From contig CAKZLZ010000018.1 of the NCBI GenBank assembly GCA_937127435.1, forward strand, positions 1 through 64,000: 64,000 nt of DNA. Direction: 5' to 3'. Origin of the DNA: an uncultured Verrucomicrobiota bacterium. GTDB taxonomy: Bacteria > Verrucomicrobiota > Kiritimatiellia > SS1-B-03-39 > UBA6053. Of the stretch, positions 1 through 64,000 are shown piece after piece. Numbering within the stretch: the stretch's first letter is position 1; each line of letters opens with the position of its first letter. Below the pieces are notes generated by a model. It did not search any database, was not told the origin of the DNA, and worked only from the letters and a program-made list of their open reading frames with translations. Position numbers and translations under genes: made by a program.

Positions 1-75
1 TTTCACTCTGGAGATGAAGTAATACAAGTTTTGCTGTCCCGCTTTTCGGGGCCAGGCCACTCCACCGGATTCCAG

Positions 76-3000
76 CTAAGGTATAATCGCTCCATTCATC
101 GCCCGGATGGTGTAGGTGAATTCGTAGATACCGGGGTCAACCCAATATTCAGGGAGGGTCTGAGGGCCGCAGCTGCCGGTGCCGACACCGCGTTGACGGT
201 GATCGAGGTGTATCCAGGTTTCGGGGCGGCGGCGATCTTCGAGTTCGTGGGTATGGAAACTGGTCTGTAGATCGGCATCGGTGAAGTGCCGGACGGAAAA
301 CTCCATCCAGTCATCTCCCTCGAAATGGAGGGTCATGGCCCCGTTGGACAATGCAAACCAACGTACATCGGTCTTGTTACCATTTTCCTGGGGCAGGATG
401 TAGTTGACCAACTGATCATCTACTGTTCCCGAATATCGTCCAACCGGCATGCCGGATTTCCGGTCCCCATGTGACTCTCCGGGACCGCGGCCAAACCATT
501 CAACCTGCTCGAAGCCGGGCGGGGTGGCGCAAACCACCCCCACTCGGGCCAAACTGGGAAGGCTCTTATCTATCTCTACCCGATTCTCCACCCGGATGGC
601 ACCATTCGGCAGTTGGTGGATCCGCTCCTCGTGTACAATACGTTTTTCAGGATCCGCAGCGACCAGGACCGTCACCCGTTTCATGGTTCCGTCATCAAGA
701 GCTTCCTGGTCTTGAGAGAATATGTTTAGATCATCTAATAGTCCTGCTTTCCGCCATTGACCGAGTGGGCGATCTTCTTGACCGGTCCAAAGTCGGATAC
801 CATCGTTATCGATGGTCGCCCGGGATAAACACAAGCTGGGCCAGGTGATCAACAACTCCTGCTCGTTGCACATGAGCCCGGCAGGGAGATCCTGCTCTTT
901 CCGCAAAGCCAGTCCCGGCAGGCAAGGAAATGCTTCCCTTTTCCCCGGTTGCACTGGCAGTGCCACCTGTTCCCAGGCCACCTCATATCCTGCATCGCAC
1001 CAAGCAGTTGCCTTTCCGGCTTTAAAACGGAACAGCACATGACATTCCCGGCCTGCCGCATCAGACAGAGGCAATTCTAATTTTAATTTCTGTGGTTTAC
1101 TTGGCACCGCGGTCAACCCCGGCAGCCCCCCCCGGGCTGTCACCACACCGTCCATGGTTAGTTCCCAACTACCGGTTAACCAGCTAAGATCCGTAAACCA
1201 CTGCTTGCAAGTTACTGTCAGTTCCCCATCAGCATACGCCACACCCACCGGCTGAGCCAACTTCTTGAACTCTTCCATATAAGGTTTTGGGGTCCGATCA
1301 GGCCATACCATTCCATCAGCGCAGAAGTTGGCATCGTGAATCGTTTCGCCAAAATCTCCACCATAGGCCCAGTAGTCGCGGCCTTTGTCATCAGTCTGCA
1401 GAATGCCGTGATCCAGAAACTCCCAGATGTAACCACCCTGCAGGCCATGGCACTCCTCGAATGCCTGCCAATATTCATGCAGACTTCCGCAACTGTTGCC
1501 CATGGCGTGAGCATATTCACAGAGGATGAAAGGGCGGTCTTCCGTGGTGGTTGCCGCCCAGTCACGCATCGCCTTGATCGTGGCGTACATGGGATTTATG
1601 ATATCGTTACTGACCCGGCGACCGTCTTTCCAGCCCCAGCCATTCTGACGCCACAGGACATGAATATCGCCTTCATGGTGCAAGTAGCGACTGCTATCCA
1701 GCCGTTTCACTGCGGCTGCCATCTCGTCATGGTTGGATCCGTTTCCTGATTCATTTCCAAGACTCCAGCCGATAATGCTCACATGATTGCGGTCCCGCAG
1801 CACCATGCGTTCCCCTCGTTCCACAAAGGAGTTGCGCCATCGGGTGTCGCGGCACAGCGAAGCATAATTGTCATGGGTTTCCACATTGGCCTCGTCCAGT
1901 ACGTAGAGTCCATACTGGTCGCAGAGCTCGTACCAATATGGATCACTGGGATAGTGTGATGTGCGGACGGCATTAAAGTTGTATCGCTTGAGCAGACGGA
2001 TGTCCGCCTCCATGCGTGCGCGGGTCATCACCCGGCCGAGACAGTCGTCGTGCTCGTGACGGTTGATTCCCCGGATCATCACGGCTTGTCCGTTCACGAG
2101 CAGTTGACGATCCCGTACCTCCACACTGCGAAAACCGGTGCGCAGGTGATGATGATCCAACACGGTGCCATCTTCCTCCCGAAGTCGCACCCTAAGATGG
2201 TAGAGTACGGGATCCTCGGCCGACCAGATACGGCAATTGGCGACGGAAACCTCGAAGGAGACCGCATCACCGCTGATGCGGAACTGTCGATTCAACGGAG
2301 CGGATGTAGAGGCGATTTCAGTGAGGTTGGGATCCTGGACCACCAAGTCCACGACAAAATCCCGGTCTGGACCCTCGGGCAACCAGGTGTCGTCATGACG
2401 GATTGCCACCTGGACTTTCAGAGATCCCTTTCCGGTCTTGAAGTCGGGAGTTCCACAAGCGAATACATCCTGCAGATAACTGTGAGGGGTTGCTTCCAGA
2501 TAGACATCCCGGGTGATGCCACCATGCCACCACTGGTCCTGATCCTCGATATAATTGGCATCGGCCCATTTCGCCACCCGGGCCACCAGTAGGTTTTCGC
2601 CTGCCACCAAGAATGGAGTGACTTCGAATTCCGCCGGCAAACAGGAGTCCTTGGACATGCCCACCCATTGACCATTGATGTAAATTTCCAGATAACTGGC
2701 TGCCCCACCCACATGCAGCACCACCCTCTGGTCTGCCCATCCCTCAGGGAGGGTAAATTGCCTGCGATACACACCAGTCGGATTTTCTTCCGGAACCCGG
2801 GGAGGGTAATTGTCGTAGGGCATCCTCACATTGGTGTAGATGGGTTTGTCCCAAAGGTTCTGCATAGTCCAACAGGAAGGAACCGGTATCTCCATCCAAT
2901 TCAGGTTCTCTCCTTCGAAGTTCAACCGCTCCGGTTCCACAGCTCCCATTGATACGTGCAGAGAAAATTTCCAAGTGCCATTGAGGGATAAATGGTCGTC

Positions 3001-3093
3001 CCGGCGACCGAGGCCATGCATGGGTAACCGATTGATTTGGGTGAGTTCAGGGAGTTCCCAGAGATTATCGGAGAGTTGTGGGGGGAAGGTCAT
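76..3093 (-). CDS. lacZ: Glycoside hydrolase family 2 beta-galactosidase (LacZ-like)
   Basis: 1005 aa ORF; GH2 motifs RGINRHEHDD, NFNAVRTSHYPSDPYWYELCDQYGLYVLDEANVETH, GWSLGNESGNG, LCEYAHAMGNSCG, GGYIWEFLDHG. Confidence 0.95.
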   Translation of the reverse strand: MTFPPQLSDNLWELPELTQINRLPMHGLGRRDDHLSLNGTWKFSLHVSMGAVEPERLNFEGENLNWMEIPVPSCWTMQNLWDKPIYTNVRMPYDNYPPRVPEENPTGVYRRQFTLPEGWADQRVVLHVGGAASYLEIYINGQWVGMSKDSCLPAEFEVTPFLVAGENLLVARVAKWADANYIEDQDQWWHGGITRDVYLEATPHSYLQDVFACGTPDFKTGKGSLKVQVAIRHDDTWLPEGPDRDFVVDLVVQDPNLTEIASTSAPLNRQFRISGDAVSFEVSVANCRIWSAEDPVLYHLRVRLREEDGTVLDHHHLRTGFRSVEVRDRQLLVNGQAVMIRGINRHEHDDCLGRVMTRARMEADIRLLKRYNFNAVRTSHYPSDPYWYELCDQYGLYVLDEANVETHDNYASLCRDTRWRNSFVERGERMVLRDRNHVSIIGWSLGNESGNGSNHDEMAAAVKRLDSSRYLHHEGDIHVLWRQNGWGWKDGRRVSNDIINPMYATIKAMRDWAATTTEDRPFILCEYAHAMGNSCGSLHEYWQAFEECHGLQGGYIWEFLDHGILQTDDKGRDYWAYGGDFGETIHDANFCADGMVWPDRTPKPYMEEFKKLAQPVGVAYADGELTVTCKQWFTDLSWLTGSWELTMDGVVTARGGLPGLTAVPSKPQKLKLELPLSDAAGRECHVLFRFKAGKATAWCDAGYEVAWEQVALPVQPGKREAFPCLPGLALRKEQDLPAGLMCNEQELLITWPSLCLSRATIDNDGIRLWTGQEDRPLGQWRKAGLLDDLNIFSQDQEALDDGTMKRVTVLVAADPEKRIVHEERIHQLPNGAIRVENRVEIDKSLPSLARVGVVCATPPGFEQVEWFGRGPGESHGDRKSGMPVGRYSGTVDDQLVNYILPQENGNKTDVRWFALSNGAMTLHFEGDDWMEFSVRHFTDADLQTSFHTHELEDRRRPETWIHLDHRQRGVGTGSCGPQTLPEYWVDPGIYEFTYTIRAMNGAIIP

Positions 3094-3310
3094 AGAAATT
3101 TATTCAGATTTCTCTAATTACGGAAAGTGATAAGATAAATGCAGGCAGTAGAGAATGGAGGAAATGAGCATTTTGGTTCTGCGTGGATGCAGGCTAAGAA
3201 TCGGGTACAGTAATATTATCTCTAAAAGTAAGGACGCGTCCCGATTAAAAACACTTAATATGAATTGTCACAATCGGTGCAAGTGAAAACGGCCTCCATT
3301 TTGTACTAAT

Positions 3311-4480
3311 CTATTTATGTGTATGGGTGTTGCCTGGTATCCATATGGGCTGCTGTGAAAAGGAACACATCTCCTCACCGGCGGTAGTGATGACGCCCAG
3401 CAGGCTATCTAATGCTAATTTCCCAACAGCTTTTGGGGTAAATTCCAACCGGCTCCAATTATGAGTTTTCGGGAGTGGAATACCTTGATTCGATAACGTG
3501 ATTATCCCCAAATCGCGACCAGGGATGATTTTTGTTGCATCCAAATAGGCTGAGATTTTTGGCATTAGATGATCATTCGACACGTAGATCGCATCTGGTG
3601 GAGCCGCTCCCTTTAGCAATTGATCTAAAAGATACGCAACACTCTCCATTTTTTCGGGAGCAACCAGCAAAAATGACTCATAAGATAATCCACATTGATT
3701 CAAAGCGAATTTAATGGATTGTTTTCGCCATTCTACCGGACGCATACGGTCTTCGATGGCGATGACCGCAATTCGGCGATATCCCTCCGTCGCGAAGATA
3801 TTCACCGCCCGGGCCACGGCGGAAGTGTCATCAATATCAATCAGGGGTTCAAGAAATACAGTTGGATGACGCGCAAGGTAAATATAGCTCGTAGGAGGCT
3901 TTATATTTCCATGTGCGATCGCAAAAGCCTGTTCGAACAGGCTCGCCCAGCGGGTTACGACGAGGAAACCGTCTGCAGGGTTTGATTTAAGTTCTTCTGC
4001 AATGTCTTCCGCATTGCGGGGATCTGCGTTCCCATGGGCGAGTGTGTGCAGACTCACTTCATGATGTAAGTCTTTTGCACGCTCCACAATCCCGTCAATG
4101 ACAAGATGGTCCGGCTGGTTCTCTAATTTAAAATCACTCCATAAAGCCAAGCATAGTCCTTGCCGGGGAAATACCCGTCCCGGGGTAGTTGAAGGTTCTG
4201 CAAATAGGTGTTGGGCCAGTTTTTTTTCTTTTTGGGTGAGAACCAGGCTTTCCACGTCTTCCTGCTTAAACACTTTTCGCACAAAAGTTCCGCTGCCATG
4301 AAATCGGGCGGCCACGCCTTCATCCACCAGATCCCCCATGGTACGATGAATCTTCATTCGGTTCACCCCCAACATTTCTGCCAATTCACGGTCTGATAAA
4401 AACCGCATACCCGTCTTAACGGGATGCTGACTTAAGGCGTACCTTATGATTTTTTCAACTTTATTCATGGTCTGTGACAC
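3311..4480 (-). CDS. GntR-type wHTH regulator with LacI-like sugar-binding sensor domain
   Basis: N-terminal LSDRELAEMLGVNRMKIHRTMGDLVDEGVAARFHGSGTFV (GntR wHTH), then periplasmic-binding-like domain. Confidence 0.85.
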   Translation of the reverse strand: MSQTMNKVEKIIRYALSQHPVKTGMRFLSDRELAEMLGVNRMKIHRTMGDLVDEGVAARFHGSGTFVRKVFKQEDVESLVLTQKEKKLAQHLFAEPSTTPGRVFPRQGLCLALWSDFKLENQPDHLVIDGIVERAKDLHHEVSLHTLAHGNADPRNAEDIAEELKSNPADGFLVVTRWASLFEQAFAIAHGNIKPPTSYIYLARHPTVFLEPLIDIDDTSAVARAVNIFATEGYRRIAVIAIEDRMRPVEWRKQSIKFALNQCGLSYESFLLVAPEKMESVAYLLDQLLKGAAPPDAIYVSNDHLMPKISAYLDATKIIPGRDLGIITLSNQGIPLPKTHNWSRLEFTPKAVGKLALDSLLGVITTAGEEMCSFSQQPIWIPGNTHTHK

Positions 4481-4706
4481 TAGCGGGAACTTGCTTGTGC
4501 ATCAAGATGCTATGGTTGAAAATACAAACAAATAGACATTGCAACACATACCGCATTGTGTCACAAAGTGATTTATGAAGAAGTTGGCAAATCCAAGCAC
4601 GGAGCAAATCGGCGCGAATGGTATGTGCGGGCCGAGTCTATGTAAAATATATAACGTGCAAGCGACTCCCGGAAAATCGAAGCCAAACCATACCCAGTAT
4701 AGAAAT

Positions 4707-5336
4707 ATGGGGTTTACGCTCATTGAGCTTCTGGTAGTGATCGCGATCATTATCTTGATTGCAGCATTGGTCTCTCCCGCGTTAATGCGTTCTTTAGAAG
4801 CGGCACGGTTCGCCGGATGCAGTAGCAATCTTCGCCAAATAGGATTGACCGTTTATCAATATACCGTTGAAAATAAAGGGAAGCTACCCCAAGGAGAACG
4901 ATGGTGGATTCAAGATGCCCCCATACCAACATTACTCGGTTATGACAAATGGGACCCCAAGAAGTATAATAACCGGAAATCTGGAACGCTTTTCGTTTGT
5001 CCATCCGCTCGAACAAAATATTATGGCAGTCATATTGATTACATTGCGAACATTCTTGTCATGCGTCACCCCAACAGCTCGCCCCCTTGGTTAATGATAG
5101 ATCAAGTACTTGAACCTGCGAACACTGCGATGATGTTTGATAAGAAAAGCAACACCACAGGCAATATTTTGGACGGGTTTACAGGATATTGCAATTATCA
5201 AAATTATGTAAACGAAGCCTCCCGTATCCTCCCTGAACGTCATGGTCATCGTCATAACATACTCTGGGTAGATCTTCACGTCTCCGTTTTGCCAAGCGGA
5301 AATTTGACGAAAGAAAATTTTTATCCAAATGAATGA
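4707..5336 (+). CDS. Prepilin-type N-terminal cleavage/methylation protein with H-X9-DG-like C-terminus
   Basis: [20 protein letters not shown] prepilin motif; [18 protein letters not shown] near the C-terminus; internal ATG preferred over the ORF start at 4575. Confidence 0.85.
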
Positions 5337-5431
5337 GCCTAAGGAAGTCGCTTCATATTTAGACGGAGGTTCTGTGCGATTTCCATTTCGGACATATGCC
5401 TACTGAAGTGAAGCGACAGAGGAAATGAAGA

Positions 5432-6949
5432 ATGATTCAGAAACCAAACATTGTATTTATTTTAGCTGATGATCTGGGATGGTGTGATCTTGCTGCAGAT
5501 GGCAGCCGGTTTCACGAAAGCCCAAACATTGATCGCATTGCGAAAGAAGGCATGCGGTTTACGCAGGGATATGCGGCTAGTCAGGTATGCAGTCCATCAC
5601 GTGCAAGTATTCTTACAGGGAAGTATCCCCCAAGGCACGGTATCACGGATTATATAGGTGCCCTGTCAGGGGAGGCTTGGCGTAAGCTGGGTCGATTCAA
5701 CAAACTGCTCCCTGCTGAATATGAGCACGGACTTCGTGAGGACGAAATTACCTTCGCCGAAGTTTTACGCCGTGCGGGTTACCATACCTTTTTCGCAGGG
5801 AAATGGCACTGTGGTGAGGAGGGGGCTTATCCTGAAAACTTTGGGTTTGAAATTAACAAGGGAGGCTGGAAAGTGGGTTCTCCAGCAGGAGGATATTTCG
5901 CACCATGGGTTAATCCATCCCTTCCCCCGGGGCCTGCTGGAGAATCATTGCCCATTCGATTGGGAAAAGAAACTTCTCAGTTCATCGCTGAGCACAAAGA
6001 TCAACCTTTTTTTGCCTACCTCTCATTCTATTCTGTGCACGGCCCCCTCCAGACAAGCCAGGCCCGTTGGGAAAAGTTTAGACAAAAAGCAACGATGCAT
6101 GATGCACCCGAAAAACGCTTTATTTTTGACAGAACTCTGCCCGTTCGACAAATACAGGATTGCCCCATTTACGCAGGAATGATTGAGGCCATGGATGAAG
6201 CGGTCGGTATTGTCCTTGATCAACTTGATGAACTCGGCCTCGCAGAAAATACACTTGTCTGCTTCACCTCAGATAATGGCGGCGTTTCCTCGGGTGATTC
6301 ATATGCGTCCTCGATGTTGCCTTTACGCGGAGGAAAGGGACGTCAATGGGAAGGTGGAATCCGTGAACCTTTTTACGTCCGCATGCCTGGAAAAATTAAG
6401 GAGGGTACTCTTTGTGATGTACCCGTCTCTGGTATCGACTTTTATCCCACTTTCATGGATTTCGCTGGACTTCCTGTTCCTTCAGAGCAAATAATTGATG
6501 GTCAGAGTATTCTCCCGTTACTCATGGGGGAAAAGAAAACGGAACTTCTTGAACGTGATCTCTTCTGGCACTACCCCCACTACGGGAATCAGGGTGGAGA
6601 CCCATCCTCAACCATCAGAAATGGAGACTGGAAGCTTATTCATTACTATGAAGATGACCGTGATGAACTCTACAATCTGCGAAGCGATCCCGGCGAAACA
6701 AATGATGTGGTTGCATTCAACAAAGAGATGGCAACCACGCTGCGCCAACGTCTTGATACGTGGCTGACCGAGGCCGAGGCGAAAATACCTTCGCATGACC
6801 CCCAGTATGATCCAACAAGCGAGAGCGATTACTTGCATAACCGTGAACATGAGTTGATGCCGGCATTAGAAGTGCAACATGCCCAATATCTGGATGCAAA
6901 GTGGCAGCCGGACGAAGACTGGTGGGGAAGCCAAATCACTATTGATTAA
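5432..6949 (+). CDS. Sulfatase (formylglycine-dependent)
   Basis: PNIVFILADDLGWCDL start; CSPSRASILTGKYPPRHG (CxPxR); GKWHCG; SD-like gaggaaatg upstream. Confidence 0.95.
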   Translation: MIQKPNIVFILADDLGWCDLAADGSRFHESPNIDRIAKEGMRFTQGYAASQVCSPSRASILTGKYPPRHGITDYIGALSGEAWRKLGRFNKLLPAEYEHGLREDEITFAEVLRRAGYHTFFAGKWHCGEEGAYPENFGFEINKGGWKVGSPAGGYFAPWVNPSLPPGPAGESLPIRLGKETSQFIAEHKDQPFFAYLSFYSVHGPLQTSQARWEKFRQKATMHDAPEKRFIFDRTLPVRQIQDCPIYAGMIEAMDEAVGIVLDQLDELGLAENTLVCFTSDNGGVSSGDSYASSMLPLRGGKGRQWEGGIREPFYVRMPGKIKEGTLCDVPVSGIDFYPTFMDFAGLPVPSEQIIDGQSILPLLMGEKKTELLERDLFWHYPHYGNQGGDPSSTIRNGDWKLIHYYEDDRDELYNLRSDPGETNDVVAFNKEMATTLRQRLDTWLTEAEAKIPSHDPQYDPTSESDYLHNREHELMPALEVQHAQYLDAKWQPDEDWWGSQITID

Positions 6950-7181
6950 TTTAGAGACACACATATCTTTTGCCGTTAGCCACAGAGAACACACATGACT
7001 TTCTACACTCTAAATCAGCACTCGCACCCCCCTCTCTTTTTCTTCCATCCCCACCCTATCTGTGCATGGGGAAACTCTGAATCGAAGTGGCGGTGACTTA
7101 TACCTGTTCCGATGCTGCATTCTTCTTGAATTCTTTCAGAAGTATTTCTGATTTTTGGACCCTAAAATTTAGTAACTATTT

Positions 7182-10100
7182 ATGACACAATACTCCGCCA
7201 TCACCGAAATCCGCCTTCACAAAGCCCTGCCCCGCCTGCAAAATCACTGTTACCGCGACACACGCCCGGTCTCTCTGTCTGCCTGGCACGTGGGAGGCGA
7301 ACCCGTGTCCCTGGAGCAGGCCCTGCAGGCCGAATACACGACTTTCGCCGTTGGCGATGCGTGGGGAAAACAATGGGATACCACCTGGCTACGAGTTACC
7401 GGCACCCTACCCGCTGACTGGAAGCGTGAAAAAACAGTGCTCCGGGTTCGTCTTAACGCCACCGGACGAGAAGGTTTTACCGCAGAAGGTCTCGTCTATA
7501 TACATGGAAGCCTTGCTTGTGCTCTCAATGCAAATCGTGATGAAATCCCGGTGGGAAATTACTGGGGGCCGGGAGAGGATTTCGAACTCAGAATCGAGGC
7601 CGCCGCCAATGTGGCTCAATGTGACGGGGCCGCAGTTCCTGCCTCGGACAAGCTTTGGTACAAGCTGGATAAAGCCGAACTGGCCTGTGCCGACCGCGAA
7701 GCCCTCGCTTTCCTGCTGGATTATGAAGTCGCCCTCGAAGCGATGGATGTCCTCCCCCAAGATGCCCCCCGCCGCGTGAATTTGCGCAAGGCGCTGAACC
7801 AAAGTCTTAACATTCTGGAACTTGAGGACGACATCTCCGCCGCCCGCGCTGAATTGGCTCCGGTGTTGAAAAAGCAAAACGGGGATACTGTACATTCCCT
7901 CACCGCCATCGGTCATGCTCATATCGACACAGCCTGGCTCTGGCCACTGCGGGAGACCATCCGTAAATGTGCTCGAACTTTTCTCGCGACCCTCAACTAC
8001 ATGGATGACTATCCGGAGTATGTTTTTTGCTGTTCCCAGGCCCAGCAGTACGACTGGATGGAGGCCCACTACCCGGAATTGTTTTTCCGAATTCAGGAAA
8101 AAATCAGGCAGGGACAATGGGAACCCGTCGGCAGCATGTGGGTGGAAATGGATTGCAACCTGGCCGGCGGCGAATCGCTGATCCGGCAGCTGGTCAAAGG
8201 CAAAGCGTACTTCGAAAAAAAATTCGGATATGAAACCCGGGATGCCTGGATCCCCGACGTGTTCGGCTATTCCGCCGCCCTGCCCCAGATTTTTAAAAAA
8301 TCCGGCATCGACTATTTCGTGACCCAAAAGATATCCTGGAACCAAACCAATAAGTTCCCCCATCAAACCTTTTACTGGGAAGGCATCGACGGCACCAAAA
8401 TCTTTTCCCATTTCCCGCCTGCGGACACCTACATCGGCAACATGTCCGCAAAAGAATTGGCCTTCAGCCAAAGCAACTTCAAAGGGCACGCAAACTCTGA
8501 CAGGTCGCTGTACATTTACGGACACGGTGACGGAGGCGGCGGCCCCACCACCGGGATGCTGGAACGCATGCGGCGCTTCGGGAATTTCGAGGGCATCCCG
8601 CCGGTCCGCCCCGGCAAAGTGCTCCCCTTTCTTGAGGAAACCGAAAATACGGCTACCGATCTTCCCGTCTGGGTCGGTGAACTTTATCTGGAACTACACC
8701 GCGGCACCTACACCACTCAGGCCCGCACCAAGTACAATAACCGCACATGCGAATTCCTGCTTCGGGATACAGAATTTTTAGATGCGATCGCCGCGACACT
8801 GGACCCCGACCACAAGGAACAGGCGGCGGACCCCGCCCACTCGGTTTACGATGTAACACCGACTGGAGCCACCCGTCACGCGGATGCCCTCGACAGGGCA
8901 TGGAAACTTCTCCTGTTGAATCAATTCCATGACATTATCCCCGGTTCATCGATCACCTGGGTCTACGAGGATGCCGAACGCGACTACGCCACCATCCGAG
9001 AATTGTGTGCGTCTGTGCTAACGCCCTGCCTCAACACCCTGGACACGCGCATAGATACGCGAAACCTGACCCATCCCTTCCGCATTCTCAATACCCTTGG
9101 ATTTCCCCGGGAAGAAATTGTGGATCTGCCCGGACACGGTCTGCAAAGGGTACAGGTTCCCGCCTGTGGATATACAGTGGTGGAAGCAGAGACCCATCCC
9201 GTCCAAGCACAGATTACAGCCGAGGAATTACCCGCAGGCGGCATTCGCATTGTCAACGGTCCTCTCACCGCAACGTTCGATTCTACAGGTCGCCTCACCA
9301 GTCTCTGGGACGAAGAGGAACAACGGGAGATCATGCTGGACGGTCAACCCGGAAACCAGTTCCTGCTGCATTCCGATATTCCAAACGCCTGGGATGCATG
9401 GGACATCGATATTTTCCATCAGGAAGTCCAACAGGAACTGACAGTGAGCGAGACATTGACCCTGGTGGACGCATCCCCGCTTCTGGTCCGCCTCCGCCTC
9501 CGCCGTGACTTCAGTGCGTCGAAGATGACCCAGGACATTGTGTTCCGGGCCGGGTCGCGGCGCATCGACTTCGAAACCGAGATCGACTGGCAGGAGGACC
9601 ACAAACTGCTCAAGGTCGCTTTCCCCGTGGATATCCTCTCTCCCAAAGCCACCTACGAAATTCAATACGGTCACGTGGAGCGCCCCACCCATTTTAACAC
9701 CAGTTGGGATCAGGCGCGATTCGAAGTCTGTGCACATAAATGGGCCGACCTCTCCGATAACGGATACGGTGTGGCGTTACTCAACGACTGTAAATACGGC
9801 TACGATATTCACGGAAATGTCATCCGATTGAGTCTGCTGAAATCCTCCACCGCCCCCGATCCCACAGCCGACCGGGGCATCCAGCGCTTCACCTACGCCC
9901 TCTATCCGCATGCGGACGACTGTCGAAAAGGTGGCGTGATCGAAGAGGCCTATCAGCTCAACGTGCCACTGCGGATCGCCGAGCTTCCAGTGTGTAAAGG
10001 AAATCTTCCCTCAGAGCATTCCTGGTTTCAAGTGAATCGCGAGGGGGTATTGATCGAATCTGTGAAACGGGCGGAGGACGGAGATGGAATCGTGGTGCGT

Positions 10101-10277
10101 TTATACGAAAGCCGGGGCACTCGCGGTATGTGTCTCCTCTCATCTCCTTTAAGTTTTCAACAATGTAGTATTACGGATATGTTGGAACGCGAAACGGGAC
10201 AGGTATCTTTGGAGAACGGCTCAGTACGTTTCGCAGTAACTCCGTTTGAGATTATTACCTTAAAGTTTTCATGTTGA
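7182..10277 (+). CDS. Alpha-mannosidase (GH38)
   Basis: 1031 aa; IGHAHIDTAWLWPLRET, WEPVGSMWVEMDCNLAGGESLIRQ, WIPDVFGYSAALPQI, LLLNQFHDIIPGSSI. Confidence 0.95.
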   Translation: MTQYSAITEIRLHKALPRLQNHCYRDTRPVSLSAWHVGGEPVSLEQALQAEYTTFAVGDAWGKQWDTTWLRVTGTLPADWKREKTVLRVRLNATGREGFTAEGLVYIHGSLACALNANRDEIPVGNYWGPGEDFELRIEAAANVAQCDGAAVPASDKLWYKLDKAELACADREALAFLLDYEVALEAMDVLPQDAPRRVNLRKALNQSLNILELEDDISAARAELAPVLKKQNGDTVHSLTAIGHAHIDTAWLWPLRETIRKCARTFLATLNYMDDYPEYVFCCSQAQQYDWMEAHYPELFFRIQEKIRQGQWEPVGSMWVEMDCNLAGGESLIRQLVKGKAYFEKKFGYETRDAWIPDVFGYSAALPQIFKKSGIDYFVTQKISWNQTNKFPHQTFYWEGIDGTKIFSHFPPADTYIGNMSAKELAFSQSNFKGHANSDRSLYIYGHGDGGGGPTTGMLERMRRFGNFEGIPPVRPGKVLPFLEETENTATDLPVWVGELYLELHRGTYTTQARTKYNNRTCEFLLRDTEFLDAIAATLDPDHKEQAADPAHSVYDVTPTGATRHADALDRAWKLLLLNQFHDIIPGSSITWVYEDAERDYATIRELCASVLTPCLNTLDTRIDTRNLTHPFRILNTLGFPREEIVDLPGHGLQRVQVPACGYTVVEAETHPVQAQITAEELPAGGIRIVNGPLTATFDSTGRLTSLWDEEEQREIMLDGQPGNQFLLHSDIPNAWDAWDIDIFHQEVQQELTVSETLTLVDASPLLVRLRLRRDFSASKMTQDIVFRAGSRRIDFETEIDWQEDHKLLKVAFPVDILSPKATYEIQYGHVERPTHFNTSWDQARFEVCAHKWADLSDNGYGVALLNDCKYGYDIHGNVIRLSLLKSSTAPDPTADRGIQRFTYALYPHADDCRKGGVIEEAYQLNVPLRIAELPVCKGNLPSEHSWFQVNREGVLIESVKRAEDGDGIVVRLYESRGTRGMCLLSSPLSFQQCSITDMLERETGQVSLENGSVRFAVTPFEIITLKFSC

Positions 10278-10506
10278 TGAAACGAAGCCTTTAAACATAT
10301 TTATCTAATGACCGATTATTTATCTTTTTTCACAACCCGGTGACAACCTGCATGTTTTCGATGGGACGTGGGATGCCGCATTTCCTGGAGAACCCAGATT
10401 CTCCGAGGCAAACATGTCGTGCAAACTGTGAGGAAACACAGGCGCAACTCCTGACGAGTTTCCTGCCCTTGTTTGAATCCTTTTAAATCTCCAACTAAAA
10501 ACATTT

Positions 10507-11905
10507 ATGACCGGCTCCCAACCCAAACATCCTTTTGATCATGACCGACCAACAGCGATGGGATGCCATGGGCTGAAGCGGCGGATGGATCAATACACCC
10601 AACCTTGATCGCATTGCAGTGGAGGGCGTTCGCTTCTCGAACTGCGTCACGAATTCACCCGTCTGCATTCCTGCCCGGGTTTCACTTGCAACAGGACTCT
10701 ATCCACACAACACGGGTATCTGGCAAAACCTTAACCATGACATGTCCGCAGATACACAGACCTGGATGCAGGCGATTCGTGATGCGGGCTACAGAACCAG
10801 TCTGTTCGGTAAAACCCATCTACATCACCATTCGGGAGATCTGCGGGAGCGAGAGCATCTTTTGCACGCTTACGGGTTGCAGGATGTAGATGAGGTCGGC
10901 GGCCCCCGGGCCAGCGCCAGGGTTTTAACCCATCTGACCGAACATTGGGAACAAGCTGGCCTTTGGGATGCATACAAAGAAGATTATGATGAGCGATTCA
11001 CAAACAAGCCCTACGTCGTTCGACCGTCAACCCTTCCCCTGGAAGAGTATGCCGATGTGTACGTAGGGCAAAAAGCCAAGCAGTATTTAAAGGACTACGA
11101 CCGACCAGAGCCCTGGTTCTGCTGGGTAAGCTTCGGTGGTCCCCATGAACCTTGGGACACACCGGAGCCTTATGCCAGTATGTATAAGCCCGAAGATATG
11201 CCGAAACCAATCCTTCCCCCCCAGACTCCCGATGAGCGCCCCCAAGGCATCTTGGACAAAAGATTAACAGAGGCACCAAAGTTGAGTCCAGAAGAAATTG
11301 CGGCAATGCGAGCGGATTATGCAGGAAATGTTACCCTGATCGATGATCAGATCGGAGAGATTCTCCAGACCCTTACCGAGCGGTGTGAACTGGATAACAC
11401 TGTCATCGTTTTCTCCTCCGATCATGGAGAAATGAATGGTGACTACGGCTTGATTTACAAAGAAACATTTCTCAACGGTGCAGTTCGTGTCCCGCTTCTG
11501 GTGCGCACTCCCAGCACGCTGAAGGGCGAAAACGCGGGCGCCGTCGTCGACGCTCTGACAGAGTGGTTTGACATTGGACCCACTCTTGTAGAATTGGCCG
11601 GTGCTACACTCACCCACACGCAGTTCGCAATGTCGTTATGTGGCGTTGTCAACGGGTCCAACGCAGAACACAGGCCCTTCGTCATATCAGAGCTAAAAGG
11701 TGAGATCATGTACATGGACAAACAATGGAAGCTGTTCTTGAACAAAGAGGGACGTCCTTATTGCCTTTTTTCCCTCATCCACGACCCCGACGAAGTCCGC
11801 AATCTCGTCTGCGATGAATCACTCAAGAATGTTCAGTTGGATATTCGAGTCTGGATTCAGGAGCACCTTGTACGATCACAAGTACGCCTGGGTGAATACC
11901 ATTGA
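10507..11905 (+). pseudogene. Sulfatase with damaged 5' end (intact ORF only from GTG 10619)
   Basis: SPVCIPARVSLATGLYPHNTG (CxPxR). The conserved N-terminus NILLIMTDQQRWDAMG-stop-SGGWINTPNLDRIA is readable only with a 1-nt shift near 10525-10527 and across an in-frame TGA at 10574-10576. Confidence 0.75.
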
Positions 11906-12306
11906 GAAACTACAGAACGATAAAGGACGTAGCGGAAAAAGCATGCGAAATCTTCGAAAACCTCTTGGCCGAGTAAAAAAAGGTGACCCGAAACCAAGAT
12001 GGCCGGTCGTTGCGACCGAAGGTCGGAACCGGAAAGGTAGCTTCCCGGCTTACGCCTTGTCGGGACTTCCAGATCGTATCAAGTGCCAGTTGATCCCAAA
12101 GAGTAAGAGGCAAACAGTAATCTCCCCAAGATAGAGGACTTTACGTTGGTGCCCTTTACCCGACTGTTTTCCGACTACGCTCCAGTAACGGTGATGCTTG
12201 CCACACCATCATTTTGAGTTTTAACATTCATTCCATATCGAAACCTCACCGGCATTGAACTCCAAAGCCCACCCCTGCGGTACACTTCTATAACTTTTCC
12301 AAAGAC

Positions 12307-12534
12307 ATGAATCTACTTGCATATGACCCTACGTATCCTGCTAACCCATAGGGTTTAGGGGAAAAGATTCGTAAAGCAAGGATGGATAAGGGCTGGCAGG
12401 TGAAGGAGCTTGCAGCCATGCTTGGTGTGGATGAGAACACGGTTTTAAACTGGGAGCTTCGTGGGATGAAGCCGAGGAAGCATATGAAAGAGCTGAAATC
12501 GTTACTTATATTAAACAATTGTCATAGTAGATAA
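12307..12534 (+). pseudogene. Small XRE-type HTH protein interrupted by an internal TAG
   Basis: Translation MNLLAYDPTYPANP*GLGEKIRKARMDKGWQVKELAAMLGVDENTVLNWELRGMKPRKHMKELKSLL; TAG at 12349-12351 in an otherwise continuous frame. Confidence 0.65.
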
Positions 12535-12671
12535 TCTATAAAAAATATAAACAATACATTCGTTACGAATTGTGCATTTTGCAAAAAATAACTTGACTAT
12601 ATTTGTGATATTTTGGTTCTGTGGCTAAGGCTAAGTGAAATAATACTGAAATCCAAAACATCAGGGAAGTA

Positions 12672-15407
12672 ATGAAAAATGTGTCAAGCAAAGGTTTACC
12701 CTTTAGTTCCCTATTAATTCTTCTGGTAATCTTTTTGTTACCAATACAAGTGACCGCAATCGAACCTCCTGAGTGGATTAGGGTTGGAACAGCGACAAAT
12801 GTACGAGCAAGTTATGGCCTTTCAGCAAATCCACTATTTGAGGCCTCTGTTGGTGAGGTAGGAACAGTGATGGAAGGACCTGAAGAATCAGATGGATTTA
12901 CATGGTGGTATATTTATTGGCAAAATCATTCCCAGTATGGCTGGGCTGCTGAGGGGAATAACAGACTTGTTGTTATTAAACCTGACAAACCAAAGACAAA
13001 CAACCCTGGATCGACATCAAGCGGAAGCGCACCGATCATTTCATCTTTACGGCCTACATTTGAATGGACTTTGATGCCTAAGGCATCGAGTTATGAAATT
13101 TATTGGAGTGAAAATCGACAAGGTGCAGACGTACACGAATCTGGGAAAATCGATCATAGCCCCGACAGCTCTTGGAGATTACCTTCTTCGATGCCCTTAA
13201 AACCTAATACAGTATATGTGTGGGATATGGTCGCCAAAAGCAGTGCAGGAGAAAGCCCTGTTGCTGAAAACAGATTTTTCAAGACCCCTAATCTAACCCC
13301 AGAACTGGTATTTCTTTCGATCGACACCTTGAGTGACGACAATGAAGGCGAGAGCCAAGGAAACGGTGACGGAATTGTAAATCCTGGCGAAAAGATTGAG
13401 CTTGATATAAACATCGCCAACATCGGAAATATGGATTCCAGTGACGGAACACTATCACTATCCACAGAAAGCGAATACGTAGTGCATATAGATGACACAC
13501 CTTCAACCCTTAGAGGTATTGATATAGGTGATGATCGAGAAGGATCTGGAGATTTTGATATACTCATTTCTGATGACTGCCCAGACAACACTGAGATTAC
13601 ATTTACTCTCACTATGGAGACCCCAGAAGGACTATGGGAGGACACCGTTTCCTTCACAGTATATGTTGACCACCCTCCGGCAGAGAAAGCAGTGCTTTTA
13701 TCTCCAAAAGAAAGTTTTTTGTCGAAGCTTGGGAAATTGACATTAAGTTGGACCATTGGAAATACAGCCGAAGCAGCAACCCTATATTTTGGTCCAGCCA
13801 ACGAACCTATAGAATATAATCAAGTCGGTGATTACCGTGACACCATCGCAACTTTGTTAGTAAATGAATATACAGATTACATCTGTCGGATTGATACAGT
13901 AAACCCTGATGGCGAAATTACAGTAGGTGATGTGTACAATATTAATTACCAACGGACAAATACAACCGGACCGGACGGCTGCACACTAGAAGGAATCAAG
14001 AAAACTGATATTCGATCAATTATTCCCACCACCACGTATGATGACCATGTAGGTCGAGACTATAATGACAACGGCGGTATGGGTAATGATGGCGATGTGG
14101 GAAATATAGTTGTTTCACCGGTGACGGGCACAATCACATACTTTGACACATATCCTAAAGATTCACTAGACTCTGATTACGGTGAACTGCTCGTTGCAAT
14201 AAAAACAAGGGTCAACCCAAATACTGACTTTCTTCGATTTGATGAAAAGAACATACCCACAGGGAATGATAATGTCACTGTGTTTGCGGGTCACCTGAGT
14301 AAAATCCGATACGATAAAGATGGTAATAAAGAAAGTAGCGCTTGCCCTATTCCTCTTGCGATTGGCGACAAAGTCATTGCCGGTGAAACACCCATTGGAT
14401 ATATAGCAGATTCTGGACACAATGGAGGATATGATCCTCATGTCCACATAGGGATATTGCCCTACATAGAAGATGGCGTAATTGATACATCTGATTTAAC
14501 AAGTTCAAGCGCATTCCCTGGTCGAATCCTCGCCACAACAAACAATCCGGACAATATCAGGTCGGGTATGATTGACCCCGCAAAATTCACTTCTATCGAT
14601 GACTGGAATAATGCGTTTAGCCAACAGAAAATATTTGGGATTTTCTTGAATGGTAATAATGAACCCATTGTGGGTTCACCTATAACAGTTACAAAAACAT
14701 CTACCCTAGCAGTCCAACGCTCGTTCTTAATGACAACTTCTAGCCTTTCATCAGAATCTAGTTCTTCTCCAAGCTCATGGACGATTTACCCAAATGAAGA
14801 TGGAAGATTTAGTTTTGATTTTCTACCTCAAGGAAGCTTCATTTTTTCCATCTCAAGCTCAAATCCTGCCATTAATAATTTACAGTCTGATGTTGTTATC
14901 GGTGCCGAAAACATCGAGCTACATCTACAGGAATCTAATTTGGCAATAGCGCCGTACGTAGAACAAATCCCTGAAAAGATTCACGTAGACGAAGGCTCTC
15001 AAGCAGACATTAGGCCAATTATTTCCGGAACAGGTCCAATACAATTCGAATGGAAAAAAGACGGCACCACGGTGGTCTCTTCAAATCTAGCTCCTTTAGT
15101 GGTACCATCTGCTTCTAGTCAGTCTGATGGACTGTACACATTAAATATGAGCAATAACGCAGGAAATCTATCAACTAATATTGTATTGATTGTCCACCCA
15201 AAGCTAAAGAGCAATATGAGACCAAATCAACTATTTTGGACTGCCGCCTTTTCTGATTGGTCATTAGAAGAAACAACAGACTTACAAAATCCTAATTGGA
15301 TACCGGCACAGGGGGAACCCAACACAGATGGAAGTGATAAAGTATTTACTCCAAATTCTGGAGGTACTGTAAAATTTTACCGGCTACTTAGAAGTATTGA
15401 TCCCTGA
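12672..15407 (+). CDS. Large secreted protein: SH3-like, Ig-like and M23-peptidase-like domains
   Basis: Signal peptide; SH3-like N-terminus; SPVTGTITYF...VFAGHLSKI...GDKVIAGETPIGYIADSGHNGGYDPHVHIGIL (M23/LytM-like); Ig-like segment; C-terminal WSLEETTDLQNPNW...VKFYRLL. Confidence 0.7.
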   Translation: MKNVSSKGLPFSSLLILLVIFLLPIQVTAIEPPEWIRVGTATNVRASYGLSANPLFEASVGEVGTVMEGPEESDGFTWWYIYWQNHSQYGWAAEGNNRLVVIKPDKPKTNNPGSTSSGSAPIISSLRPTFEWTLMPKASSYEIYWSENRQGADVHESGKIDHSPDSSWRLPSSMPLKPNTVYVWDMVAKSSAGESPVAENRFFKTPNLTPELVFLSIDTLSDDNEGESQGNGDGIVNPGEKIELDINIANIGNMDSSDGTLSLSTESEYVVHIDDTPSTLRGIDIGDDREGSGDFDILISDDCPDNTEITFTLTMETPEGLWEDTVSFTVYVDHPPAEKAVLLSPKESFLSKLGKLTLSWTIGNTAEAATLYFGPANEPIEYNQVGDYRDTIATLLVNEYTDYICRIDTVNPDGEITVGDVYNINYQRTNTTGPDGCTLEGIKKTDIRSIIPTTTYDDHVGRDYNDNGGMGNDGDVGNIVVSPVTGTITYFDTYPKDSLDSDYGELLVAIKTRVNPNTDFLRFDEKNIPTGNDNVTVFAGHLSKIRYDKDGNKESSACPIPLAIGDKVIAGETPIGYIADSGHNGGYDPHVHIGILPYIEDGVIDTSDLTSSSAFPGRILATTNNPDNIRSGMIDPAKFTSIDDWNNAFSQQKIFGIFLNGNNEPIVGSPITVTKTSTLAVQRSFLMTTSSLSSESSSSPSSWTIYPNEDGRFSFDFLPQGSFIFSISSSNPAINNLQSDVVIGAENIELHLQESNLAIAPYVEQIPEKIHVDEGSQADIRPIISGTGPIQFEWKKDGTTVVSSNLAPLVVPSASSQSDGLYTLNMSNNAGNLSTNIVLIVHPKLKSNMRPNQLFWTAAFSDWSLEETTDLQNPNWIPAQGEPNTDGSDKVFTPNSGGTVKFYRLLRSIDP

Positions 15408-15436
15408 AGTTTTCAGGGAACATGAGTTTCAATAAC

Positions 15437-15811
15437 TCAAAGCCCCTTCAGTTTCACTTTGAGTTTCTCAATCTGTTTTTCCAGACTTGCCTTCTTAGCA
15501 GCTTTCGCTCCTTCGATTTTGGAAGATGCGATTTCCACCACCTTCTCTAATTCTTCAAAAGAAAGCTCATTGTAGGCACGCTTACTAAGGAACACAGAGC
15601 GGACGTCTGCGGAGCCAACTTGCTTCGCCGGTTTCTTTATTCTGCCTGGAACTCTTTTTGCGTCCTTAGCCTTGGGTTTCTTGGCCTTAAGCTCACCAAG
15701 TTTGGCCTTGCGGTACGCAATCTCGCCTTTGGCATTGGTTTTAAGGGCATCGCCCTCTTTGACCCAGACACAACCGCTAGGTGGCCTGCCAGGGTACTTG
15801 GGATTCTTCAC
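15437..15811 (-). CDS. Lys/Ala-rich hypothetical protein
   Basis: 124 aa ORF, coiled-coil-like C-terminus. Confidence 0.5.
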   Translation of the reverse strand: MKNPKYPGRPPSGCVWVKEGDALKTNAKGEIAYRKAKLGELKAKKPKAKDAKRVPGRIKKPAKQVGSADVRSVFLSKRAYNELSFEELEKVVEIASSKIEGAKAAKKASLEKQIEKLKVKLKGL

Positions 15812-15893
15812 GGGTTTGTATTGGATGTCCTTACAATAAGTGTTTTGATCCTTAGAACAGACTCTTCAAGAAAAAACCACCCAAGTAATTTTA

Positions 15894-16175
15894 TCAATTA
15901 TCACTCCACGTTTTCCATAATCCCCAAGAAACCATCATTAGTACCCCAAAATATACAGGGAGCACGGATAGCCCCAGTAGCGCAGCCGCATTACTTTTCG
16001 GCAGAACATATGCAGTGATTCCTATACAGAGTACGGCTACCATGACTGCAAGTTTTCTTCGATGGGTTGAATGCTCCCTTCGACTTCTATCTTGAATCAG
16101 CGCAAGCAATCTAATGAGCACCATCGCGACCATAAAAGCGGCCCCTATTACTCCAACAACATCTGGATTCGACAT
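15894..16175 (-). CDS. Small membrane protein
   Basis: 93 aa with three hydrophobic segments; upstream ACGGAG SD-like. Confidence 0.5.
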   Translation of the reverse strand: MSNPDVVGVIGAAFMVAMVLIRLLALIQDRSRREHSTHRRKLAVMVAVLCIGITAYVLPKSNAAALLGLSVLPVYFGVLMMVSWGLWKTWSDN

Positions 16176-16343
16176 GTTTCAGCTCCGTATGTGTTACGTT
16201 TCTAAAAGGTCAGTGTCTCATCCTTAACCTGAATTGGGTTTGTTCAACTTCTGAAATTTGTCTGAAAAGCTTAAGGATGCAGCCCTGTATCAAAAAATGT
16301 CAAAAAGCTCTTATCAGTAAAAGACTTTCTAGGTCTTGGTTTA

Positions 16344-17459
16344 TCATTTATTGAAAGTTTCGGCCCCATCACTTGTCCACAGAGCCACCTTAGCTGCATT
16401 GAATTCCAAAGCCCAATCATATTGTTTCATACTAGGGTTGTAGTTATGAATAACAACTTTCCCCATCATACCATCTTGATGCAGTGCTCCAAGCCTGGTT
16501 ATAAAAGAAGCCTGAGCACACAGAAACAAGTGTATTTCCGTCGAAATTTTGTTCAGACCAGTAAGTAAGTGCGCAACCTTCTTAGCCACGCCTGCTTGGA
16601 CGACCTCACAAGGCAAAGCATCATACTTACATTCAAAAGGTAATGACACATGTATAACCCTACCAACGAGGGCGGGTGGAAGCTCTGAATCCATTATATC
16701 CAGTGAAAAAGAAACTGCCACTCCCACAGGACCGTTTTCGGATTTTGATATTTCTTTTTGTATATCACTAAGTGTTTCATAGCCCCTGTATGAAAATACA
16801 GGTTCGACAGGACGACCGACATCATCAAGAATGACCCATTCATTCCTTTCTCGATTATGATCCATATATACTATTGGTAAATGTCCATCACGGAGCGTTG
16901 CTCCAATAACATACAATGACGGAACAGACCCGAGAGCGGCAACAAAAGCTTCTGTCGCCTCTGGATGCTCCATTCTCCTCATAATGCTTTGATGTACTCC
17001 AGGATACTCTCTGCAAATTGATGCCGGGTCACGCGAGTCTATGTAGTCGATATTTAGTGGAGAAGCAAAAGCGACTTTTTCTTTCGGTAAAGCATCCCGG
17101 GGCAAACTTGGGTTAGAATTTGGAAAACCTCTATAAAACAGCAACACCGAACCTCTTGATACATCGGCCTGATCTAACTGCCGATACCTTCGCATTAGCA
17201 GGAAACATCCAAGCAAGAATGTGATAAACCCAATTGAAAAAATTATTAACCCTACTCCACCTAAATCAAAATCCAGCAACAACGGTTCTTCCCCGAATCC
17301 AGGAATAATGAGCTTTAGAAAGAATGAAAACCCACCGCCCATCATCATGGCTCTTCCCGTTTTCACAAAAAATACTCCAATTCTACACCGAAGATCACCT
17401 TTATATTTCTTCCAAACTGCAAGAGCCTGATTTATCATCTGGAGTATCGAATCAGACAT
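16344..17459 (-). CDS. 2TM-SAVED domain CBASS effector (Cap14-like)
   Basis: Two N-terminal TM segments then SAVED-like region ending IHLFLCAQASFITRLGALHQDGMMGKVVIHNYNP; last gene of the CBASS operon. Confidence 0.75.
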   Translation of the reverse strand: MSDSILQMINQALAVWKKYKGDLRCRIGVFFVKTGRAMMMGGGFSFFLKLIIPGFGEEPLLLDFDLGGVGLIIFSIGFITFLLGCFLLMRRYRQLDQADVSRGSVLLFYRGFPNSNPSLPRDALPKEKVAFASPLNIDYIDSRDPASICREYPGVHQSIMRRMEHPEATEAFVAALGSVPSLYVIGATLRDGHLPIVYMDHNRERNEWVILDDVGRPVEPVFSYRGYETLSDIQKEISKSENGPVGVAVSFSLDIMDSELPPALVGRVIHVSLPFECKYDALPCEVVQAGVAKKVAHLLTGLNKISTEIHLFLCAQASFITRLGALHQDGMMGKVVIHNYNPSMKQYDWALEFNAAKVALWTSDGAETFNK

Positions 17460-17925
17460 ACTTCTCTCCTTGAGGTTGAACTCTTACAAGAGTTTCTTTT
17501 ATACCAACTATCACAAATACAAAGAGTCGTATTTGTGGATTACGTTTCACACACAATTCCCAATCCTCTAGGTCTTTTCGAGAAGGTACTGGAAAACAGC
17601 AGGGATGCGTATGCCAATTCCCGATGTAAAACCTTTCTCCGCCCGATTGCAGAAAAGCCCTTTGGACAGCTCGATCATGATGCTTTGACTTCATCACAAA
17701 ACCAGTTCTGCTACGCGTATCTTTAATTCCTGGACGTGTGCATTTATCGATCTGCATTCGGTCCAGATCCTCTGTGTATCCGCCTATCAATACCCCGCAA
17801 GCTTCAGAAGATTTGACATCATTCTGCACATATTTCGACCAAGTACGAAACACCGAGTCTGAGATATCGAGATCCACATCGAGACACCCCTCCCTTTTAA
17901 TGGGCACCCGATTACTGGCACACAT
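17452..17925 (-). CDS. cap3: JAB/JAMM deubiquitinase-like peptidase (CBASS Cap3)
   Basis: GNWHTHPCCFPVPSRKDLEDW JAMM motif; overlaps the ends of both neighbouring genes. Confidence 0.85.
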   Translation of the reverse strand: MCASNRVPIKREGCLDVDLDISDSVFRTWSKYVQNDVKSSEACGVLIGGYTEDLDRMQIDKCTRPGIKDTRSRTGFVMKSKHHDRAVQRAFLQSGGERFYIGNWHTHPCCFPVPSRKDLEDWELCVKRNPQIRLFVFVIVGIKETLVRVQPQGEKYV

Positions 17926-19618
17926 CACAGCCTCCGGTGTATAACGGCAGCTCTGTAAGAGCCCCCTCATTACTCTTATACCGCTCTGAAACATTCACAC
18001 TATGCTCATGGGCAAGTAAATCTGCTCCCCTCCAAGACAGCGAGATTCCATGAGGATACTTGCCAAGCAGACCGTTGATCCCAAGCCGAGTTGCCACAAC
18101 AGCGGTTTGTATTGCATCGACATTGGAATAGGAAATATACTCAAAACCGCATCCCGCATGACGGGTAACAACATATTGCCCTTCCTCAATAAAACTCAAC
18201 TTTGGATGAAGAGAAAACTGACAGGTTGCTTCATCTCGAAAAACACAAGACAAACAGCCCTCCTTACCAGGGATTGTTAGAGCGGCATGTCCTCCCAATC
18301 CATAAGCCTCCACCCAAGCTGACACTAGCATTGGCGGTTTCACTAAATCATACACCGCCTCGGTTATTCTTCGCTCCAGCGTCATGTTGCCGGTTGTTAG
18401 TATCACTAAATCAAATTCTTCAAGATTAGCAACCCCACCATTAACCTCAAAGCCATCGGACACATCAGTACATACCAAAAAAGGATATTTTTCTTCGAGA
18501 TATTTCCTTAATCCAAGTGACTTGGCCACCCCTATACAACGTGCATCCAAGATATGCCTATGGACATTTTCTGTTCTGAAATCTTCTCCATCAATCAGGT
18601 GAAGGTTACAAACGCCCGAAGAAGCAAGTTGGTCTGCCACATACCCACCAACACTTCCACAACCGATGACACACACCTTTGCATTATTCAGGCAAGTATT
18701 TGCACCACCTCGGGGTAAGAGTCTATTTTTAGAAATAGGAGTCTCCAGAAGCAATGGTTCAAATTTCCATCTGGATAATTCCTCTGAGCTTAGCCCCAAT
18801 TCTATCTTTTCTGGCGTACTACATAACAATGAAAACCATATTGGACCGTCTTTTGCATTACCAAAAAACACTATAATCAATTCCTTGGACTTATTTCTTC
18901 TAAAAACATCTCGTACATTATGTCGGAAAACAGCACTTTGCACGTTAAAGAGATGCATTATCCAAGATGCTATATCTTTACGTTCAGCAGGTGCCGGCAT
19001 CATCCTTTCAAGAGGTATAAGTAACCCTTTACCCTTTTCATTCCTTCCTGCACGCAGCCGCCAAACCCAGTTATTAATAGATTGGGATGGATTTTCACCA
19101 TGGACAACTCTGGCTTTATCTCGCCAGCCCTTTGCCCCCTTTTTCTCACTCAAACAATGCAAACGCTGGGGCAACTCGCCCGGCTCTGCAATGCAAAACA
19201 GCCTTTGTCCACTTTGAGACAGTCTCTGCCACATTGGCTGGAATTCGCTGATTAACTCAGCCGTATTCCACTTCGGATCAGATAATCCTTTCGATACAAT
19301 TTCAACCGCTTTTTTAAGGCCAGCAATTGCTACCGCTTCAGGATTATCATAATCAACGTTGAAAGATTGTGAGGTACCAATACAAATATCTCCAAATGAC
19401 GTCACATGAGCTATTTTTCCGAATGTATCATTACCACTGATAAGATAGACTAGCGGTTCAAATGGGAACCCCTGGTCAAGCCCCCATGAAAGAAGCTCAA
19501 ACTGTGCCTCAGCACTTACTCCATGTTGTGTTTTTACATATATTGAATCGGTTTCAGGGAGTACTGAGAAGCCATTTTTTTCATAGACCTTCCGTAACCA
19601 ATTGTTGTCATACTTCAA
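17912..19618 (-). CDS. cap2: E2-E1 fusion (prokaryotic E2 + ThiF adenylation domain; CBASS Cap2)
   Basis: VCVIGCGSVGGYVADQLASSGVCNLHLIDGEDFRTENVHRH ThiF core; GCLSCVF; upstream E2-like domain; directly abuts the CD-NTase stop. Confidence 0.88.
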   Translation of the reverse strand: MKYDNNWLRKVYEKNGFSVLPETDSIYVKTQHGVSAEAQFELLSWGLDQGFPFEPLVYLISGNDTFGKIAHVTSFGDICIGTSQSFNVDYDNPEAVAIAGLKKAVEIVSKGLSDPKWNTAELISEFQPMWQRLSQSGQRLFCIAEPGELPQRLHCLSEKKGAKGWRDKARVVHGENPSQSINNWVWRLRAGRNEKGKGLLIPLERMMPAPAERKDIASWIMHLFNVQSAVFRHNVRDVFRRNKSKELIIVFFGNAKDGPIWFSLLCSTPEKIELGLSSEELSRWKFEPLLLETPISKNRLLPRGGANTCLNNAKVCVIGCGSVGGYVADQLASSGVCNLHLIDGEDFRTENVHRHILDARCIGVAKSLGLRKYLEEKYPFLVCTDVSDGFEVNGGVANLEEFDLVILTTGNMTLERRITEAVYDLVKPPMLVSAWVEAYGLGGHAALTIPGKEGCLSCVFRDEATCQFSLHPKLSFIEEGQYVVTRHAGCGFEYISYSNVDAIQTAVVATRLGINGLLGKYPHGISLSWRGADLLAHEHSVNVSERYKSNEGALTELPLYTGGCDVCQ

Positions 19619-20644
19619 TTACGCACCAGAGGAAGGGATTGAAATTCCCGCAGACAACTGTTTCTCGGGTGCAGTATCCACCCCATCAGGAAAGTCATCA
19701 CCTAACTGCTCCTGAAGTTTTTCGCACTGCTTTTTCTCAGAAGTCATTTCAGAGACTTCATCCAATACGTCTTTGAGCCTTGATAGCCTGTTTCGAAGTG
19801 CATTAGCCACCTGGTCGCCCTTATCATTGAAAACGTCCCGTTGGGGGCTCACGGGAAGTTTTACACGCAGGCCATAGTTTCCACCGCCCTTAGGTGTGAA
19901 AAATTTATATGATTCCAACATATTGGATAGTGTATCTGACAAAGCTTTGTTGTCATCTCCATCACAATGCACGAAACTTTTCTTAGCCATGATAGTCAAA
20001 GCAATCGAAAATATTTTACTTCTTGCGTCTTCCGAGGTGTATTTCACGTTACGCCAGCGCTTCAGGTATCGCACCAGCCGAATGAACTGTTGCCGCTGAT
20101 TTGCGGTTAACGGGTTGAGTAAATTTTGATGATTATCAGTTGATTGAATCCATTCGACCAAACCCTTAGGATCTGAATTATCCCAGTATTTATTTCCAAT
20201 CAGAGCATTTTCCTTTCCGATGGCTAGATGGTAGTTCCCATAACTATCCACCTTAAAGGTTGTGAAATCAATATGGATAGGCGAGCCAATATAATCGGCT
20301 GTTACACAAGGCTTTTTTATCTTAGGCGCAGAGAAGCCATGCTTGCTTAGTACATCCTTTACAATTTTTTTCGGCTCAACAGCGTCTTCAGGTGCACTTT
20401 CATCAGATATGACCAAACCGCGATCAACATCATAATCTCTGTTTTTTGGAGGATGAATTCCAGTGTGGACTTTCATGGAGCCTAGGAGGATTTCTTCCAC
20501 AACTTCATATCCTTTTTCTTTGAAAGCAGCTTTGATTTTCGCCGTAATCAAGTTGTCTTTCTCGCGAGCGGCCCTGTACTCATCGGATTCACGCGTTAGT
20601 TTAATTTCTTCGTGAAATTTCAAATATTTAGATTGCAGTGACAT
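19619..20644 (-). CDS. CBASS CD-NTase (cGAS/DncV-like nucleotidyltransferase)
   Basis: LLGSMKVHTGIHPPKNRDYDVDRGLV active site (GS...DxD), HIDFTTF third acidic residue. Confidence 0.9.
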   Translation of the reverse strand: MSLQSKYLKFHEEIKLTRESDEYRAAREKDNLITAKIKAAFKEKGYEVVEEILLGSMKVHTGIHPPKNRDYDVDRGLVISDESAPEDAVEPKKIVKDVLSKHGFSAPKIKKPCVTADYIGSPIHIDFTTFKVDSYGNYHLAIGKENALIGNKYWDNSDPKGLVEWIQSTDNHQNLLNPLTANQRQQFIRLVRYLKRWRNVKYTSEDARSKIFSIALTIMAKKSFVHCDGDDNKALSDTLSNMLESYKFFTPKGGGNYGLRVKLPVSPQRDVFNDKGDQVANALRNRLSRLKDVLDEVSEMTSEKKQCEKLQEQLGDDFPDGVDTAPEKQLSAGISIPSSGA

Positions 20645-20677
20645 TACTCAAATTCCTTAAATAAAATTGTTTAATTC

Positions 20678-20884
20678 TCATCGATTCACATTATCTTTCT
20701 TCGAATTATCAGGGTTATCTCGAACATACTCACGTCCATTTATTTTGACGACATGAGCACCGGAATACTTACCTGCTTTAACTTCCTTAACGGCCTGAGT
20801 TCGGGGCACTTTTGGGCGAGGACCAATTTTATATGATTCATTGCGCCCGCCTTCCCCATCATTGTTACCTATGATTTTAGTCAT
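20678..20884 (-). CDS. Small DUF3892-like protein leading the CBASS operon
   Basis: MTKIIGNNDGEGGRNESYKIG...AVKEVKAGKYSGAHVVKINGREYVRDNPDNSKKDNVNR; SD GGAG upstream of the internal ATG. Confidence 0.6.
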   Translation of the reverse strand: MTKIIGNNDGEGGRNESYKIGPRPKVPRTQAVKEVKAGKYSGAHVVKINGREYVRDNPDNSKKDNVNR

Positions 20885-20997
20885 TTCATTTCTCCACGAT
20901 TTATTTTTGATTTTGTCACCCAAGCCATGCACAAGAACGCGCACACAATATTTGTGACCATACTAGTTTTTATTACCCTTGCATTTTCTGTTGTCAA

Positions 20998-21025
20998 GGT
21001 GTATACCCCAAATACTTTACACACC
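20998..21025. promoter_or_regulatory. Candidate operator between CBASS operon and WYL regulator
   Basis: Imperfect palindrome GGTGTATA-n12-TTACACACC (GGTGTnTA / TAnACACC). Confidence 0.4.
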
Positions 21026-21038
21026 CTACCCGTTCTTT

Positions 21039-21935
21039 ATGAATACATCTGAAAACGCATCCTCATTAAAACAACAGGAACGACTCCATTTCATTGAGTT
21101 TTGCCTATACTGGCATGGAGACATTAACCGAAACGACCTAATCAATCGTTTTCAGGTTTCCCCGGCCCAGGCAACCTTAGACCTAAAAGCATACCAAGAG
21201 GCTGCACCAGAAAATGTACAGTACAACGTAAGCACGAAACGGTACATTCCATCTTCTAGCTTTAGTCCCGTACTCATACAACCAAATGCTACTGATTACC
21301 TATCGACCCTTCTTCATACATCTGCTGCTACGAAAACAAATCACTTTGGGTTTTTCCCAGGAACAGAAACTCTTCCGCCGATTTACAGAAAGATAAAGCC
21401 GGAGACACTCCAATCAATCGTCCATTCAATGAAGTATGGTCACAGTGTGCATATACGACATCAATCTCCTTACAGCCCTGACAGCACGTTACGGCCAATT
21501 TACCCCAAAGTGTTCGTGTTTGCATTAGGTCGATGGCATCTTCGAGCATATTGCTTGCTCCGTAAAGATTTTCGAAGCTTTACTCTGGGGAGAATTCTAT
21601 CAGTTGGTTCAGCAGAAACTCTTACTGAATCGATTCCAACTGACACCAATTGGGATGCAATTGTAAAAGTATCCATCAAGCCAAGTGACACATTGTGTCC
21701 CGAAGGGCAAAAAATCATAGCGAGCGAATACAACATGAAAAAGGGAGTCGCTAAAATCCCTGTTAGAAGAGCACTGCTTAAATATTTTCTTTTCGAAAAC
21801 AGATTTTCTAGAAACCAACAAGCTGAACCCAGTTTAAAAATTAATCTCGCGGTAGACAACGGAATGATCGCACTTGCAAAACCTGATGTAATTCAGACCG
21901 AACTACAAACACTCTACGATACCCGAAATTCGTAA
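21039..21935 (+). CDS. HTH-WYL transcriptional regulator, CapW-like, divergent from CBASS
   Basis: N-terminal wHTH (FCLYWHGDINRNDLINRFQVSPAQATLDLKAYQ) plus WYL-like core (LRPIYPKVFVFALGRWHLRAYCLLRKDFRSFTLGRI). Confidence 0.8.
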   Translation: MNTSENASSLKQQERLHFIEFCLYWHGDINRNDLINRFQVSPAQATLDLKAYQEAAPENVQYNVSTKRYIPSSSFSPVLIQPNATDYLSTLLHTSAATKTNHFGFFPGTETLPPIYRKIKPETLQSIVHSMKYGHSVHIRHQSPYSPDSTLRPIYPKVFVFALGRWHLRAYCLLRKDFRSFTLGRILSVGSAETLTESIPTDTNWDAIVKVSIKPSDTLCPEGQKIIASEYNMKKGVAKIPVRRALLKYFLFENRFSRNQQAEPSLKINLAVDNGMIALAKPDVIQTELQTLYDTRNS

Positions 21936-22020
21936 CAGAGATATAGAACCGATCTCTTACGCGAAAAAATGAACGCACATATTTTATTTTGACAAACAAA
22001 AACCAAAAGGAACCAAAACC

Positions 22021-22356
22021 ATGCCAGGAACATTCGACCTCAAAAAATCAACGCGCGGAAAATTCATGTTCAACCTCAAAGCGGGAAACCATGAAATTAT
22101 ATTAACGAGCGAACTCTACGAAACCAAAGCTGGTGCCCAAAACGGTATTGCATCGGTCAAAACAAACGCACCGTCTGATTCTCGTTACGACCGCAGAACG
22201 GCTAAAGACGATTCACCGTATTTTGTGCTAAAGGCCGGTAACGGTGAGATTATTGGTAAAAGCGAGATGTACAAGTCCACCTCTGGAATGGAGAACGGGA
22301 TTGAGTCTGTTAAGAAAAATGGTCCCGATGCGACGGTTAAAGATCTGACTTCATAA
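22021..22356 (+). CDS. YegP/DUF1508 tandem-repeat protein
   Basis: Two copies of F.LKAGN.EII..SE.Y....g..NGI.SVK.N; SD AAAAGGA. Confidence 0.85.
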   Translation: MPGTFDLKKSTRGKFMFNLKAGNHEIILTSELYETKAGAQNGIASVKTNAPSDSRYDRRTAKDDSPYFVLKAGNGEIIGKSEMYKSTSGMENGIESVKKNGPDATVKDLTS

Positions 22357-22397
22357 AAGTTTTTTTGACAACACATCAATATCAAGAGACAACTAAA

Positions 22398-22646
22398 ATG
22401 GCTTTATATACAATAACTTACGACCTTCGAAACAACCGTGATTATAAAACGCTCTATGAAGAACTTGAGGCCTTCAACGCAGTAAAAATCTTAGAATCAA
22501 CATGGTGTTTTAAAAGAGATAAAACGACATCACCAAATCTTCGGGATTACTTTGGCAAACTGACAGATTCAGATGACGGCATTTTCATTTGTGAAGTGAA
22601 AGCATGGGCATCTAGAAAAACGGACGGGACACCTAAGGCCTTATAA
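22398..22646 (+). CDS. SinR/Cas2-like ferredoxin-fold small protein
   Basis: MALYTITYDLRNNRDYKTLYEELEAFNAVKILESTWCF. Confidence 0.6.
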   Translation: MALYTITYDLRNNRDYKTLYEELEAFNAVKILESTWCFKRDKTTSPNLRDYFGKLTDSDDGIFICEVKAWASRKTDGTPKAL

Positions 22647-22813
22647 TCGGACGAATTGAGAATAGTATATTGACTTGGGATTACTGGTGCTTTCTTACAG
22701 AGCGGCAGATCTTCGCTTTATTGAGTTTGAGTGCCCCATGGCCACATACTAAAGCCTTGGAAGACACTCCTCAACCAAATACACAAGACATCTACCACAA
22801 CCAGGAGCAAATT

Positions 22814-23416
22814 ATGGATCCAGTATCAGCAGCAGCCACCCTTGCAACTATCATCCAGTTGATAGGCCTATACAAATCAGAAAAAGTAGAAGGAGAGACT
22901 CAGAACCTAGAGGACTTCAAATCATATCTGGAAAGGCACCACCAGCAGCAGATTTTAGATGCCATCGCCCAGAACCACAACTTGGCTGACGAAATGAATA
23001 AGGTTTTACGATCTGAGCACAAAAGCATCCTACAAGCCATCAACACCGGTAATGAGCTAATGGCTGACTTTATTGCTCAAACCGAAGTGTTAAAACCTCT
23101 TGCACAAGCATTAGGAAGCGCCCCTTCACTGTCCCCGCAAGCAGTTGATTTGTTGAAAAAGTTTGAAGAGTCAGGAAAAGTTGAGCTTTTTATTCACACT
23201 CAGGCTAATTACTTGGTTCAGTTTTGGAACGGTATTGGTGTCGGCGTAGATCCAAATCAGGTATATAAAATCCTAGATCCAAGGTTCTTTCTTGACGATG
23301 TAGTACAGCTCGAAAAATTCGGACTCATAACTCTAAAATCGAAAGAAAAAAACAAACTAAAGTACACCCTTTCACGTCTTGGGATACAGTTCCTTCAAAA
23401 CACCAATCTGGATTGA
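22814..23416 (+). CDS. Hypothetical protein, helical N-terminus and wHTH-like C-terminus
   Basis: SD AGGAG before ATG 22814; C-terminal VVQLEKFGLITLKSKEKNKLKYTLSRLGIQFLQ. Confidence 0.6.
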   Translation: MDPVSAAATLATIIQLIGLYKSEKVEGETQNLEDFKSYLERHHQQQILDAIAQNHNLADEMNKVLRSEHKSILQAINTGNELMADFIAQTEVLKPLAQALGSAPSLSPQAVDLLKKFEESGKVELFIHTQANYLVQFWNGIGVGVDPNQVYKILDPRFFLDDVVQLEKFGLITLKSKEKNKLKYTLSRLGIQFLQNTNLD

Positions 23417-23467
23417 ATTTCTTAAATCACTTATACCTTTTCCAAGTTCTTCGAGCAAATACAAAAA

Positions 23468-23887
23468 CTACTCCCCCTCACTCCACCCCATCTCTTTCGC
23501 AACCTGAAAGACTGCTGGGCTAATGACTTCATTGATTTGGCTTACGTGCACGTCTCCCATCTCCCCTCTCGGGCACGCAACCGAATACGCTTGTACGAAT
23601 CGGTAGTGCTTAAGTTGCTCCGGTCTTGGTTCCGGTTCTTTTAGTATTTCACCGTAGATTGAGAATCCGTAGTCTGTGTCTTGTCTGTAAAAATCTCCTG
23701 GTGCTGCGGCCGCTTGAAACGGTTGCACCTGAGCATCAGCGATTGTCCGCTGTCTTTCCATTTCACTGAACAAATCGTCCAAAGAATCAAAACTTGTGTA
23801 TTCCATACACTCTTGGAGAGTGGTGTCATTAACGTGCTTTGCACACGGTTGGTGGGGACTCTTTAGGAAGTATGTAAAAACCACCAT
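23468..23887 (-). CDS. Hypothetical protein
   Basis: 139 aa ORF; alternative start MEYTSF at about 23806. Confidence 0.45.
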   Translation of the reverse strand: MVVFTYFLKSPHQPCAKHVNDTTLQECMEYTSFDSLDDLFSEMERQRTIADAQVQPFQAAAAPGDFYRQDTDYGFSIYGEILKEPEPRPEQLKHYRFVQAYSVACPRGEMGDVHVSQINEVISPAVFQVAKEMGWSEGE

Positions 23888-23918
23888 CCTTTTAAATCTG
23901 TTTTACCCTGTTGGGTGC

Positions 23919-24446
23919 ATGACCAACATACTCAGCATTTTTGTGGCAACCGTTTCTCTGCTACTCCTGTGCACAGCCTGCACCCAATCAGCACCGACTA
24001 CGCTGGAGACACTGTCTCTTCCGTGCCTGTCAGAACCCGTTGGTGAAGATTCGGTAGTTTGCCATGAGCTCTCCTCTACTGGAGTTCCAATCAGCGAAAC
24101 GTTTTCTATCATCGTAACCGGAGTCTCACTCAGCTCAACCAACGAAAGCGGTTCTGTCTCGCTTACCATGTACGCTGCAAATATTGGATCCACTGATGCA
24201 GAGATTCACCCTTCACAATTAGAACTGCTCACAGCTACCGGCAATCGGTTCTCGATTGCCCCAGCTCCACGTTTAGGATACGGAACCGGTGGCACTTTTC
24301 CATTCGGATATTTTCGGCCCGCAGAAATGTCGTATGGCTCGGTACGTTTTCCCACGTCTGAGCCGGTTGCGTTTCCAGTTGTGCTTGTTGGGCATGAGTC
24401 TGTTGAGCGAAAAACGCCGACGTATATTTTGATTGATGGAGAGTAG
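23919..24446 (+). CDS. Lipoprotein
   Basis: Signal peptide with lipobox-like LLLLCTAC; DUF4352-like beta-rich body. Confidence 0.6.
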   Translation: MTNILSIFVATVSLLLLCTACTQSAPTTLETLSLPCLSEPVGEDSVVCHELSSTGVPISETFSIIVTGVSLSSTNESGSVSLTMYAANIGSTDAEIHPSQLELLTATGNRFSIAPAPRLGYGTGGTFPFGYFRPAEMSYGSVRFPTSEPVAFPVVLVGHESVERKTPTYILIDGE

Positions 24447-24491
24447 TACCAGTCAACTTCTAATGCTTCACGATTGACAGCAACAAAACGG

Positions 24492-24959
24492 ATGTATGTA
24501 TTTATTCACATGAACGTCAAGGGCCATGAAATTTCAGTGCATGAATTGATAGATGATACCGATTGGCTGCTTGAATTGGTCTGCGAAGACTGCTTAAGCT
24601 GGATAGGCTATGTTGACTGCTCTTTTGAGTCGGGTCGCTTGCACATTCTTGATTTTAAGGTTTATACAGAAGTACCAAAGCCTTGGCCAATTGTTGACGG
24701 TCTACGCCAATTTCTTGGGTTTCCAGCATCCCGTAAAAATTTCAGAGGGTTTGGCCTCGGGTCATACTTACTGGATTGCCTTTTGGCAAAAGTAGATACC
24801 AATGCTGTATGCGAAGTTTGGGGCGAAGTAACACAAGGAGATATTGATACCACTCCACATTTACTAGAGTTGTACCAGTCGCGAGGATTTTCACTGATGA
24901 GTCCCGACGAACACTGCATGGATGGAACTGCTGTGAAAATTATACGTACAGGGCGTTGA
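24492..24959 (+). CDS. Putative GNAT-like protein
   Basis: Region RGFGLGSYLLDCLLAKVD...LLELYQSRGFSLM resembles GNAT acetyl-CoA loop and C-terminal strand. Confidence 0.5.
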   Translation: MYVFIHMNVKGHEISVHELIDDTDWLLELVCEDCLSWIGYVDCSFESGRLHILDFKVYTEVPKPWPIVDGLRQFLGFPASRKNFRGFGLGSYLLDCLLAKVDTNAVCEVWGEVTQGDIDTTPHLLELYQSRGFSLMSPDEHCMDGTAVKIIRTGR

Positions 24960-25012
24960 GCGGTCCACCTCGCAGCAAGTATAATCCACGAAGAGCCTGG
25001 TCATCTATTTTT

Positions 25013-25978
25013 TTACTCCTCCTTTTTATTGCCCAATGCTTTAGCTTCCTCAACAAGCCTCCAACATGAGCTTTTAATTTGGCTCAGCACCGTTGTTTTA
25101 CTGTACAATCCGCTTTCATGTAATGCCTTTGCAAGCAGCTCGTGATTTGACCATAACTCTTTATGTTCTGCGACGAATCGCACCTTTTGTTTTCTTGCTT
25201 TAGCTCGTGGGCTATCAACACCTTTTCCCCAGAAGAATGCATCATACACTCGTTCTTTGCCCTTTTCAGAAAGGAGATTTTCTACTTCACCTTGCGTTTC
25301 AAAAAATAATCTATCTTGAAGAACGGAGCACACACTTTCAAAAGTTTGTTCGCAGAACTCAACTGAATCAAATATATCCCCCTTTTTCTGTCTGAGCTTA
25401 ACTGTCCCAGCTGGAACATAGCAGCCTGCTTTCCCGTTTCTTGAGGATGGAAAAAGCCAGGCCATTCTTACGCGGATATAGTCTTCGTGTGGGCTAATCT
25501 TGTTAATCGCAAAGCCTAGTTTTCTCAATTTTTCTGAGGCAAAATCGGCACATGAAGTATGCAAGCGAGCAGGCCCCCTAGAGTTTTTGATAAGGAGCAC
25601 ATCAAGCCGCTCTAACACCTGAAGCACATCGTATGCACAAGTCGTATTATGGTATAGTTCACGTAACGCTGAAGTAAGTCGAAGCAATGGCGCACCATTC
25701 AAGTATGGTACGTTATGACCATATACAAAAAAACTGAATCCCAAGTTTTCTGTCATCAAAAATAGGTCTTCGAGCGGATTGGCGTAAAACGTCTTCATCC
25801 GAAGGATAGGTGCGGACATCTCGATGGTGTCAGTAGTCATTTCCAACCGATACCCCGTGAAACTTAACTCTCCATCGATATGCTCCGCTTCACCATACGG
25901 GATTACAGTCGGCCCCAGTAAGGATGGGTCGCTAACTTCATTCCTAAATCTTTGCCAGTCTTCTTGCATGTTTGGCAA
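25013..25978 (-). CDS. Hypothetical protein
   Basis: 321 aa ORF, in line with 25984..26349. Confidence 0.55.
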   Translation of the reverse strand: MPNMQEDWQRFRNEVSDPSLLGPTVIPYGEAEHIDGELSFTGYRLEMTTDTIEMSAPILRMKTFYANPLEDLFLMTENLGFSFFVYGHNVPYLNGAPLLRLTSALRELYHNTTCAYDVLQVLERLDVLLIKNSRGPARLHTSCADFASEKLRKLGFAINKISPHEDYIRVRMAWLFPSSRNGKAGCYVPAGTVKLRQKKGDIFDSVEFCEQTFESVCSVLQDRLFFETQGEVENLLSEKGKERVYDAFFWGKGVDSPRAKARKQKVRFVAEHKELWSNHELLAKALHESGLYSKTTVLSQIKSSCWRLVEEAKALGNKKEE

Positions 25979-25983
25979 TGTTC

Positions 25984-26349
25984 TTATCCTCGAACTGACC
26001 TTGTGTTTTCGTCCTCTGCAACCCGATACCTCCAGTATCGTTCAGGCTTTACCCACACCACTTCTGGCTCAGTAATTTTTTTGAATGCGTTCAGAAGCGG
26101 TGTTGCAAGCACCACGTTTCCATCTGCGTTTTCTCTTAACAGGTTGTCTGAGCCTGCTTTGACGAGGTAGTCGACGACGTCTTCCTGATACAGACAGCCT
26201 TCTTTTTCCAGAGCCTGAAGCATCCACTTGGAAACCTCCTCTGGCTTCATTACTTTTTTTCGAGGTCGTTTCCCTTGGCGTCCACTTTCTTTAATGATGA
26301 CGGTGGAAACTTCCCCCTTTCGAGCTTTTTGCCCGCAAACCATTGGCAC
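25984..26349 (-). CDS. DUF6953-like protein
   Basis: EEVSKWMLQALEKEGCLYQEDVVDYLV...NAFKKITEPEVVWVKPERYWRYR. Confidence 0.5.
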   Translation of the reverse strand: MPMVCGQKARKGEVSTVIIKESGRQGKRPRKKVMKPEEVSKWMLQALEKEGCLYQEDVVDYLVKAGSDNLLRENADGNVVLATPLLNAFKKITEPEVVWVKPERYWRYRVAEDENTRSVRG

Positions 26350-26444
26350 ATATAATCATCTCCAACTGAACTTGCGTACCCTTGGACGGTCATGACAGGA
26401 CCACCAGATTTCAAACACACCAATTCACCCGTTTCAAATTTCAT
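26250..26444 (-). CDS. DUF2158 (YodC-like) protein
   Basis: FETGELVCLKSGGPVMTVQGY...YMCQWFAGKKLERGKFPPSSLKK. Confidence 0.8.
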   Translation of the reverse strand: MKFETGELVCLKSGGPVMTVQGYASSVGDDYMCQWFAGKKLERGKFPPSSLKKVDAKGNDLEKK

Positions 26445-26563
26445 ACACTACCTTTTGTTAAGTTAAAGATCTGTAATTACAGCTCCCCAGCATGAAATTC
26501 TAGTGAAATATCTTTCTTTATTTTTATCAAGATCCGTATGCTTAATAGCTAGAACAAATCCAG

Positions 26564-27340
26564 TTATTCAGCCAAACCAACCTTCTTTTCAATCTTCAGG
26601 AGTAATCGTTGCATACACGGCATACACATCTTCCAATTCATGTCGATGTTCGCTTCCTCGCACCGAGGACAGGATTTGGTTTTCTTGGGTAGTTTTGAAC
26701 CCGGTGTTTTAGGCTTTTCACCTTTGAGCGTTTTATCAAACTCACGCTGGGCCTGTTGCTGACTAATTCGCTCGCTTCTTTGCCTCCCCTGCTCAATGTC
26801 CCGGGTAAATGCCTGCTCGACTGCCGCATGTCCTTTGGTTTGTTGAGCGTCCATTGAGGCATCAATCCGGTCTTCACGCTCTAAAGCTGATGAATGCATC
26901 GAACCAGCACTCCCCTGAAACGGCACCGTACCCGGCGTTCCATATCCTTGTATCCCTGTTACAGGGCGTGGCGGAGCTACCGGCTTCATGTTGTTCACAG
27001 GAAGCCCTCCTAGAGGAGATGATACAGGAGTATTATCTTGGCTTTGTTTTGGGTTTGAAAAATTCAGATGCTCCCCGCCAATTTTGGAACTACTCTCTTC
27101 TACAATGGATGGCTCACGTGCAGGCGGATGGATGGGTTCATTGAGCAGTCCATCAGCTCGGTATGCTGGAGCATCGTAGTTTGGAGCAAAAGTGTTTTCG
27201 GGTTGTGGATATGGAGGTGTGTCAGTAAACAAGGGTCCGCTAGCGGCATTGAGAGCCTGCATCACATCCGGGTTTGGAGGCTGAGTTGGAGTTAGGAACG
27301 GGTCGGGTTCCGGGAATAGGTTGATGTTTGAAAGACCCAT
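26564..27340 (-). CDS. Pro-rich protein with C-terminal zinc ribbon, last gene of the triad operon
   Basis: SCPRCEEANIDMNWKMCMPCMQRLL; SD AAGGAG. Confidence 0.6.
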   Translation of the reverse strand: MGLSNINLFPEPDPFLTPTQPPNPDVMQALNAASGPLFTDTPPYPQPENTFAPNYDAPAYRADGLLNEPIHPPAREPSIVEESSSKIGGEHLNFSNPKQSQDNTPVSSPLGGLPVNNMKPVAPPRPVTGIQGYGTPGTVPFQGSAGSMHSSALEREDRIDASMDAQQTKGHAAVEQAFTRDIEQGRQRSERISQQQAQREFDKTLKGEKPKTPGSKLPKKTKSCPRCEEANIDMNWKMCMPCMQRLLLKIEKKVGLAE

Positions 27341-27368
27341 ACTGGTGATGCTCCTTGGTGATTAGTGA

Positions 27369-28295
27369 TTAACGAATGTTACAAGCCATACAAGACCCGC
27401 ATCCTAACTGGGGCAACTGATGCACCGGGCACAGGTCATACTGTGCAATTCGGGCAAGGTGTTGCACTTCAGCCAAGACTTCAACCGGACTCGGACGAAG
27501 ATGTGGCTCCTTTCTGGTGCATTGATAGATTAACGGGTCAAAAAACCTTCCCACCCATGGCGTGAACTGGGATAAACTCATACCAGCACGACACACTCCG
27601 ACTTTTTTCGTGATAATTTTCTCAAGAGTTGCCCCCCAGCAATGAATCATTGTGGCATTTGACCTTGTGGGTCCTGCCATCTGTTCCGGGGCACAGTATG
27701 GTGCCGTATGCTCAGTACTCAGCTCCCCTTTTCTTCGCATACCGCCAAAATCACCGAGTGCGATGCGACGCGATCCTCCTCCGCGCATAAAGTAGTTTTC
27801 TGGTTTTATGTCATCTGAAATCATATACCTTGAATCGATCTCAACCATACTTCTGGATGTCGCCAAAATTATATTTAATATCCGACACGGTGAAATTTCG
27901 ATTCCAAGCAAGTTTCTTGCATACAGCTCCATGACTAGAACAAGAAATCGCCCTTGTGTAAAATGTTCGACATACAAGACTAGATGATTAAAACCTTTTG
28001 AAAATTTTGAATGAATATTGCACTCTCGTTGGTTCTTAGCAATATTTCGCATTACCTTGAGTGCATATGTATTGCCATCGAAAATATTTAGTGCCTTATA
28101 AATTGATGTTCCGTTTCCTTCACCGATTAAAGCCTCAACGCGGTAGTTGCCATACCATTTTTCATCTGTTTGATTGTCGGCTGGTGCTGAAGAGTATTTG
28201 AGCTTTGATACTGATGGGGATTTGGGAACTTGTGGCATAAAACCTGGTACCGGCAAGCCGGGTTGCTTAATCCACACAAATGGAAATGTTGACAT
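27369..28295 (-). CDS. Ser/Thr protein kinase with C-terminal Cys/His cluster
   Basis: LIGEGNGTSIYKAL...YALKVM; DDIKPENYFM; GDFGG; APEQM; C-terminal CPVHQLPQLGCGSCMAC. Confidence 0.85.
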   Translation of the reverse strand: MSTFPFVWIKQPGLPVPGFMPQVPKSPSVSKLKYSSAPADNQTDEKWYGNYRVEALIGEGNGTSIYKALNIFDGNTYALKVMRNIAKNQRECNIHSKFSKGFNHLVLYVEHFTQGRFLVLVMELYARNLLGIEISPCRILNIILATSRSMVEIDSRYMISDDIKPENYFMRGGGSRRIALGDFGGMRRKGELSTEHTAPYCAPEQMAGPTRSNATMIHCWGATLEKIITKKVGVCRAGMSLSQFTPWVGRFFDPLIYQCTRKEPHLRPSPVEVLAEVQHLARIAQYDLCPVHQLPQLGCGSCMACNIR

Positions 28296-28318
28296 GATAA
28301 ACTCCGTATGAATTTGTA

Positions 28319-29251
28319 TTATGGTGCAACAGGGAGTCGCGAATATACTGGCGCAAGCACCAACTTCTGACGATGCCAGTTGGCTTCCCTTAATGAACAG
28401 AACTTCTCATCTTCATTGATCTGGGAGTCGCCACCCTTTCCTTCTTCCGGCTCCAGCGGTATGTCAGATACATCAGAAGCATCAGCCTCAACAGCAGGGG
28501 AAGCGATCGTAGGCTCCTCCATTACTGCTTCCTTCGGGTTTTTCACTTCATTATCCAAATCATCCTCTATGAATACTTGGATTACCGATGCATTATCCGT
28601 AAGCTCTGCATCAGGAATATTATCGAAGCGTTCTATGCTTGGTGGTTCTTTTTCAGGGTTATTAAAAAGCGGGAGCGCACCATCAGTACACAGATACAAA
28701 GCCTCTCCTGCTTTCAGCGTTACGTTAGTGGAATCTGGCGAAAGCATATGTTCGTGTTCGCCGATGAATCGTGTCAATGCATCTCCAGATACAGCACCCG
28801 TTCTTTCGCGATATACCTCATCCGCATTTACGTTATGAGGTTTGGTTAGCAACCGGCATCCGCTATCAGTTTGTAAAATTGCAGGACTATCACCAAGCCA
28901 TGAAATTCCGACTTCACCTTGAGCATTTGCAACAGCCACGAGTAGTGTTGCCCCGGGCTCTTCCAAAGTGTCATGTAACCGAAGCCCGCAGACTTGAGCG
29001 TACAGTGCACATTCCTTTGCAATGCGTTCTAAGGTAAAGGCGTTTGTATTTCCTTTGATTCGCCTCAAAAATGCTTTGAGTACCGCCCAAATTACGGCTT
29101 GCGCCGTAGCTCTCCCATTTTCCATACCACCCATACCATCACTAACTATAAGCAATGAGAGGCCTGCATAAATGATCCGAAAGATACAGTCTTCTTGACA
29201 TGACCTCGGTCCCTTTCGGGACCGGGCACGATGTTTTAGTATAACTGACAT
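28319..29251 (-). CDS. PP2C (PPM) family protein phosphatase with acidic C-terminal tail
   Basis: QEDCIFRIIYAGLSLLIVSDGMGGMENGRATAQ; WLGDSPAIL; start overlaps the vWA stop (TAATG). Confidence 0.85.
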   Translation of the reverse strand: MSVILKHRARSRKGPRSCQEDCIFRIIYAGLSLLIVSDGMGGMENGRATAQAVIWAVLKAFLRRIKGNTNAFTLERIAKECALYAQVCGLRLHDTLEEPGATLLVAVANAQGEVGISWLGDSPAILQTDSGCRLLTKPHNVNADEVYRERTGAVSGDALTRFIGEHEHMLSPDSTNVTLKAGEALYLCTDGALPLFNNPEKEPPSIERFDNIPDAELTDNASVIQVFIEDDLDNEVKNPKEAVMEEPTIASPAVEADASDVSDIPLEPEEGKGGDSQINEDEKFCSLREANWHRQKLVLAPVYSRLPVAP

Positions 29252-29994
29252 TAGACTAACCCCTTCAAGAGATCCAAAACCGCTTCAACGGCTTTTCTTA
29301 CGCTCTCCTCCTGACCCAGCATTGACGCACTTTCATCAATCATTAGGATCACCGAAATGCCATTACCTACAGTTGCACTTTTGGTGGTGCGTTCCGTCAT
29401 TTTGGTAAGCGCTTCTTTAATATTTGAAACACCAGTGGTTTCCACGTAGGAAGGAGCTGAAGCAAGGCCTTCCAACACCTGTTTGTCAGTAACACCAAGA
29501 CCAATAACTGTCATCAGCATACCTTTATCAATAGCTTCAGTAGTAGCATCTTCAGCATCTTCTTGCGGAGTTTTGCCTGGCATTTCAGCGTCTGTGGCAC
29601 CGCCATCAGTGACTACTATACCGATATGTTTTGCAGCAGGAATTTTGAGGTTTTCTGCTGCCCCATGTCGTATAGCTTTCGCAGTTCCAGTTCTGCCACT
29701 AGGTCGAATAGTTTCGATATGGCTAATGTCATGCACTGGCTGCATTGGGTTCCCAATACGTGAGTCATGGTTAAAGTAATTGACACCCAGCCATACAGTT
29801 GGTCGATAGGAAGTAAGGCCTTCTTGCAAGGGTTGACCGGGCATTTCATCCTTTTGCGACATACGTTTGCCTGCCGCCTGCGTAACGCGCGGAGTGGAGT
29901 CGATATCAAGCGACTCTTTTACTGGTGTATAGCACTGCGGGCAACTTGCCGCGTCTGCATCCAGCATCTGGTTACATTTTTCACATGCATTCAT
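29251..29994 (-). CDS. Zinc-ribbon protein with circularly permuted von Willebrand A domain
   Basis: N-terminal CEKC...CPQC; order T-motif SGRTGTAKAI, then IVVTDGGATD, then C-terminal VILMIDESASMLGQEESVRKAVEAVLDLLKGLV. Confidence 0.8.
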   Translation of the reverse strand: MNACEKCNQMLDADAASCPQCYTPVKESLDIDSTPRVTQAAGKRMSQKDEMPGQPLQEGLTSYRPTVWLGVNYFNHDSRIGNPMQPVHDISHIETIRPSGRTGTAKAIRHGAAENLKIPAAKHIGIVVTDGGATDAEMPGKTPQEDAEDATTEAIDKGMLMTVIGLGVTDKQVLEGLASAPSYVETTGVSNIKEALTKMTERTTKSATVGNGISVILMIDESASMLGQEESVRKAVEAVLDLLKGLV

Positions 29995-30141
29995 TTTTTC
30001 TCATCCTTCTGGTTGGCCGAAGTTTTTTCAGCCTTGGTTTTGTTGTTTCGGGTTTCAAGTTACCTTGTCCCCCGTTGGATGAGATCAGATTGCCATAGAT
30101 AATCTGAATTGTGTTTGCTTGGAATCTGAAGAACCTATGAA

Positions 30142-32058
30142 TTATGCAAAAAGTTTTTCTTGGACGGCTTGCAGTAGGTCTTTTGGGACTACTGCTTTAA
30201 CTCTTGTTGTATCTACCCCGTTTGTCCGCAGCTCTTTTTTTACACGCATGAGGACCGCTTTATTTGGGCATAAAATGATAACATGCTCCCAGCTCTCAAG
30301 ATTGTGTTCAGCTTGCATGCTTTCGGTTGCCTGCGTTGACAGACACACTTCGATTGCAACGGTCAACTCAGCTTTCGTCCCACACCCAACATCAACTGAT
30401 TTTTTATTTCGGTATACTTCGAGTTCCGCTACCACTCCATTTTTATGTAACATATCCCTCACCCATGTTTGAATCAGAACATGTTTAATTCCTGTCCCTC
30501 CCCTGGAAGTCGGTTTATTCACACCAAGCACTTTGTAGCCGTCTTCGTTCAAAAACATCCATTGAGGAGGCTTACCTCGGCCCAACATTTGAAACGGAAG
30601 TAATTCGACAAGCTTTTGCTGTACCAGACGCTCAAGCTCTGGTTTCTTATACCTCCAGTTCCAACCCTTCGTTTTGCAAAGCTGCGTCAGCCCCACGTAC
30701 GGACACGCTTGAATTGCGCGAAGCAGTTCAATTTCTACCGGTGGCTGTAAGGGGTTTGCCGAAGCAGTCACCATACTAGGAGGAAGCGGAACCGGTGAGC
30801 CCAAAGACTGATTTTCTTGCTGCACTGTTTTTGAAATAGCAACTGATTGCGGAAGCCGCACCAGTTGCTTTGGCGTGCCCGGAGGCACATGCTCCCAAGT
30901 CACAATAACCGGTTGAGTAACATTTGCTACCCGCAGAATCCCGTGTCCGATTGGTAGCTGTGGGATAATGTCTTGCTGAGACCTTGTGAGTGATGCAAGC
31001 CGTCCAGCTTGTGCCACGTCCTTGTCGTTTACCGTTCGAAGAATCAACGTTGTAAAAACATTACTGAGGATGATTGGGTTAAACACCTGCAATGAATGCG
31101 CCCCTAATACGATTTGGATATTCGAGCCCCTAGCGACGCGGATAAACTGACTGATTGGGGATGGAGTGTTGTATTTATCCTGCACCAACTCGCTCGCTTC
31201 ATCAATTATGATTGCATGCATACCCGCGTCTTGAGCTTGCTCCTTTTGGGATTTCACCATTTCCATGAGTGCAGCTGTGTAAAACGCACCGGACTTTTTT
31301 GAGCACAGAGCCGTACAGACAAAACAGTGATCAGGGATTTTGGCCATCGGTTTGTTTTGCGCAAGCGAAGCTCCGAGCGCGTCAGTGTGTAACTCATAGA
31401 GACTCGCATAGAGACTGAGGAACAAATCCTTTCGAAACAATTTGAGCATGCGCTTCTCGGGGTCTTCAAGATAGGCGATGATGTTTGCAAGCGTAGGATT
31501 TTTCAGCCGCTCATGAATTTTTTGAAACAGCACTGCCGAGTCGTGCCGCTCAAGCACAGTTCGAATTAGTCCGGCAAGTACCGCTCCGGACAAACTGGTA
31601 AACGGGTCAGGGATCTCATCCGTACACCCCACATAAATACAATGCGGGTTTGTTTTCATGGTCTCTATGAGTCCTTCGTTTTTTTGAGAAATAATGAGAC
31701 ACGCTCGAAGTAATTCCCCAAGCAACTTTATGATTGTTGTTTTCCCACTCCCTGTGGAGGATGCAAGCACCATACCCTTGTCCAAATGTTTCGACTCTAA
31801 CGCAACCGACGTTCCTTTTTCGGCTGAGGTAAATACCGGGAGATCCCCAGCTGGCCATTGTATTTCAGGTCGAAACGGCGCGAAGATATCAATTTCGCCT
31901 TCGAAGCGTTTATCCTCATACATCTCGATAAGTTGATGTAAATGACGGATTGATAGCTGGTCGCCGTATCTTATTTGCGCAATGAGCATTTTCCCGAGCG
32001 GACAAGAATCTTCGTTCAGCCCATAGGTAATCGCCTGCTTAATGAGGTCGTCGTACAT
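30142..32058 (-). CDS. HerA/FtsK-like P-loop ATPase with C-terminal wHTH and PD-(D/E)xK-like nuclease region
   Basis: SSTGSGKTTIIKLL Walker A; HAIIIDEASELV Walker B; C-terminal VVAELEVYRNKKSVDVGCGTKAELTVAIEVCLST; ATG 32058 preceded by ACGGAG. Confidence 0.75.
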   Translation of the reverse strand: MYDDLIKQAITYGLNEDSCPLGKMLIAQIRYGDQLSIRHLHQLIEMYEDKRFEGEIDIFAPFRPEIQWPAGDLPVFTSAEKGTSVALESKHLDKGMVLASSTGSGKTTIIKLLGELLRACLIISQKNEGLIETMKTNPHCIYVGCTDEIPDPFTSLSGAVLAGLIRTVLERHDSAVLFQKIHERLKNPTLANIIAYLEDPEKRMLKLFRKDLFLSLYASLYELHTDALGASLAQNKPMAKIPDHCFVCTALCSKKSGAFYTAALMEMVKSQKEQAQDAGMHAIIIDEASELVQDKYNTPSPISQFIRVARGSNIQIVLGAHSLQVFNPIILSNVFTTLILRTVNDKDVAQAGRLASLTRSQQDIIPQLPIGHGILRVANVTQPVIVTWEHVPPGTPKQLVRLPQSVAISKTVQQENQSLGSPVPLPPSMVTASANPLQPPVEIELLRAIQACPYVGLTQLCKTKGWNWRYKKPELERLVQQKLVELLPFQMLGRGKPPQWMFLNEDGYKVLGVNKPTSRGGTGIKHVLIQTWVRDMLHKNGVVAELEVYRNKKSVDVGCGTKAELTVAIEVCLSTQATESMQAEHNLESWEHVIILCPNKAVLMRVKKELRTNGVDTTRVKAVVPKDLLQAVQEKLFA

Positions 32059-32077
32059 GTTTGATAAACTCCGTATG

Positions 32078-32467
32078 TTAGGCATTCCAAATGGCTTTCA
32101 AAAATGCCCAGACTTTCTTTTTTCTCCGACTCTTTTTTTCTTCCGGCCAGCACTGTGTGCAGTACGTTTTGTTTTCTTCCTGAATGTGTTTTCCTAGAGA
32201 ATTCAGGCTGAAGCGTTTAAAGCATGTTGTGCAAGCAAATGTATTTCGAGCGTCAACAATGTCGCCTGTACACGGGTCCTTGAACAAAATCGTTTGATCA
32301 TTGATTTGGTCGCCGCTATCTAGGTGCCTGATTATTTGAATCGTTTCTGTGTGTATTATACCATTTACCATTGTTGAAAGAGACTCTGTCCCACCGACAA
32401 CAGGATTACTGGGATCTACTGGCAAGAAGACCCGTTTAACTTTTTGAATTTGTTTTGGCGTTGTCAT
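32078..32467 (-). CDS. Small zinc-ribbon protein
   Basis: CTTCFKRFSLNSLGKHIQEENKTYCTQCW. Confidence 0.55.
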   Translation of the reverse strand: MTTPKQIQKVKRVFLPVDPSNPVVGGTESLSTMVNGIIHTETIQIIRHLDSGDQINDQTILFKDPCTGDIVDARNTFACTTCFKRFSLNSLGKHIQEENKTYCTQCWPEEKKSRRKKKVWAFLKAIWNA

Positions 32468-32732
32468 AGAGCACTACCACAAGATAGGTTGCTGGGATAA
32501 AGAAATAGGCTTGCGAGAGCAGTTCGCTGTTTGGAAGGATATGCTTGCACTGTCCAGCGATTTGTAACGCTACGTATAAACAAAGTCCTAAGCCGATAAT
32601 ACGCTTAGAGTTTGTTTTTGAAGGGGGCAGAATTTTGGTTATAATTGCGATCATAAGCCCGAACAACAGCCAGGGCCCTGAGTATGCCCTGATGATATCA
32701 GGGAGTTGTTCTATGTTGAAGTTTTGGTACAC
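32436..32732 (-). CDS. Small multi-TM protein, first gene of the triad operon
   Basis: Three hydrophobic segments; GTG start with AAGGAG SD. Confidence 0.5.
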   Translation of the reverse strand: MYQNFNIEQLPDIIRAYSGPWLLFGLMIAIITKILPPSKTNSKRIIGLGLCLYVALQIAGQCKHILPNSELLSQAYFFIPATYLVVVLYDNAKTNSKS

Positions 32733-32799
32733 TGCTATCTCCTTGTTTTGTAGGTTGACTTACAGTGATTGAACCACACCTAATCTGAAAAAGGATGCC

Positions 32800-33090
32800 C
32801 TAGAATCTGAATTCTAACTGCTGGATCTTTTTCTGAATTCTCAAATTTTTCGCGACCTGGATGCATCGGTGACCTGCCAAAATATCTTCGAGTTCGATAG
32901 AAACTTCAATTTTTCTGTAATCGACTTTCGGGTCGAATCGGTGATTACAAAGAAGCCAACTTTTAATTGGAGCTACGTTGCACTGATCCTTGTAGACTGA
33001 AGCATAACATTCGAATTCAGCAATTGGCATTTGCATGAGTTTTGCGTGCAGCTCAAGCATTGCGTTTTGCACTATAAGTGTTGGTTTCAT
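32800..33090 (-). CDS. Hypothetical protein, paralog of 40938..41252
   Basis: Shared pattern L..kLm......e...Y.d.Cn.....s.LLC...F.P..DY. Confidence 0.55.
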   Translation of the reverse strand: MKPTLIVQNAMLELHAKLMQMPIAEFECYASVYKDQCNVAPIKSWLLCNHRFDPKVDYRKIEVSIELEDILAGHRCIQVAKNLRIQKKIQQLEFRF

Positions 33091-33196
33091 GGATACATCC
33101 TTTGTTTAGGTTTGGCGTAATCCATTGTCCATAGATGATCTGAATTAGGATTAATTAAGATCTGAAACAGGACGAACTTTTGACCTCGATATATAC

Positions 33197-33610
33197 TCAA
33201 AGATAGACAGATTCGCTTTTCCCAAAATCATAGATTGCTTGCTGTTTGTTCCTCTGACCAAGAACCACCGCCCGCTTTACATCAGTAAGCATGACGCTGA
33301 TATCCAGATACATGAGTCCGGCCTCGTGCCAGCACCCGATGTAACAGCCGTGGTAATAGGCATATTTCCAAACTTGGATGAGCCATTTCCGCAAACGTGC
33401 CTCACTTACCTGTCCAGGTCTGATTGCAAGTTCAAACCCGCTCAGTCCGCAGGCGAAACCAACTGTTTGCCGGGTGAGCAACTCAAAAAGTATCGCATCA
33501 TACGTAAAGCCAGGGATGATGGTTTTAGTTGCGAGATAGATATCCTTGAGTACCTGGTCGAAATGGTCAGATTCTTCTCGGGCAAGCTGAAAAGTGTTGA
33601 GTGCATCCAT
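33197..33610 (-). CDS. Hypothetical protein
   Basis: 137 aa ORF with SD GGGAGGATG. Confidence 0.55.
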   Translation of the reverse strand: MDALNTFQLAREESDHFDQVLKDIYLATKTIIPGFTYDAILFELLTRQTVGFACGLSGFELAIRPGQVSEARLRKWLIQVWKYAYYHGCYIGCWHEAGLMYLDISVMLTDVKRAVVLGQRNKQQAIYDFGKSESVYL

Positions 33611-33624
33611 GAGTACATCCTCCC

Positions 33625-34233
33625 TTAGCTTGCTTTACGAAACGTGGGGTTATGCCGCTGCTGGTATGCTTTTGAGTTCTTCACGAGCATGGAATTGTAT
33701 AACTCAGGCGGACGCACCCAGCAGAAACTGAAGTCATTTGAAACGGGATAACATCCATTCTTGCATCGCCCGAGCATTCGCCGACCAAGCCTTTCTCCCA
33801 CGAGCTCACGAAGACGCTTAGGAAGCTGGAAGATTTCGTCTGAAGTGGTATCTGTCGCTTCCTTGATATCAGTTCGAAAAGCAGGTTTCCCCGGATGCGT
33901 GAATGAAGTAAAACACATGCCACGGCAAGATTGTGCGTAATCACCAACATTTCCGTGGTTTTCCGCTGTGATGAAGCGACCGTTTCGCTCATCTAAGTTA
34001 CAATCATAAGACTTTTTGAGAGCCGCACCCATTTCTGCATCAGACGCGAAGGTAACTGTGGTGATACCGTCTTTGTGGGTGTGGAGGAGCCATTTGGGTT
34101 CGTGCGAGACTCCATTAGCTGTGCTGATTGAGCCTATAAGAATGTCGATTTTCTCGATAAGCTGATTTTTTGCATTGAGAAGGTCGTTTAGGCTCAGATT
34201 AAATGTTGTAGTGGTTTTGTTTGGTGTTTTCAT
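33625..34233 (-). CDS. Hypothetical protein
   Basis: Start MKTPNKT preceded by AAGGAG. Confidence 0.5.
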   Translation of the reverse strand: MKTPNKTTTTFNLSLNDLLNAKNQLIEKIDILIGSISTANGVSHEPKWLLHTHKDGITTVTFASDAEMGAALKKSYDCNLDERNGRFITAENHGNVGDYAQSCRGMCFTSFTHPGKPAFRTDIKEATDTTSDEIFQLPKRLRELVGERLGRRMLGRCKNGCYPVSNDFSFCWVRPPELYNSMLVKNSKAYQQRHNPTFRKAS

Positions 34234-34412
34234 GCTGCTCCTTGCGGTTAGGTTCGGTTGCAAGGAACAACATGAGATAAATTCCCGTGAATACCATGTA
34301 GCTTTATTTATATGGACATTCACGCTGCTTAATAATAAATAAACAAATAATTATTGACTTTTCCATAGATTCTATAGTCGATTTTTTAAATCCAGATCTA
34401 TTCTCTTCATTT

Positions 34413-35108
34413 ATGAATGAGCTGAAAATCATCAGGGAAACCATAAAGCACTACGAAAATGAACATTCAGATAAAACAAATACATATTTTTACTCTCAAA
34501 ATAATCATCAATATACCCTTTTTACCCCGGCCTTTTCTTTAAAAAAATTACAAAAGCATATGGAAATATATTTAGATAATGGAGTCGAACTAGATTTACT
34601 AGATAACACGTATTTTTTCTCACGATCCCTGAATCATGCGGAGCCCGCCCAAGAACAATTTTTGTGTATGAACGCATTGTCGTTAATAAATACATATTCA
34701 AAAATAAATAATATAGGAAAAGTTCAATGTAATTTATTAAACTTGTCATTATCTTCAGTTCTAACCAATGAAAGGATCAAAAATATAGACGACAATTTGG
34801 TGAAGTGGGAATTATGCCGAATTGTAAAACAGAACCAAACCATACAATCATCAGCTTCACACGAAGAAAAAAGAGATTCAACAACTCTTGATTTATATCT
34901 ATCAGGGTTAAGACATGATATAATTCTTGATAAAAAAACCATTTTACCAGAACATCTAAATATCATTAACAATCAGCTACAAGAACTAAACTTTCCACAA
35001 ATGAAATTAAATCGAACATATCAACTACCAATTACGCCAACAGCCAAGAAAGCAATTGATGATATTTTTTTAGAAAACAAACTCCCTGTCATTTTAAACT
35101 ATATATAA
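34413..35108 (+). CDS. Hypothetical protein
   Basis: 231 aa ORF; TTTTAAAT 21 nt upstream of ATG, no SD. Confidence 0.5.
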   Translation: MNELKIIRETIKHYENEHSDKTNTYFYSQNNHQYTLFTPAFSLKKLQKHMEIYLDNGVELDLLDNTYFFSRSLNHAEPAQEQFLCMNALSLINTYSKINNIGKVQCNLLNLSLSSVLTNERIKNIDDNLVKWELCRIVKQNQTIQSSASHEEKRDSTTLDLYLSGLRHDIILDKKTILPEHLNIINNQLQELNFPQMKLNRTYQLPITPTAKKAIDDIFLENKLPVILNYI

Positions 35109-35109
35109 T

Positions 35110-36069
35110 TCACCTCATTAAAGCCGAAACCAAGGAATACATGCTCGACCTTAAGACTATGCGCATTTTCAGGGTTGATTCTGATGTAAAATAGTATCTA
35201 GAAACTCCTCCAACTTTTTTAGGAATAGTGCCACATCCAATCTTTTCAATCAAATTTCGTATATCGGATAAGCACACATTTATTGCATTTCTTTCAGTAC
35301 TAGCTAAATCCTCTTGATCTGGCAAGATATGGGTCTCAAGAAAGCGGTATATAGATCTTGCTGAGTGTGCATCATGGCGATTTAGACACAAAAATACAAA
35401 AGTTTCAATTTTTCGTTTTTGGGTAAGTTCATCTTTTTTGGCTAAAGCCATATTAAGAAAAGATAAGGCATACCTTCCTTGGCACTGTATACCAAGCACA
35501 TCCACATAATCACTCTTGGAAAAAGATATTATTTCCTCATCAGTTACAATCGATTCAGGCAAAAGATGTACCCCTGAAATCAACGAGTGACTTCCTCTAG
35601 AATGAATCGAAACATCAAAATACATGTCTCTATATTTATCAGCTGTGAAAAATCCATGAGTTGATACATCGTTCAGCCCACATAGTAACTTTCGACCAAA
35701 GACAGGGTCTTCAGCTGCCAATAAAGCTGCCTTTAACAAAAAATCATTTACGCTTGGCTCAAAATCTATATTAGCGCCATATTTTTCAGCTCTTTTATAT
35801 GATATATCTACTAATTCCCAAAACCGAATACAATTATATACTTCATTACCTTGAAATAGGTGAATAAAGTCCTTAAATTCTTGAAATAGTTCACCGACTA
35901 GCTCACTTGCTTCTTGGAAATTCTTTGAACTATAATTTTTTTCCGGTTTATAGCTTGTCTTTGTGACATATATTATTCTTTTTAGTAACGCATAAATATA
36001 TTTCGCTATGCTTAAAGGATCGTCACCAGTAGCACCGGAAAAATTCTTTTCATTTTCAAACTGATCCAT
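35110..36069 (-). CDS. Hypothetical protein convergent with 34413..35108
   Basis: 319 aa ORF. Confidence 0.55.
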   Translation of the reverse strand: MDQFENEKNFSGATGDDPLSIAKYIYALLKRIIYVTKTSYKPEKNYSSKNFQEASELVGELFQEFKDFIHLFQGNEVYNCIRFWELVDISYKRAEKYGANIDFEPSVNDFLLKAALLAAEDPVFGRKLLCGLNDVSTHGFFTADKYRDMYFDVSIHSRGSHSLISGVHLLPESIVTDEEIISFSKSDYVDVLGIQCQGRYALSFLNMALAKKDELTQKRKIETFVFLCLNRHDAHSARSIYRFLETHILPDQEDLASTERNAINVCLSDIRNLIEKIGCGTIPKKVGGVSRYYFTSESTLKMRIVLRSSMYSLVSALMR

Positions 36070-36333
36070 AATTAAAGGTCCCTTAAATTTTATTCATAAC
36101 AATTTAATTTGTTAAAGCACTTTCCCTCATTCCCGACTTCTCCATCATCCGATTCTCGAGTCGCCGATTTTCTTTCCTGCTTGCTGTGCCCGCTCCAGGG
36201 TTCATCAATCTTTTGGCAAAGGGCTCTTTTCTTTTCATACCCCTTTTTGCAACACCCCGCCCGCCCGGTAAAGCATATTCTTGAGCCCTAAAGCCGAAAA
36301 GCTCTGTGACCCCGTCGCTCTTTTGCACACGCA

Positions 36334-36749
36334 TGAAAGAAATCTTCGAACTACGAGAATCGGACTTCATCAAAACGTCCGTAACGACACCACGAGCACT
36401 CTTCGCTCAGACAAAGAAAATACACATCGACCACGACCAAGAATGCGTCATCGTCTTCTACATGGATTCGAGACACAACGTGAAACAAGCAGAGGTGCTC
36501 TTCAAAGGCGGACTTGACCGAACGCTCATTGACACCAAGACACTCTTTAGACGTGCTATAGAACAAAAGGTTCCTTTAATTGCACTCGCGCACAACCATC
36601 CAAGCGGGAATTTGTCACCTTCAGACGCAGACATCCAGGTCACACACGGGATAGCGAACGCAGGCGACCTACTTGGAATCGATTTGGTTGACCACATCAT
36701 CTTTAATCGAGCTGAGTTTTACTCGATGAGGGAGGGGAACTTACTTTGA
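36334..36749 (+). CDS. radC: RadC-like JAB domain protein
   Basis: VPLIALAHNHPSGNLSPSDADIQVT JAMM motif and RadC context. Confidence 0.88.
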
Positions 36750-37021
36750 GTTCCTTTCTCTTTTCTCCCACCCACTCTGGGATTGCGAATGGATGTAAAC
36801 CCACAGATGACCTCCTTGAGGTATTCGTCGATTGGAATGGGGATGTCATCACATGCAGGGCGACCGGAAAAAGCCTTGTTAGAACGCCAGAAGGGCATGC
36901 CGTGCGTGAAATTATCGCCAAAGCCATTATGCGACTCACCGAATGGGAAGAAAAACCACAGGCACGCATCACCTTACAAATCGTCGCTTTTGAGGAGTTT
37001 AAGGAGGCGACGCCTCCTTAA
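36746..37021 (+). CDS. Hypothetical protein, coupled to radC
   Basis: Overlaps the radC stop. Confidence 0.4.
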   Translation: MSSFLFSPTHSGIANGCKPTDDLLEVFVDWNGDVITCRATGKSLVRTPEGHAVREIIAKAIMRLTEWEEKPQARITLQIVAFEEFKEATPP

Positions 37022-37094
37022 ATTTTTAGTTTGTTTCGCGGACTGGCCAACGTGCAGGAATCGATTTATAAACCCCAGAGCCTCTACAAACAGC

Positions 37095-37544
37095 ATGGGA
37101 CTACGCAATCTCACCGTTGATGAAGTAATTTGGATGAACCGATTTGTCCTCGAAAAATTTCCGGCAAAACGTGCAGACCAGCACGAAGTATTGAATTATA
37201 CTGGCTTACAAGAGCTAATACAGTCTATCCGCCATAGTCGTAAGCATTTTTATGCAAAAACCACCTTGCTCTTAATTGGCCTTGTTCAAGGGCACTTTTT
37301 TGCCAGCGGTAATCGCAGAACAGCCCTTCAAGCAGTAGGGACCTTTGCCACGCTAAACCGACGAAAAGTTTATATATGGCGTATACGTTTCATACGTCAG
37401 GTACTTATTGGTATCCGTGAGCGGTATTACAGTGATGAAGAAATCAAAATGTGGGTCAAACAAGGGGACATTCGTCCATTCAACCGATTTCAAACCCCCA
37501 GCAAAGGTACAAAAAATCGCTCGAAACGTATCAAACAAGCATAA
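37095..37544 (+). CDS. Fic/Doc-family protein
   Basis: LTVDEVIWMNRFVLEKF...; GHFFASGNRRTALQA matches HxFxxGN(K/R)R. Confidence 0.75.
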   Translation: MGLRNLTVDEVIWMNRFVLEKFPAKRADQHEVLNYTGLQELIQSIRHSRKHFYAKTTLLLIGLVQGHFFASGNRRTALQAVGTFATLNRRKVYIWRIRFIRQVLIGIRERYYSDEEIKMWVKQGDIRPFNRFQTPSKGTKNRSKRIKQA

Positions 37545-37641
37545 AGAGATTTTTAATCTCGTTGCGCGAATGTGAAATTAAACAAATAAGGTCCTCAAAG
37601 AAATTCTTGTGATTTTTGACAAAAAGTGAAAAGTTTCACAC

Positions 37642-38376
37642 ATGAGCACCACTCACAATCAACACGCCTGTCATCTTTGCCATAAGGTTTCAGGATTATC
37701 ACGCTCACACATTATACCAAAATTTGTTTACAAGCCATGTCTTTATAAAAACGATAAAAATAGATTTTGGGTACTTTCTTCAAATCCAGAATCTCCAGAA
37801 CGCCCTGAGCAACGACAGATAAGAGAACGGATACTCTGCAAGAGCTGTGAGATACATGTCGGAAAATATGAAACTTATGCAAGCAAGTTGTTTAATCTTT
37901 CGATTAAAGACCCATACCAGGAAGGGAAATTAATTTCATTTCCCCAGGTGGATTACACAAGCATTAGGCTTTTCTACTTATCCATACTTTGGCGTATGTC
38001 GGTAAGCAATCACTCATTCTTTGATGAAGTAAATCTAGGCAAACATGAACAAATTCTTCGAAAAAAATTGTTGGCAGGAGAGGCCCCTGCATCAGACCGT
38101 TATTCATTTTGGTGCACTGTCCCCTTAGTCGAAGGAAATTTTCATTCCGATTGGATACTTCAACCTCAGCGCATCAAACTCGCAGGGCAAACTGCATACA
38201 GGATGATTCTCAATGGTATCCTAGTTATTTTCATGGTTTCGTGCACGCGAGTTCCATCGTCGCTTCGACCCTTGATTTTGGAAAGAGAAGGAACATGGAG
38301 ACTGTTAGTTAAACCAGCAGAAGAAATTGAATTTTTGAAGAGCTGGATTCTAGCAACCCAGAAGATTAACAGCTAA
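37642..38376 (+). CDS. HNH/treble-clef-like protein
   Basis: CHLCHKVSGLSRSHIIPKFVYK...ILCKSCEIHVGKYETYASKLF. Confidence 0.6.
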   Translation: MSTTHNQHACHLCHKVSGLSRSHIIPKFVYKPCLYKNDKNRFWVLSSNPESPERPEQRQIRERILCKSCEIHVGKYETYASKLFNLSIKDPYQEGKLISFPQVDYTSIRLFYLSILWRMSVSNHSFFDEVNLGKHEQILRKKLLAGEAPASDRYSFWCTVPLVEGNFHSDWILQPQRIKLAGQTAYRMILNGILVIFMVSCTRVPSSLRPLILEREGTWRLLVKPAEEIEFLKSWILATQKINS

Positions 38377-38383
38377 CTTTTAT

Positions 38384-38770
38384 TTAAGCAGATTCTACAG
38401 CTGTATACCCTCTACCTGTTAAGGTATACGTCTCTAACGTTGTCCCAGACTCAAAGGTTTCTTGCCTAACTAAACCTTTACGCTTCAAACCTTCAAGGGC
38501 ATCAAGATATTCGGCTGAGAGCTTTCTATCGTTATTTGAAGGAAGGTCAACATCGCCACTTCTCACCCACCTACCAACGCCGTCAACCTTCATGACTGCG
38601 ATTCCACATGGATGGTCAACGGCATGACCTAAAATCTCCAACTCCATTTCGGTAGGTTTGGAGTCTGCGAAGTTTAAGAAAAAAGTACCAATATCTTTTA
38701 TGAGTTGCCACATAGGGCTAGGAATAACGTCTACCTGCTCACACGCAAGCAAGAAGAATTCCCAATGCAC
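38384..38770 (-). CDS. Hypothetical protein
   Basis: 128 aa, tightly packed with 38776..39237. Confidence 0.5.
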   Translation of the reverse strand: MHWEFFLLACEQVDVIPSPMWQLIKDIGTFFLNFADSKPTEMELEILGHAVDHPCGIAVMKVDGVGRWVRSGDVDLPSNNDRKLSAEYLDALEGLKRKGLVRQETFESGTTLETYTLTGRGYTAVESA

Positions 38771-38775
38771 TTCCC

Positions 38776-39237
38776 TTATTGCATCCGTGATTGTTCTCGT
38801 GCACGGGTAAATTGCCGGTAGAGGTTCTGCACAAAGGTTGTCGCACTATCTCCGGACAAGATTTGAATCGCAGAGCCTTTGAAGTGTGGGTTTTCGAGAT
38901 ACAACTTGTGAGCCTCAGAGCTTGTTAGAATCACGGCCTTGTATGGCGGGTCGTCAGTAAGTGAGAACGCGTACCGAATGGTTGTGCTGATTTCGTTATC
39001 CTCATCACTAAGAAATTCAGGAACAGGAACCACTTTAAACGCCGCTTTGATTTTCCCCACCGAGTGGCTTACGTCTCCAATTTTTTTAAACTCAACATCA
39101 AGCACCGTGTTATGAAATTCTTTGATATGGGCTGAGGTAAGACGGATTCGCAGTAACTGTAAGAGCACGGCCTGCTCTGTTTCCGAGAAGAATGCTGCAT
39201 CTGCAACAAAAAGATGAGAGTACGGGATTTTATTCAT
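38776..39237 (-). CDS. Hypothetical protein
   Basis: 153 aa, abuts 39238. Confidence 0.5.
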   Translation of the reverse strand: MNKIPYSHLFVADAAFFSETEQAVLLQLLRIRLTSAHIKEFHNTVLDVEFKKIGDVSHSVGKIKAAFKVVPVPEFLSDEDNEISTTIRYAFSLTDDPPYKAVILTSSEAHKLYLENPHFKGSAIQILSGDSATTFVQNLYRQFTRAREQSRMQ

Positions 39238-39441
39238 TTATAATGCCGCAAATACCTCGTCCGTTACTTCTTCAATGCTAAGAATTTCGATTGGCGAATT
39301 GATTGCTTTATCCACCTTTACGATTGCATCGTCTTCAATTCCCATCAACATTTGGTATAATGCATCCGAGCATTTCACGTCTGGATTGTTTTGCAAAAGT
39401 GCTTTAGTATCTTCTGCTAGTTCAAAGTCAGTGTATGCCAT
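39238..39441 (-). CDS. Small hypothetical protein
   Basis: Start MAYTDFELAED at 39441, 27 nt from the centre of TTATATAT. Confidence 0.45.
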   Translation of the reverse strand: MAYTDFELAEDTKALLQNNPDVKCSDALYQMLMGIEDDAIVKVDKAINSPIEILSIEEVTDEVFAAL

Positions 39442-39463
39442 ACTCTTGTAATACCGCTCTTCC

Positions 39464-39474
39464 TTATATATTTT
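39464..39474. promoter_or_regulatory. Candidate bidirectional TATA-like promoter
   Basis: TTATATATTTT with start codons at 39441 (-) and 39495 (+) at equal distance. Confidence 0.4.
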
Positions 39475-39494
39475 GCGTATGAACCCCAGTAACA

Positions 39495-40862
39495 ATGAGA
39501 AACCAAATGGATGAAATTGGCTTTAGAATCAGGAAACTTACCGAGGATGACTTTGACCAGATGATTTTGGCATCCGGGGGGAAGCGACTCGAGGAGAGCG
39601 ATGTCAAAACGGCAGATTACTTACTTGGTGATTCTGTAATCGAGTTAAAGTTAATTGATGAGGAGGGACTGGAGAAGACCAGTAGACAAAAGAAACTCGC
39701 TAAACTATTTATGGAATCCCGACCAAACCGTCCTGTCATACCTTTGACTCCACACATTCTCAGCGAGACGGATAAGCGTTCCTATTACAATATTCTGCGC
39801 GGACCAATTCAAACTCAAGTCAAGAAGGCCGCAAAACAGCTTGAAGCCACCAGAGCACGAGAAGCCGTAACATCTAGAATTTTGATAATCATCAATAATG
39901 GTTACGCCGCTTTACATCATGATGAATTTACGAAAGTAGTACTTCAGTGTGTTCAACACGACACATCTAAAATTGACACGGTCTTGTGCGGAGGAATCTA
40001 TTTTTACAGTGCATGGCCTGATGGTTACGTATTTCCTCATCTAGATATTCACCCTATCTCCCTCCAAAAGCCACACCTCTCCCTTGAACCATTTATGAAA
40101 GCGTGGAATAAATTTGAGGGCAATCTAATGAAAGATATGATGGTCAACCAAATTAAAAACCATTCAGATGGGCGACCACCAGTGCTGGATATACCCTTCA
40201 AGGTTGATGGTGTAACTTTCGTAAAGCCCGCCCGCAAAATGGGGAAACCATCTCCCTTATGGCCTAATGGTATTCGTCCACGGAATAATACTTCATCAGT
40301 CCAAGGGCCCCAGCCGGTCGCCCTAACGTTTCCATCTCTTTCAAAAGAAGAGTGGCTAAATGTAAAAGCCGTAATCCCTGAAGCCACCATTCTCATGGAC
40401 ACATTCGAAGAATGGCAATCATTTGAGCGCGATGAAGAAGCCGATGTCACCGACCCTCTAAAACTTTTCGTCACTCAGAAAGTCACCTGCGAAGATTGGA
40501 GAATATGGTGCAGAGAAACAGGAGAAATTGAATCATATAAATCGTTGCACATGTATTCGGAACACATTTTTAACAATGCATGCGGGACTTTGATGCGAAA
40601 CGCTATAAGCATTGAAAATCACAGACTGTTTATCCCTGAATATGTAAGAGTAGAAACCGAAGAAATTGGGCTTGATATGGCAAATGATGTCTCATCAGCT
40701 CACCTAGTTTGTGAACGGGAAGGACTTAAAAGTAAAACTCCATTGTTTGAGAATCTACAGATATTTCATGAGCACGCAGTATGCCTCGGTGCTGCATATG
40801 CTGTAAAGCATAACATCCCTGCCGTTCGATACCATGTAGATAAAACCTATGGAGCGGAGTAA
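39495..40862 (+). CDS. Putative PD-(D/E)xK-like protein
   Basis: 455 aa; N-terminal VKTADYLLGDSVIELKLIDEEGLEKTSRQKKLAK. Confidence 0.55.
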   Translation: MRNQMDEIGFRIRKLTEDDFDQMILASGGKRLEESDVKTADYLLGDSVIELKLIDEEGLEKTSRQKKLAKLFMESRPNRPVIPLTPHILSETDKRSYYNILRGPIQTQVKKAAKQLEATRAREAVTSRILIIINNGYAALHHDEFTKVVLQCVQHDTSKIDTVLCGGIYFYSAWPDGYVFPHLDIHPISLQKPHLSLEPFMKAWNKFEGNLMKDMMVNQIKNHSDGRPPVLDIPFKVDGVTFVKPARKMGKPSPLWPNGIRPRNNTSSVQGPQPVALTFPSLSKEEWLNVKAVIPEATILMDTFEEWQSFERDEEADVTDPLKLFVTQKVTCEDWRIWCRETGEIESYKSLHMYSEHIFNNACGTLMRNAISIENHRLFIPEYVRVETEEIGLDMANDVSSAHLVCEREGLKSKTPLFENLQIFHEHAVCLGAAYAVKHNIPAVRYHVDKTYGAE

Positions 40863-40937
40863 GATTCAAATTTCATCCATTAGCTTTTTTCTGTCACCGA
40901 AACGAAAAGTCGAAACCCCTTTGCTTCCAAAAACCAC

Positions 40938-41252
40938 TTACCCCAACACCCAATCAATCTTACTCTCCAAGGTGCGCCGCCCCCGCAAATCAAGTGGAGG
41001 TGTTTTAGCAAGCTCGATAATCTTGTTTGCAGTATCTACATCGTATTGATTGACGGGATTTTCAGCCATGCTGTAATCAGCGTAAGGCGAAAAATGGTTC
41101 GCACATAACAACTTACTTTTCTCCCATGTCTCATTGCAAAAATCCTGATACAAGAACCGGAACTGGTGCAGTTGCGAGTATGTCAGCTCGTTGAGCAAGC
41201 GATTATGAATACCTTCCATTTCGGTAGCTAGATTTCGATTTAGTTCATTCAT
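40938..41252 (-). CDS. Hypothetical protein, paralog of 32800..33090
   Basis: See paralog; SD AAGGAA. Confidence 0.55.
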   Translation of the reverse strand: MNELNRNLATEMEGIHNRLLNELTYSQLHQFRFLYQDFCNETWEKSKLLCANHFSPYADYSMAENPVNQYDVDTANKIIELAKTPPLDLRGRRTLESKIDWVLG

Positions 41253-41364
41253 TTTTGATTCCTTTGGATTCCGAATGGAGGTTCCATTGTAAGCTAACCC
41301 ACTTGAAACTATTCATTTTTGTTTCTGAATAATTCCTGAACTGTAAAAGAGCCTTTTCCCCTCT

Positions 41365-42210
41365 TCACTCCCGCTTCTCATCCAAAATATAATCCACTGC
41401 TTTTTGGGCTGTCCCAGACGCTTGGATAATCCACTTCGTGTTACCTGACTTGGAGAGCACATCCGCCCATCCCTTGATATAGGACGCACTTTGTTCCTGC
41501 GTCACATCAAGCCCGGTGTGGGCACACAGATACGCACTACCAAGCTCGGCCACCAGCTCTTCATACGAATACGCCTTCTCCCGCTCACCTTTCGGCTTAG
41601 CAAACGAATGCGGTCTACCTACTCGAGAGTCATGTCCAGTTGCGTGCACCAACTCATGAAACAGCGTCGAGTGATACCGCCCTGGTTTGAACACCGATTC
41701 CGGTGGCATCCGCACCAAATCTTCGAGTCTACTGTATGAGGGGTGATGCAGTTTTGCATGCTCGATTTGTGGCGGGTTTGGCATCCTTCTAACCGCCTGT
41801 TCTGCTTTAAGCACTGCCTCTTCAAGCCCAGGCTTTTTTCGAGGTTCAGGGAGTGGCACATCCTTTGTTTGGTTTGCATTAAAGACCGTGTAATTTTGCA
41901 AATACATCTTAGTCTCTTCTGCCCCCGTCAGTTCATTTTGTGTGTCATAGGTTCCGTATTTGATAATCCGGGTTCCCTTCTCTCCTTTCCTGATGTAGCC
42001 ACCCTTGTCTTTGGCCTGCTTATAGGTCAGCCAGTAAGGAGACTCAAACCTAGTGTTTCCTAAAAGCCACACATTCACCCCCCGGTACGTTCGACCAGTC
42101 GCAAGCGACGTTGGTAACCCGAACTCTGTGATGCATGGGTTTTGCCACGGAACGACTCCAGCGTCCAGCTGTCTTAGTATCCGGTCAGTGACCTCTTTAT
42201 ATCGTGTCAT
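41365..42210 (-). CDS. ardC: ArdC-like antirestriction protein (ssDNA-binding N-terminus + zincin)
   Basis: RYKEVTDRILRQLDAGVVPWQNP; YWLTYKQAKDKGGYIRKGEKGTRIIKY; HSTLFHELVHATGHDSR. Confidence 0.9.
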   Translation of the reverse strand: MTRYKEVTDRILRQLDAGVVPWQNPCITEFGLPTSLATGRTYRGVNVWLLGNTRFESPYWLTYKQAKDKGGYIRKGEKGTRIIKYGTYDTQNELTGAEETKMYLQNYTVFNANQTKDVPLPEPRKKPGLEEAVLKAEQAVRRMPNPPQIEHAKLHHPSYSRLEDLVRMPPESVFKPGRYHSTLFHELVHATGHDSRVGRPHSFAKPKGEREKAYSYEELVAELGSAYLCAHTGLDVTQEQSASYIKGWADVLSKSGNTKWIIQASGTAQKAVDYILDEKRE

Positions 42211-42895
42211 CGGGTCGAGCAGTCTTGGTAGGACTTGCTCCACCAGCGTTCCTATGTGGTACATGGACCAGCAAACAATCCTCCTTAAAGTGTGCGATTA
42301 TGTTGTCCCGTATAAAGTCGGGTAGTTGTTTCGATGTGATGCATTCGCCTTCCCCCAGTTCCAGGACTGAGAGCGGAACGGCAAAGAGCCGTTTTCCGCA
42401 GATACTCAGGTTCGGCTCCATCGAATAGAGCATGCGACCAAACGCCATTCCGGGCGGAAACCACCGTGGGGTAGCGTCTTCCCGCCCTGCTCGATAGTGA
42501 ATATTTTCCGCTTCGAAAGTTCGGTCGTGTACTGCATGAGCATGCGTAGATTTTGGAGCTTCCCCATACGCCCGATACGATTCGTTTTTGCCTGCATCGC
42601 TCGCATCGTTCGCCTCGACCGCTGTTGTTCCAGCTGATGTTCCAGCTGACGCTCCAGCGCTTGTTTTGTTCGAACCAGTTTCGGTCAGTTCGGGGTGTGC
42701 TCCAGTTGTTTTTCGTCCAGTCCCAAGCCCTCTTGTAGAGGAAGCGTGTATAGTTTTTTTGAGACTGGAATTTTTTGCGACTCTTTCCTTTTTCGTCGCC
42801 TGCCCACCTTTCGACTTCGTCTGTCGGCGTTTCTTTAGTGCAGATGTAGCCGATTGCCTCTCAATCGCCCTGTCTGCGTTTTTGGTTTTACTCAT
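42197..42895 (-). CDS. Hypothetical basic protein with SAGT repeats
   Basis: 232 aa; overlaps the ardC start. Confidence 0.5.
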   Translation of the reverse strand: MSKTKNADRAIERQSATSALKKRRQTKSKGGQATKKERVAKNSSLKKTIHASSTRGLGTGRKTTGAHPELTETGSNKTSAGASAGTSAGTTAVEANDASDAGKNESYRAYGEAPKSTHAHAVHDRTFEAENIHYRAGREDATPRWFPPGMAFGRMLYSMEPNLSICGKRLFAVPLSVLELGEGECITSKQLPDFIRDNIIAHFKEDCLLVHVPHRNAGGASPTKTARPDDTI

Positions 42896-43151
42896 ACCGG
42901 GTAGTGATAAAACTATTTATATGAGTTTACCCCTCTTTCACTTCGGAACAGACTTGGATTGAGTGCATCCATGCATCCATCCAAATAATGCCAATTAGCG
43001 TTTGTAGAGGGGGGGCTTTTTTGGTTGAAGATTGGTAGTGTTGTTTTGGTGTGTTGTGTCTTTTCAGACAGTTTTTTTTGAGTTGGTTTCCACAGGTTTG
43101 CGTTACGTGGAGTGGGGAGTTTAGTGGGCATAGCCCAGTATATTATCCGCT

Positions 43152-43186
43152 CCCCGGCACAGCCAAAGGCTTTAGCCGGGGGCTGT
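43152..43186. other. Potential H-type pseudoknot
   Basis: CCCCGGC(43152-43158)/GCCGGGG(43175-43181) with ACAGC(43159-43163)/GCTGT(43182-43186). Confidence 0.4.
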
Positions 43187-43339
43187 GTCAGTACGTATCC
43201 TTTTGTTTAATTGCATACGTTTCTTTTATTATATGTTGTTGATAGTAGGTTAGATATAGAGTTTTTTAGATTAAATTGTTTGTTGTAAGTATATAAATGA
43301 AATCCCTGCAATTTAATGCACGGACGGCAAAAAATGCCT

Positions 43340-43540
43340 CTAAAAGTTCGGTTGGTACGGTTGTGGCTCCAACTGACGAATGTATGCATCCAGGTACTCT
43401 TGAGCTGGGTTTGGGATCTGCTCTCGAAGCAATCCATCCGTAATGATCGAGTCCACAAGTCGGGTCATGGGGACGCCTCGGTCTTTGGCTGTGAGGTAGA
43501 GTACTGGCACCAACCGTTCATCTATTTTAGGTGAATACAT
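43340..43540 (-). CDS. Ribbon-helix-helix-like small protein
   Basis: YSPKIDERLVPVLYLTAKDRGVPMTRLVDSIITDGLL; SD GGAGGAGG. Confidence 0.6.
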   Translation of the reverse strand: MYSPKIDERLVPVLYLTAKDRGVPMTRLVDSIITDGLLREQIPNPAQEYLDAYIRQLEPQPYQPNF

Positions 43541-43544
43541 CTAT

Positions 43545-43658
43545 CTACCTCCTCCATCTCCATTCTCTAGCTGATTCGATGAGGTGGTCGATTTTCATGT
43601 TGATGTCGTGCAACTTGCTCTGAATCTGCTTCAGATGTTCTTGTATATTCTCTTTCAT
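43545..43658 (-). CDS. 37-aa coiled-coil-like micro-ORF upstream of the RHH gene
   Basis: MKENIQEHLKQIQSKLHDINMKIDHLIESAREWRWRR; SD AGAGGTGGGGG; 4 nt before the RHH start. Confidence 0.45.
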   Translation of the reverse strand: MKENIQEHLKQIQSKLHDINMKIDHLIESAREWRWRR

Positions 43659-43688
43659 GTGATTTCCCCCACCTCTCTTTGGAATCTG

Positions 43689-44276
43689 TTAGTATAGTTG
43701 TGACTCATAGATACGCATCGTATTTCGAATAGATTTACCCTGGATTGTATAGCCAAATAATCGGGATGCTCGTTTCTTGGAAACCCCTGCGATTTTGATG
43801 AGTCCGCACAGCTCCAGTTCCAGTAATGCCCGGCTTGTCTGATTCAGAGTTACCCCGTGGACTTCCCTAAGCGCTTTCTTGATGTCGGTTGCTCTGCGTG
43901 GATGCCCGTCACGATCTTCAAGATGCAAAAACACCCACCACCTGGCTTTGCCTGCACAAAGGTAGGCGTACGCATTCCAATCAATTTCAGGGGGCGAATA
44001 AATGCTGTTTGAAAATGCTGTCTGTAAGACCCGCCGTCCTATAGATGTTGGGAAATATATTTTCCCGTTTTTGATGTCCGGCGTAAGACACTCTACCACC
44101 CCCTTTTTCGTTGCTGCTTGGAGTACTGCCCACAAATCACGGTACGTAATTCGCGAATTATATTTTTGTGCACGAGACAAAATCTGTGACCCGCTAAGCG
44201 GCTGACGCATTACACGTAATATTGCAGATTTTTGACTCCCCTCAGCGGCCCATGCCGCCAGCATTTCAAGCTTCAT
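43689..44276 (-). CDS. Winged-helix-like protein
   Basis: Repeated wHTH-like segments (ILRVMRQPLSGSQILSRAQ; DIKKALREVHGVTLNQTSRALLELELCGLIK). Confidence 0.5.
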   Translation of the reverse strand: MKLEMLAAWAAEGSQKSAILRVMRQPLSGSQILSRAQKYNSRITYRDLWAVLQAATKKGVVECLTPDIKNGKIYFPTSIGRRVLQTAFSNSIYSPPEIDWNAYAYLCAGKARWWVFLHLEDRDGHPRRATDIKKALREVHGVTLNQTSRALLELELCGLIKIAGVSKKRASRLFGYTIQGKSIRNTMRIYESQLY

Positions 44277-44408
44277 AGGCACTTAGGAGATTAGATTATT
44301 TAGGTGTTTCGCATACAATCACAGGGGAGTCCTCTTACTCCCAAGTAGTGCCACTCCCCAGCGTTTGTGTTCAAAGCACTAATGCGTCTCCATTGACAAG
44401 TAAAGAGC

Positions 44409-44819
44409 ATGAACCACGACTACTTTCCATCCATGGATACGCTCTATAGCGAAACCCCGCCAAGACCTGACATGATGACCAACCGCAGAGAAACGCTTGA
44501 AGTCAAACTCAATGTGCTTTCAAAGACACTCCAGACACGAATTGGTGTGTACCAAAAAACCATGACCAGTTTAGAGGATGCAGTACTTGAAGCCATGCAG
44601 CCTGTTGAGCGAATCACGACGCTCAAAGAATATGGGTTGCCGTATCCGCGAGAAGAACTTATTAATGCCAAACGGGACCTCAGTACCATGCACGGCGAAA
44701 TTCGTTCTCGGGACAGTGAATGCTGGAAGGATATCACGGGTCTCATGCGAGACATCCTACAAACCTGGGAAGAACTACAGGCAGCGAAAACGAAGGAGGC
44801 AATGATGCACGATGAGTAG
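44409..44819 (+). CDS. Coiled-coil protein upstream of HerA
   Basis: 136 aa; overlaps the HerA start. Confidence 0.5.
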   Translation: MNHDYFPSMDTLYSETPPRPDMMTNRRETLEVKLNVLSKTLQTRIGVYQKTMTSLEDAVLEAMQPVERITTLKEYGLPYPREELINAKRDLSTMHGEIRSRDSECWKDITGLMRDILQTWEELQAAKTKEAMMHDE

Positions 44820-46137
44820 TGATGTTGATATTGAGAATCTGTGCAAACGACTGGCTCCAATTTTAGGGAAGAAGGCAAGCTTACTTTGGAAGGCGTATAT
44901 CACTTCGTACAGTGGCAAAGAAAAAGCAGAGACGGCTGGAATCATCCAGCATCTGGGAAACAAACATTTGGGAAGCGATGTCAGCAACCGAACAATCCAT
45001 CTGCCACCACCTGCACCCACAGACTCTGCGGGCGAATTTCATCTCGGATCCATCATGTATGGTAAGGGTGTGCATTCCCAGCTCCACATTACTCGTGCAG
45101 ACCTGATGAAGCATACCGGTATTTTTGCAATTACAGGAGCCGGGAAAACAAATATTGGTATGCGGTTACTGCAACAACTTTACGACGCACAGCTTCCATT
45201 CATGGTCTTTGACTGGAAGCGAAGCTACCGGCAGATGAAACACCATGAAAGTTTGGGTCGCGGTGAAATCAAAATATTTTCTGTTGGACGGGATACCAAA
45301 ACGCCCTTTCACTGGAATCCGCTTCGCTCACCTCCCGGAGTACATGCCCAAACCTGGCTGTGGGTAGTTGCCGAGACCTTAGAAAAATCTCACGTCTCCG
45401 GACAAGGTGTTGCAGATGTACTTATTGAAACGCTAGACACCTGCTTTGAAAATTTCGGGATGTACGACGGAACTGGAGAAGAATACCCAACATTTGAGGA
45501 TGCTTTTGAGAGCCTATCAAAGAAAAAGTATTCAGGGAGACGGCAGTTATGGCAGGACAGCTGTAATCGGATTTTACGGACGTTTACTTTTGGCCCTGCA
45601 TCTGTCAGCTTCAATTCACGTGACCCGCTCAAGATTGAGGATCTCTTGAACCAGCCAATCATAATGGAACTCGACCAAGAGATGCCTAAGCCCCTACGCA
45701 TATTCTTTTGTGAGCTTATCCTTCGCTGGATTCATTTGTACCGGCTTGGAGAAGGCGAGAGCAAAACGCTTCGACATATTTTGTTACTTGAGGAAGCCCA
45801 TAACCTTTTTCCGCAATCATCGCTTGAGAAACAGGCGACCAATAGCCTTGAAACCATTTACCGTGAAATTCGTAGTTTTGGCGAGGGACTGGTGTGTATT
45901 ACTCAGCATCCGTCACTGTTGCCCATCTACATTTTGGGGAACTGCAACACGCAAATTTATTTGCCCTTGCAACATGAGCGCGACATCCGAGCAGCACGAG
46001 ACGCTTTGTTCTTGGAGTATAGTCAGGTGAAATTTTTGGATTATCTGAATGTAGGAGAAGGTATCGTGAAAATCAAAGGCCGAGTGCAACCCTGTCACGT
46101 ACAATTTCCATTGGTTACCTTTGGAGGTGCCAAATGA
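44812..46137 (+). CDS. HerA/DUF87-type ATPase
   Basis: GIFAITGAGKTNIGMRLL; HILLLEEAHNLFP; IRSFGEGLVCITQHPSLL. Confidence 0.85.
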   Translation: MSSDVDIENLCKRLAPILGKKASLLWKAYITSYSGKEKAETAGIIQHLGNKHLGSDVSNRTIHLPPPAPTDSAGEFHLGSIMYGKGVHSQLHITRADLMKHTGIFAITGAGKTNIGMRLLQQLYDAQLPFMVFDWKRSYRQMKHHESLGRGEIKIFSVGRDTKTPFHWNPLRSPPGVHAQTWLWVVAETLEKSHVSGQGVADVLIETLDTCFENFGMYDGTGEEYPTFEDAFESLSKKKYSGRRQLWQDSCNRILRTFTFGPASVSFNSRDPLKIEDLLNQPIIMELDQEMPKPLRIFFCELILRWIHLYRLGEGESKTLRHILLLEEAHNLFPQSSLEKQATNSLETIYREIRSFGEGLVCITQHPSLLPIYILGNCNTQIYLPLQHERDIRAARDALFLEYSQVKFLDYLNVGEGIVKIKGRVQPCHVQFPLVTFGGAK

Positions 46138-46457
46138 AAGAACGTATTTGGGTTCGCTCGGGAGTGGTTGAAATTATTGATAAACGCCAGGAACAGAATT
46201 TAGAATTGGTGCTGGGAAAAATACGGTTTTATTATTCCGAGTTGTATCAGACTAAAAATAGATATAAACATCCACTGTCTTTGAAATCGCTCATGAAGCT
46301 CACGAACAGAAGTGGTTCACAAGTTTTGAATGCAGTTCGGATTTTAGCAAATACAGTTTTGAAGGGGGAGAAAAAACCAGCAATTACGTACGATAGAATT
46401 TGTTCTGAGCGGAATTCAACGCACCGCCCATATCGGATATTTTTACGTCAAAAATAG
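46134..46457 (+). CDS. Small wHTH-like protein coupled to HerA
   Basis: 107 aa, ATGA overlap with HerA. Confidence 0.45.
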   Translation: MKERIWVRSGVVEIIDKRQEQNLELVLGKIRFYYSELYQTKNRYKHPLSLKSLMKLTNRSGSQVLNAVRILANTVLKGEKKPAITYDRICSERNSTHRPYRIFLRQK

Positions 46458-46513
46458 GGGTGATTAAATACATACGGTAGTATGTAGGGAACTATATTTA
46501 TGAAGACACATTT

Positions 46514-47899
46514 CTAAACAAGGTGGTCGGATAGATTAATACTTTGTGCACCAAGTACAGAGTGGTATACCTGACCCTCATACGAAAACATCCGCAATAT
46601 CATTTGTAAAACAAGCCATTCAAGATCTTGCCAATATTTAACAACGGTCAAATTACCTGGATCTAAATCTCCCGCATGGAGTAATTTATGACGTGCTTTG
46701 ATTAGTTTACTGCAAGGTTCAGGTAGTCGTAGAATATTACATGTCGACTTGATCGATTTCACGAATGAAGGTTTTGCATTCCATTGATTGACGGTACTTA
46801 TTAATGCATGTGTCCGTTCCTCTTTCCATTCAGCAGTCAGTTCAAAGAATAATGCATGCAACTTTTCAAAAAAATCCTCATCCATTTTTTCACTCAACTT
46901 TGGATCTATTTGCGTTTCTACCGATTCGCCTACGACTTTTACAGCTATACGGTCTAAGAGAATGTTTAATATTGCGCAGTTGATATCAATAACGTCAGTC
47001 TGTTGTTCTTGAGAAAACAACTGGAGAGTTTTTGAATACCATTCTCGTTCTGTTTCAAATTTTTGAAGTGCGAGTTCGACAAATCCTTTCAACGTACCTT
47101 TGGAAAAATTATCAACAGGAGCATGCCCTCCCCTGTTAACTGGAGCCGAGTAAACAGCCCTTTGAGATGAGCTAATTTCCTCACCATCATCAGAAAGGTT
47201 TGATACGGTATGCCAGTGCACATGCCGGGAGAGCGCGAAGGATAAAATTATACAAATATCATTGGCTTGAGATGTCCGTTTGTCGAAGTCTGCTGTGGCA
47301 TCTAGAGAAACGGTAAGTGTTGCTGTTCTCAAAGGAAATGGCGAACTCTTAAGCTTTATTTTAGAAACACCCGGATCTAACAAGCTTTGTATAGTCCAAT
47401 TCGTCCCAAATGCCTGAAACTCTATTCGATCCAAGGCACCTCCTGGTTTCGCACCTAACGGAGCATCACTGGGCAAAGGCTTCTCTGTCCATTGATCAAA
47501 CATTTTGGGTAGAAAATTGTTCAAATAGAAGCAAAGGCTTGACGGTATCTGGGTAGTTGAGCGTCGATCCCGTTGTAGATCAAGAAGCACAAGCTTGATC
47601 TCGACCATAAATTTCATAACGTTGATGAAATTCACACCTTCTAAATACCCGACTGTTGCTGTGAAAGGCTCACCGCTCTCAAGCTCTCCTGTTATCTGAG
47701 TATTTTCCAACTCGGGGCAGTCAAGTTTTATTACTTTGTTAAGGGCTTCTGTACCCAATTTCGGTAATGGAATAACTACCGAGCGAATTAATTCACTTTC
47801 TGATACTCGTAATTTTGCATCACAGCTGACAACCCCCACTCCTAGAAAAGTTAAATCAAGCGTGACGGTTCCTTTCAGGACAGCTTCATTATCGTTCAT
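46514..47899 (-). CDS. Hypothetical protein
   Basis: 461 aa; SD GAGGTG. Confidence 0.55.
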   Translation of the reverse strand: MNDNEAVLKGTVTLDLTFLGVGVVSCDAKLRVSESELIRSVVIPLPKLGTEALNKVIKLDCPELENTQITGELESGEPFTATVGYLEGVNFINVMKFMVEIKLVLLDLQRDRRSTTQIPSSLCFYLNNFLPKMFDQWTEKPLPSDAPLGAKPGGALDRIEFQAFGTNWTIQSLLDPGVSKIKLKSSPFPLRTATLTVSLDATADFDKRTSQANDICIILSFALSRHVHWHTVSNLSDDGEEISSSQRAVYSAPVNRGGHAPVDNFSKGTLKGFVELALQKFETEREWYSKTLQLFSQEQQTDVIDINCAILNILLDRIAVKVVGESVETQIDPKLSEKMDEDFFEKLHALFFELTAEWKEERTHALISTVNQWNAKPSFVKSIKSTCNILRLPEPCSKLIKARHKLLHAGDLDPGNLTVVKYWQDLEWLVLQMILRMFSYEGQVYHSVLGAQSINLSDHLV

Positions 47900-47981
47900 A
47901 ATACACCTCTAATTGGACTCAAAATAACTTTTTATGTTACTTTTTTGACCTACTTCACGCAATCATATACCTTTTTTAAAT

Positions 47982-49247
47982 CTAAGTTCCAAAATGCTCA
48001 TGTCCCCGAGTCACAAGTGCCGGGCACAGAGCATTTTTATGAGGGTGTGAGGCTTCAGAACAGGAAGGTAAACCACACCCTCCACAGAATCGAGCACCAT
48101 CAACAAGAGCATCACCACAATTTGTGCAAAATTTTGGAGTGGGTACTTTCCTCATTAATGGCCTATCCTGTTGAGGGTTAATTTTCGTAGCTACACACTC
48201 AACAAGACTGCTAGTATTTTGAGTCTTCAACAACCCCTTCTGTTCCAGCTCCATTCTAAAAGCATCGTCTTGGTTCCCTAAATCATACGTCTGCAATTGG
48301 TCGGTTGATGTCCATCTTGCACGATGCTGAATTGCATTGTCAGAATAGCCATTCAACCGCATGTGAGTAACCCCATTTCTCTTGAAACTGTAGAGGGTGA
48401 GTCGTTTGGTGATGCCTGCGGCTTCTAAACGTTTTCTGATGGCTTTATTTAATCCAATGGGAGTTATCTGGGAGAACATTGTGTTTGAACCACGCGAGAA
48501 AAATAGTGGCGCATCAGGATTATCTCTCAAGGGGTGTTTTGCTAACCAAGTTTTGAGATACCGCACGTGTTCAATCAATGGGATAAAACCCGTTCCCTCT
48601 TTCCCGTGTTCTGTAATCCAAACTTTTGCATACCCATCAAACAATTTCACATCAGAAATTTTCCGCCCCAGTATTTCTTGAGGACGTGCTAATCCTTCAT
48701 AGGCCAACACAATTGCGGATTGTATATCCGGCCTGTCAAAAAATAATTCCAGAATGTGTGTTACTTCTTCTGGTTTGAGTTTGTCCAGGCGCATTTTCTT
48801 CCGGCTCTTATCCGGCTCTACTTTGATGTGTCGAACAGGGTACGGAATCAACGTTTCATCCTCACGCCCCAAAGCATCCTTTTCAGGGCACAGCATTTTC
48901 CACAGATGCCGTACATCTTCTAAAAATGATTTTTTGGATTCATAGGTCTTTTTGACCGTGTGAGCAAACGCAAGCAGCTCATCAACATCTTTTCGTTCAG
49001 CAGTCGCTAAATCTTTGTTAATCATATAACAGATCAATAGTAATGATTGTAAAAGTCGTACTCGCCTAATGTACGACAGATCTTTCGCTTCAGATTTTGC
49101 TATGACTACATCAAAGTATTTTCGGTTTTCGGGACACTGAATCCAGTACCTCCTCGCTCCTCTTATTGCAGGATACGTCCATCCTTTAACTTTACTTCGA
49201 AGCCTTTCGTACTTGGCTTGACTGTTATATATATCGTTCTCTGCCAT
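47982..49247 (-). CDS. Tyrosine recombinase/integrase with C-terminal zinc ribbon
   Basis: AYEGLARPQEILGRKISDV; LTLYSFKRNGVTHMRLNGYSDNAIQHRARWTSTDQLQTYDL; KFCTNCGDALVDGARFCGGCGLP. Confidence 0.85.
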   Translation of the reverse strand: MAENDIYNSQAKYERLRSKVKGWTYPAIRGARRYWIQCPENRKYFDVVIAKSEAKDLSYIRRVRLLQSLLLICYMINKDLATAERKDVDELLAFAHTVKKTYESKKSFLEDVRHLWKMLCPEKDALGREDETLIPYPVRHIKVEPDKSRKKMRLDKLKPEEVTHILELFFDRPDIQSAIVLAYEGLARPQEILGRKISDVKLFDGYAKVWITEHGKEGTGFIPLIEHVRYLKTWLAKHPLRDNPDAPLFFSRGSNTMFSQITPIGLNKAIRKRLEAAGITKRLTLYSFKRNGVTHMRLNGYSDNAIQHRARWTSTDQLQTYDLGNQDDAFRMELEQKGLLKTQNTSSLVECVATKINPQQDRPLMRKVPTPKFCTNCGDALVDGARFCGGCGLPSCSEASHPHKNALCPALVTRGHEHFGT

Positions 49248-49493
49248 CGTCTATATGGTTTGGATACAGACTGATTTGCTTTGCACACAAACACGTGTGC
49301 AGCATGAAAATCCCGAAAAAGGTTCCGGTTTCCGGGTTTTTCAAAAATGACCTTCGGGTTTGATAGAAAAAATAAGTCCCCCCACCCGAGGTCATCGCAA
49401 TTTTTCACAAATTATCCAAAACAAGTCTGTATCTTAATGATAGGGTGTTGTGTCGATTATATAAATCTTTCCTACCATCCAGTCGGAGTAATC

Positions 49494-50039
49494 TTACAGA
49501 ATCCCCTGCTTCGGTTTCCCTTCTCCAATATGTTCAAGAAAGTCATCCATGATTGGGCTCGTGCCTTTGAATATTATACCGCAATCAGTTTTCACATATA
49601 CTTCTTTGTAAAGTTTTATGTTTTCTAAGGATCGGCAAACAATGATATATGCAGCCCCACGTTCATTAGGAGCAAGCACCAAAGGGAATCGTTCTACAGG
49701 TTCAATACAATACGGCTCACGCCACGGAACTTGCTCCCCCTCATAGTTAATAAACCCAACCTCCATCACCGTTTGTTTAGTCGCACCAATGTTTGTAATA
49801 TCAATACATACAAACGTCTTCAATGTCTTAACTGCTTCGGCGACTCTTTCAGAAAAATAGGTCTTACAAACCATAGCATCCATCGGATCTGGAAACGCAA
49901 GCTTTGGAAGCACTCTAAGGTTTGGCGCTGATAGCTTCTTTTGCTGTGTATGGTTAGCAATACCCAGGTATAGCCCGCCAATACCTGTAACCATTCCGAT
50001 TATGGCTGATAATAAGGTGATTATTTCAAGATTAGACAT
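49494..50039 (-). CDS. Membrane-anchored hypothetical protein
   Basis: N-terminal TM, 181 aa. Confidence 0.5.
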   Translation of the reverse strand: MSNLEIITLLSAIIGMVTGIGGLYLGIANHTQQKKLSAPNLRVLPKLAFPDPMDAMVCKTYFSERVAEAVKTLKTFVCIDITNIGATKQTVMEVGFINYEGEQVPWREPYCIEPVERFPLVLAPNERGAAYIIVCRSLENIKLYKEVYVKTDCGIIFKGTSPIMDDFLEHIGEGKPKQGIL

Positions 50040-50193
50040 TTATAATTCCAACTATATTTAATAGACAATACTTTTAATTCTAATTTTAATTCAATATTTG
50101 GTCAATCATTCGGTCACAATGGTTATGAGTGAATTTTTATTGTTATAATATAAATCAGTGTGAACATATCCGGAGGGTTAAAATATATTTTTA

Positions 50194-51162
50194 CTATTGT
50201 TCCGACGCTAAAACCTTAGCAATTTCATCTGATATCGGGAGTCCCGTGAAGGTTTCAATCCATTGAAAAATACCATCAGGATTAATTTCTAAGAAATAAT
50301 ATTCTCCAGATGGAGTTAATATTAAATCACATGCACTATACAGAAGACCATATTTATCATTAAGCTGGATTAGTTTGTCACATATATCAACTGGTAATTC
50401 ATGTTGATAGTAAGGTGTATTTGCGTGATCATATCTGCGCCAATCGATATTGGCTTTTGTAGAATTTTGTGAGTGTATTTCGGAAGACAGAACCTTGTCA
50501 CCGATTACATAGGCTCTTATTTCAACATATTTTGGTATATATTCTTGAAAAAAACATAAGTTTCCACCCAAAGAAACTTTATTTGCAATCATCTCTGAAG
50601 AGATGATATTGGTATAAATTGTATGTAAACGTCCATCTTTTTTAATTTTTGGTGGGCACATCGATTTGAAAATTATCAGATTGTGCTTTTCTTTAAACTT
50701 TTTAAGTTCTTCTAGATTATTAGTTACCAAAGTTTCGGGAATGGTTAACCCAAAAGATCTAGCATCTCTAAGTTGAGAAAGTTTCCCATCTGAGTAGAGC
50801 GAACAAGATGGCCTGTTTAAAACAATACCTGGAAAAGAATCAAAAATGCTAAACAGGTTTGCTTTAGATTCTTGCCTTGACCATTTGGAGGCTTCTATAT
50901 TCTGAACTTCAGGGATGGTGATGTCAAAACATGGTCCCCTGACGTATATCGCCTCGAAATTAGAAATGAAATCTGAAGTTTTATTTAGCTTTAACCCATA
51001 TTTAGATTGGTTATCTAAGCTGCACGAGATATAATTATTTTCGTTAAAGAAAGAATCGGTTCTGAAAATATGTGGCACCTTGCCGTATGACTCCAACTTT
51101 GATGCAACTAACTCGATTTGGTTAGGTGTATCATCAACTAGAAGAACCTTTGGTTTTGACAC
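50194..51162 (-). CDS. ATP-grasp ligase (RimK/MvdD-like; RiPP maturase candidate)
   Basis: VLLVDDTPNQIELVASKL; KFKEKHNLIIFKSM; CFFQEYIPKYVEIRAYVIGDKV; SACDLILTPSGEYYFLEINPDG. Confidence 0.75.
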   Translation of the reverse strand: MSKPKVLLVDDTPNQIELVASKLESYGKVPHIFRTDSFFNENNYISCSLDNQSKYGLKLNKTSDFISNFEAIYVRGPCFDITIPEVQNIEASKWSRQESKANLFSIFDSFPGIVLNRPSCSLYSDGKLSQLRDARSFGLTIPETLVTNNLEELKKFKEKHNLIIFKSMCPPKIKKDGRLHTIYTNIISSEMIANKVSLGGNLCFFQEYIPKYVEIRAYVIGDKVLSSEIHSQNSTKANIDWRRYDHANTPYYQHELPVDICDKLIQLNDKYGLLYSACDLILTPSGEYYFLEINPDGIFQWIETFTGLPISDEIAKVLASEQ

Positions 51163-51170
51163 GGCTGAGA

Positions 51171-51386
51171 CTAGAAAGGTCTAGGTCTAGGTCCCTCTTC
51201 ATCACGACGCACATCTTCACCACCACCAAAGCCAGTAGAAAGCTGAGTTCCTATAGTTGCCACGATTTCATTAAGATCCCCACAACGAGGTTTCCAGCTC
51301 CACTTACTTACAGGAACAGGGCCAATCTTCGTTACTTCTTCAAGTAGTTCGAAACCAAAAGGTGCATCAGAACTCAACTTTCCCAT
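51171..51386 (-). CDS. Candidate precursor peptide for the ATP-grasp ligase
   Basis: 71 aa: MGKLSSDAPFGFELLEEV...GGGEDVRRDEEGPRPRPF; SD AGGAG; 8 nt before the ATP-grasp start. Confidence 0.55.
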   Translation of the reverse strand: MGKLSSDAPFGFELLEEVTKIGPVPVSKWSWKPRCGDLNEIVATIGTQLSTGFGGGEDVRRDEEGPRPRPF

Positions 51387-51453
51387 ATGAATACTCCTGA
51401 TTTTAGCAAAATTAACATAAAACATTTAACTGAGTCTAAAATATATCCTTAGG

Positions 51454-51705
51454 ATGGATACAGTCAATATCAAAAACCTAAAAGCAAAGAGTAAAACTTC
51501 TTCAACTGAAGTTGAGTATTGGAAACATAAATTCAGAAAAGGTCAAGGAATACCTTCTCCAATTATTAATAAAGGAAACTTAGTGGTTGGATTTGTTGGT
51601 TGCTTTCTAGCGCTAAAAGAAATGGGGTTTGAAGAAATTCACGTTAATGATGAAAATGAAATGAAAATGTTATTTTCTGCAAGTTCAAAGAATGCAAAAG
51701 ATTGA
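51454..51705 (+). CDS. Small ParB-like hypothetical protein
   Basis: 83 aa, VEYWKHKFRKGQGIPSPIINKGNLVVGFVGCFLALKEMGFEEIHV. Confidence 0.4.
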   Translation: MDTVNIKNLKAKSKTSSTEVEYWKHKFRKGQGIPSPIINKGNLVVGFVGCFLALKEMGFEEIHVNDENEMKMLFSASSKNAKD

Positions 51706-51792
51706 TAATCTTACTAAATTTCAAATACGTTCATTTTTTGTATTCGCATACCGACCAACACCTTTAAATACCCTTAACCCCAAATTCTACTC

Positions 51793-54700
51793 ATGAAGGG
51801 GTTCATGGTATGCATCATCGTATTTGCAGTCCTATCCGTGCCAGCATTCGCTGCATCTGACTACGATTACTCGAAAACCAACCTCAGTAATGAATTTGAC
51901 GACCAACTTTTTTTGGTTGGCGATAACATCAATATTTCTATCAATATCACGAACATCTCAACCGGCGTATCCAACCCGAGCGACACGATTTGCGTCATCA
52001 ACTTTTCCGGCGACACCTACCAGCTGCAGTATGCGAACGGCTTCTTTTGGCAAAACTACACGTTCACAAAAACCAGCAACACTTATCAGACCTCATGTAA
52101 TGGTAGTGACCCGACCAACAACCTTTTAGAGCTCGATGAACGCTACAACCTTCACTTGCTCCTTGAACGCTATCCGATGCAATCCGTTCCCCTGCTTCAC
52201 AACGTATCACTCTTTGAATACAACTTTTCTCACGCACCGGTTCAGACAGGAGTTTGCACACTGAAAATATCAGACTCCATCTATTCCGATCTACAAACGA
52301 ACTATGGTTTTACGCATACATACACGGACTCGGGAAATGTACCCATCAACTATAACTGCACCTATCCCCTTTCAGGAGCAGTTAACGGTTCATTCAACAT
52401 TTCGATAACACCGTATGAGCCGCAACTTTTCGCGCCTTCAAGCAATCCTTTGGCTTCCCACACTTCAGCGACCAACTATAAACTTGGAGCGTTTGATTTT
52501 GATGGCGACCGAACGGACGAACTCATTATTGTTGAGGACTCAGGACTATTCATTCTTAACGGAAGCAACTTGTCTCAAAATTTTGGAGCTAGTATCGTCG
52601 CATCATTTACGAATACGCAGAGCTTCTTTGCAACAGATTTAGACTGGGATGGTGATGGAGACTTACTTGTTCAAAACGGTACCAGGCTCTACAAACTTTC
52701 GTATGATGCAGGTAGCTTTTCCGCTACAAATATTGGTACAACGTTCCCTTCCCTTGCAGCCTTTGGGACGTTTGAGATTAACAACGATTTTTACAAAGAT
52801 ATTATTGTACTTAATGGTTCAGGGAACACTTGGCAGTACACCATTTACAAAGGGGATGCGTCAGGATTCATTTTTAACGAAACTGGTTTTTTAAACCTTA
52901 GTTTTAATGGCGACTCATGCGACAAGATGCTCATCTTTGATTACGACAAAGATGCTATCCAAGAACTGATTTGCCAAAACTCTCTTGCAGGAGGAAGCGT
53001 CCTTCTGTTTGACCGAGACTCATTTACTGAGCCCCTATCCGGGATTGCGCCCACGACGAACCCGGTAGGGTTTTCTCCTTTAACTGGTGTTGCTCACTCG
53101 ATGTTTTTTGCGGACATTGATTCAGATGGAGAATGGGAGCTTGGTTTAGCTGAGACAGCTAACGCCCACGTTCATTATTTTGAAAATCTGAGCACCACCT
53201 TTGATGAACTTATGGTTGATACACTCCAAACTGCAAGTTTTGGTGGACATGCCGCTTTTGACATCATGCATAACGACACCCAAAACCGCCACTACACCCT
53301 CTTGCAAAGCGGGATAATCTTGTCCACATGGTATGGAGACCTGGTATCTAACAAAACTGACCGCAGTTACTTTGGAAGCCCGATGTATGTGCAAAACCAA
53401 GGCAGTACCGACGTTGCGGTTCCTTATTTTGATAGTGGATACAAACTGGCGTATTTGGAGAACAATATCACGGCGTATATTACACAGTCTACCGAGTTTG
53501 ATGCACCGATGCTTCTTAAAAACTACTCGGTTGCAGGCGAATCCGCGAACCAATCTACCCATGTGGATATGTCTTTCTTCCCGACCGCCACATGGCCGTA
53601 CCATGACTACTTTTTCAGTGTAGATTTCTCCGGTACGGATTCGGTGTATCGAAACGATTATTTTGATTCCCAACAAAACCTCAAATACTTTTTAGTTAAT
53701 GACTCAAACAGATACCAGTTTGATGTGCTCAATGATAATGAGTACGAAGTAACCTTTGCGCTGAACCGATACTCCATGTCGCTAACACCTCCCAAAACCG
53801 ACAGAAAAGAAAATGATGACTGCTTGTGTTTTTTTACTGACTCATGTTCCATAGAAACCACGTGCGAATTTGATACCGGTTCAGCCGTTACTTTTTCAGC
53901 ATCATCCATCAACATCACCAATGCGCGGGTATTATGGAGTAACGTTCGCACCAACGCCACGGTTCGCCTACTCAACCTAACTTCTGCCACAAACTTCATT
54001 AGGGACAGTTACGTTTTCAATACCACACTGCACATTGAGAACGGAACAACCCTTGAAATTAGAAACACAACGTTTGAAAACACAACCATTGTCATATCCA
54101 ACATTTCAGTTTCGCTTACTGATTCCATTGCTACTTGATTGCTGATTTTAAACGGTTCGAAAAACACAACCATTACTTCGACGGTGTTTCAAAATCTTTC
54201 GACGACAGGTATCTTTTCTGGGACGGTAAAACTCAACAACACCCAGGTCGATGGTGCACTGTATGCCAATGGTTCGATTCGATATTTCAATTCATCCGAG
54301 GCTTTGGTTTTAAACACTGGCGCGAACCAAACGTACTATAACTGCACTTCCTTTACTATACTTGATGATGTAGGTGTAACGCTCGTTCTTACAGGTACCG
54401 ATTCCTATGGCACACCCTTTTCAAGTTCGGCGTGCTTACCCATTCGAGATAACGTGAGCGGAGTAGTTTTCACAAATTATTCCTATGTTTTTACGTTTGA
54501 TACAAACTACCAGTACTATCCTACTTCCCAAAACTTTACGTTGTTTGGTGCAACAACCCAAATCGTTTTGAACCGTACATTTTTGCCGGTATGGGATTAC
54601 GCTCTAAACGGATCTTTCCAGACTGACTTTAGAAACTATTCGCTTTTGCAGTCAGTAGATTCCCTTTCTGATGTCCGGTTGTCATATGGGGAAATGCTCA

Positions 54701-55665
54701 ATGTGACGATGCTTGGTTCTCACAATTATTCTTCTCTAAACCTAACCGACTTTTTGTATGCTGATGATGGATTGATTCAAATTGGGAATGAGCTTGGAAA
54801 CTCGACACGCTTTGCAATCAATTATTCGTATCCCTACGGCTCGGTTGTAGTAACACCCGAAACAAACCTGAGCATTGGTAACGAAACGCTTTTTGGAGAA
54901 GTGACGGCAGGCTCCTACCAAGTTCAAAGGGATTTAGTCACCCAAGTCGATGTTCCAAAATACGCATACCCAAACGTATCTTTTGATGTGGGCGTTACGT
55001 ATGAAAATCTGAATGGTTCGATTGATGGTATTTCTGGATGTACGTTTTTTGTATCAGACACGGAGGTTGGGTTCGTTGGTCTTAATTTCACGTCTGCTGG
55101 TGCGTATCCGTATCAAGCTAACTGCTCGCATCCTGGACTTGAAAATATTTCGTACTCGGGAGTTTTGAATGTATCAGCTTCTTATCTTTCTGGGTTTGAA
55201 ACGGTATTAACGCATACACCTTTTGTGATTCAAAATAACCACCCAACCGACTGTGAAGGAAACATTACGTTTACGGATTTAGAGAGTTTTTCGGAGAAGA
55301 CTTTCGAATTCAATTCATCGTGTGAGGCTTCGGTACTGTTGAGCAGCTCTGAACATAATTATGTGGCTGAATTTGATTCGTTTAGTGAGAGCGGAAGCGT
55401 TTCGCTTGGGCAAGGGTATATTTTCTTTGCCAACGTGTTTGAGATTGTGCGGTTGGGAATGGAGCAGAGTGATGTCCAGCTTTCTTCATTTTGGATAATT
55501 GATTCAGAAACATTCATTTCCCGACAAAGCGGCCTGAACTTGACCGGCAACAACAAATATTCACGAGACGAAGGCCTTACCGATACTCCGGTTCCCGAAC
55601 AGTCAAATTTCTATTATAAAGGTGTTTTGTTCAATGATGGAAAAGTTATAGAACTCACGAACTAG
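51793..55665 (+). pseudogene. Giant surface protein with VCBS/FG-GAP-like and beta-helix regions, one in-frame TGA at 54136-54138
   Basis: Signal peptide; many N-x-S/T sequons; DFDGDRTDELIIVED, DLDWDGDGDLLVQN, DYDKDAIQELICQ, DIDSDGEWELGLAE; the two ORFs are in the same frame with no gap. Confidence 0.65.
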
Positions 55666-55675
55666 AGAGTTCGTG
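55656..55675. terminator. Hairpin at the end of the surface-protein gene
   Basis: CACGAACT-agag-AGTTCGTG followed by gtaaaaatta. Confidence 0.45.
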
Positions 55676-55682
55676 GTAAAAA

Positions 55683-56417
55683 TTATTTCTTTAATTTCGA
55701 TGCGCCATACGCAGCCAAAATACTAGCAGCTGCCAGATACAATGAGCTTGGCTCAGGGATTGTAATTGGAAGAGCTCTTGGTGCTAAGCCATAATCATCA
55801 AGAGAGAAAATTGCTTCTGGTGCTACTGTAGCAAGAATCGAGTCAGCTGTATCGAAATGGATTGATAGGTCGCCTACTTCGCCTAAAATGTTGTTTCGGT
55901 TTGCATCGAGTAATCGTGAATCAAAGTAGATTTCACCTACCGCCTTTCCAGGTGTTGGATCAAATGCTTGATAGGTCACATCCGGAATCCCTCCAGCGTT
56001 ACGATATGCAACGGTTCCGTTTGATGGGTTCATGGTTCCATTCCACCCAAAATCAACGACATCCTCACCAGCAAGCGAGTCACCATATTGTAAATAGGTC
56101 ATCGCAGAATTTACCATGTTTCCTTTTGTTCCAAATTCGCTTTGGTTTGCAGGAAGCGTCCATAAATCGTCCACGATTTTGTTCATGAATGAGAAATCAT
56201 AAGAGTCCAGGGTTGATACACTGGATGGATTGTAAGCCGTAAATTCAAAGGATGTGCTACCAGAACGAAAAGTCGCTGGATCTTTTTGCACATACTCAAA
56301 ATTCCCAGAATTTGAGCTGATGGATTGTTCTACCGGCATTAAAGCAGCAGAAGCGTTCATTGCACCAGCCGCAACTATTGCAGCAAGCCCCTTTTTAAAC
56401 GTGGAAATCGGTCTCAT
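55683..56417 (-). CDS. PEP-CTERM sorting-domain protein
   Basis: N-terminal signal peptide (MRPISTFKKGLAAIVAAGAMNASAAL); C-terminal IPEPSSLYLAAASILAAYGASKLKK. Confidence 0.8.
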   Translation of the reverse strand: MRPISTFKKGLAAIVAAGAMNASAALMPVEQSISSNSGNFEYVQKDPATFRSGSTSFEFTAYNPSSVSTLDSYDFSFMNKIVDDLWTLPANQSEFGTKGNMVNSAMTYLQYGDSLAGEDVVDFGWNGTMNPSNGTVAYRNAGGIPDVTYQAFDPTPGKAVGEIYFDSRLLDANRNNILGEVGDLSIHFDTADSILATVAPEAIFSLDDYGLAPRALPITIPEPSSLYLAAASILAAYGASKLKK

Positions 56418-56496
56418 ACGAGTGTGTAGCGCATAACTCATATATAAAGCTTCCGTCCAATGTGTTACGAGTGAGTGGTTACAGTTCATACATTAG

Positions 56497-56510
56497 GTAA
56501 CTATTGTTAC
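56497..56510. promoter_or_regulatory. Operator GTAACTATTGTTAC, copy 1
   Basis: Inverted repeat GTAAC-TATT-GTTAC. Confidence 0.55.
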
Positions 56511-56535
56511 GCACCGTCAAAATCAACCCTCATGT

Positions 56536-56549
56536 GTAACTATTGTTAC
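56536..56549. promoter_or_regulatory. Operator GTAACTATTGTTAC, copy 2, upstream of XRE gene 1
   Basis: Identical 14-mer. Confidence 0.55.
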
Positions 56550-56586
56550 GTCCTTAATTTAGGTAGAATCATGGCAGTAGTAGAGG

Positions 56587-56829
56587 ATGAAAGACACTGA
56601 AGCCTTTACGAACGCACTTGCGAAAACACTATACGCACTTCGAACTGAAAAGGGGCTCTCGATGGAGGAGCTTGCCGTGAAAGCAGGAATAACCCGGCCT
56701 GCAATCTCGATGTATGAGTCTGGTGACAGAAATCCGTCCGTTCACGTGCTGTACCGGATTTCCAACGCCCTCGGTCTAAAAACATCGAAACTCATTGCCA
56801 TGGTTGAGGCGGTAGAAACTAAAAACTAA
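56587..56829 (+). CDS. XRE-family HTH repressor
   Basis: LRTEKGLSMEELAVKAGITRPAISMYESGDRNPSVHVLYRISNALGL. Confidence 0.85.
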   Translation: MKDTEAFTNALAKTLYALRTEKGLSMEELAVKAGITRPAISMYESGDRNPSVHVLYRISNALGLKTSKLIAMVEAVETKN

Positions 56830-56849
56830 ATTATTGAGTTCTGACAGTC

Positions 56850-57446
56850 ATGCGAAAAAACTTCCTCATATTCCTAAACATCGGCTTGAAATTGGTACCC
56901 TTCCTCTTTCTGGGAAGCATCGCTTTGCTTCACATCTGGGGCGTGGTCAAAGTGGATACATATGGTTTAGCTTTACTCATATTAGCTTGCCTCCCTGCAA
57001 TACTGCCAATTATAGCAAGATCGATTAAGACATTCAAAATCAGTAAAGATGGCATGGAGGTTGCGACTACTGTAGCGGATTTTGAGGGTAAAATTATTTC
57101 AAAGGATGGAATACGTGCAGTTGCTGCAAATAGTCGCGATTCAGAAGAAACGACCTTTCCGTATCCTGTTACCTCCCGCCGAATACTTGCAACGCTTTGG
57201 TTTTACCAAAAGGAAGAATTTGGAGAAAACTCGTTAAAACGTTGGGGGTTTGGTGTCGGGTTGGGCGCATCAGATTATTCGGAATTCCAATCAGGTATTA
57301 CGCACCTAACTCAAGATAAATTGGTGCATGTTGACCAAAGAGGCATTTGTTATTTAACAAATGAAGGCATGGATTTTTGTCGTGAAAACAAAGTCTCGCT
57401 CGAAGCCCAGGGTCCATTCTACAAACATTTTGCCCCAGCAGGTTGA
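56850..57446 (+). CDS. 2TM hypothetical protein
   Basis: 198 aa; two N-terminal hydrophobic segments. Confidence 0.55.
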   Translation: MRKNFLIFLNIGLKLVPFLFLGSIALLHIWGVVKVDTYGLALLILACLPAILPIIARSIKTFKISKDGMEVATTVADFEGKIISKDGIRAVAANSRDSEETTFPYPVTSRRILATLWFYQKEEFGENSLKRWGFGVGLGASDYSEFQSGITHLTQDKLVHVDQRGICYLTNEGMDFCRENKVSLEAQGPFYKHFAPAG

Positions 57447-57496
57447 AGTAGGGGAAATGAGCAATCAACCGTAATGAAATGCCCTGACCTTAACGG

Positions 57497-57510
57497 GTAA
57501 CTATTGTTAC
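57497..57510. promoter_or_regulatory. Operator GTAACTATTGTTAC, copy 3, upstream of XRE gene 2
   Basis: Identical 14-mer. Confidence 0.55.
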
Positions 57511-57730
57511 GTCCATATTTCATACAGAATCGTGGCAATAGTACAGGATGAAAGACACTGAAGCCTTTACCGACGCACTTGCAAAAACCCTGTATGCACT
57601 TCGAACCGAAAAGGGGCTCTCAATGGAGGAACTTGCGGTCAAGGCTGGCATAACCCGGCCAGCAATCTCGTTGTATGAGTCTGGTGACAGAAATCCGTCC
57701 GTTCACGTGCTGTACCGGATTGCCAAAGCC

Positions 57731-59031
57731 CACGAGTGTCCGGTTGTTTAAAGATGCTGTCCTCATAAAGTTATGCTATCAAGAGGTTTGAATAAAAAAA
57801 TGTATGTGAGGCTTTTGGTCGAAATTCGCCCCAGATATAGCCGGAACCATGAGAAACGGTTCCTACATCATATCGCAAATCACTGGGAAAATCCATTGGG
57901 AGACCCTCAACCGGCAAGTCAGGAAGTACAACGGCAATTACAAAGTAAAGCTTTTCGGTTGTCGCCAACAATTCATTGCCATGGCCTTCGCACAATTGAC
58001 GTGGAGAGAAGGTTTGCGGGATATCGTCGACTGCCTCAATGCGCAGCCCGAAGCCCTGCACCATCTTGGATTTACCGGACCCTTGGCCAAGTCCACGCTT
58101 GCAGATGCGAACGAATCGAGAGACTGGCGGATTTGGGAAGGTGTAGCCCAAGGGCTGATTCGAAAAGCCAGAAAACTCTATGCGGACGAAGAACTGGGAT
58201 TGGATCTGAACCATACCGTGTATGCGTTGGACTCCTCGACCGTGGATCTTTCTCTGACGCTGTTTCCCTGGGCCACTTTCCGGGAGACCAAAGCCGGAAT
58301 AAAACTGCATACTCAGATCGACCTTCGCGGGCTCATTCCAACATGCATTCACATCACAGATGCCCGCCAACACGATGTAAACTGGCTGGATTCGCTGGTC
58401 TACGAACCGGGAGCAATTTATCTGGCCGATCGTGGATACCTCGACTTCAGCAGACTCGCCAGGCTCCACGAGTCCGGAGCATTTTTTGTGACAAGGTCGA
58501 AGCGAAACACTGTGTTCAATCGCCACAGCTCCAGCCCGGTAAATCAGGAAAGCGGACTTCGGAGCGATCAGCTCGGACTGCTGGGAACAACCAAAAGCCG
58601 GGAAGCATACCCATGGCTTCTCCGACGTGTCAGTTACAGAGATCCAGAAGAAAAACTGTTCTACGCATTTCTCACCAATCTGATGAACGTACCGGCAGGA
58701 CACATCCCGGAACTTTACCGGATGCGCTGGCAGATCGAATTGTTTTTTCGGTGGATCAAACAGCATTTAAGAATACGACATTTTTACGGAAACAGCACTA
58801 ACGCAGTGAAAACACAAATATGGATTTCGGTGATCGTTTATTTGATTATAGCTATCCTTCACAAGGAAATGAAACTCCCGGGTACTCTTCACAGAACATT
58901 TCAGATTTTGAGCACATGCCCATTTTCGCAAAAACCTATACATGAATTGCTTATGCAATCTAATTTCAAACCTTCGAATATGTTAAATTTTAATCAGTTG
59001 GAATTCAACGACTTATAACCGGACACTAGTG
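57731..59031 (+). mobile_element. IS4-family insertion sequence, about 1301 bp
   Basis: Terminal inverted repeats CACGAGTGTCCGGTTgttta / CACTAGTGTCCGGTTataa; 9-bp target duplication gccaaagcc at 57722-57730 and 59032-59040. Confidence 0.92.
57849..59018 (+). CDS. IS4-family DDE transposase
   Basis: YALDSSTVDLSL; YLADRGYLDFSRL; YRMRWQIELFFRWIKQHL. Confidence 0.92.
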   Translation: MRNGSYIISQITGKIHWETLNRQVRKYNGNYKVKLFGCRQQFIAMAFAQLTWREGLRDIVDCLNAQPEALHHLGFTGPLAKSTLADANESRDWRIWEGVAQGLIRKARKLYADEELGLDLNHTVYALDSSTVDLSLTLFPWATFRETKAGIKLHTQIDLRGLIPTCIHITDARQHDVNWLDSLVYEPGAIYLADRGYLDFSRLARLHESGAFFVTRSKRNTVFNRHSSSPVNQESGLRSDQLGLLGTTKSREAYPWLLRRVSYRDPEEKLFYAFLTNLMNVPAGHIPELYRMRWQIELFFRWIKQHLRIRHFYGNSTNAVKTQIWISVIVYLIIAILHKEMKLPGTLHRTFQILSTCPFSQKPIHELLMQSNFKPSNMLNFNQLEFNDL

Positions 59032-59193
59032 GCCAAAGCCCTCGGCTTGAAAACCTCGAAACTCATTGCCATGGTTGAGGTATTGGAAAATCAAAAATAA
59101 AGACTGAGTAACAGCAAACAATTTCAATTTACCAACGCTTCTCCCAATCATTTGTATGCAAAAGGGATAAGAGCGTCCGCCAACAATTCTTGT

Positions 59194-59400
59194 ATGGCAT
59201 TTTGGAAATCAAAACCGAGCTTCGCTGTTGGCGACATTCAGGCGTTCGTTATAAAACGAAAAAAAGAACGAAAAATTCTACTCTATAAGCGGATGGTTGA
59301 TGGGAAAGGTCACGAACATTTCAGCCACGAGCTGGAACCTGATGATTTACCACGACTGCGTGCGTTACTGGATACGGTATACGCATCTTTTCAAAAGTAG
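59194..59400 (+). CDS. Hypothetical protein
   Basis: Short ORF MAFWKSKPSFAVGDIQAFVIKRKKE. Confidence 0.4.
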   Translation: MAFWKSKPSFAVGDIQAFVIKRKKERKILLYKRMVDGKGHEHFSHELEPDDLPRLRALLDTVYASFQK

Positions 59401-59469
59401 GTAATCAGCACAATTTCAGAAACAACATGGACACAGTTCAGCATCACCAGTGCATACTCTTATGCCAGT

Positions 59470-59781
59470 ATGCTACAAACAACCCTCCAAGCGATTAAAG
59501 CCATTCTCCAGACCGACCCCACCGTCTCTGGAGAAGAGCGCTTGCAGTTGCTCAAGAGCTTGCAGTACGGAACATCACCAAAACAAGATTCAGGTGATCG
59601 TGTCCTTTCTCGTGCGGAAGTCGCACGCATGCTTGGAGGAAAATCATTACGGTTTGTAGACTACCTTGCAGCTGAAGGAAAAATACGAAAGGTTCAGCTC
59701 CCGGGAAAAATGCGAGGGATTGGGTTTAGTTACAAGTCAGTTCAAGAACTGATACTTGGTACTACAATCGAAGATCTGTAA
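59470..59781 (+). CDS. MerR-like/excisionase-type HTH protein
   Basis: VLSRAEVARMLGGKSLRFVDYLAAEGKIRKVQLPGKMRGIGFSYKSVQELI. Confidence 0.6.
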   Translation: MLQTTLQAIKAILQTDPTVSGEERLQLLKSLQYGTSPKQDSGDRVLSRAEVARMLGGKSLRFVDYLAAEGKIRKVQLPGKMRGIGFSYKSVQELILGTTIEDL

Positions 59782-59913
59782 GCCTCGTAAACCATCTATG
59801 CTCAAAATCCCATAATTGCTGTGGATTTCCTTAAAATTCTTACCCGTAGGGGTAGTAGCTTTATGGTAGACTTCTAAACAGCGAACAGGGGCGAATCGAG
59901 GCGCACAAGAAAG

Positions 59914-59940
59914 AAGCGAATTCCGGAGAATTCGCTTTTT
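59914..59940. terminator. Palindromic terminator downstream of tRNA-Leu
   Basis: AAGCGAATTC-CGGA-GAATTCGCTT with T-rich stretches on both sides. Confidence 0.65.
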
Positions 59941-59952
59941 CCTTAATAATAA

Positions 59953-60039
59953 TGGTACACCCGAGAGGATTCGAACCTCCACGCCTGTGAGGGCACTAGA
60001 ACCTGAATCTAGCGTGTCTGCCAGTTCCACCACGGGTGC
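59953..60039 (-). tRNA. tRNA-Leu (anticodon CAG), CCA encoded
   Basis: Reverse complement GCACCCGTGGTGGAACTGGCAGACACGCTAGATTCAGGTTCTAGTGCC...GGTTCGAATCCTCTCGGGTGTACCA; acceptor, long variable arm and T-loop. Confidence 0.93.
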
Positions 60040-60213
60040 ACGTGTAAGCAGGGCGCCATACATATCCCAAAAGTACCCCCTGTCAACATCTCTCCTACTG
60101 GAATTTATGATCTTGATTACCAAAAAGATCACATTTCCAGCTTTCATTTCCGGTAAAATAGAAGAAGAAAACATTAGCTATACAATCTCAATCACAAAAA
60201 TGGAGCAGGAAAT

Positions 60214-61023
60214 ATGAACGAATTTATGGAAAACCTACCGGCGATGGCCACACAATATGGCATGAAAGTACTCGCGGGCGTCGCGATTTTAGTTATCGGA
60301 CGAATGTTAGCGGGACTTGCCAGGAGCATCATTCAAAAAGCGATGACCCGGGCCAAAGTCGATGAAACCCTGGTGAAATTCACCTCCAGTGTCAGCTATG
60401 TGGCACTGATGGCTTTGGTGGTCGTCTCCGCAATTTCAGCCATGGGCATTCCCACCACCTCCTTTGTTGCAGTCTTGGGTGCCGCAGGTTTGGCCGTGGG
60501 CTTGGCATTGCAGGGTTCACTGGGCAACTTTGCCTCAGGGGTGTTAATGATTATTTTTAAACCTTTTAAAGTGGGTGACTTTGTGGAAGCCGGCGGCGTG
60601 GCCGGGGTCATCGAAGAAATTGGCATCTTCAACACCGAATTAAAAACCGGCGATAATAAAAAAGTGATCATTCCCAATGGGGCCGTAACCGGTGGAAATA
60701 TCACCAACTATTCCGCCAATGATACCCGCCGGGTGGACCTGGTTGTCGGCGTGGGATACGGCGACGATCTGGATAAAGTCAAAAAGACCCTTCAGGAAAT
60801 TCTGGCCGGCGAAAGCCGCATTCTGCCGGAACCCGAACCCACCATTGGCGTGGCCGAACTGGCTGACAGTTCCGTAAACCTGGTTGTTCGCCCCTGGGTA
60901 AACACCGCGGACTATTGGCCGGTGAAATTCGCGCTGACCGAAGAAATCAAAAAACGTTTCGACAAAGAAGGCATCTCCATCCCCTTCCCTCAGCAAGATG
61001 TGCATATGCATCAAGTGAGCTAA
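60214..61023 (+). CDS. MscS-family mechanosensitive channel
   Basis: Pore-like AVLGAAGLAVGLALQGSLGNFASGVLMIIFKPFKVGDFVEAGG; VIIPNGAVTGGNITNYS. Confidence 0.93.
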   Translation: MNEFMENLPAMATQYGMKVLAGVAILVIGRMLAGLARSIIQKAMTRAKVDETLVKFTSSVSYVALMALVVVSAISAMGIPTTSFVAVLGAAGLAVGLALQGSLGNFASGVLMIIFKPFKVGDFVEAGGVAGVIEEIGIFNTELKTGDNKKVIIPNGAVTGGNITNYSANDTRRVDLVVGVGYGDDLDKVKKTLQEILAGESRILPEPEPTIGVAELADSSVNLVVRPWVNTADYWPVKFALTEEIKKRFDKEGISIPFPQQDVHMHQVS

Positions 61024-61051
61024 CACTCTCCTCTCAGCAGAGGACAAAGCA

Positions 61052-61090
61052 AACCCACTTTCCGCAAACGGCGGAGAGTGGGTTTTATTT
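61052..61090 (+). terminator. Rho-independent terminator
   Basis: AACCCACTTTCCGC-aaacg-GCGGAGAGTGGGTT followed by TTATTTT. Confidence 0.8.
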
Positions 61091-61113
61091 TGGAGAATGT
61101 GGATGACAGCCAA

Positions 61114-61971
61114 TTACAGATTGAGATCTGCCAATAACGACCCCAAGCCTTCTCTGAAACCCGGATATTTTAATCTGAATCCCAAAGCCCGCATCTTCGA
61201 ACTGTCCACCCGCTTGTTGCCCCGGTCTGCACCGGCCCGTCCGGGATGATCTTCATCATAGCGGCCATCCGGAAGATTCATTTCTTTTCGAATCCAGGTG
61301 AAAATTTCTTTCCGTTGGGTGGGTTGTTCGTCACTCACCAGCAAGAGGGGTGGCGGGGGCGCTTCCCGGTCGACCAAAAACTGTACCAAAGCGGCCACAT
61401 CGTCTGCATGAATCTGGTTCGCCCAAAGATCCGGCTTCAGAAAAGGACGCTTGCGCAACGCTTGCCGAATCAGCCGGGTGCGGCCGGGCCCATACAATCC
61501 GCTTAACCGCAGAACACAAGTTTGATCGCAGGCGGCCTGAAGCGCCTGCTCTGCATCCACCTGCACTTGACCGGTGCGGTGAACCGGTTCAGTCAGGGTC
61601 GTTTCATTCACCCAGCTTCCATCCCCCACCCCATACACGCCGGTACTCCCCAACATCCAAACCTGCGGAGCATTCCGCCAGGCCATACGGTCCAGGATCC
61701 GCCGGGGACCGTCCACGTAAATCGAACGGTAACAGGCAGGATCTCTCTGACCGGAGCCGGACAAAGTCGAAATGAGCAAATCAAAAGGGGGAAGGGTTTT
61801 GAGTCCGTCCAAACTTTCAGGCGCCAGGACATCCCCGGCCATAACCCCATCCCCGCCCCCGCTGCGGTTCAGTCCAATCACCTCATGACCCGAGCGCCGC
61901 AAGGCCGTTAATATCCGGCTCCCGGTAAAACCTGTACCTGCAACTAAAATTCTCATTCGCAAATTTTCCAT
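61114..61971 (-). CDS. NAD-dependent epimerase/dehydratase-like protein
   Basis: ILVAGTGFTGSRILTALRRSGHEVIGLNRSG Rossmann motif. Confidence 0.8.
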   Translation of the reverse strand: MENLRMRILVAGTGFTGSRILTALRRSGHEVIGLNRSGGGDGVMAGDVLAPESLDGLKTLPPFDLLISTLSGSGQRDPACYRSIYVDGPRRILDRMAWRNAPQVWMLGSTGVYGVGDGSWVNETTLTEPVHRTGQVQVDAEQALQAACDQTCVLRLSGLYGPGRTRLIRQALRKRPFLKPDLWANQIHADDVAALVQFLVDREAPPPPLLLVSDEQPTQRKEIFTWIRKEMNLPDGRYDEDHPGRAGADRGNKRVDSSKMRALGFRLKYPGFREGLGSLLADLNL

Positions 61972-61993
61972 TTCATGTTACACTCACCCTACA

Positions 61994-62140
61994 ATGCTTC
62001 GTGAAGTTCTCAAACAAATGATTCCATTCTTCATACTTCTGGCCGTCCTCTGGTTGGTCGCAGAATTATTAGAAAGAACCATGACCGATTCCGGTCATAC
62101 GGTTGTGGCCCCCGCCAAAAGCGCGCCGCCTTCCCCATGA
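61994..62140 (+). CDS. 48-aa single-TM protein
   Basis: MLREVLKQMIPFFILLAVLWLVAELLERTM; ATGA overlap with the next gene. Confidence 0.45.
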   Translation: MLREVLKQMIPFFILLAVLWLVAELLERTMTDSGHTVVAPAKSAPPSP

Positions 62141-62532
62141 ACAAACAACCGCTGGTTCTTTTTGATGGCCCCTGCACCTTCTGTCAACGTTCTGTCCGCT
62201 TTATCCTGCGCCATGAGAGGTCTGCAGATTTAATATTCAGCTCCCTGCAATCCGAAACAGGCCAAAACCAACTTCAAACTTTTGCGATCCCCCCGGAGAT
62301 CGATGCCATGGTCCTGATCGAAGAGGGCGAAGCCTTTAGCGGATCCGACGCGGCCCTCAGAATCTGTAAATATTTGCGACGTCCCTGGCACTGGTTTTAT
62401 GGCTTGCGCCATTTACCCGGCTGGATGCACCGGCCGGTGTACCGCTGGATTGCCCGTCATCGCTACCAATGGTTCGGAAAAGATGAAAGCTGCCCGTTGC
62501 CGGATCCGGCGCAGGCGGACAGATTTATTTAG
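62137..62532 (+). CDS. DCC-family thiol-disulfide oxidoreductase (DUF393)
   Basis: LVLFDGPCTFCQRSVRFILRHE. Confidence 0.9.
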   Translation: MNKQPLVLFDGPCTFCQRSVRFILRHERSADLIFSSLQSETGQNQLQTFAIPPEIDAMVLIEEGEAFSGSDAALRICKYLRRPWHWFYGLRHLPGWMHRPVYRWIARHRYQWFGKDESCPLPDPAQADRFI

Positions 62533-63373
62533 CGACCACAATATTATCGATCAAACGCGCGCCGGGAAACTGCACCGCCATCGCCACCAACACAGCCCGG
62601 TCCCCCACCTCAGTTACCGGCTCAAGCGATTCATCATCCACGAATTCCAAATAGTCCAATGTTCCCAGGTCCGAATCAGACAGGCATGCCTCCGCCACTT
62701 CCCGTAATGCAGCCACCGAGGATTCTCCTGATTTCACCGCCTGTTCAATTGCCTGTAAACTTTTGCGGAGGACGATGGCCTGCTTTCGCGATTCGGGATC
62801 CAGATTGGAATTGCGCGAGCTCATGGCCACCCCGTCGGACTCGCGGACGATCGGTCCGGAAAGGATTTCCACCGGAAAATTCAGATCCCGCACCATACGG
62901 CGGATCAGCCGGATTTGCTGGGCATCCTTTTCTCCGAACACGGACAACGCCGGCAACACCAGATTAAACAATTTGGCCACCACGGTCAAAACCCCCCGGA
63001 AATGAATGGGACGACTTAATCCACAGAGCCCTTGCGAGAGCTGTTCCTCCTGCACAAATACCGAAGCATCCTGCGCATACACCGCGTCGGCATCCGGCAT
63101 AAAAACCACTGAAACCCCTTCCTGCTCACAGAGTTCCAAATCCCGCTGAATATTGCTGGGGTAACGGTCCAGATCTTCGTTGGGTCCAAACTGGGTGGGA
63201 TTCACAAACAAGCTCAATACCACCACATCCGATTTCTCTTTGGCAATGCGGACCAGCGAAAGGTGTCCGTCATGTAGAAATCCCATGGTCGGAACCAGTC
63301 CGACCTTCACCCCTTCAGCCCGCCATGCCAAAGCCTGTGCCTGCATGTGTTGCGGATCCCGAATCACGTCCAC
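62525..63373 (-). CDS. panC: Pantoate-beta-alanine ligase
   Basis: GLVPTMGFLHDGHLSLV; LFVNPTQFGPNEDLDRYPSN; VFGEKDAQQ; MSSRNSNLD. Confidence 0.95.
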   Translation of the reverse strand: MDVIRDPQHMQAQALAWRAEGVKVGLVPTMGFLHDGHLSLVRIAKEKSDVVVLSLFVNPTQFGPNEDLDRYPSNIQRDLELCEQEGVSVVFMPDADAVYAQDASVFVQEEQLSQGLCGLSRPIHFRGVLTVVAKLFNLVLPALSVFGEKDAQQIRLIRRMVRDLNFPVEILSGPIVRESDGVAMSSRNSNLDPESRKQAIVLRKSLQAIEQAVKSGESSVAALREVAEACLSDSDLGTLDYLEFVDDESLEPVTEVGDRAVLVAMAVQFPGARLIDNIVVAK

Positions 63374-63376
63374 GGA

Positions 63377-63883
63377 TTACCCCTCCAAATCTTTAGGGCG
63401 CAAATTCAACTTCAGGCTTCCCGTATGCGCGGTAACCTGGGTCCAACTTTTCACATCAAAATCAATTTGCAAGAATGCGCAAGTCCGCAAAGTTTCAAGC
63501 TCTTCGCTTTCAGGCAGCAATAATTTACGGGCAAAATCGCTCAACCCCGGATTGTGTCCCACAATCAGTACAATTTCCGATTTTGCAGGCAGCGCCTGAA
63601 CCGATTCAAACAGTGCTTCCTTTTCTGCAAGGTAGAGAGCTTTCTCGAAATGGATCGCTTCCTTTTTCAACGGCCAGACTTCCAGAAAATACTTAAGCGT
63701 CTCCCGGGTACGCAAGGCCGGACTACAAAGCACCTGCTGCGGAGGGGGGATCAACGAAGAAAGGTGATCCGAGAGCAAGTCTGCTTGAAAGTGGCCCCGC
63801 TTTTTCAAAGGACGCTTAATGTCATCCAGGTTATTGTCTTTCCAGGAGGACTTTGCATGCCGGAGCAAATACAGGGTTTTCAT
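63377..63883 (-). CDS. sixA: SixA-like phosphohistidine phosphatase
   Basis: LYLLRHAKSSW; ALRTRET; IVLIVGHNPGLSD. Confidence 0.9.
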   Translation of the reverse strand: MKTLYLLRHAKSSWKDNNLDDIKRPLKKRGHFQADLLSDHLSSLIPPPQQVLCSPALRTRETLKYFLEVWPLKKEAIHFEKALYLAEKEALFESVQALPAKSEIVLIVGHNPGLSDFARKLLLPESEELETLRTCAFLQIDFDVKSWTQVTAHTGSLKLNLRPKDLEG

Positions 63884-63887
63884 TATG

Positions 63888-64000
63888 TCAGCCCAAGTTA
63901 CTGTCTTTGGATTTGGCTTCTTCGGCTTCCTCTTCTTCTTTGAGGCTCTTTAATTCTTCGTCCACTTCGCGGCGGCCCCGCTTAAATTCCCCGATACTTT
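63888..64000 (-). CDS. C-terminal end of a TatA/E-like protein (cut by window edge)
   Basis: SIGEFKRGRREVDEELKSLKEEEEAEAKSKDSNLG*. Confidence 0.55.
   Translation of the reverse strand, partial: SIGEFKRGRREVDEELKSLKEEEEAEEAKSKDSNLG

Follow-up and report, generated by a model that had tools for sequence, protein, structure and literature searches.

The 247-aa protein encoded at 29251-29994 on the minus strand of the window (the whole stretch of 64,000 nucleotides analysed here, from an uncultured Verrucomicrobiota bacterium) is quite probably a natural circular permutant of a TerY-type vWA domain, and the vWA member of a TerY-P-type triad. The permuted fold taken by itself is the firmest part of this reading and we regard it as highly probable, because the rotation tests, a relative with the same order and operon, and the AlphaFold model of that relative support it. 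That the protein belongs to the triad by function is likely, and a defence role is proposed tentatively, with chances a little below even. In our judgement the protein represents a TerY vWA with a genuinely new connectivity, its function being deduced from its neighbours alone. The vWA fold is one of the most widely distributed, occurring in integrins, von Willebrand factor, proteasome Rpn10, and bacterial chaperone partners.

Gene and domain layout of the putative permuted vWA protein

The genes and domains concerned are the following.

29251..29994, minus strand: permuted vWA protein, 247 aa, with the layout zinc ribbon, linker, vWA strands 2-6, strand1/helix1
29920..29985, minus strand: N-terminal zinc ribbon (CxxC...CxxC), residues 4-25; Pfam DZR E 0.004, four Cys kept in the relative
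Residues 26-60 of the 247-aa protein: linker
29377..29805, minus strand: vWA strand 2 to helix 6, residues 64-206, with MIDAS residues T102 and D130; PF00092 positions 68-166 and TerY alignment
29257..29358, minus strand: C-terminal vWA strand1-helix1, residues 213-246, with MIDAS residues D220, S222 and S224; VWA_2 positions 1-32 and TerY alignment
28319..29251, minus strand: PP2C-type Ser/Thr phosphatase; PF13672 E 6e-13, metal-binding Asp residues conserved in the alignment
27369..28295, minus strand: Ser/Thr kinase with a C-terminal zinc-ribbon-like Cys cluster; PF00069 E 7e-15
26564..27340, minus strand: 258-aa protein, C-terminal zinc ribbon, encoded by the next gene in the putative operon; DZR E 0.02 only
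30142..32085, minus strand: upstream P-loop ATPase with weak HerA/MAD8-like matches; AAA_22 E 9e-5, PADLOC mad8 E 3e-8
16344-20644, minus strand: CBASS operon of oligonucleotide cyclase, E1-E2 fusion, JAB protease and SAVED-2TM effector

The open reading frame reported in the first-pass annotation is real, running from 29994 to 29251, with a stop codon two codons 5' of the ATG (stop-to-stop 249 aa). A plus-strand reading of the same interval was rejected, since many stops occur on that strand. The first-pass annotation had also considered the end of the frame genuine because it overlaps the PP2C start, and this holds: the vWA stop codon and the PP2C ATG share one base (GTCTAATGTCA), and the flanking frames contain no piece of a vWA domain. 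The peptides it had quoted were found in the same order, i.e., a beta2-like segment, the Thr motif, TDG, and at the C-terminus DxSxS, which strand1-helix1 carries as DESASM. The zinc ribbon cysteines are C4, C7, C18, and C21. In Pfam, positions 68-166 of the PF00092 (VWA) profile matched residues 90-193 (E 9.7e-9) and positions 1-32 of VWA_2 matched residues 215-243 (E 0.006), so that the order is reversed relative to the profile. Among the 17 vWA matches in the genome, this protein is the only one that starts at profile position 68 and has the start of the domain at its C-terminus. The canonical segment order begins with strand 1; having strand1-helix1 at its C-terminus, the protein counts as a permuted variant rather than an ordinary vWA member. 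All five MIDAS residues (D220, S222, S224, T102, and D130) are retained, from which a metal site is predicted. NCBIfam and PADLOC provided no useful name for the protein, the latter giving no match.

Rotation tests

Joining the C-terminus to the N-terminal part had been proposed to restore the canonical order, and Pfam, PDB profile searches and hhalign all agree with this. Upon rotation, the PF00092 score of the window protein rose from 36.1 bits over profile positions 68-166 to 40.7 bits in a continuous match over 2-166, and that of the relative from the UBA6053 genome (see below) from 38.1 bits over 37-165 to 46.4 bits over 4-165. As a control, an ordinary vWA from the same genome was artificially permuted, and its PF00092 score fell from 76.5 bits to 64.5 bits, split over two stretches. 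A rotated profile made from the two sequences matched 63 PDB chains; among the matches listed nearly all were vWA or integrin I domains, and many were continuous from strand 1 through TDG. With the native-order profile 16 chains were found, and the vWA ones were matched in short or partial stretches only. Finally, hhalign against a profile of six ordinary TerY/YegL proteins gave a single alignment from strand 1 to strand 5 for the rotated order (97.6%, E 3e-12), compared to an alignment from strand 2 onward only for the native order (91.8%, E 7e-7). Thus, the comparison of native and rotated profiles suggested by the first-pass annotation favors the rotated order. The hhalign E value for the rotated order and a YegL match point toward TerY, but the rotated profile matches other vWA groups too.

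Instead of a displaced strand1-helix1, the C-terminal DxSxS-like segment could be a chance resemblance within a partial, MIDAS-less vWA-like domain. The VWA_2 match is by itself weak, and in a rotation scan with a home-made vWA profile the window protein gained nothing (23.3 to 24.0 bits, no clear peak), both of which fit this explanation; the same scan gave a clear peak for the relative (51.1 to 60.1 bits). However, the C-terminus of the relative (FALVMDVSGSM...AELRNL) is 52% identical to strand1-helix1 of E. coli YegL over 29 residues, the segment is modelled as a strand and a helix with a pLDDT of about 83-94, and the D, S, S, and M are invariant in the two permuted and six TerY proteins, leaving chance resemblance extremely improbable. 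In this joint alignment with six ordinary TerY proteins all MIDAS residues are invariant, whereby D26, S28, S30, T95, and D132 of the first TerY correspond to D220, S222, S224, T102, and D130 of the window protein.

A relative in UBA6053

A search for homologs with the same order, as recommended in the first-pass annotation, yielded a single relative, a 267-aa protein with 29% identity (E 2e-5) encoded in a genome of the same genus, Verrucomicrobia bacterium UBA6053. It has the same zinc ribbon, with all four cysteines conserved, and the same permuted segment order, and the spacing between helix 6 and strand 1, about 10 residues, is similar in the two proteins. Its gene is followed by a PP2C gene and then by a gene for a Ser/Thr kinase that ends in a zinc ribbon, matching the gene order in the window. 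A frameshift as source of the rotated order was rejected on these grounds, and the shared order, ribbon, and neighbours likewise speak against truncation or an assembly fragment. Moreover, two copies that have diverged this far and still share boundaries and operon exclude an assembly error or recent gene breakage.

These findings bear on the outcome that the first-pass annotation had named as fatal to its proposal, in which the ORF is a truncated piece of a tandem-vWA protein. Such a piece, left by decay or wrong assembly, would consist of a first domain without its start and a second domain without its end and would have exactly the observed order, and duplicated TerY-like vWA genes are known to occur near TerY-P systems (PMC11090510), with two vWA genes also present at locus L063. 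This origin is nevertheless very unlikely. The relative in another genome has the same boundaries and ribbon followed by PP2C, both permuted proteins retain all MIDAS residues, and the permuted chain of the relative is predicted to fold as one domain. In addition, the frames are closed on both sides in the window: PP2C follows directly, and no second DxSxS or second strand 2 occurs in any frame up- or downstream of the vWA ORF.

Profiles were searched against overlapping sets of Verrucomicrobiota genomes (288, 388, 345, and 384), which covered the class, the phylum, and a second class, and no third permuted member was found; since few candidates were scored per genome, rare and distant members may be missed in such searches. 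Phyla beyond Verrucomicrobiota were covered by pattern scans only. Single-sequence searches of genome contigs, viral contigs, plasmids, and phages revealed no permuted relative, and the sole plasmid match was a vWA of ordinary order. The two known permuted members are both from Verrucomicrobiota genomes.

Predicted structure

The AlphaFold modelling proposed in the first-pass annotation gave a confident model for the domain of the UBA6053 relative but not for the 247-aa protein itself, for which a two-sequence alignment resulted in an uninformative pLDDT of 46, with helices falling where a vWA has them. For this reason, we infer the fold of the window protein from its relative. The alignment for the relative contained 12 rows: the two permuted proteins, and five ordinary TerY proteins of viral contigs, each cut into a strand1-helix1 fragment and a fragment from strand 2 onward. 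The model reached a pLDDT of 86.0 and a pTM of 0.83, with all five models at 83.8 or higher. By our own assignment of the elements, the model contains beta2 (19-26), beta3 (30-38), a helix (56-69), beta4 (74-81), a helix (100-113), beta5 (116-123), a helix (132-138), beta6 (144-147), a helix (152-164), beta1 (173-180), and helix1 (190-207), so that the strands follow the order 2-3-4-5-6-1 along the chain. The C-terminal strand and helix are formed in the model, and the pTM and pLDDT suggest that strand 1 docks. The canonical strand1-helix1 fragments were placed by the alignment at the C-terminus and may have led AlphaFold to recall the vWA fold in part; since none of the rows from the ordinary proteins held both segments, the docking does not come from their covariation.

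The terminal strand-helix unit is one that could easily be exchanged, and strand1-helix1 might be donated to a neighbouring subunit, giving a domain-swapped oligomer and not a monomeric permutant; two sequences are uninformative on whether the contact is intra- or intermolecular. Against such a swap, the relative was modelled as a monomer, in a single chain with the pTM given above, and the short link from helix 6 to strand 1 is alike in both proteins. Altogether, we consider a swap improbable, if the least so of the three alternatives, and a monomeric permutant the preferred reading.

A chain-order Foldseek search of the relative's model against the PDB found vWA domains with a probability of 1.00 and 20 significant matches, with query-normalised TM scores of 0.38-0.52 and mostly high rmsd. 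A partial sequential match to solved vWA domains (best TM 0.52) is what a permutation predicts and, as far as the model goes, the picture is that of vWA-like parts in a different connectivity. The viral models gave a similar picture, and no permuted vWA was evident among the Foldseek matches listed for the PDB and viral models. The new chain ends presumably lie on the face opposite the metal site, going by established vWA topology. The termini of vWA domains are close together in space, as far as described in PMC3919171, so that a permutation of this kind would be sterically easy.

Phosphatase, kinase, and surrounding island

The PP2C phosphatases of the window and UBA6053 are 32% identical (E 4e-24) and the kinases 31% (E 5e-29). 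Conserved residues of the window kinase include K, DDxKPxN, DFG, and C289/C299/C302/C305; the Cys cluster is conserved in both kinases, and that of the relative has a weak DZR match (E 0.006). Catalytic residues are conserved in PP2C and kinase, and the pair may act as a phosphorylation switch. The 258-aa zinc ribbon protein was not found beside the UBA6053 relative. The upstream P-loop ATPase is a possible operon member that is not conserved with the triad of the relative; by eye its C-terminal region resembles a PD-(D/E)XK nuclease. Within the class, even the nearest relatives of the window PP2C and kinase are distant, and a local vWA profile detected no vWA beside them, hence the two look like a lineage of their own, and no ordinary-order ancestor of the window triad was found among them. 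In a genome of the same family, a protein with two tandem kinase domains adjoins a PP2C gene (L110:5372-7390).

The triad sits on an island with a tyrosine recombinase (integrase), RadC, ArdC, and HerA, and the complete CBASS operon lies about 7 kb from it. A WYL-domain regulator at 20979-21935 adjoins the CBASS operon. The recombinase, HerA, ArdC, and RadC (window 36285-49250) are 53-77% identical to those of the UBA6053 relative's island (L029/L030), compared to 24-33% for the triad genes, and thus the triad diverged faster than the island backbone or moved on its own. Gene order around the triad differs between the window and the UBA6053 island. The latter (L029) also encodes a TIR protein with DUF4062 and a reverse transcriptase, at 3217-4071 and 15891-17669, which is defence-like cargo.

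Proposed mechanism and significance

In the proposed permutant, fusion of the old N- and C-termini would connect helix 6 to strand 1, and the new chain ends would lie in the former helix 1-strand 2 loop, resulting in the order strand 2 to helix 6 followed by strand1-helix1. Strand 1 may then take its usual place in the sheet, with the C-terminal DxSxS, Thr102, and Asp130 still forming one metal site (MIDAS). The protein could be a metal-dependent ligand-binding adaptor that binds a partner through this site and is controlled by the adjoining kinase and phosphatase, which would determine whether the vWA protein, the kinase, or an effector is phosphorylated. The zinc ribbon, now attached at strand 2, might tether the complex or sense metal; the permutation would thereby have kept the metal site and moved the attachment point. 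The role proposed for the protein is that of a switch for a stress or anti-phage response on a mobile defence island. We give about even chances to the idea that the permuted vWA has been kept functional in a mobile triad, with the ribbon at a new edge and helix 1 as a free, controllable C-terminus. If true, helix 1, which adjoins the metal site, could come under the control of the kinase, the phosphatase, or a partner.

With its MIDAS kept, a permutant of this kind would demonstrate that a break between helix 1 and strand 2 is compatible with the site, something useful in engineering, and it offers a compact case to test the role of the vWA in TerY-P triads. A further consequence is that profile searches that depend on segment order can truncate or miss permuted members.

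Comparison with known systems

The first-pass annotation knew of no described permuted TerY-type vWA, and the literature searched, outside subscription journals, contained no natural circular permutation of a vWA domain. The TerY-P triad consists of a TerY-like vWA, a PP2C, and a Ser/Thr kinase with a C-terminal zinc ribbon (PMC11090510), and a TerY-like vWA, PP2C, and Ser/Thr kinase are encoded together both in the window and in UBA6053. As in TerY-P, the three components of the window form one same-strand cluster with the vWA directly upstream of PP2C, the kinase has a C-terminal Cys cluster, the full DxSxS...T...D motif is present, and an ATPase and defence genes are nearby. Unlike TerY-P, the window vWA is permuted, carries its own N-terminal zinc ribbon, and has no counterpart in PADLOC; for the PP2C and kinase, the relatives found are only distant. 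An ordinary-order triad with TerY directly upstream of PP2C is found in the same class at locus L063. There (110-6728), inspection by eye showed a further vWA gene, longer than the first, as well as a kinase and an FtsK-like ATPase with this triad.

In E. coli, PphC dephosphorylates the kinase YegI (PMC13232886), and yegL lies directly upstream of pphC. The window shares the order vWA, PP2C, kinase with YegL-PphC-YegI of E. coli K-12, where yegJ intervenes, whereas YegL has the ordinary order and lacks a zinc ribbon; the window PP2C and kinase showed no significant match to PphC and YegI. Compared to Pfam VWA (PF00092) and VWA_2, the window protein has the profile segments and MIDAS residues, but its segments are circularly rotated. 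Circular permutants of another fold are known in the cpRAS GTPases, in so far as PMC2430557 describes them, and like these, the window vWA has a rotated motif order with the fold apparently kept, albeit a different fold.
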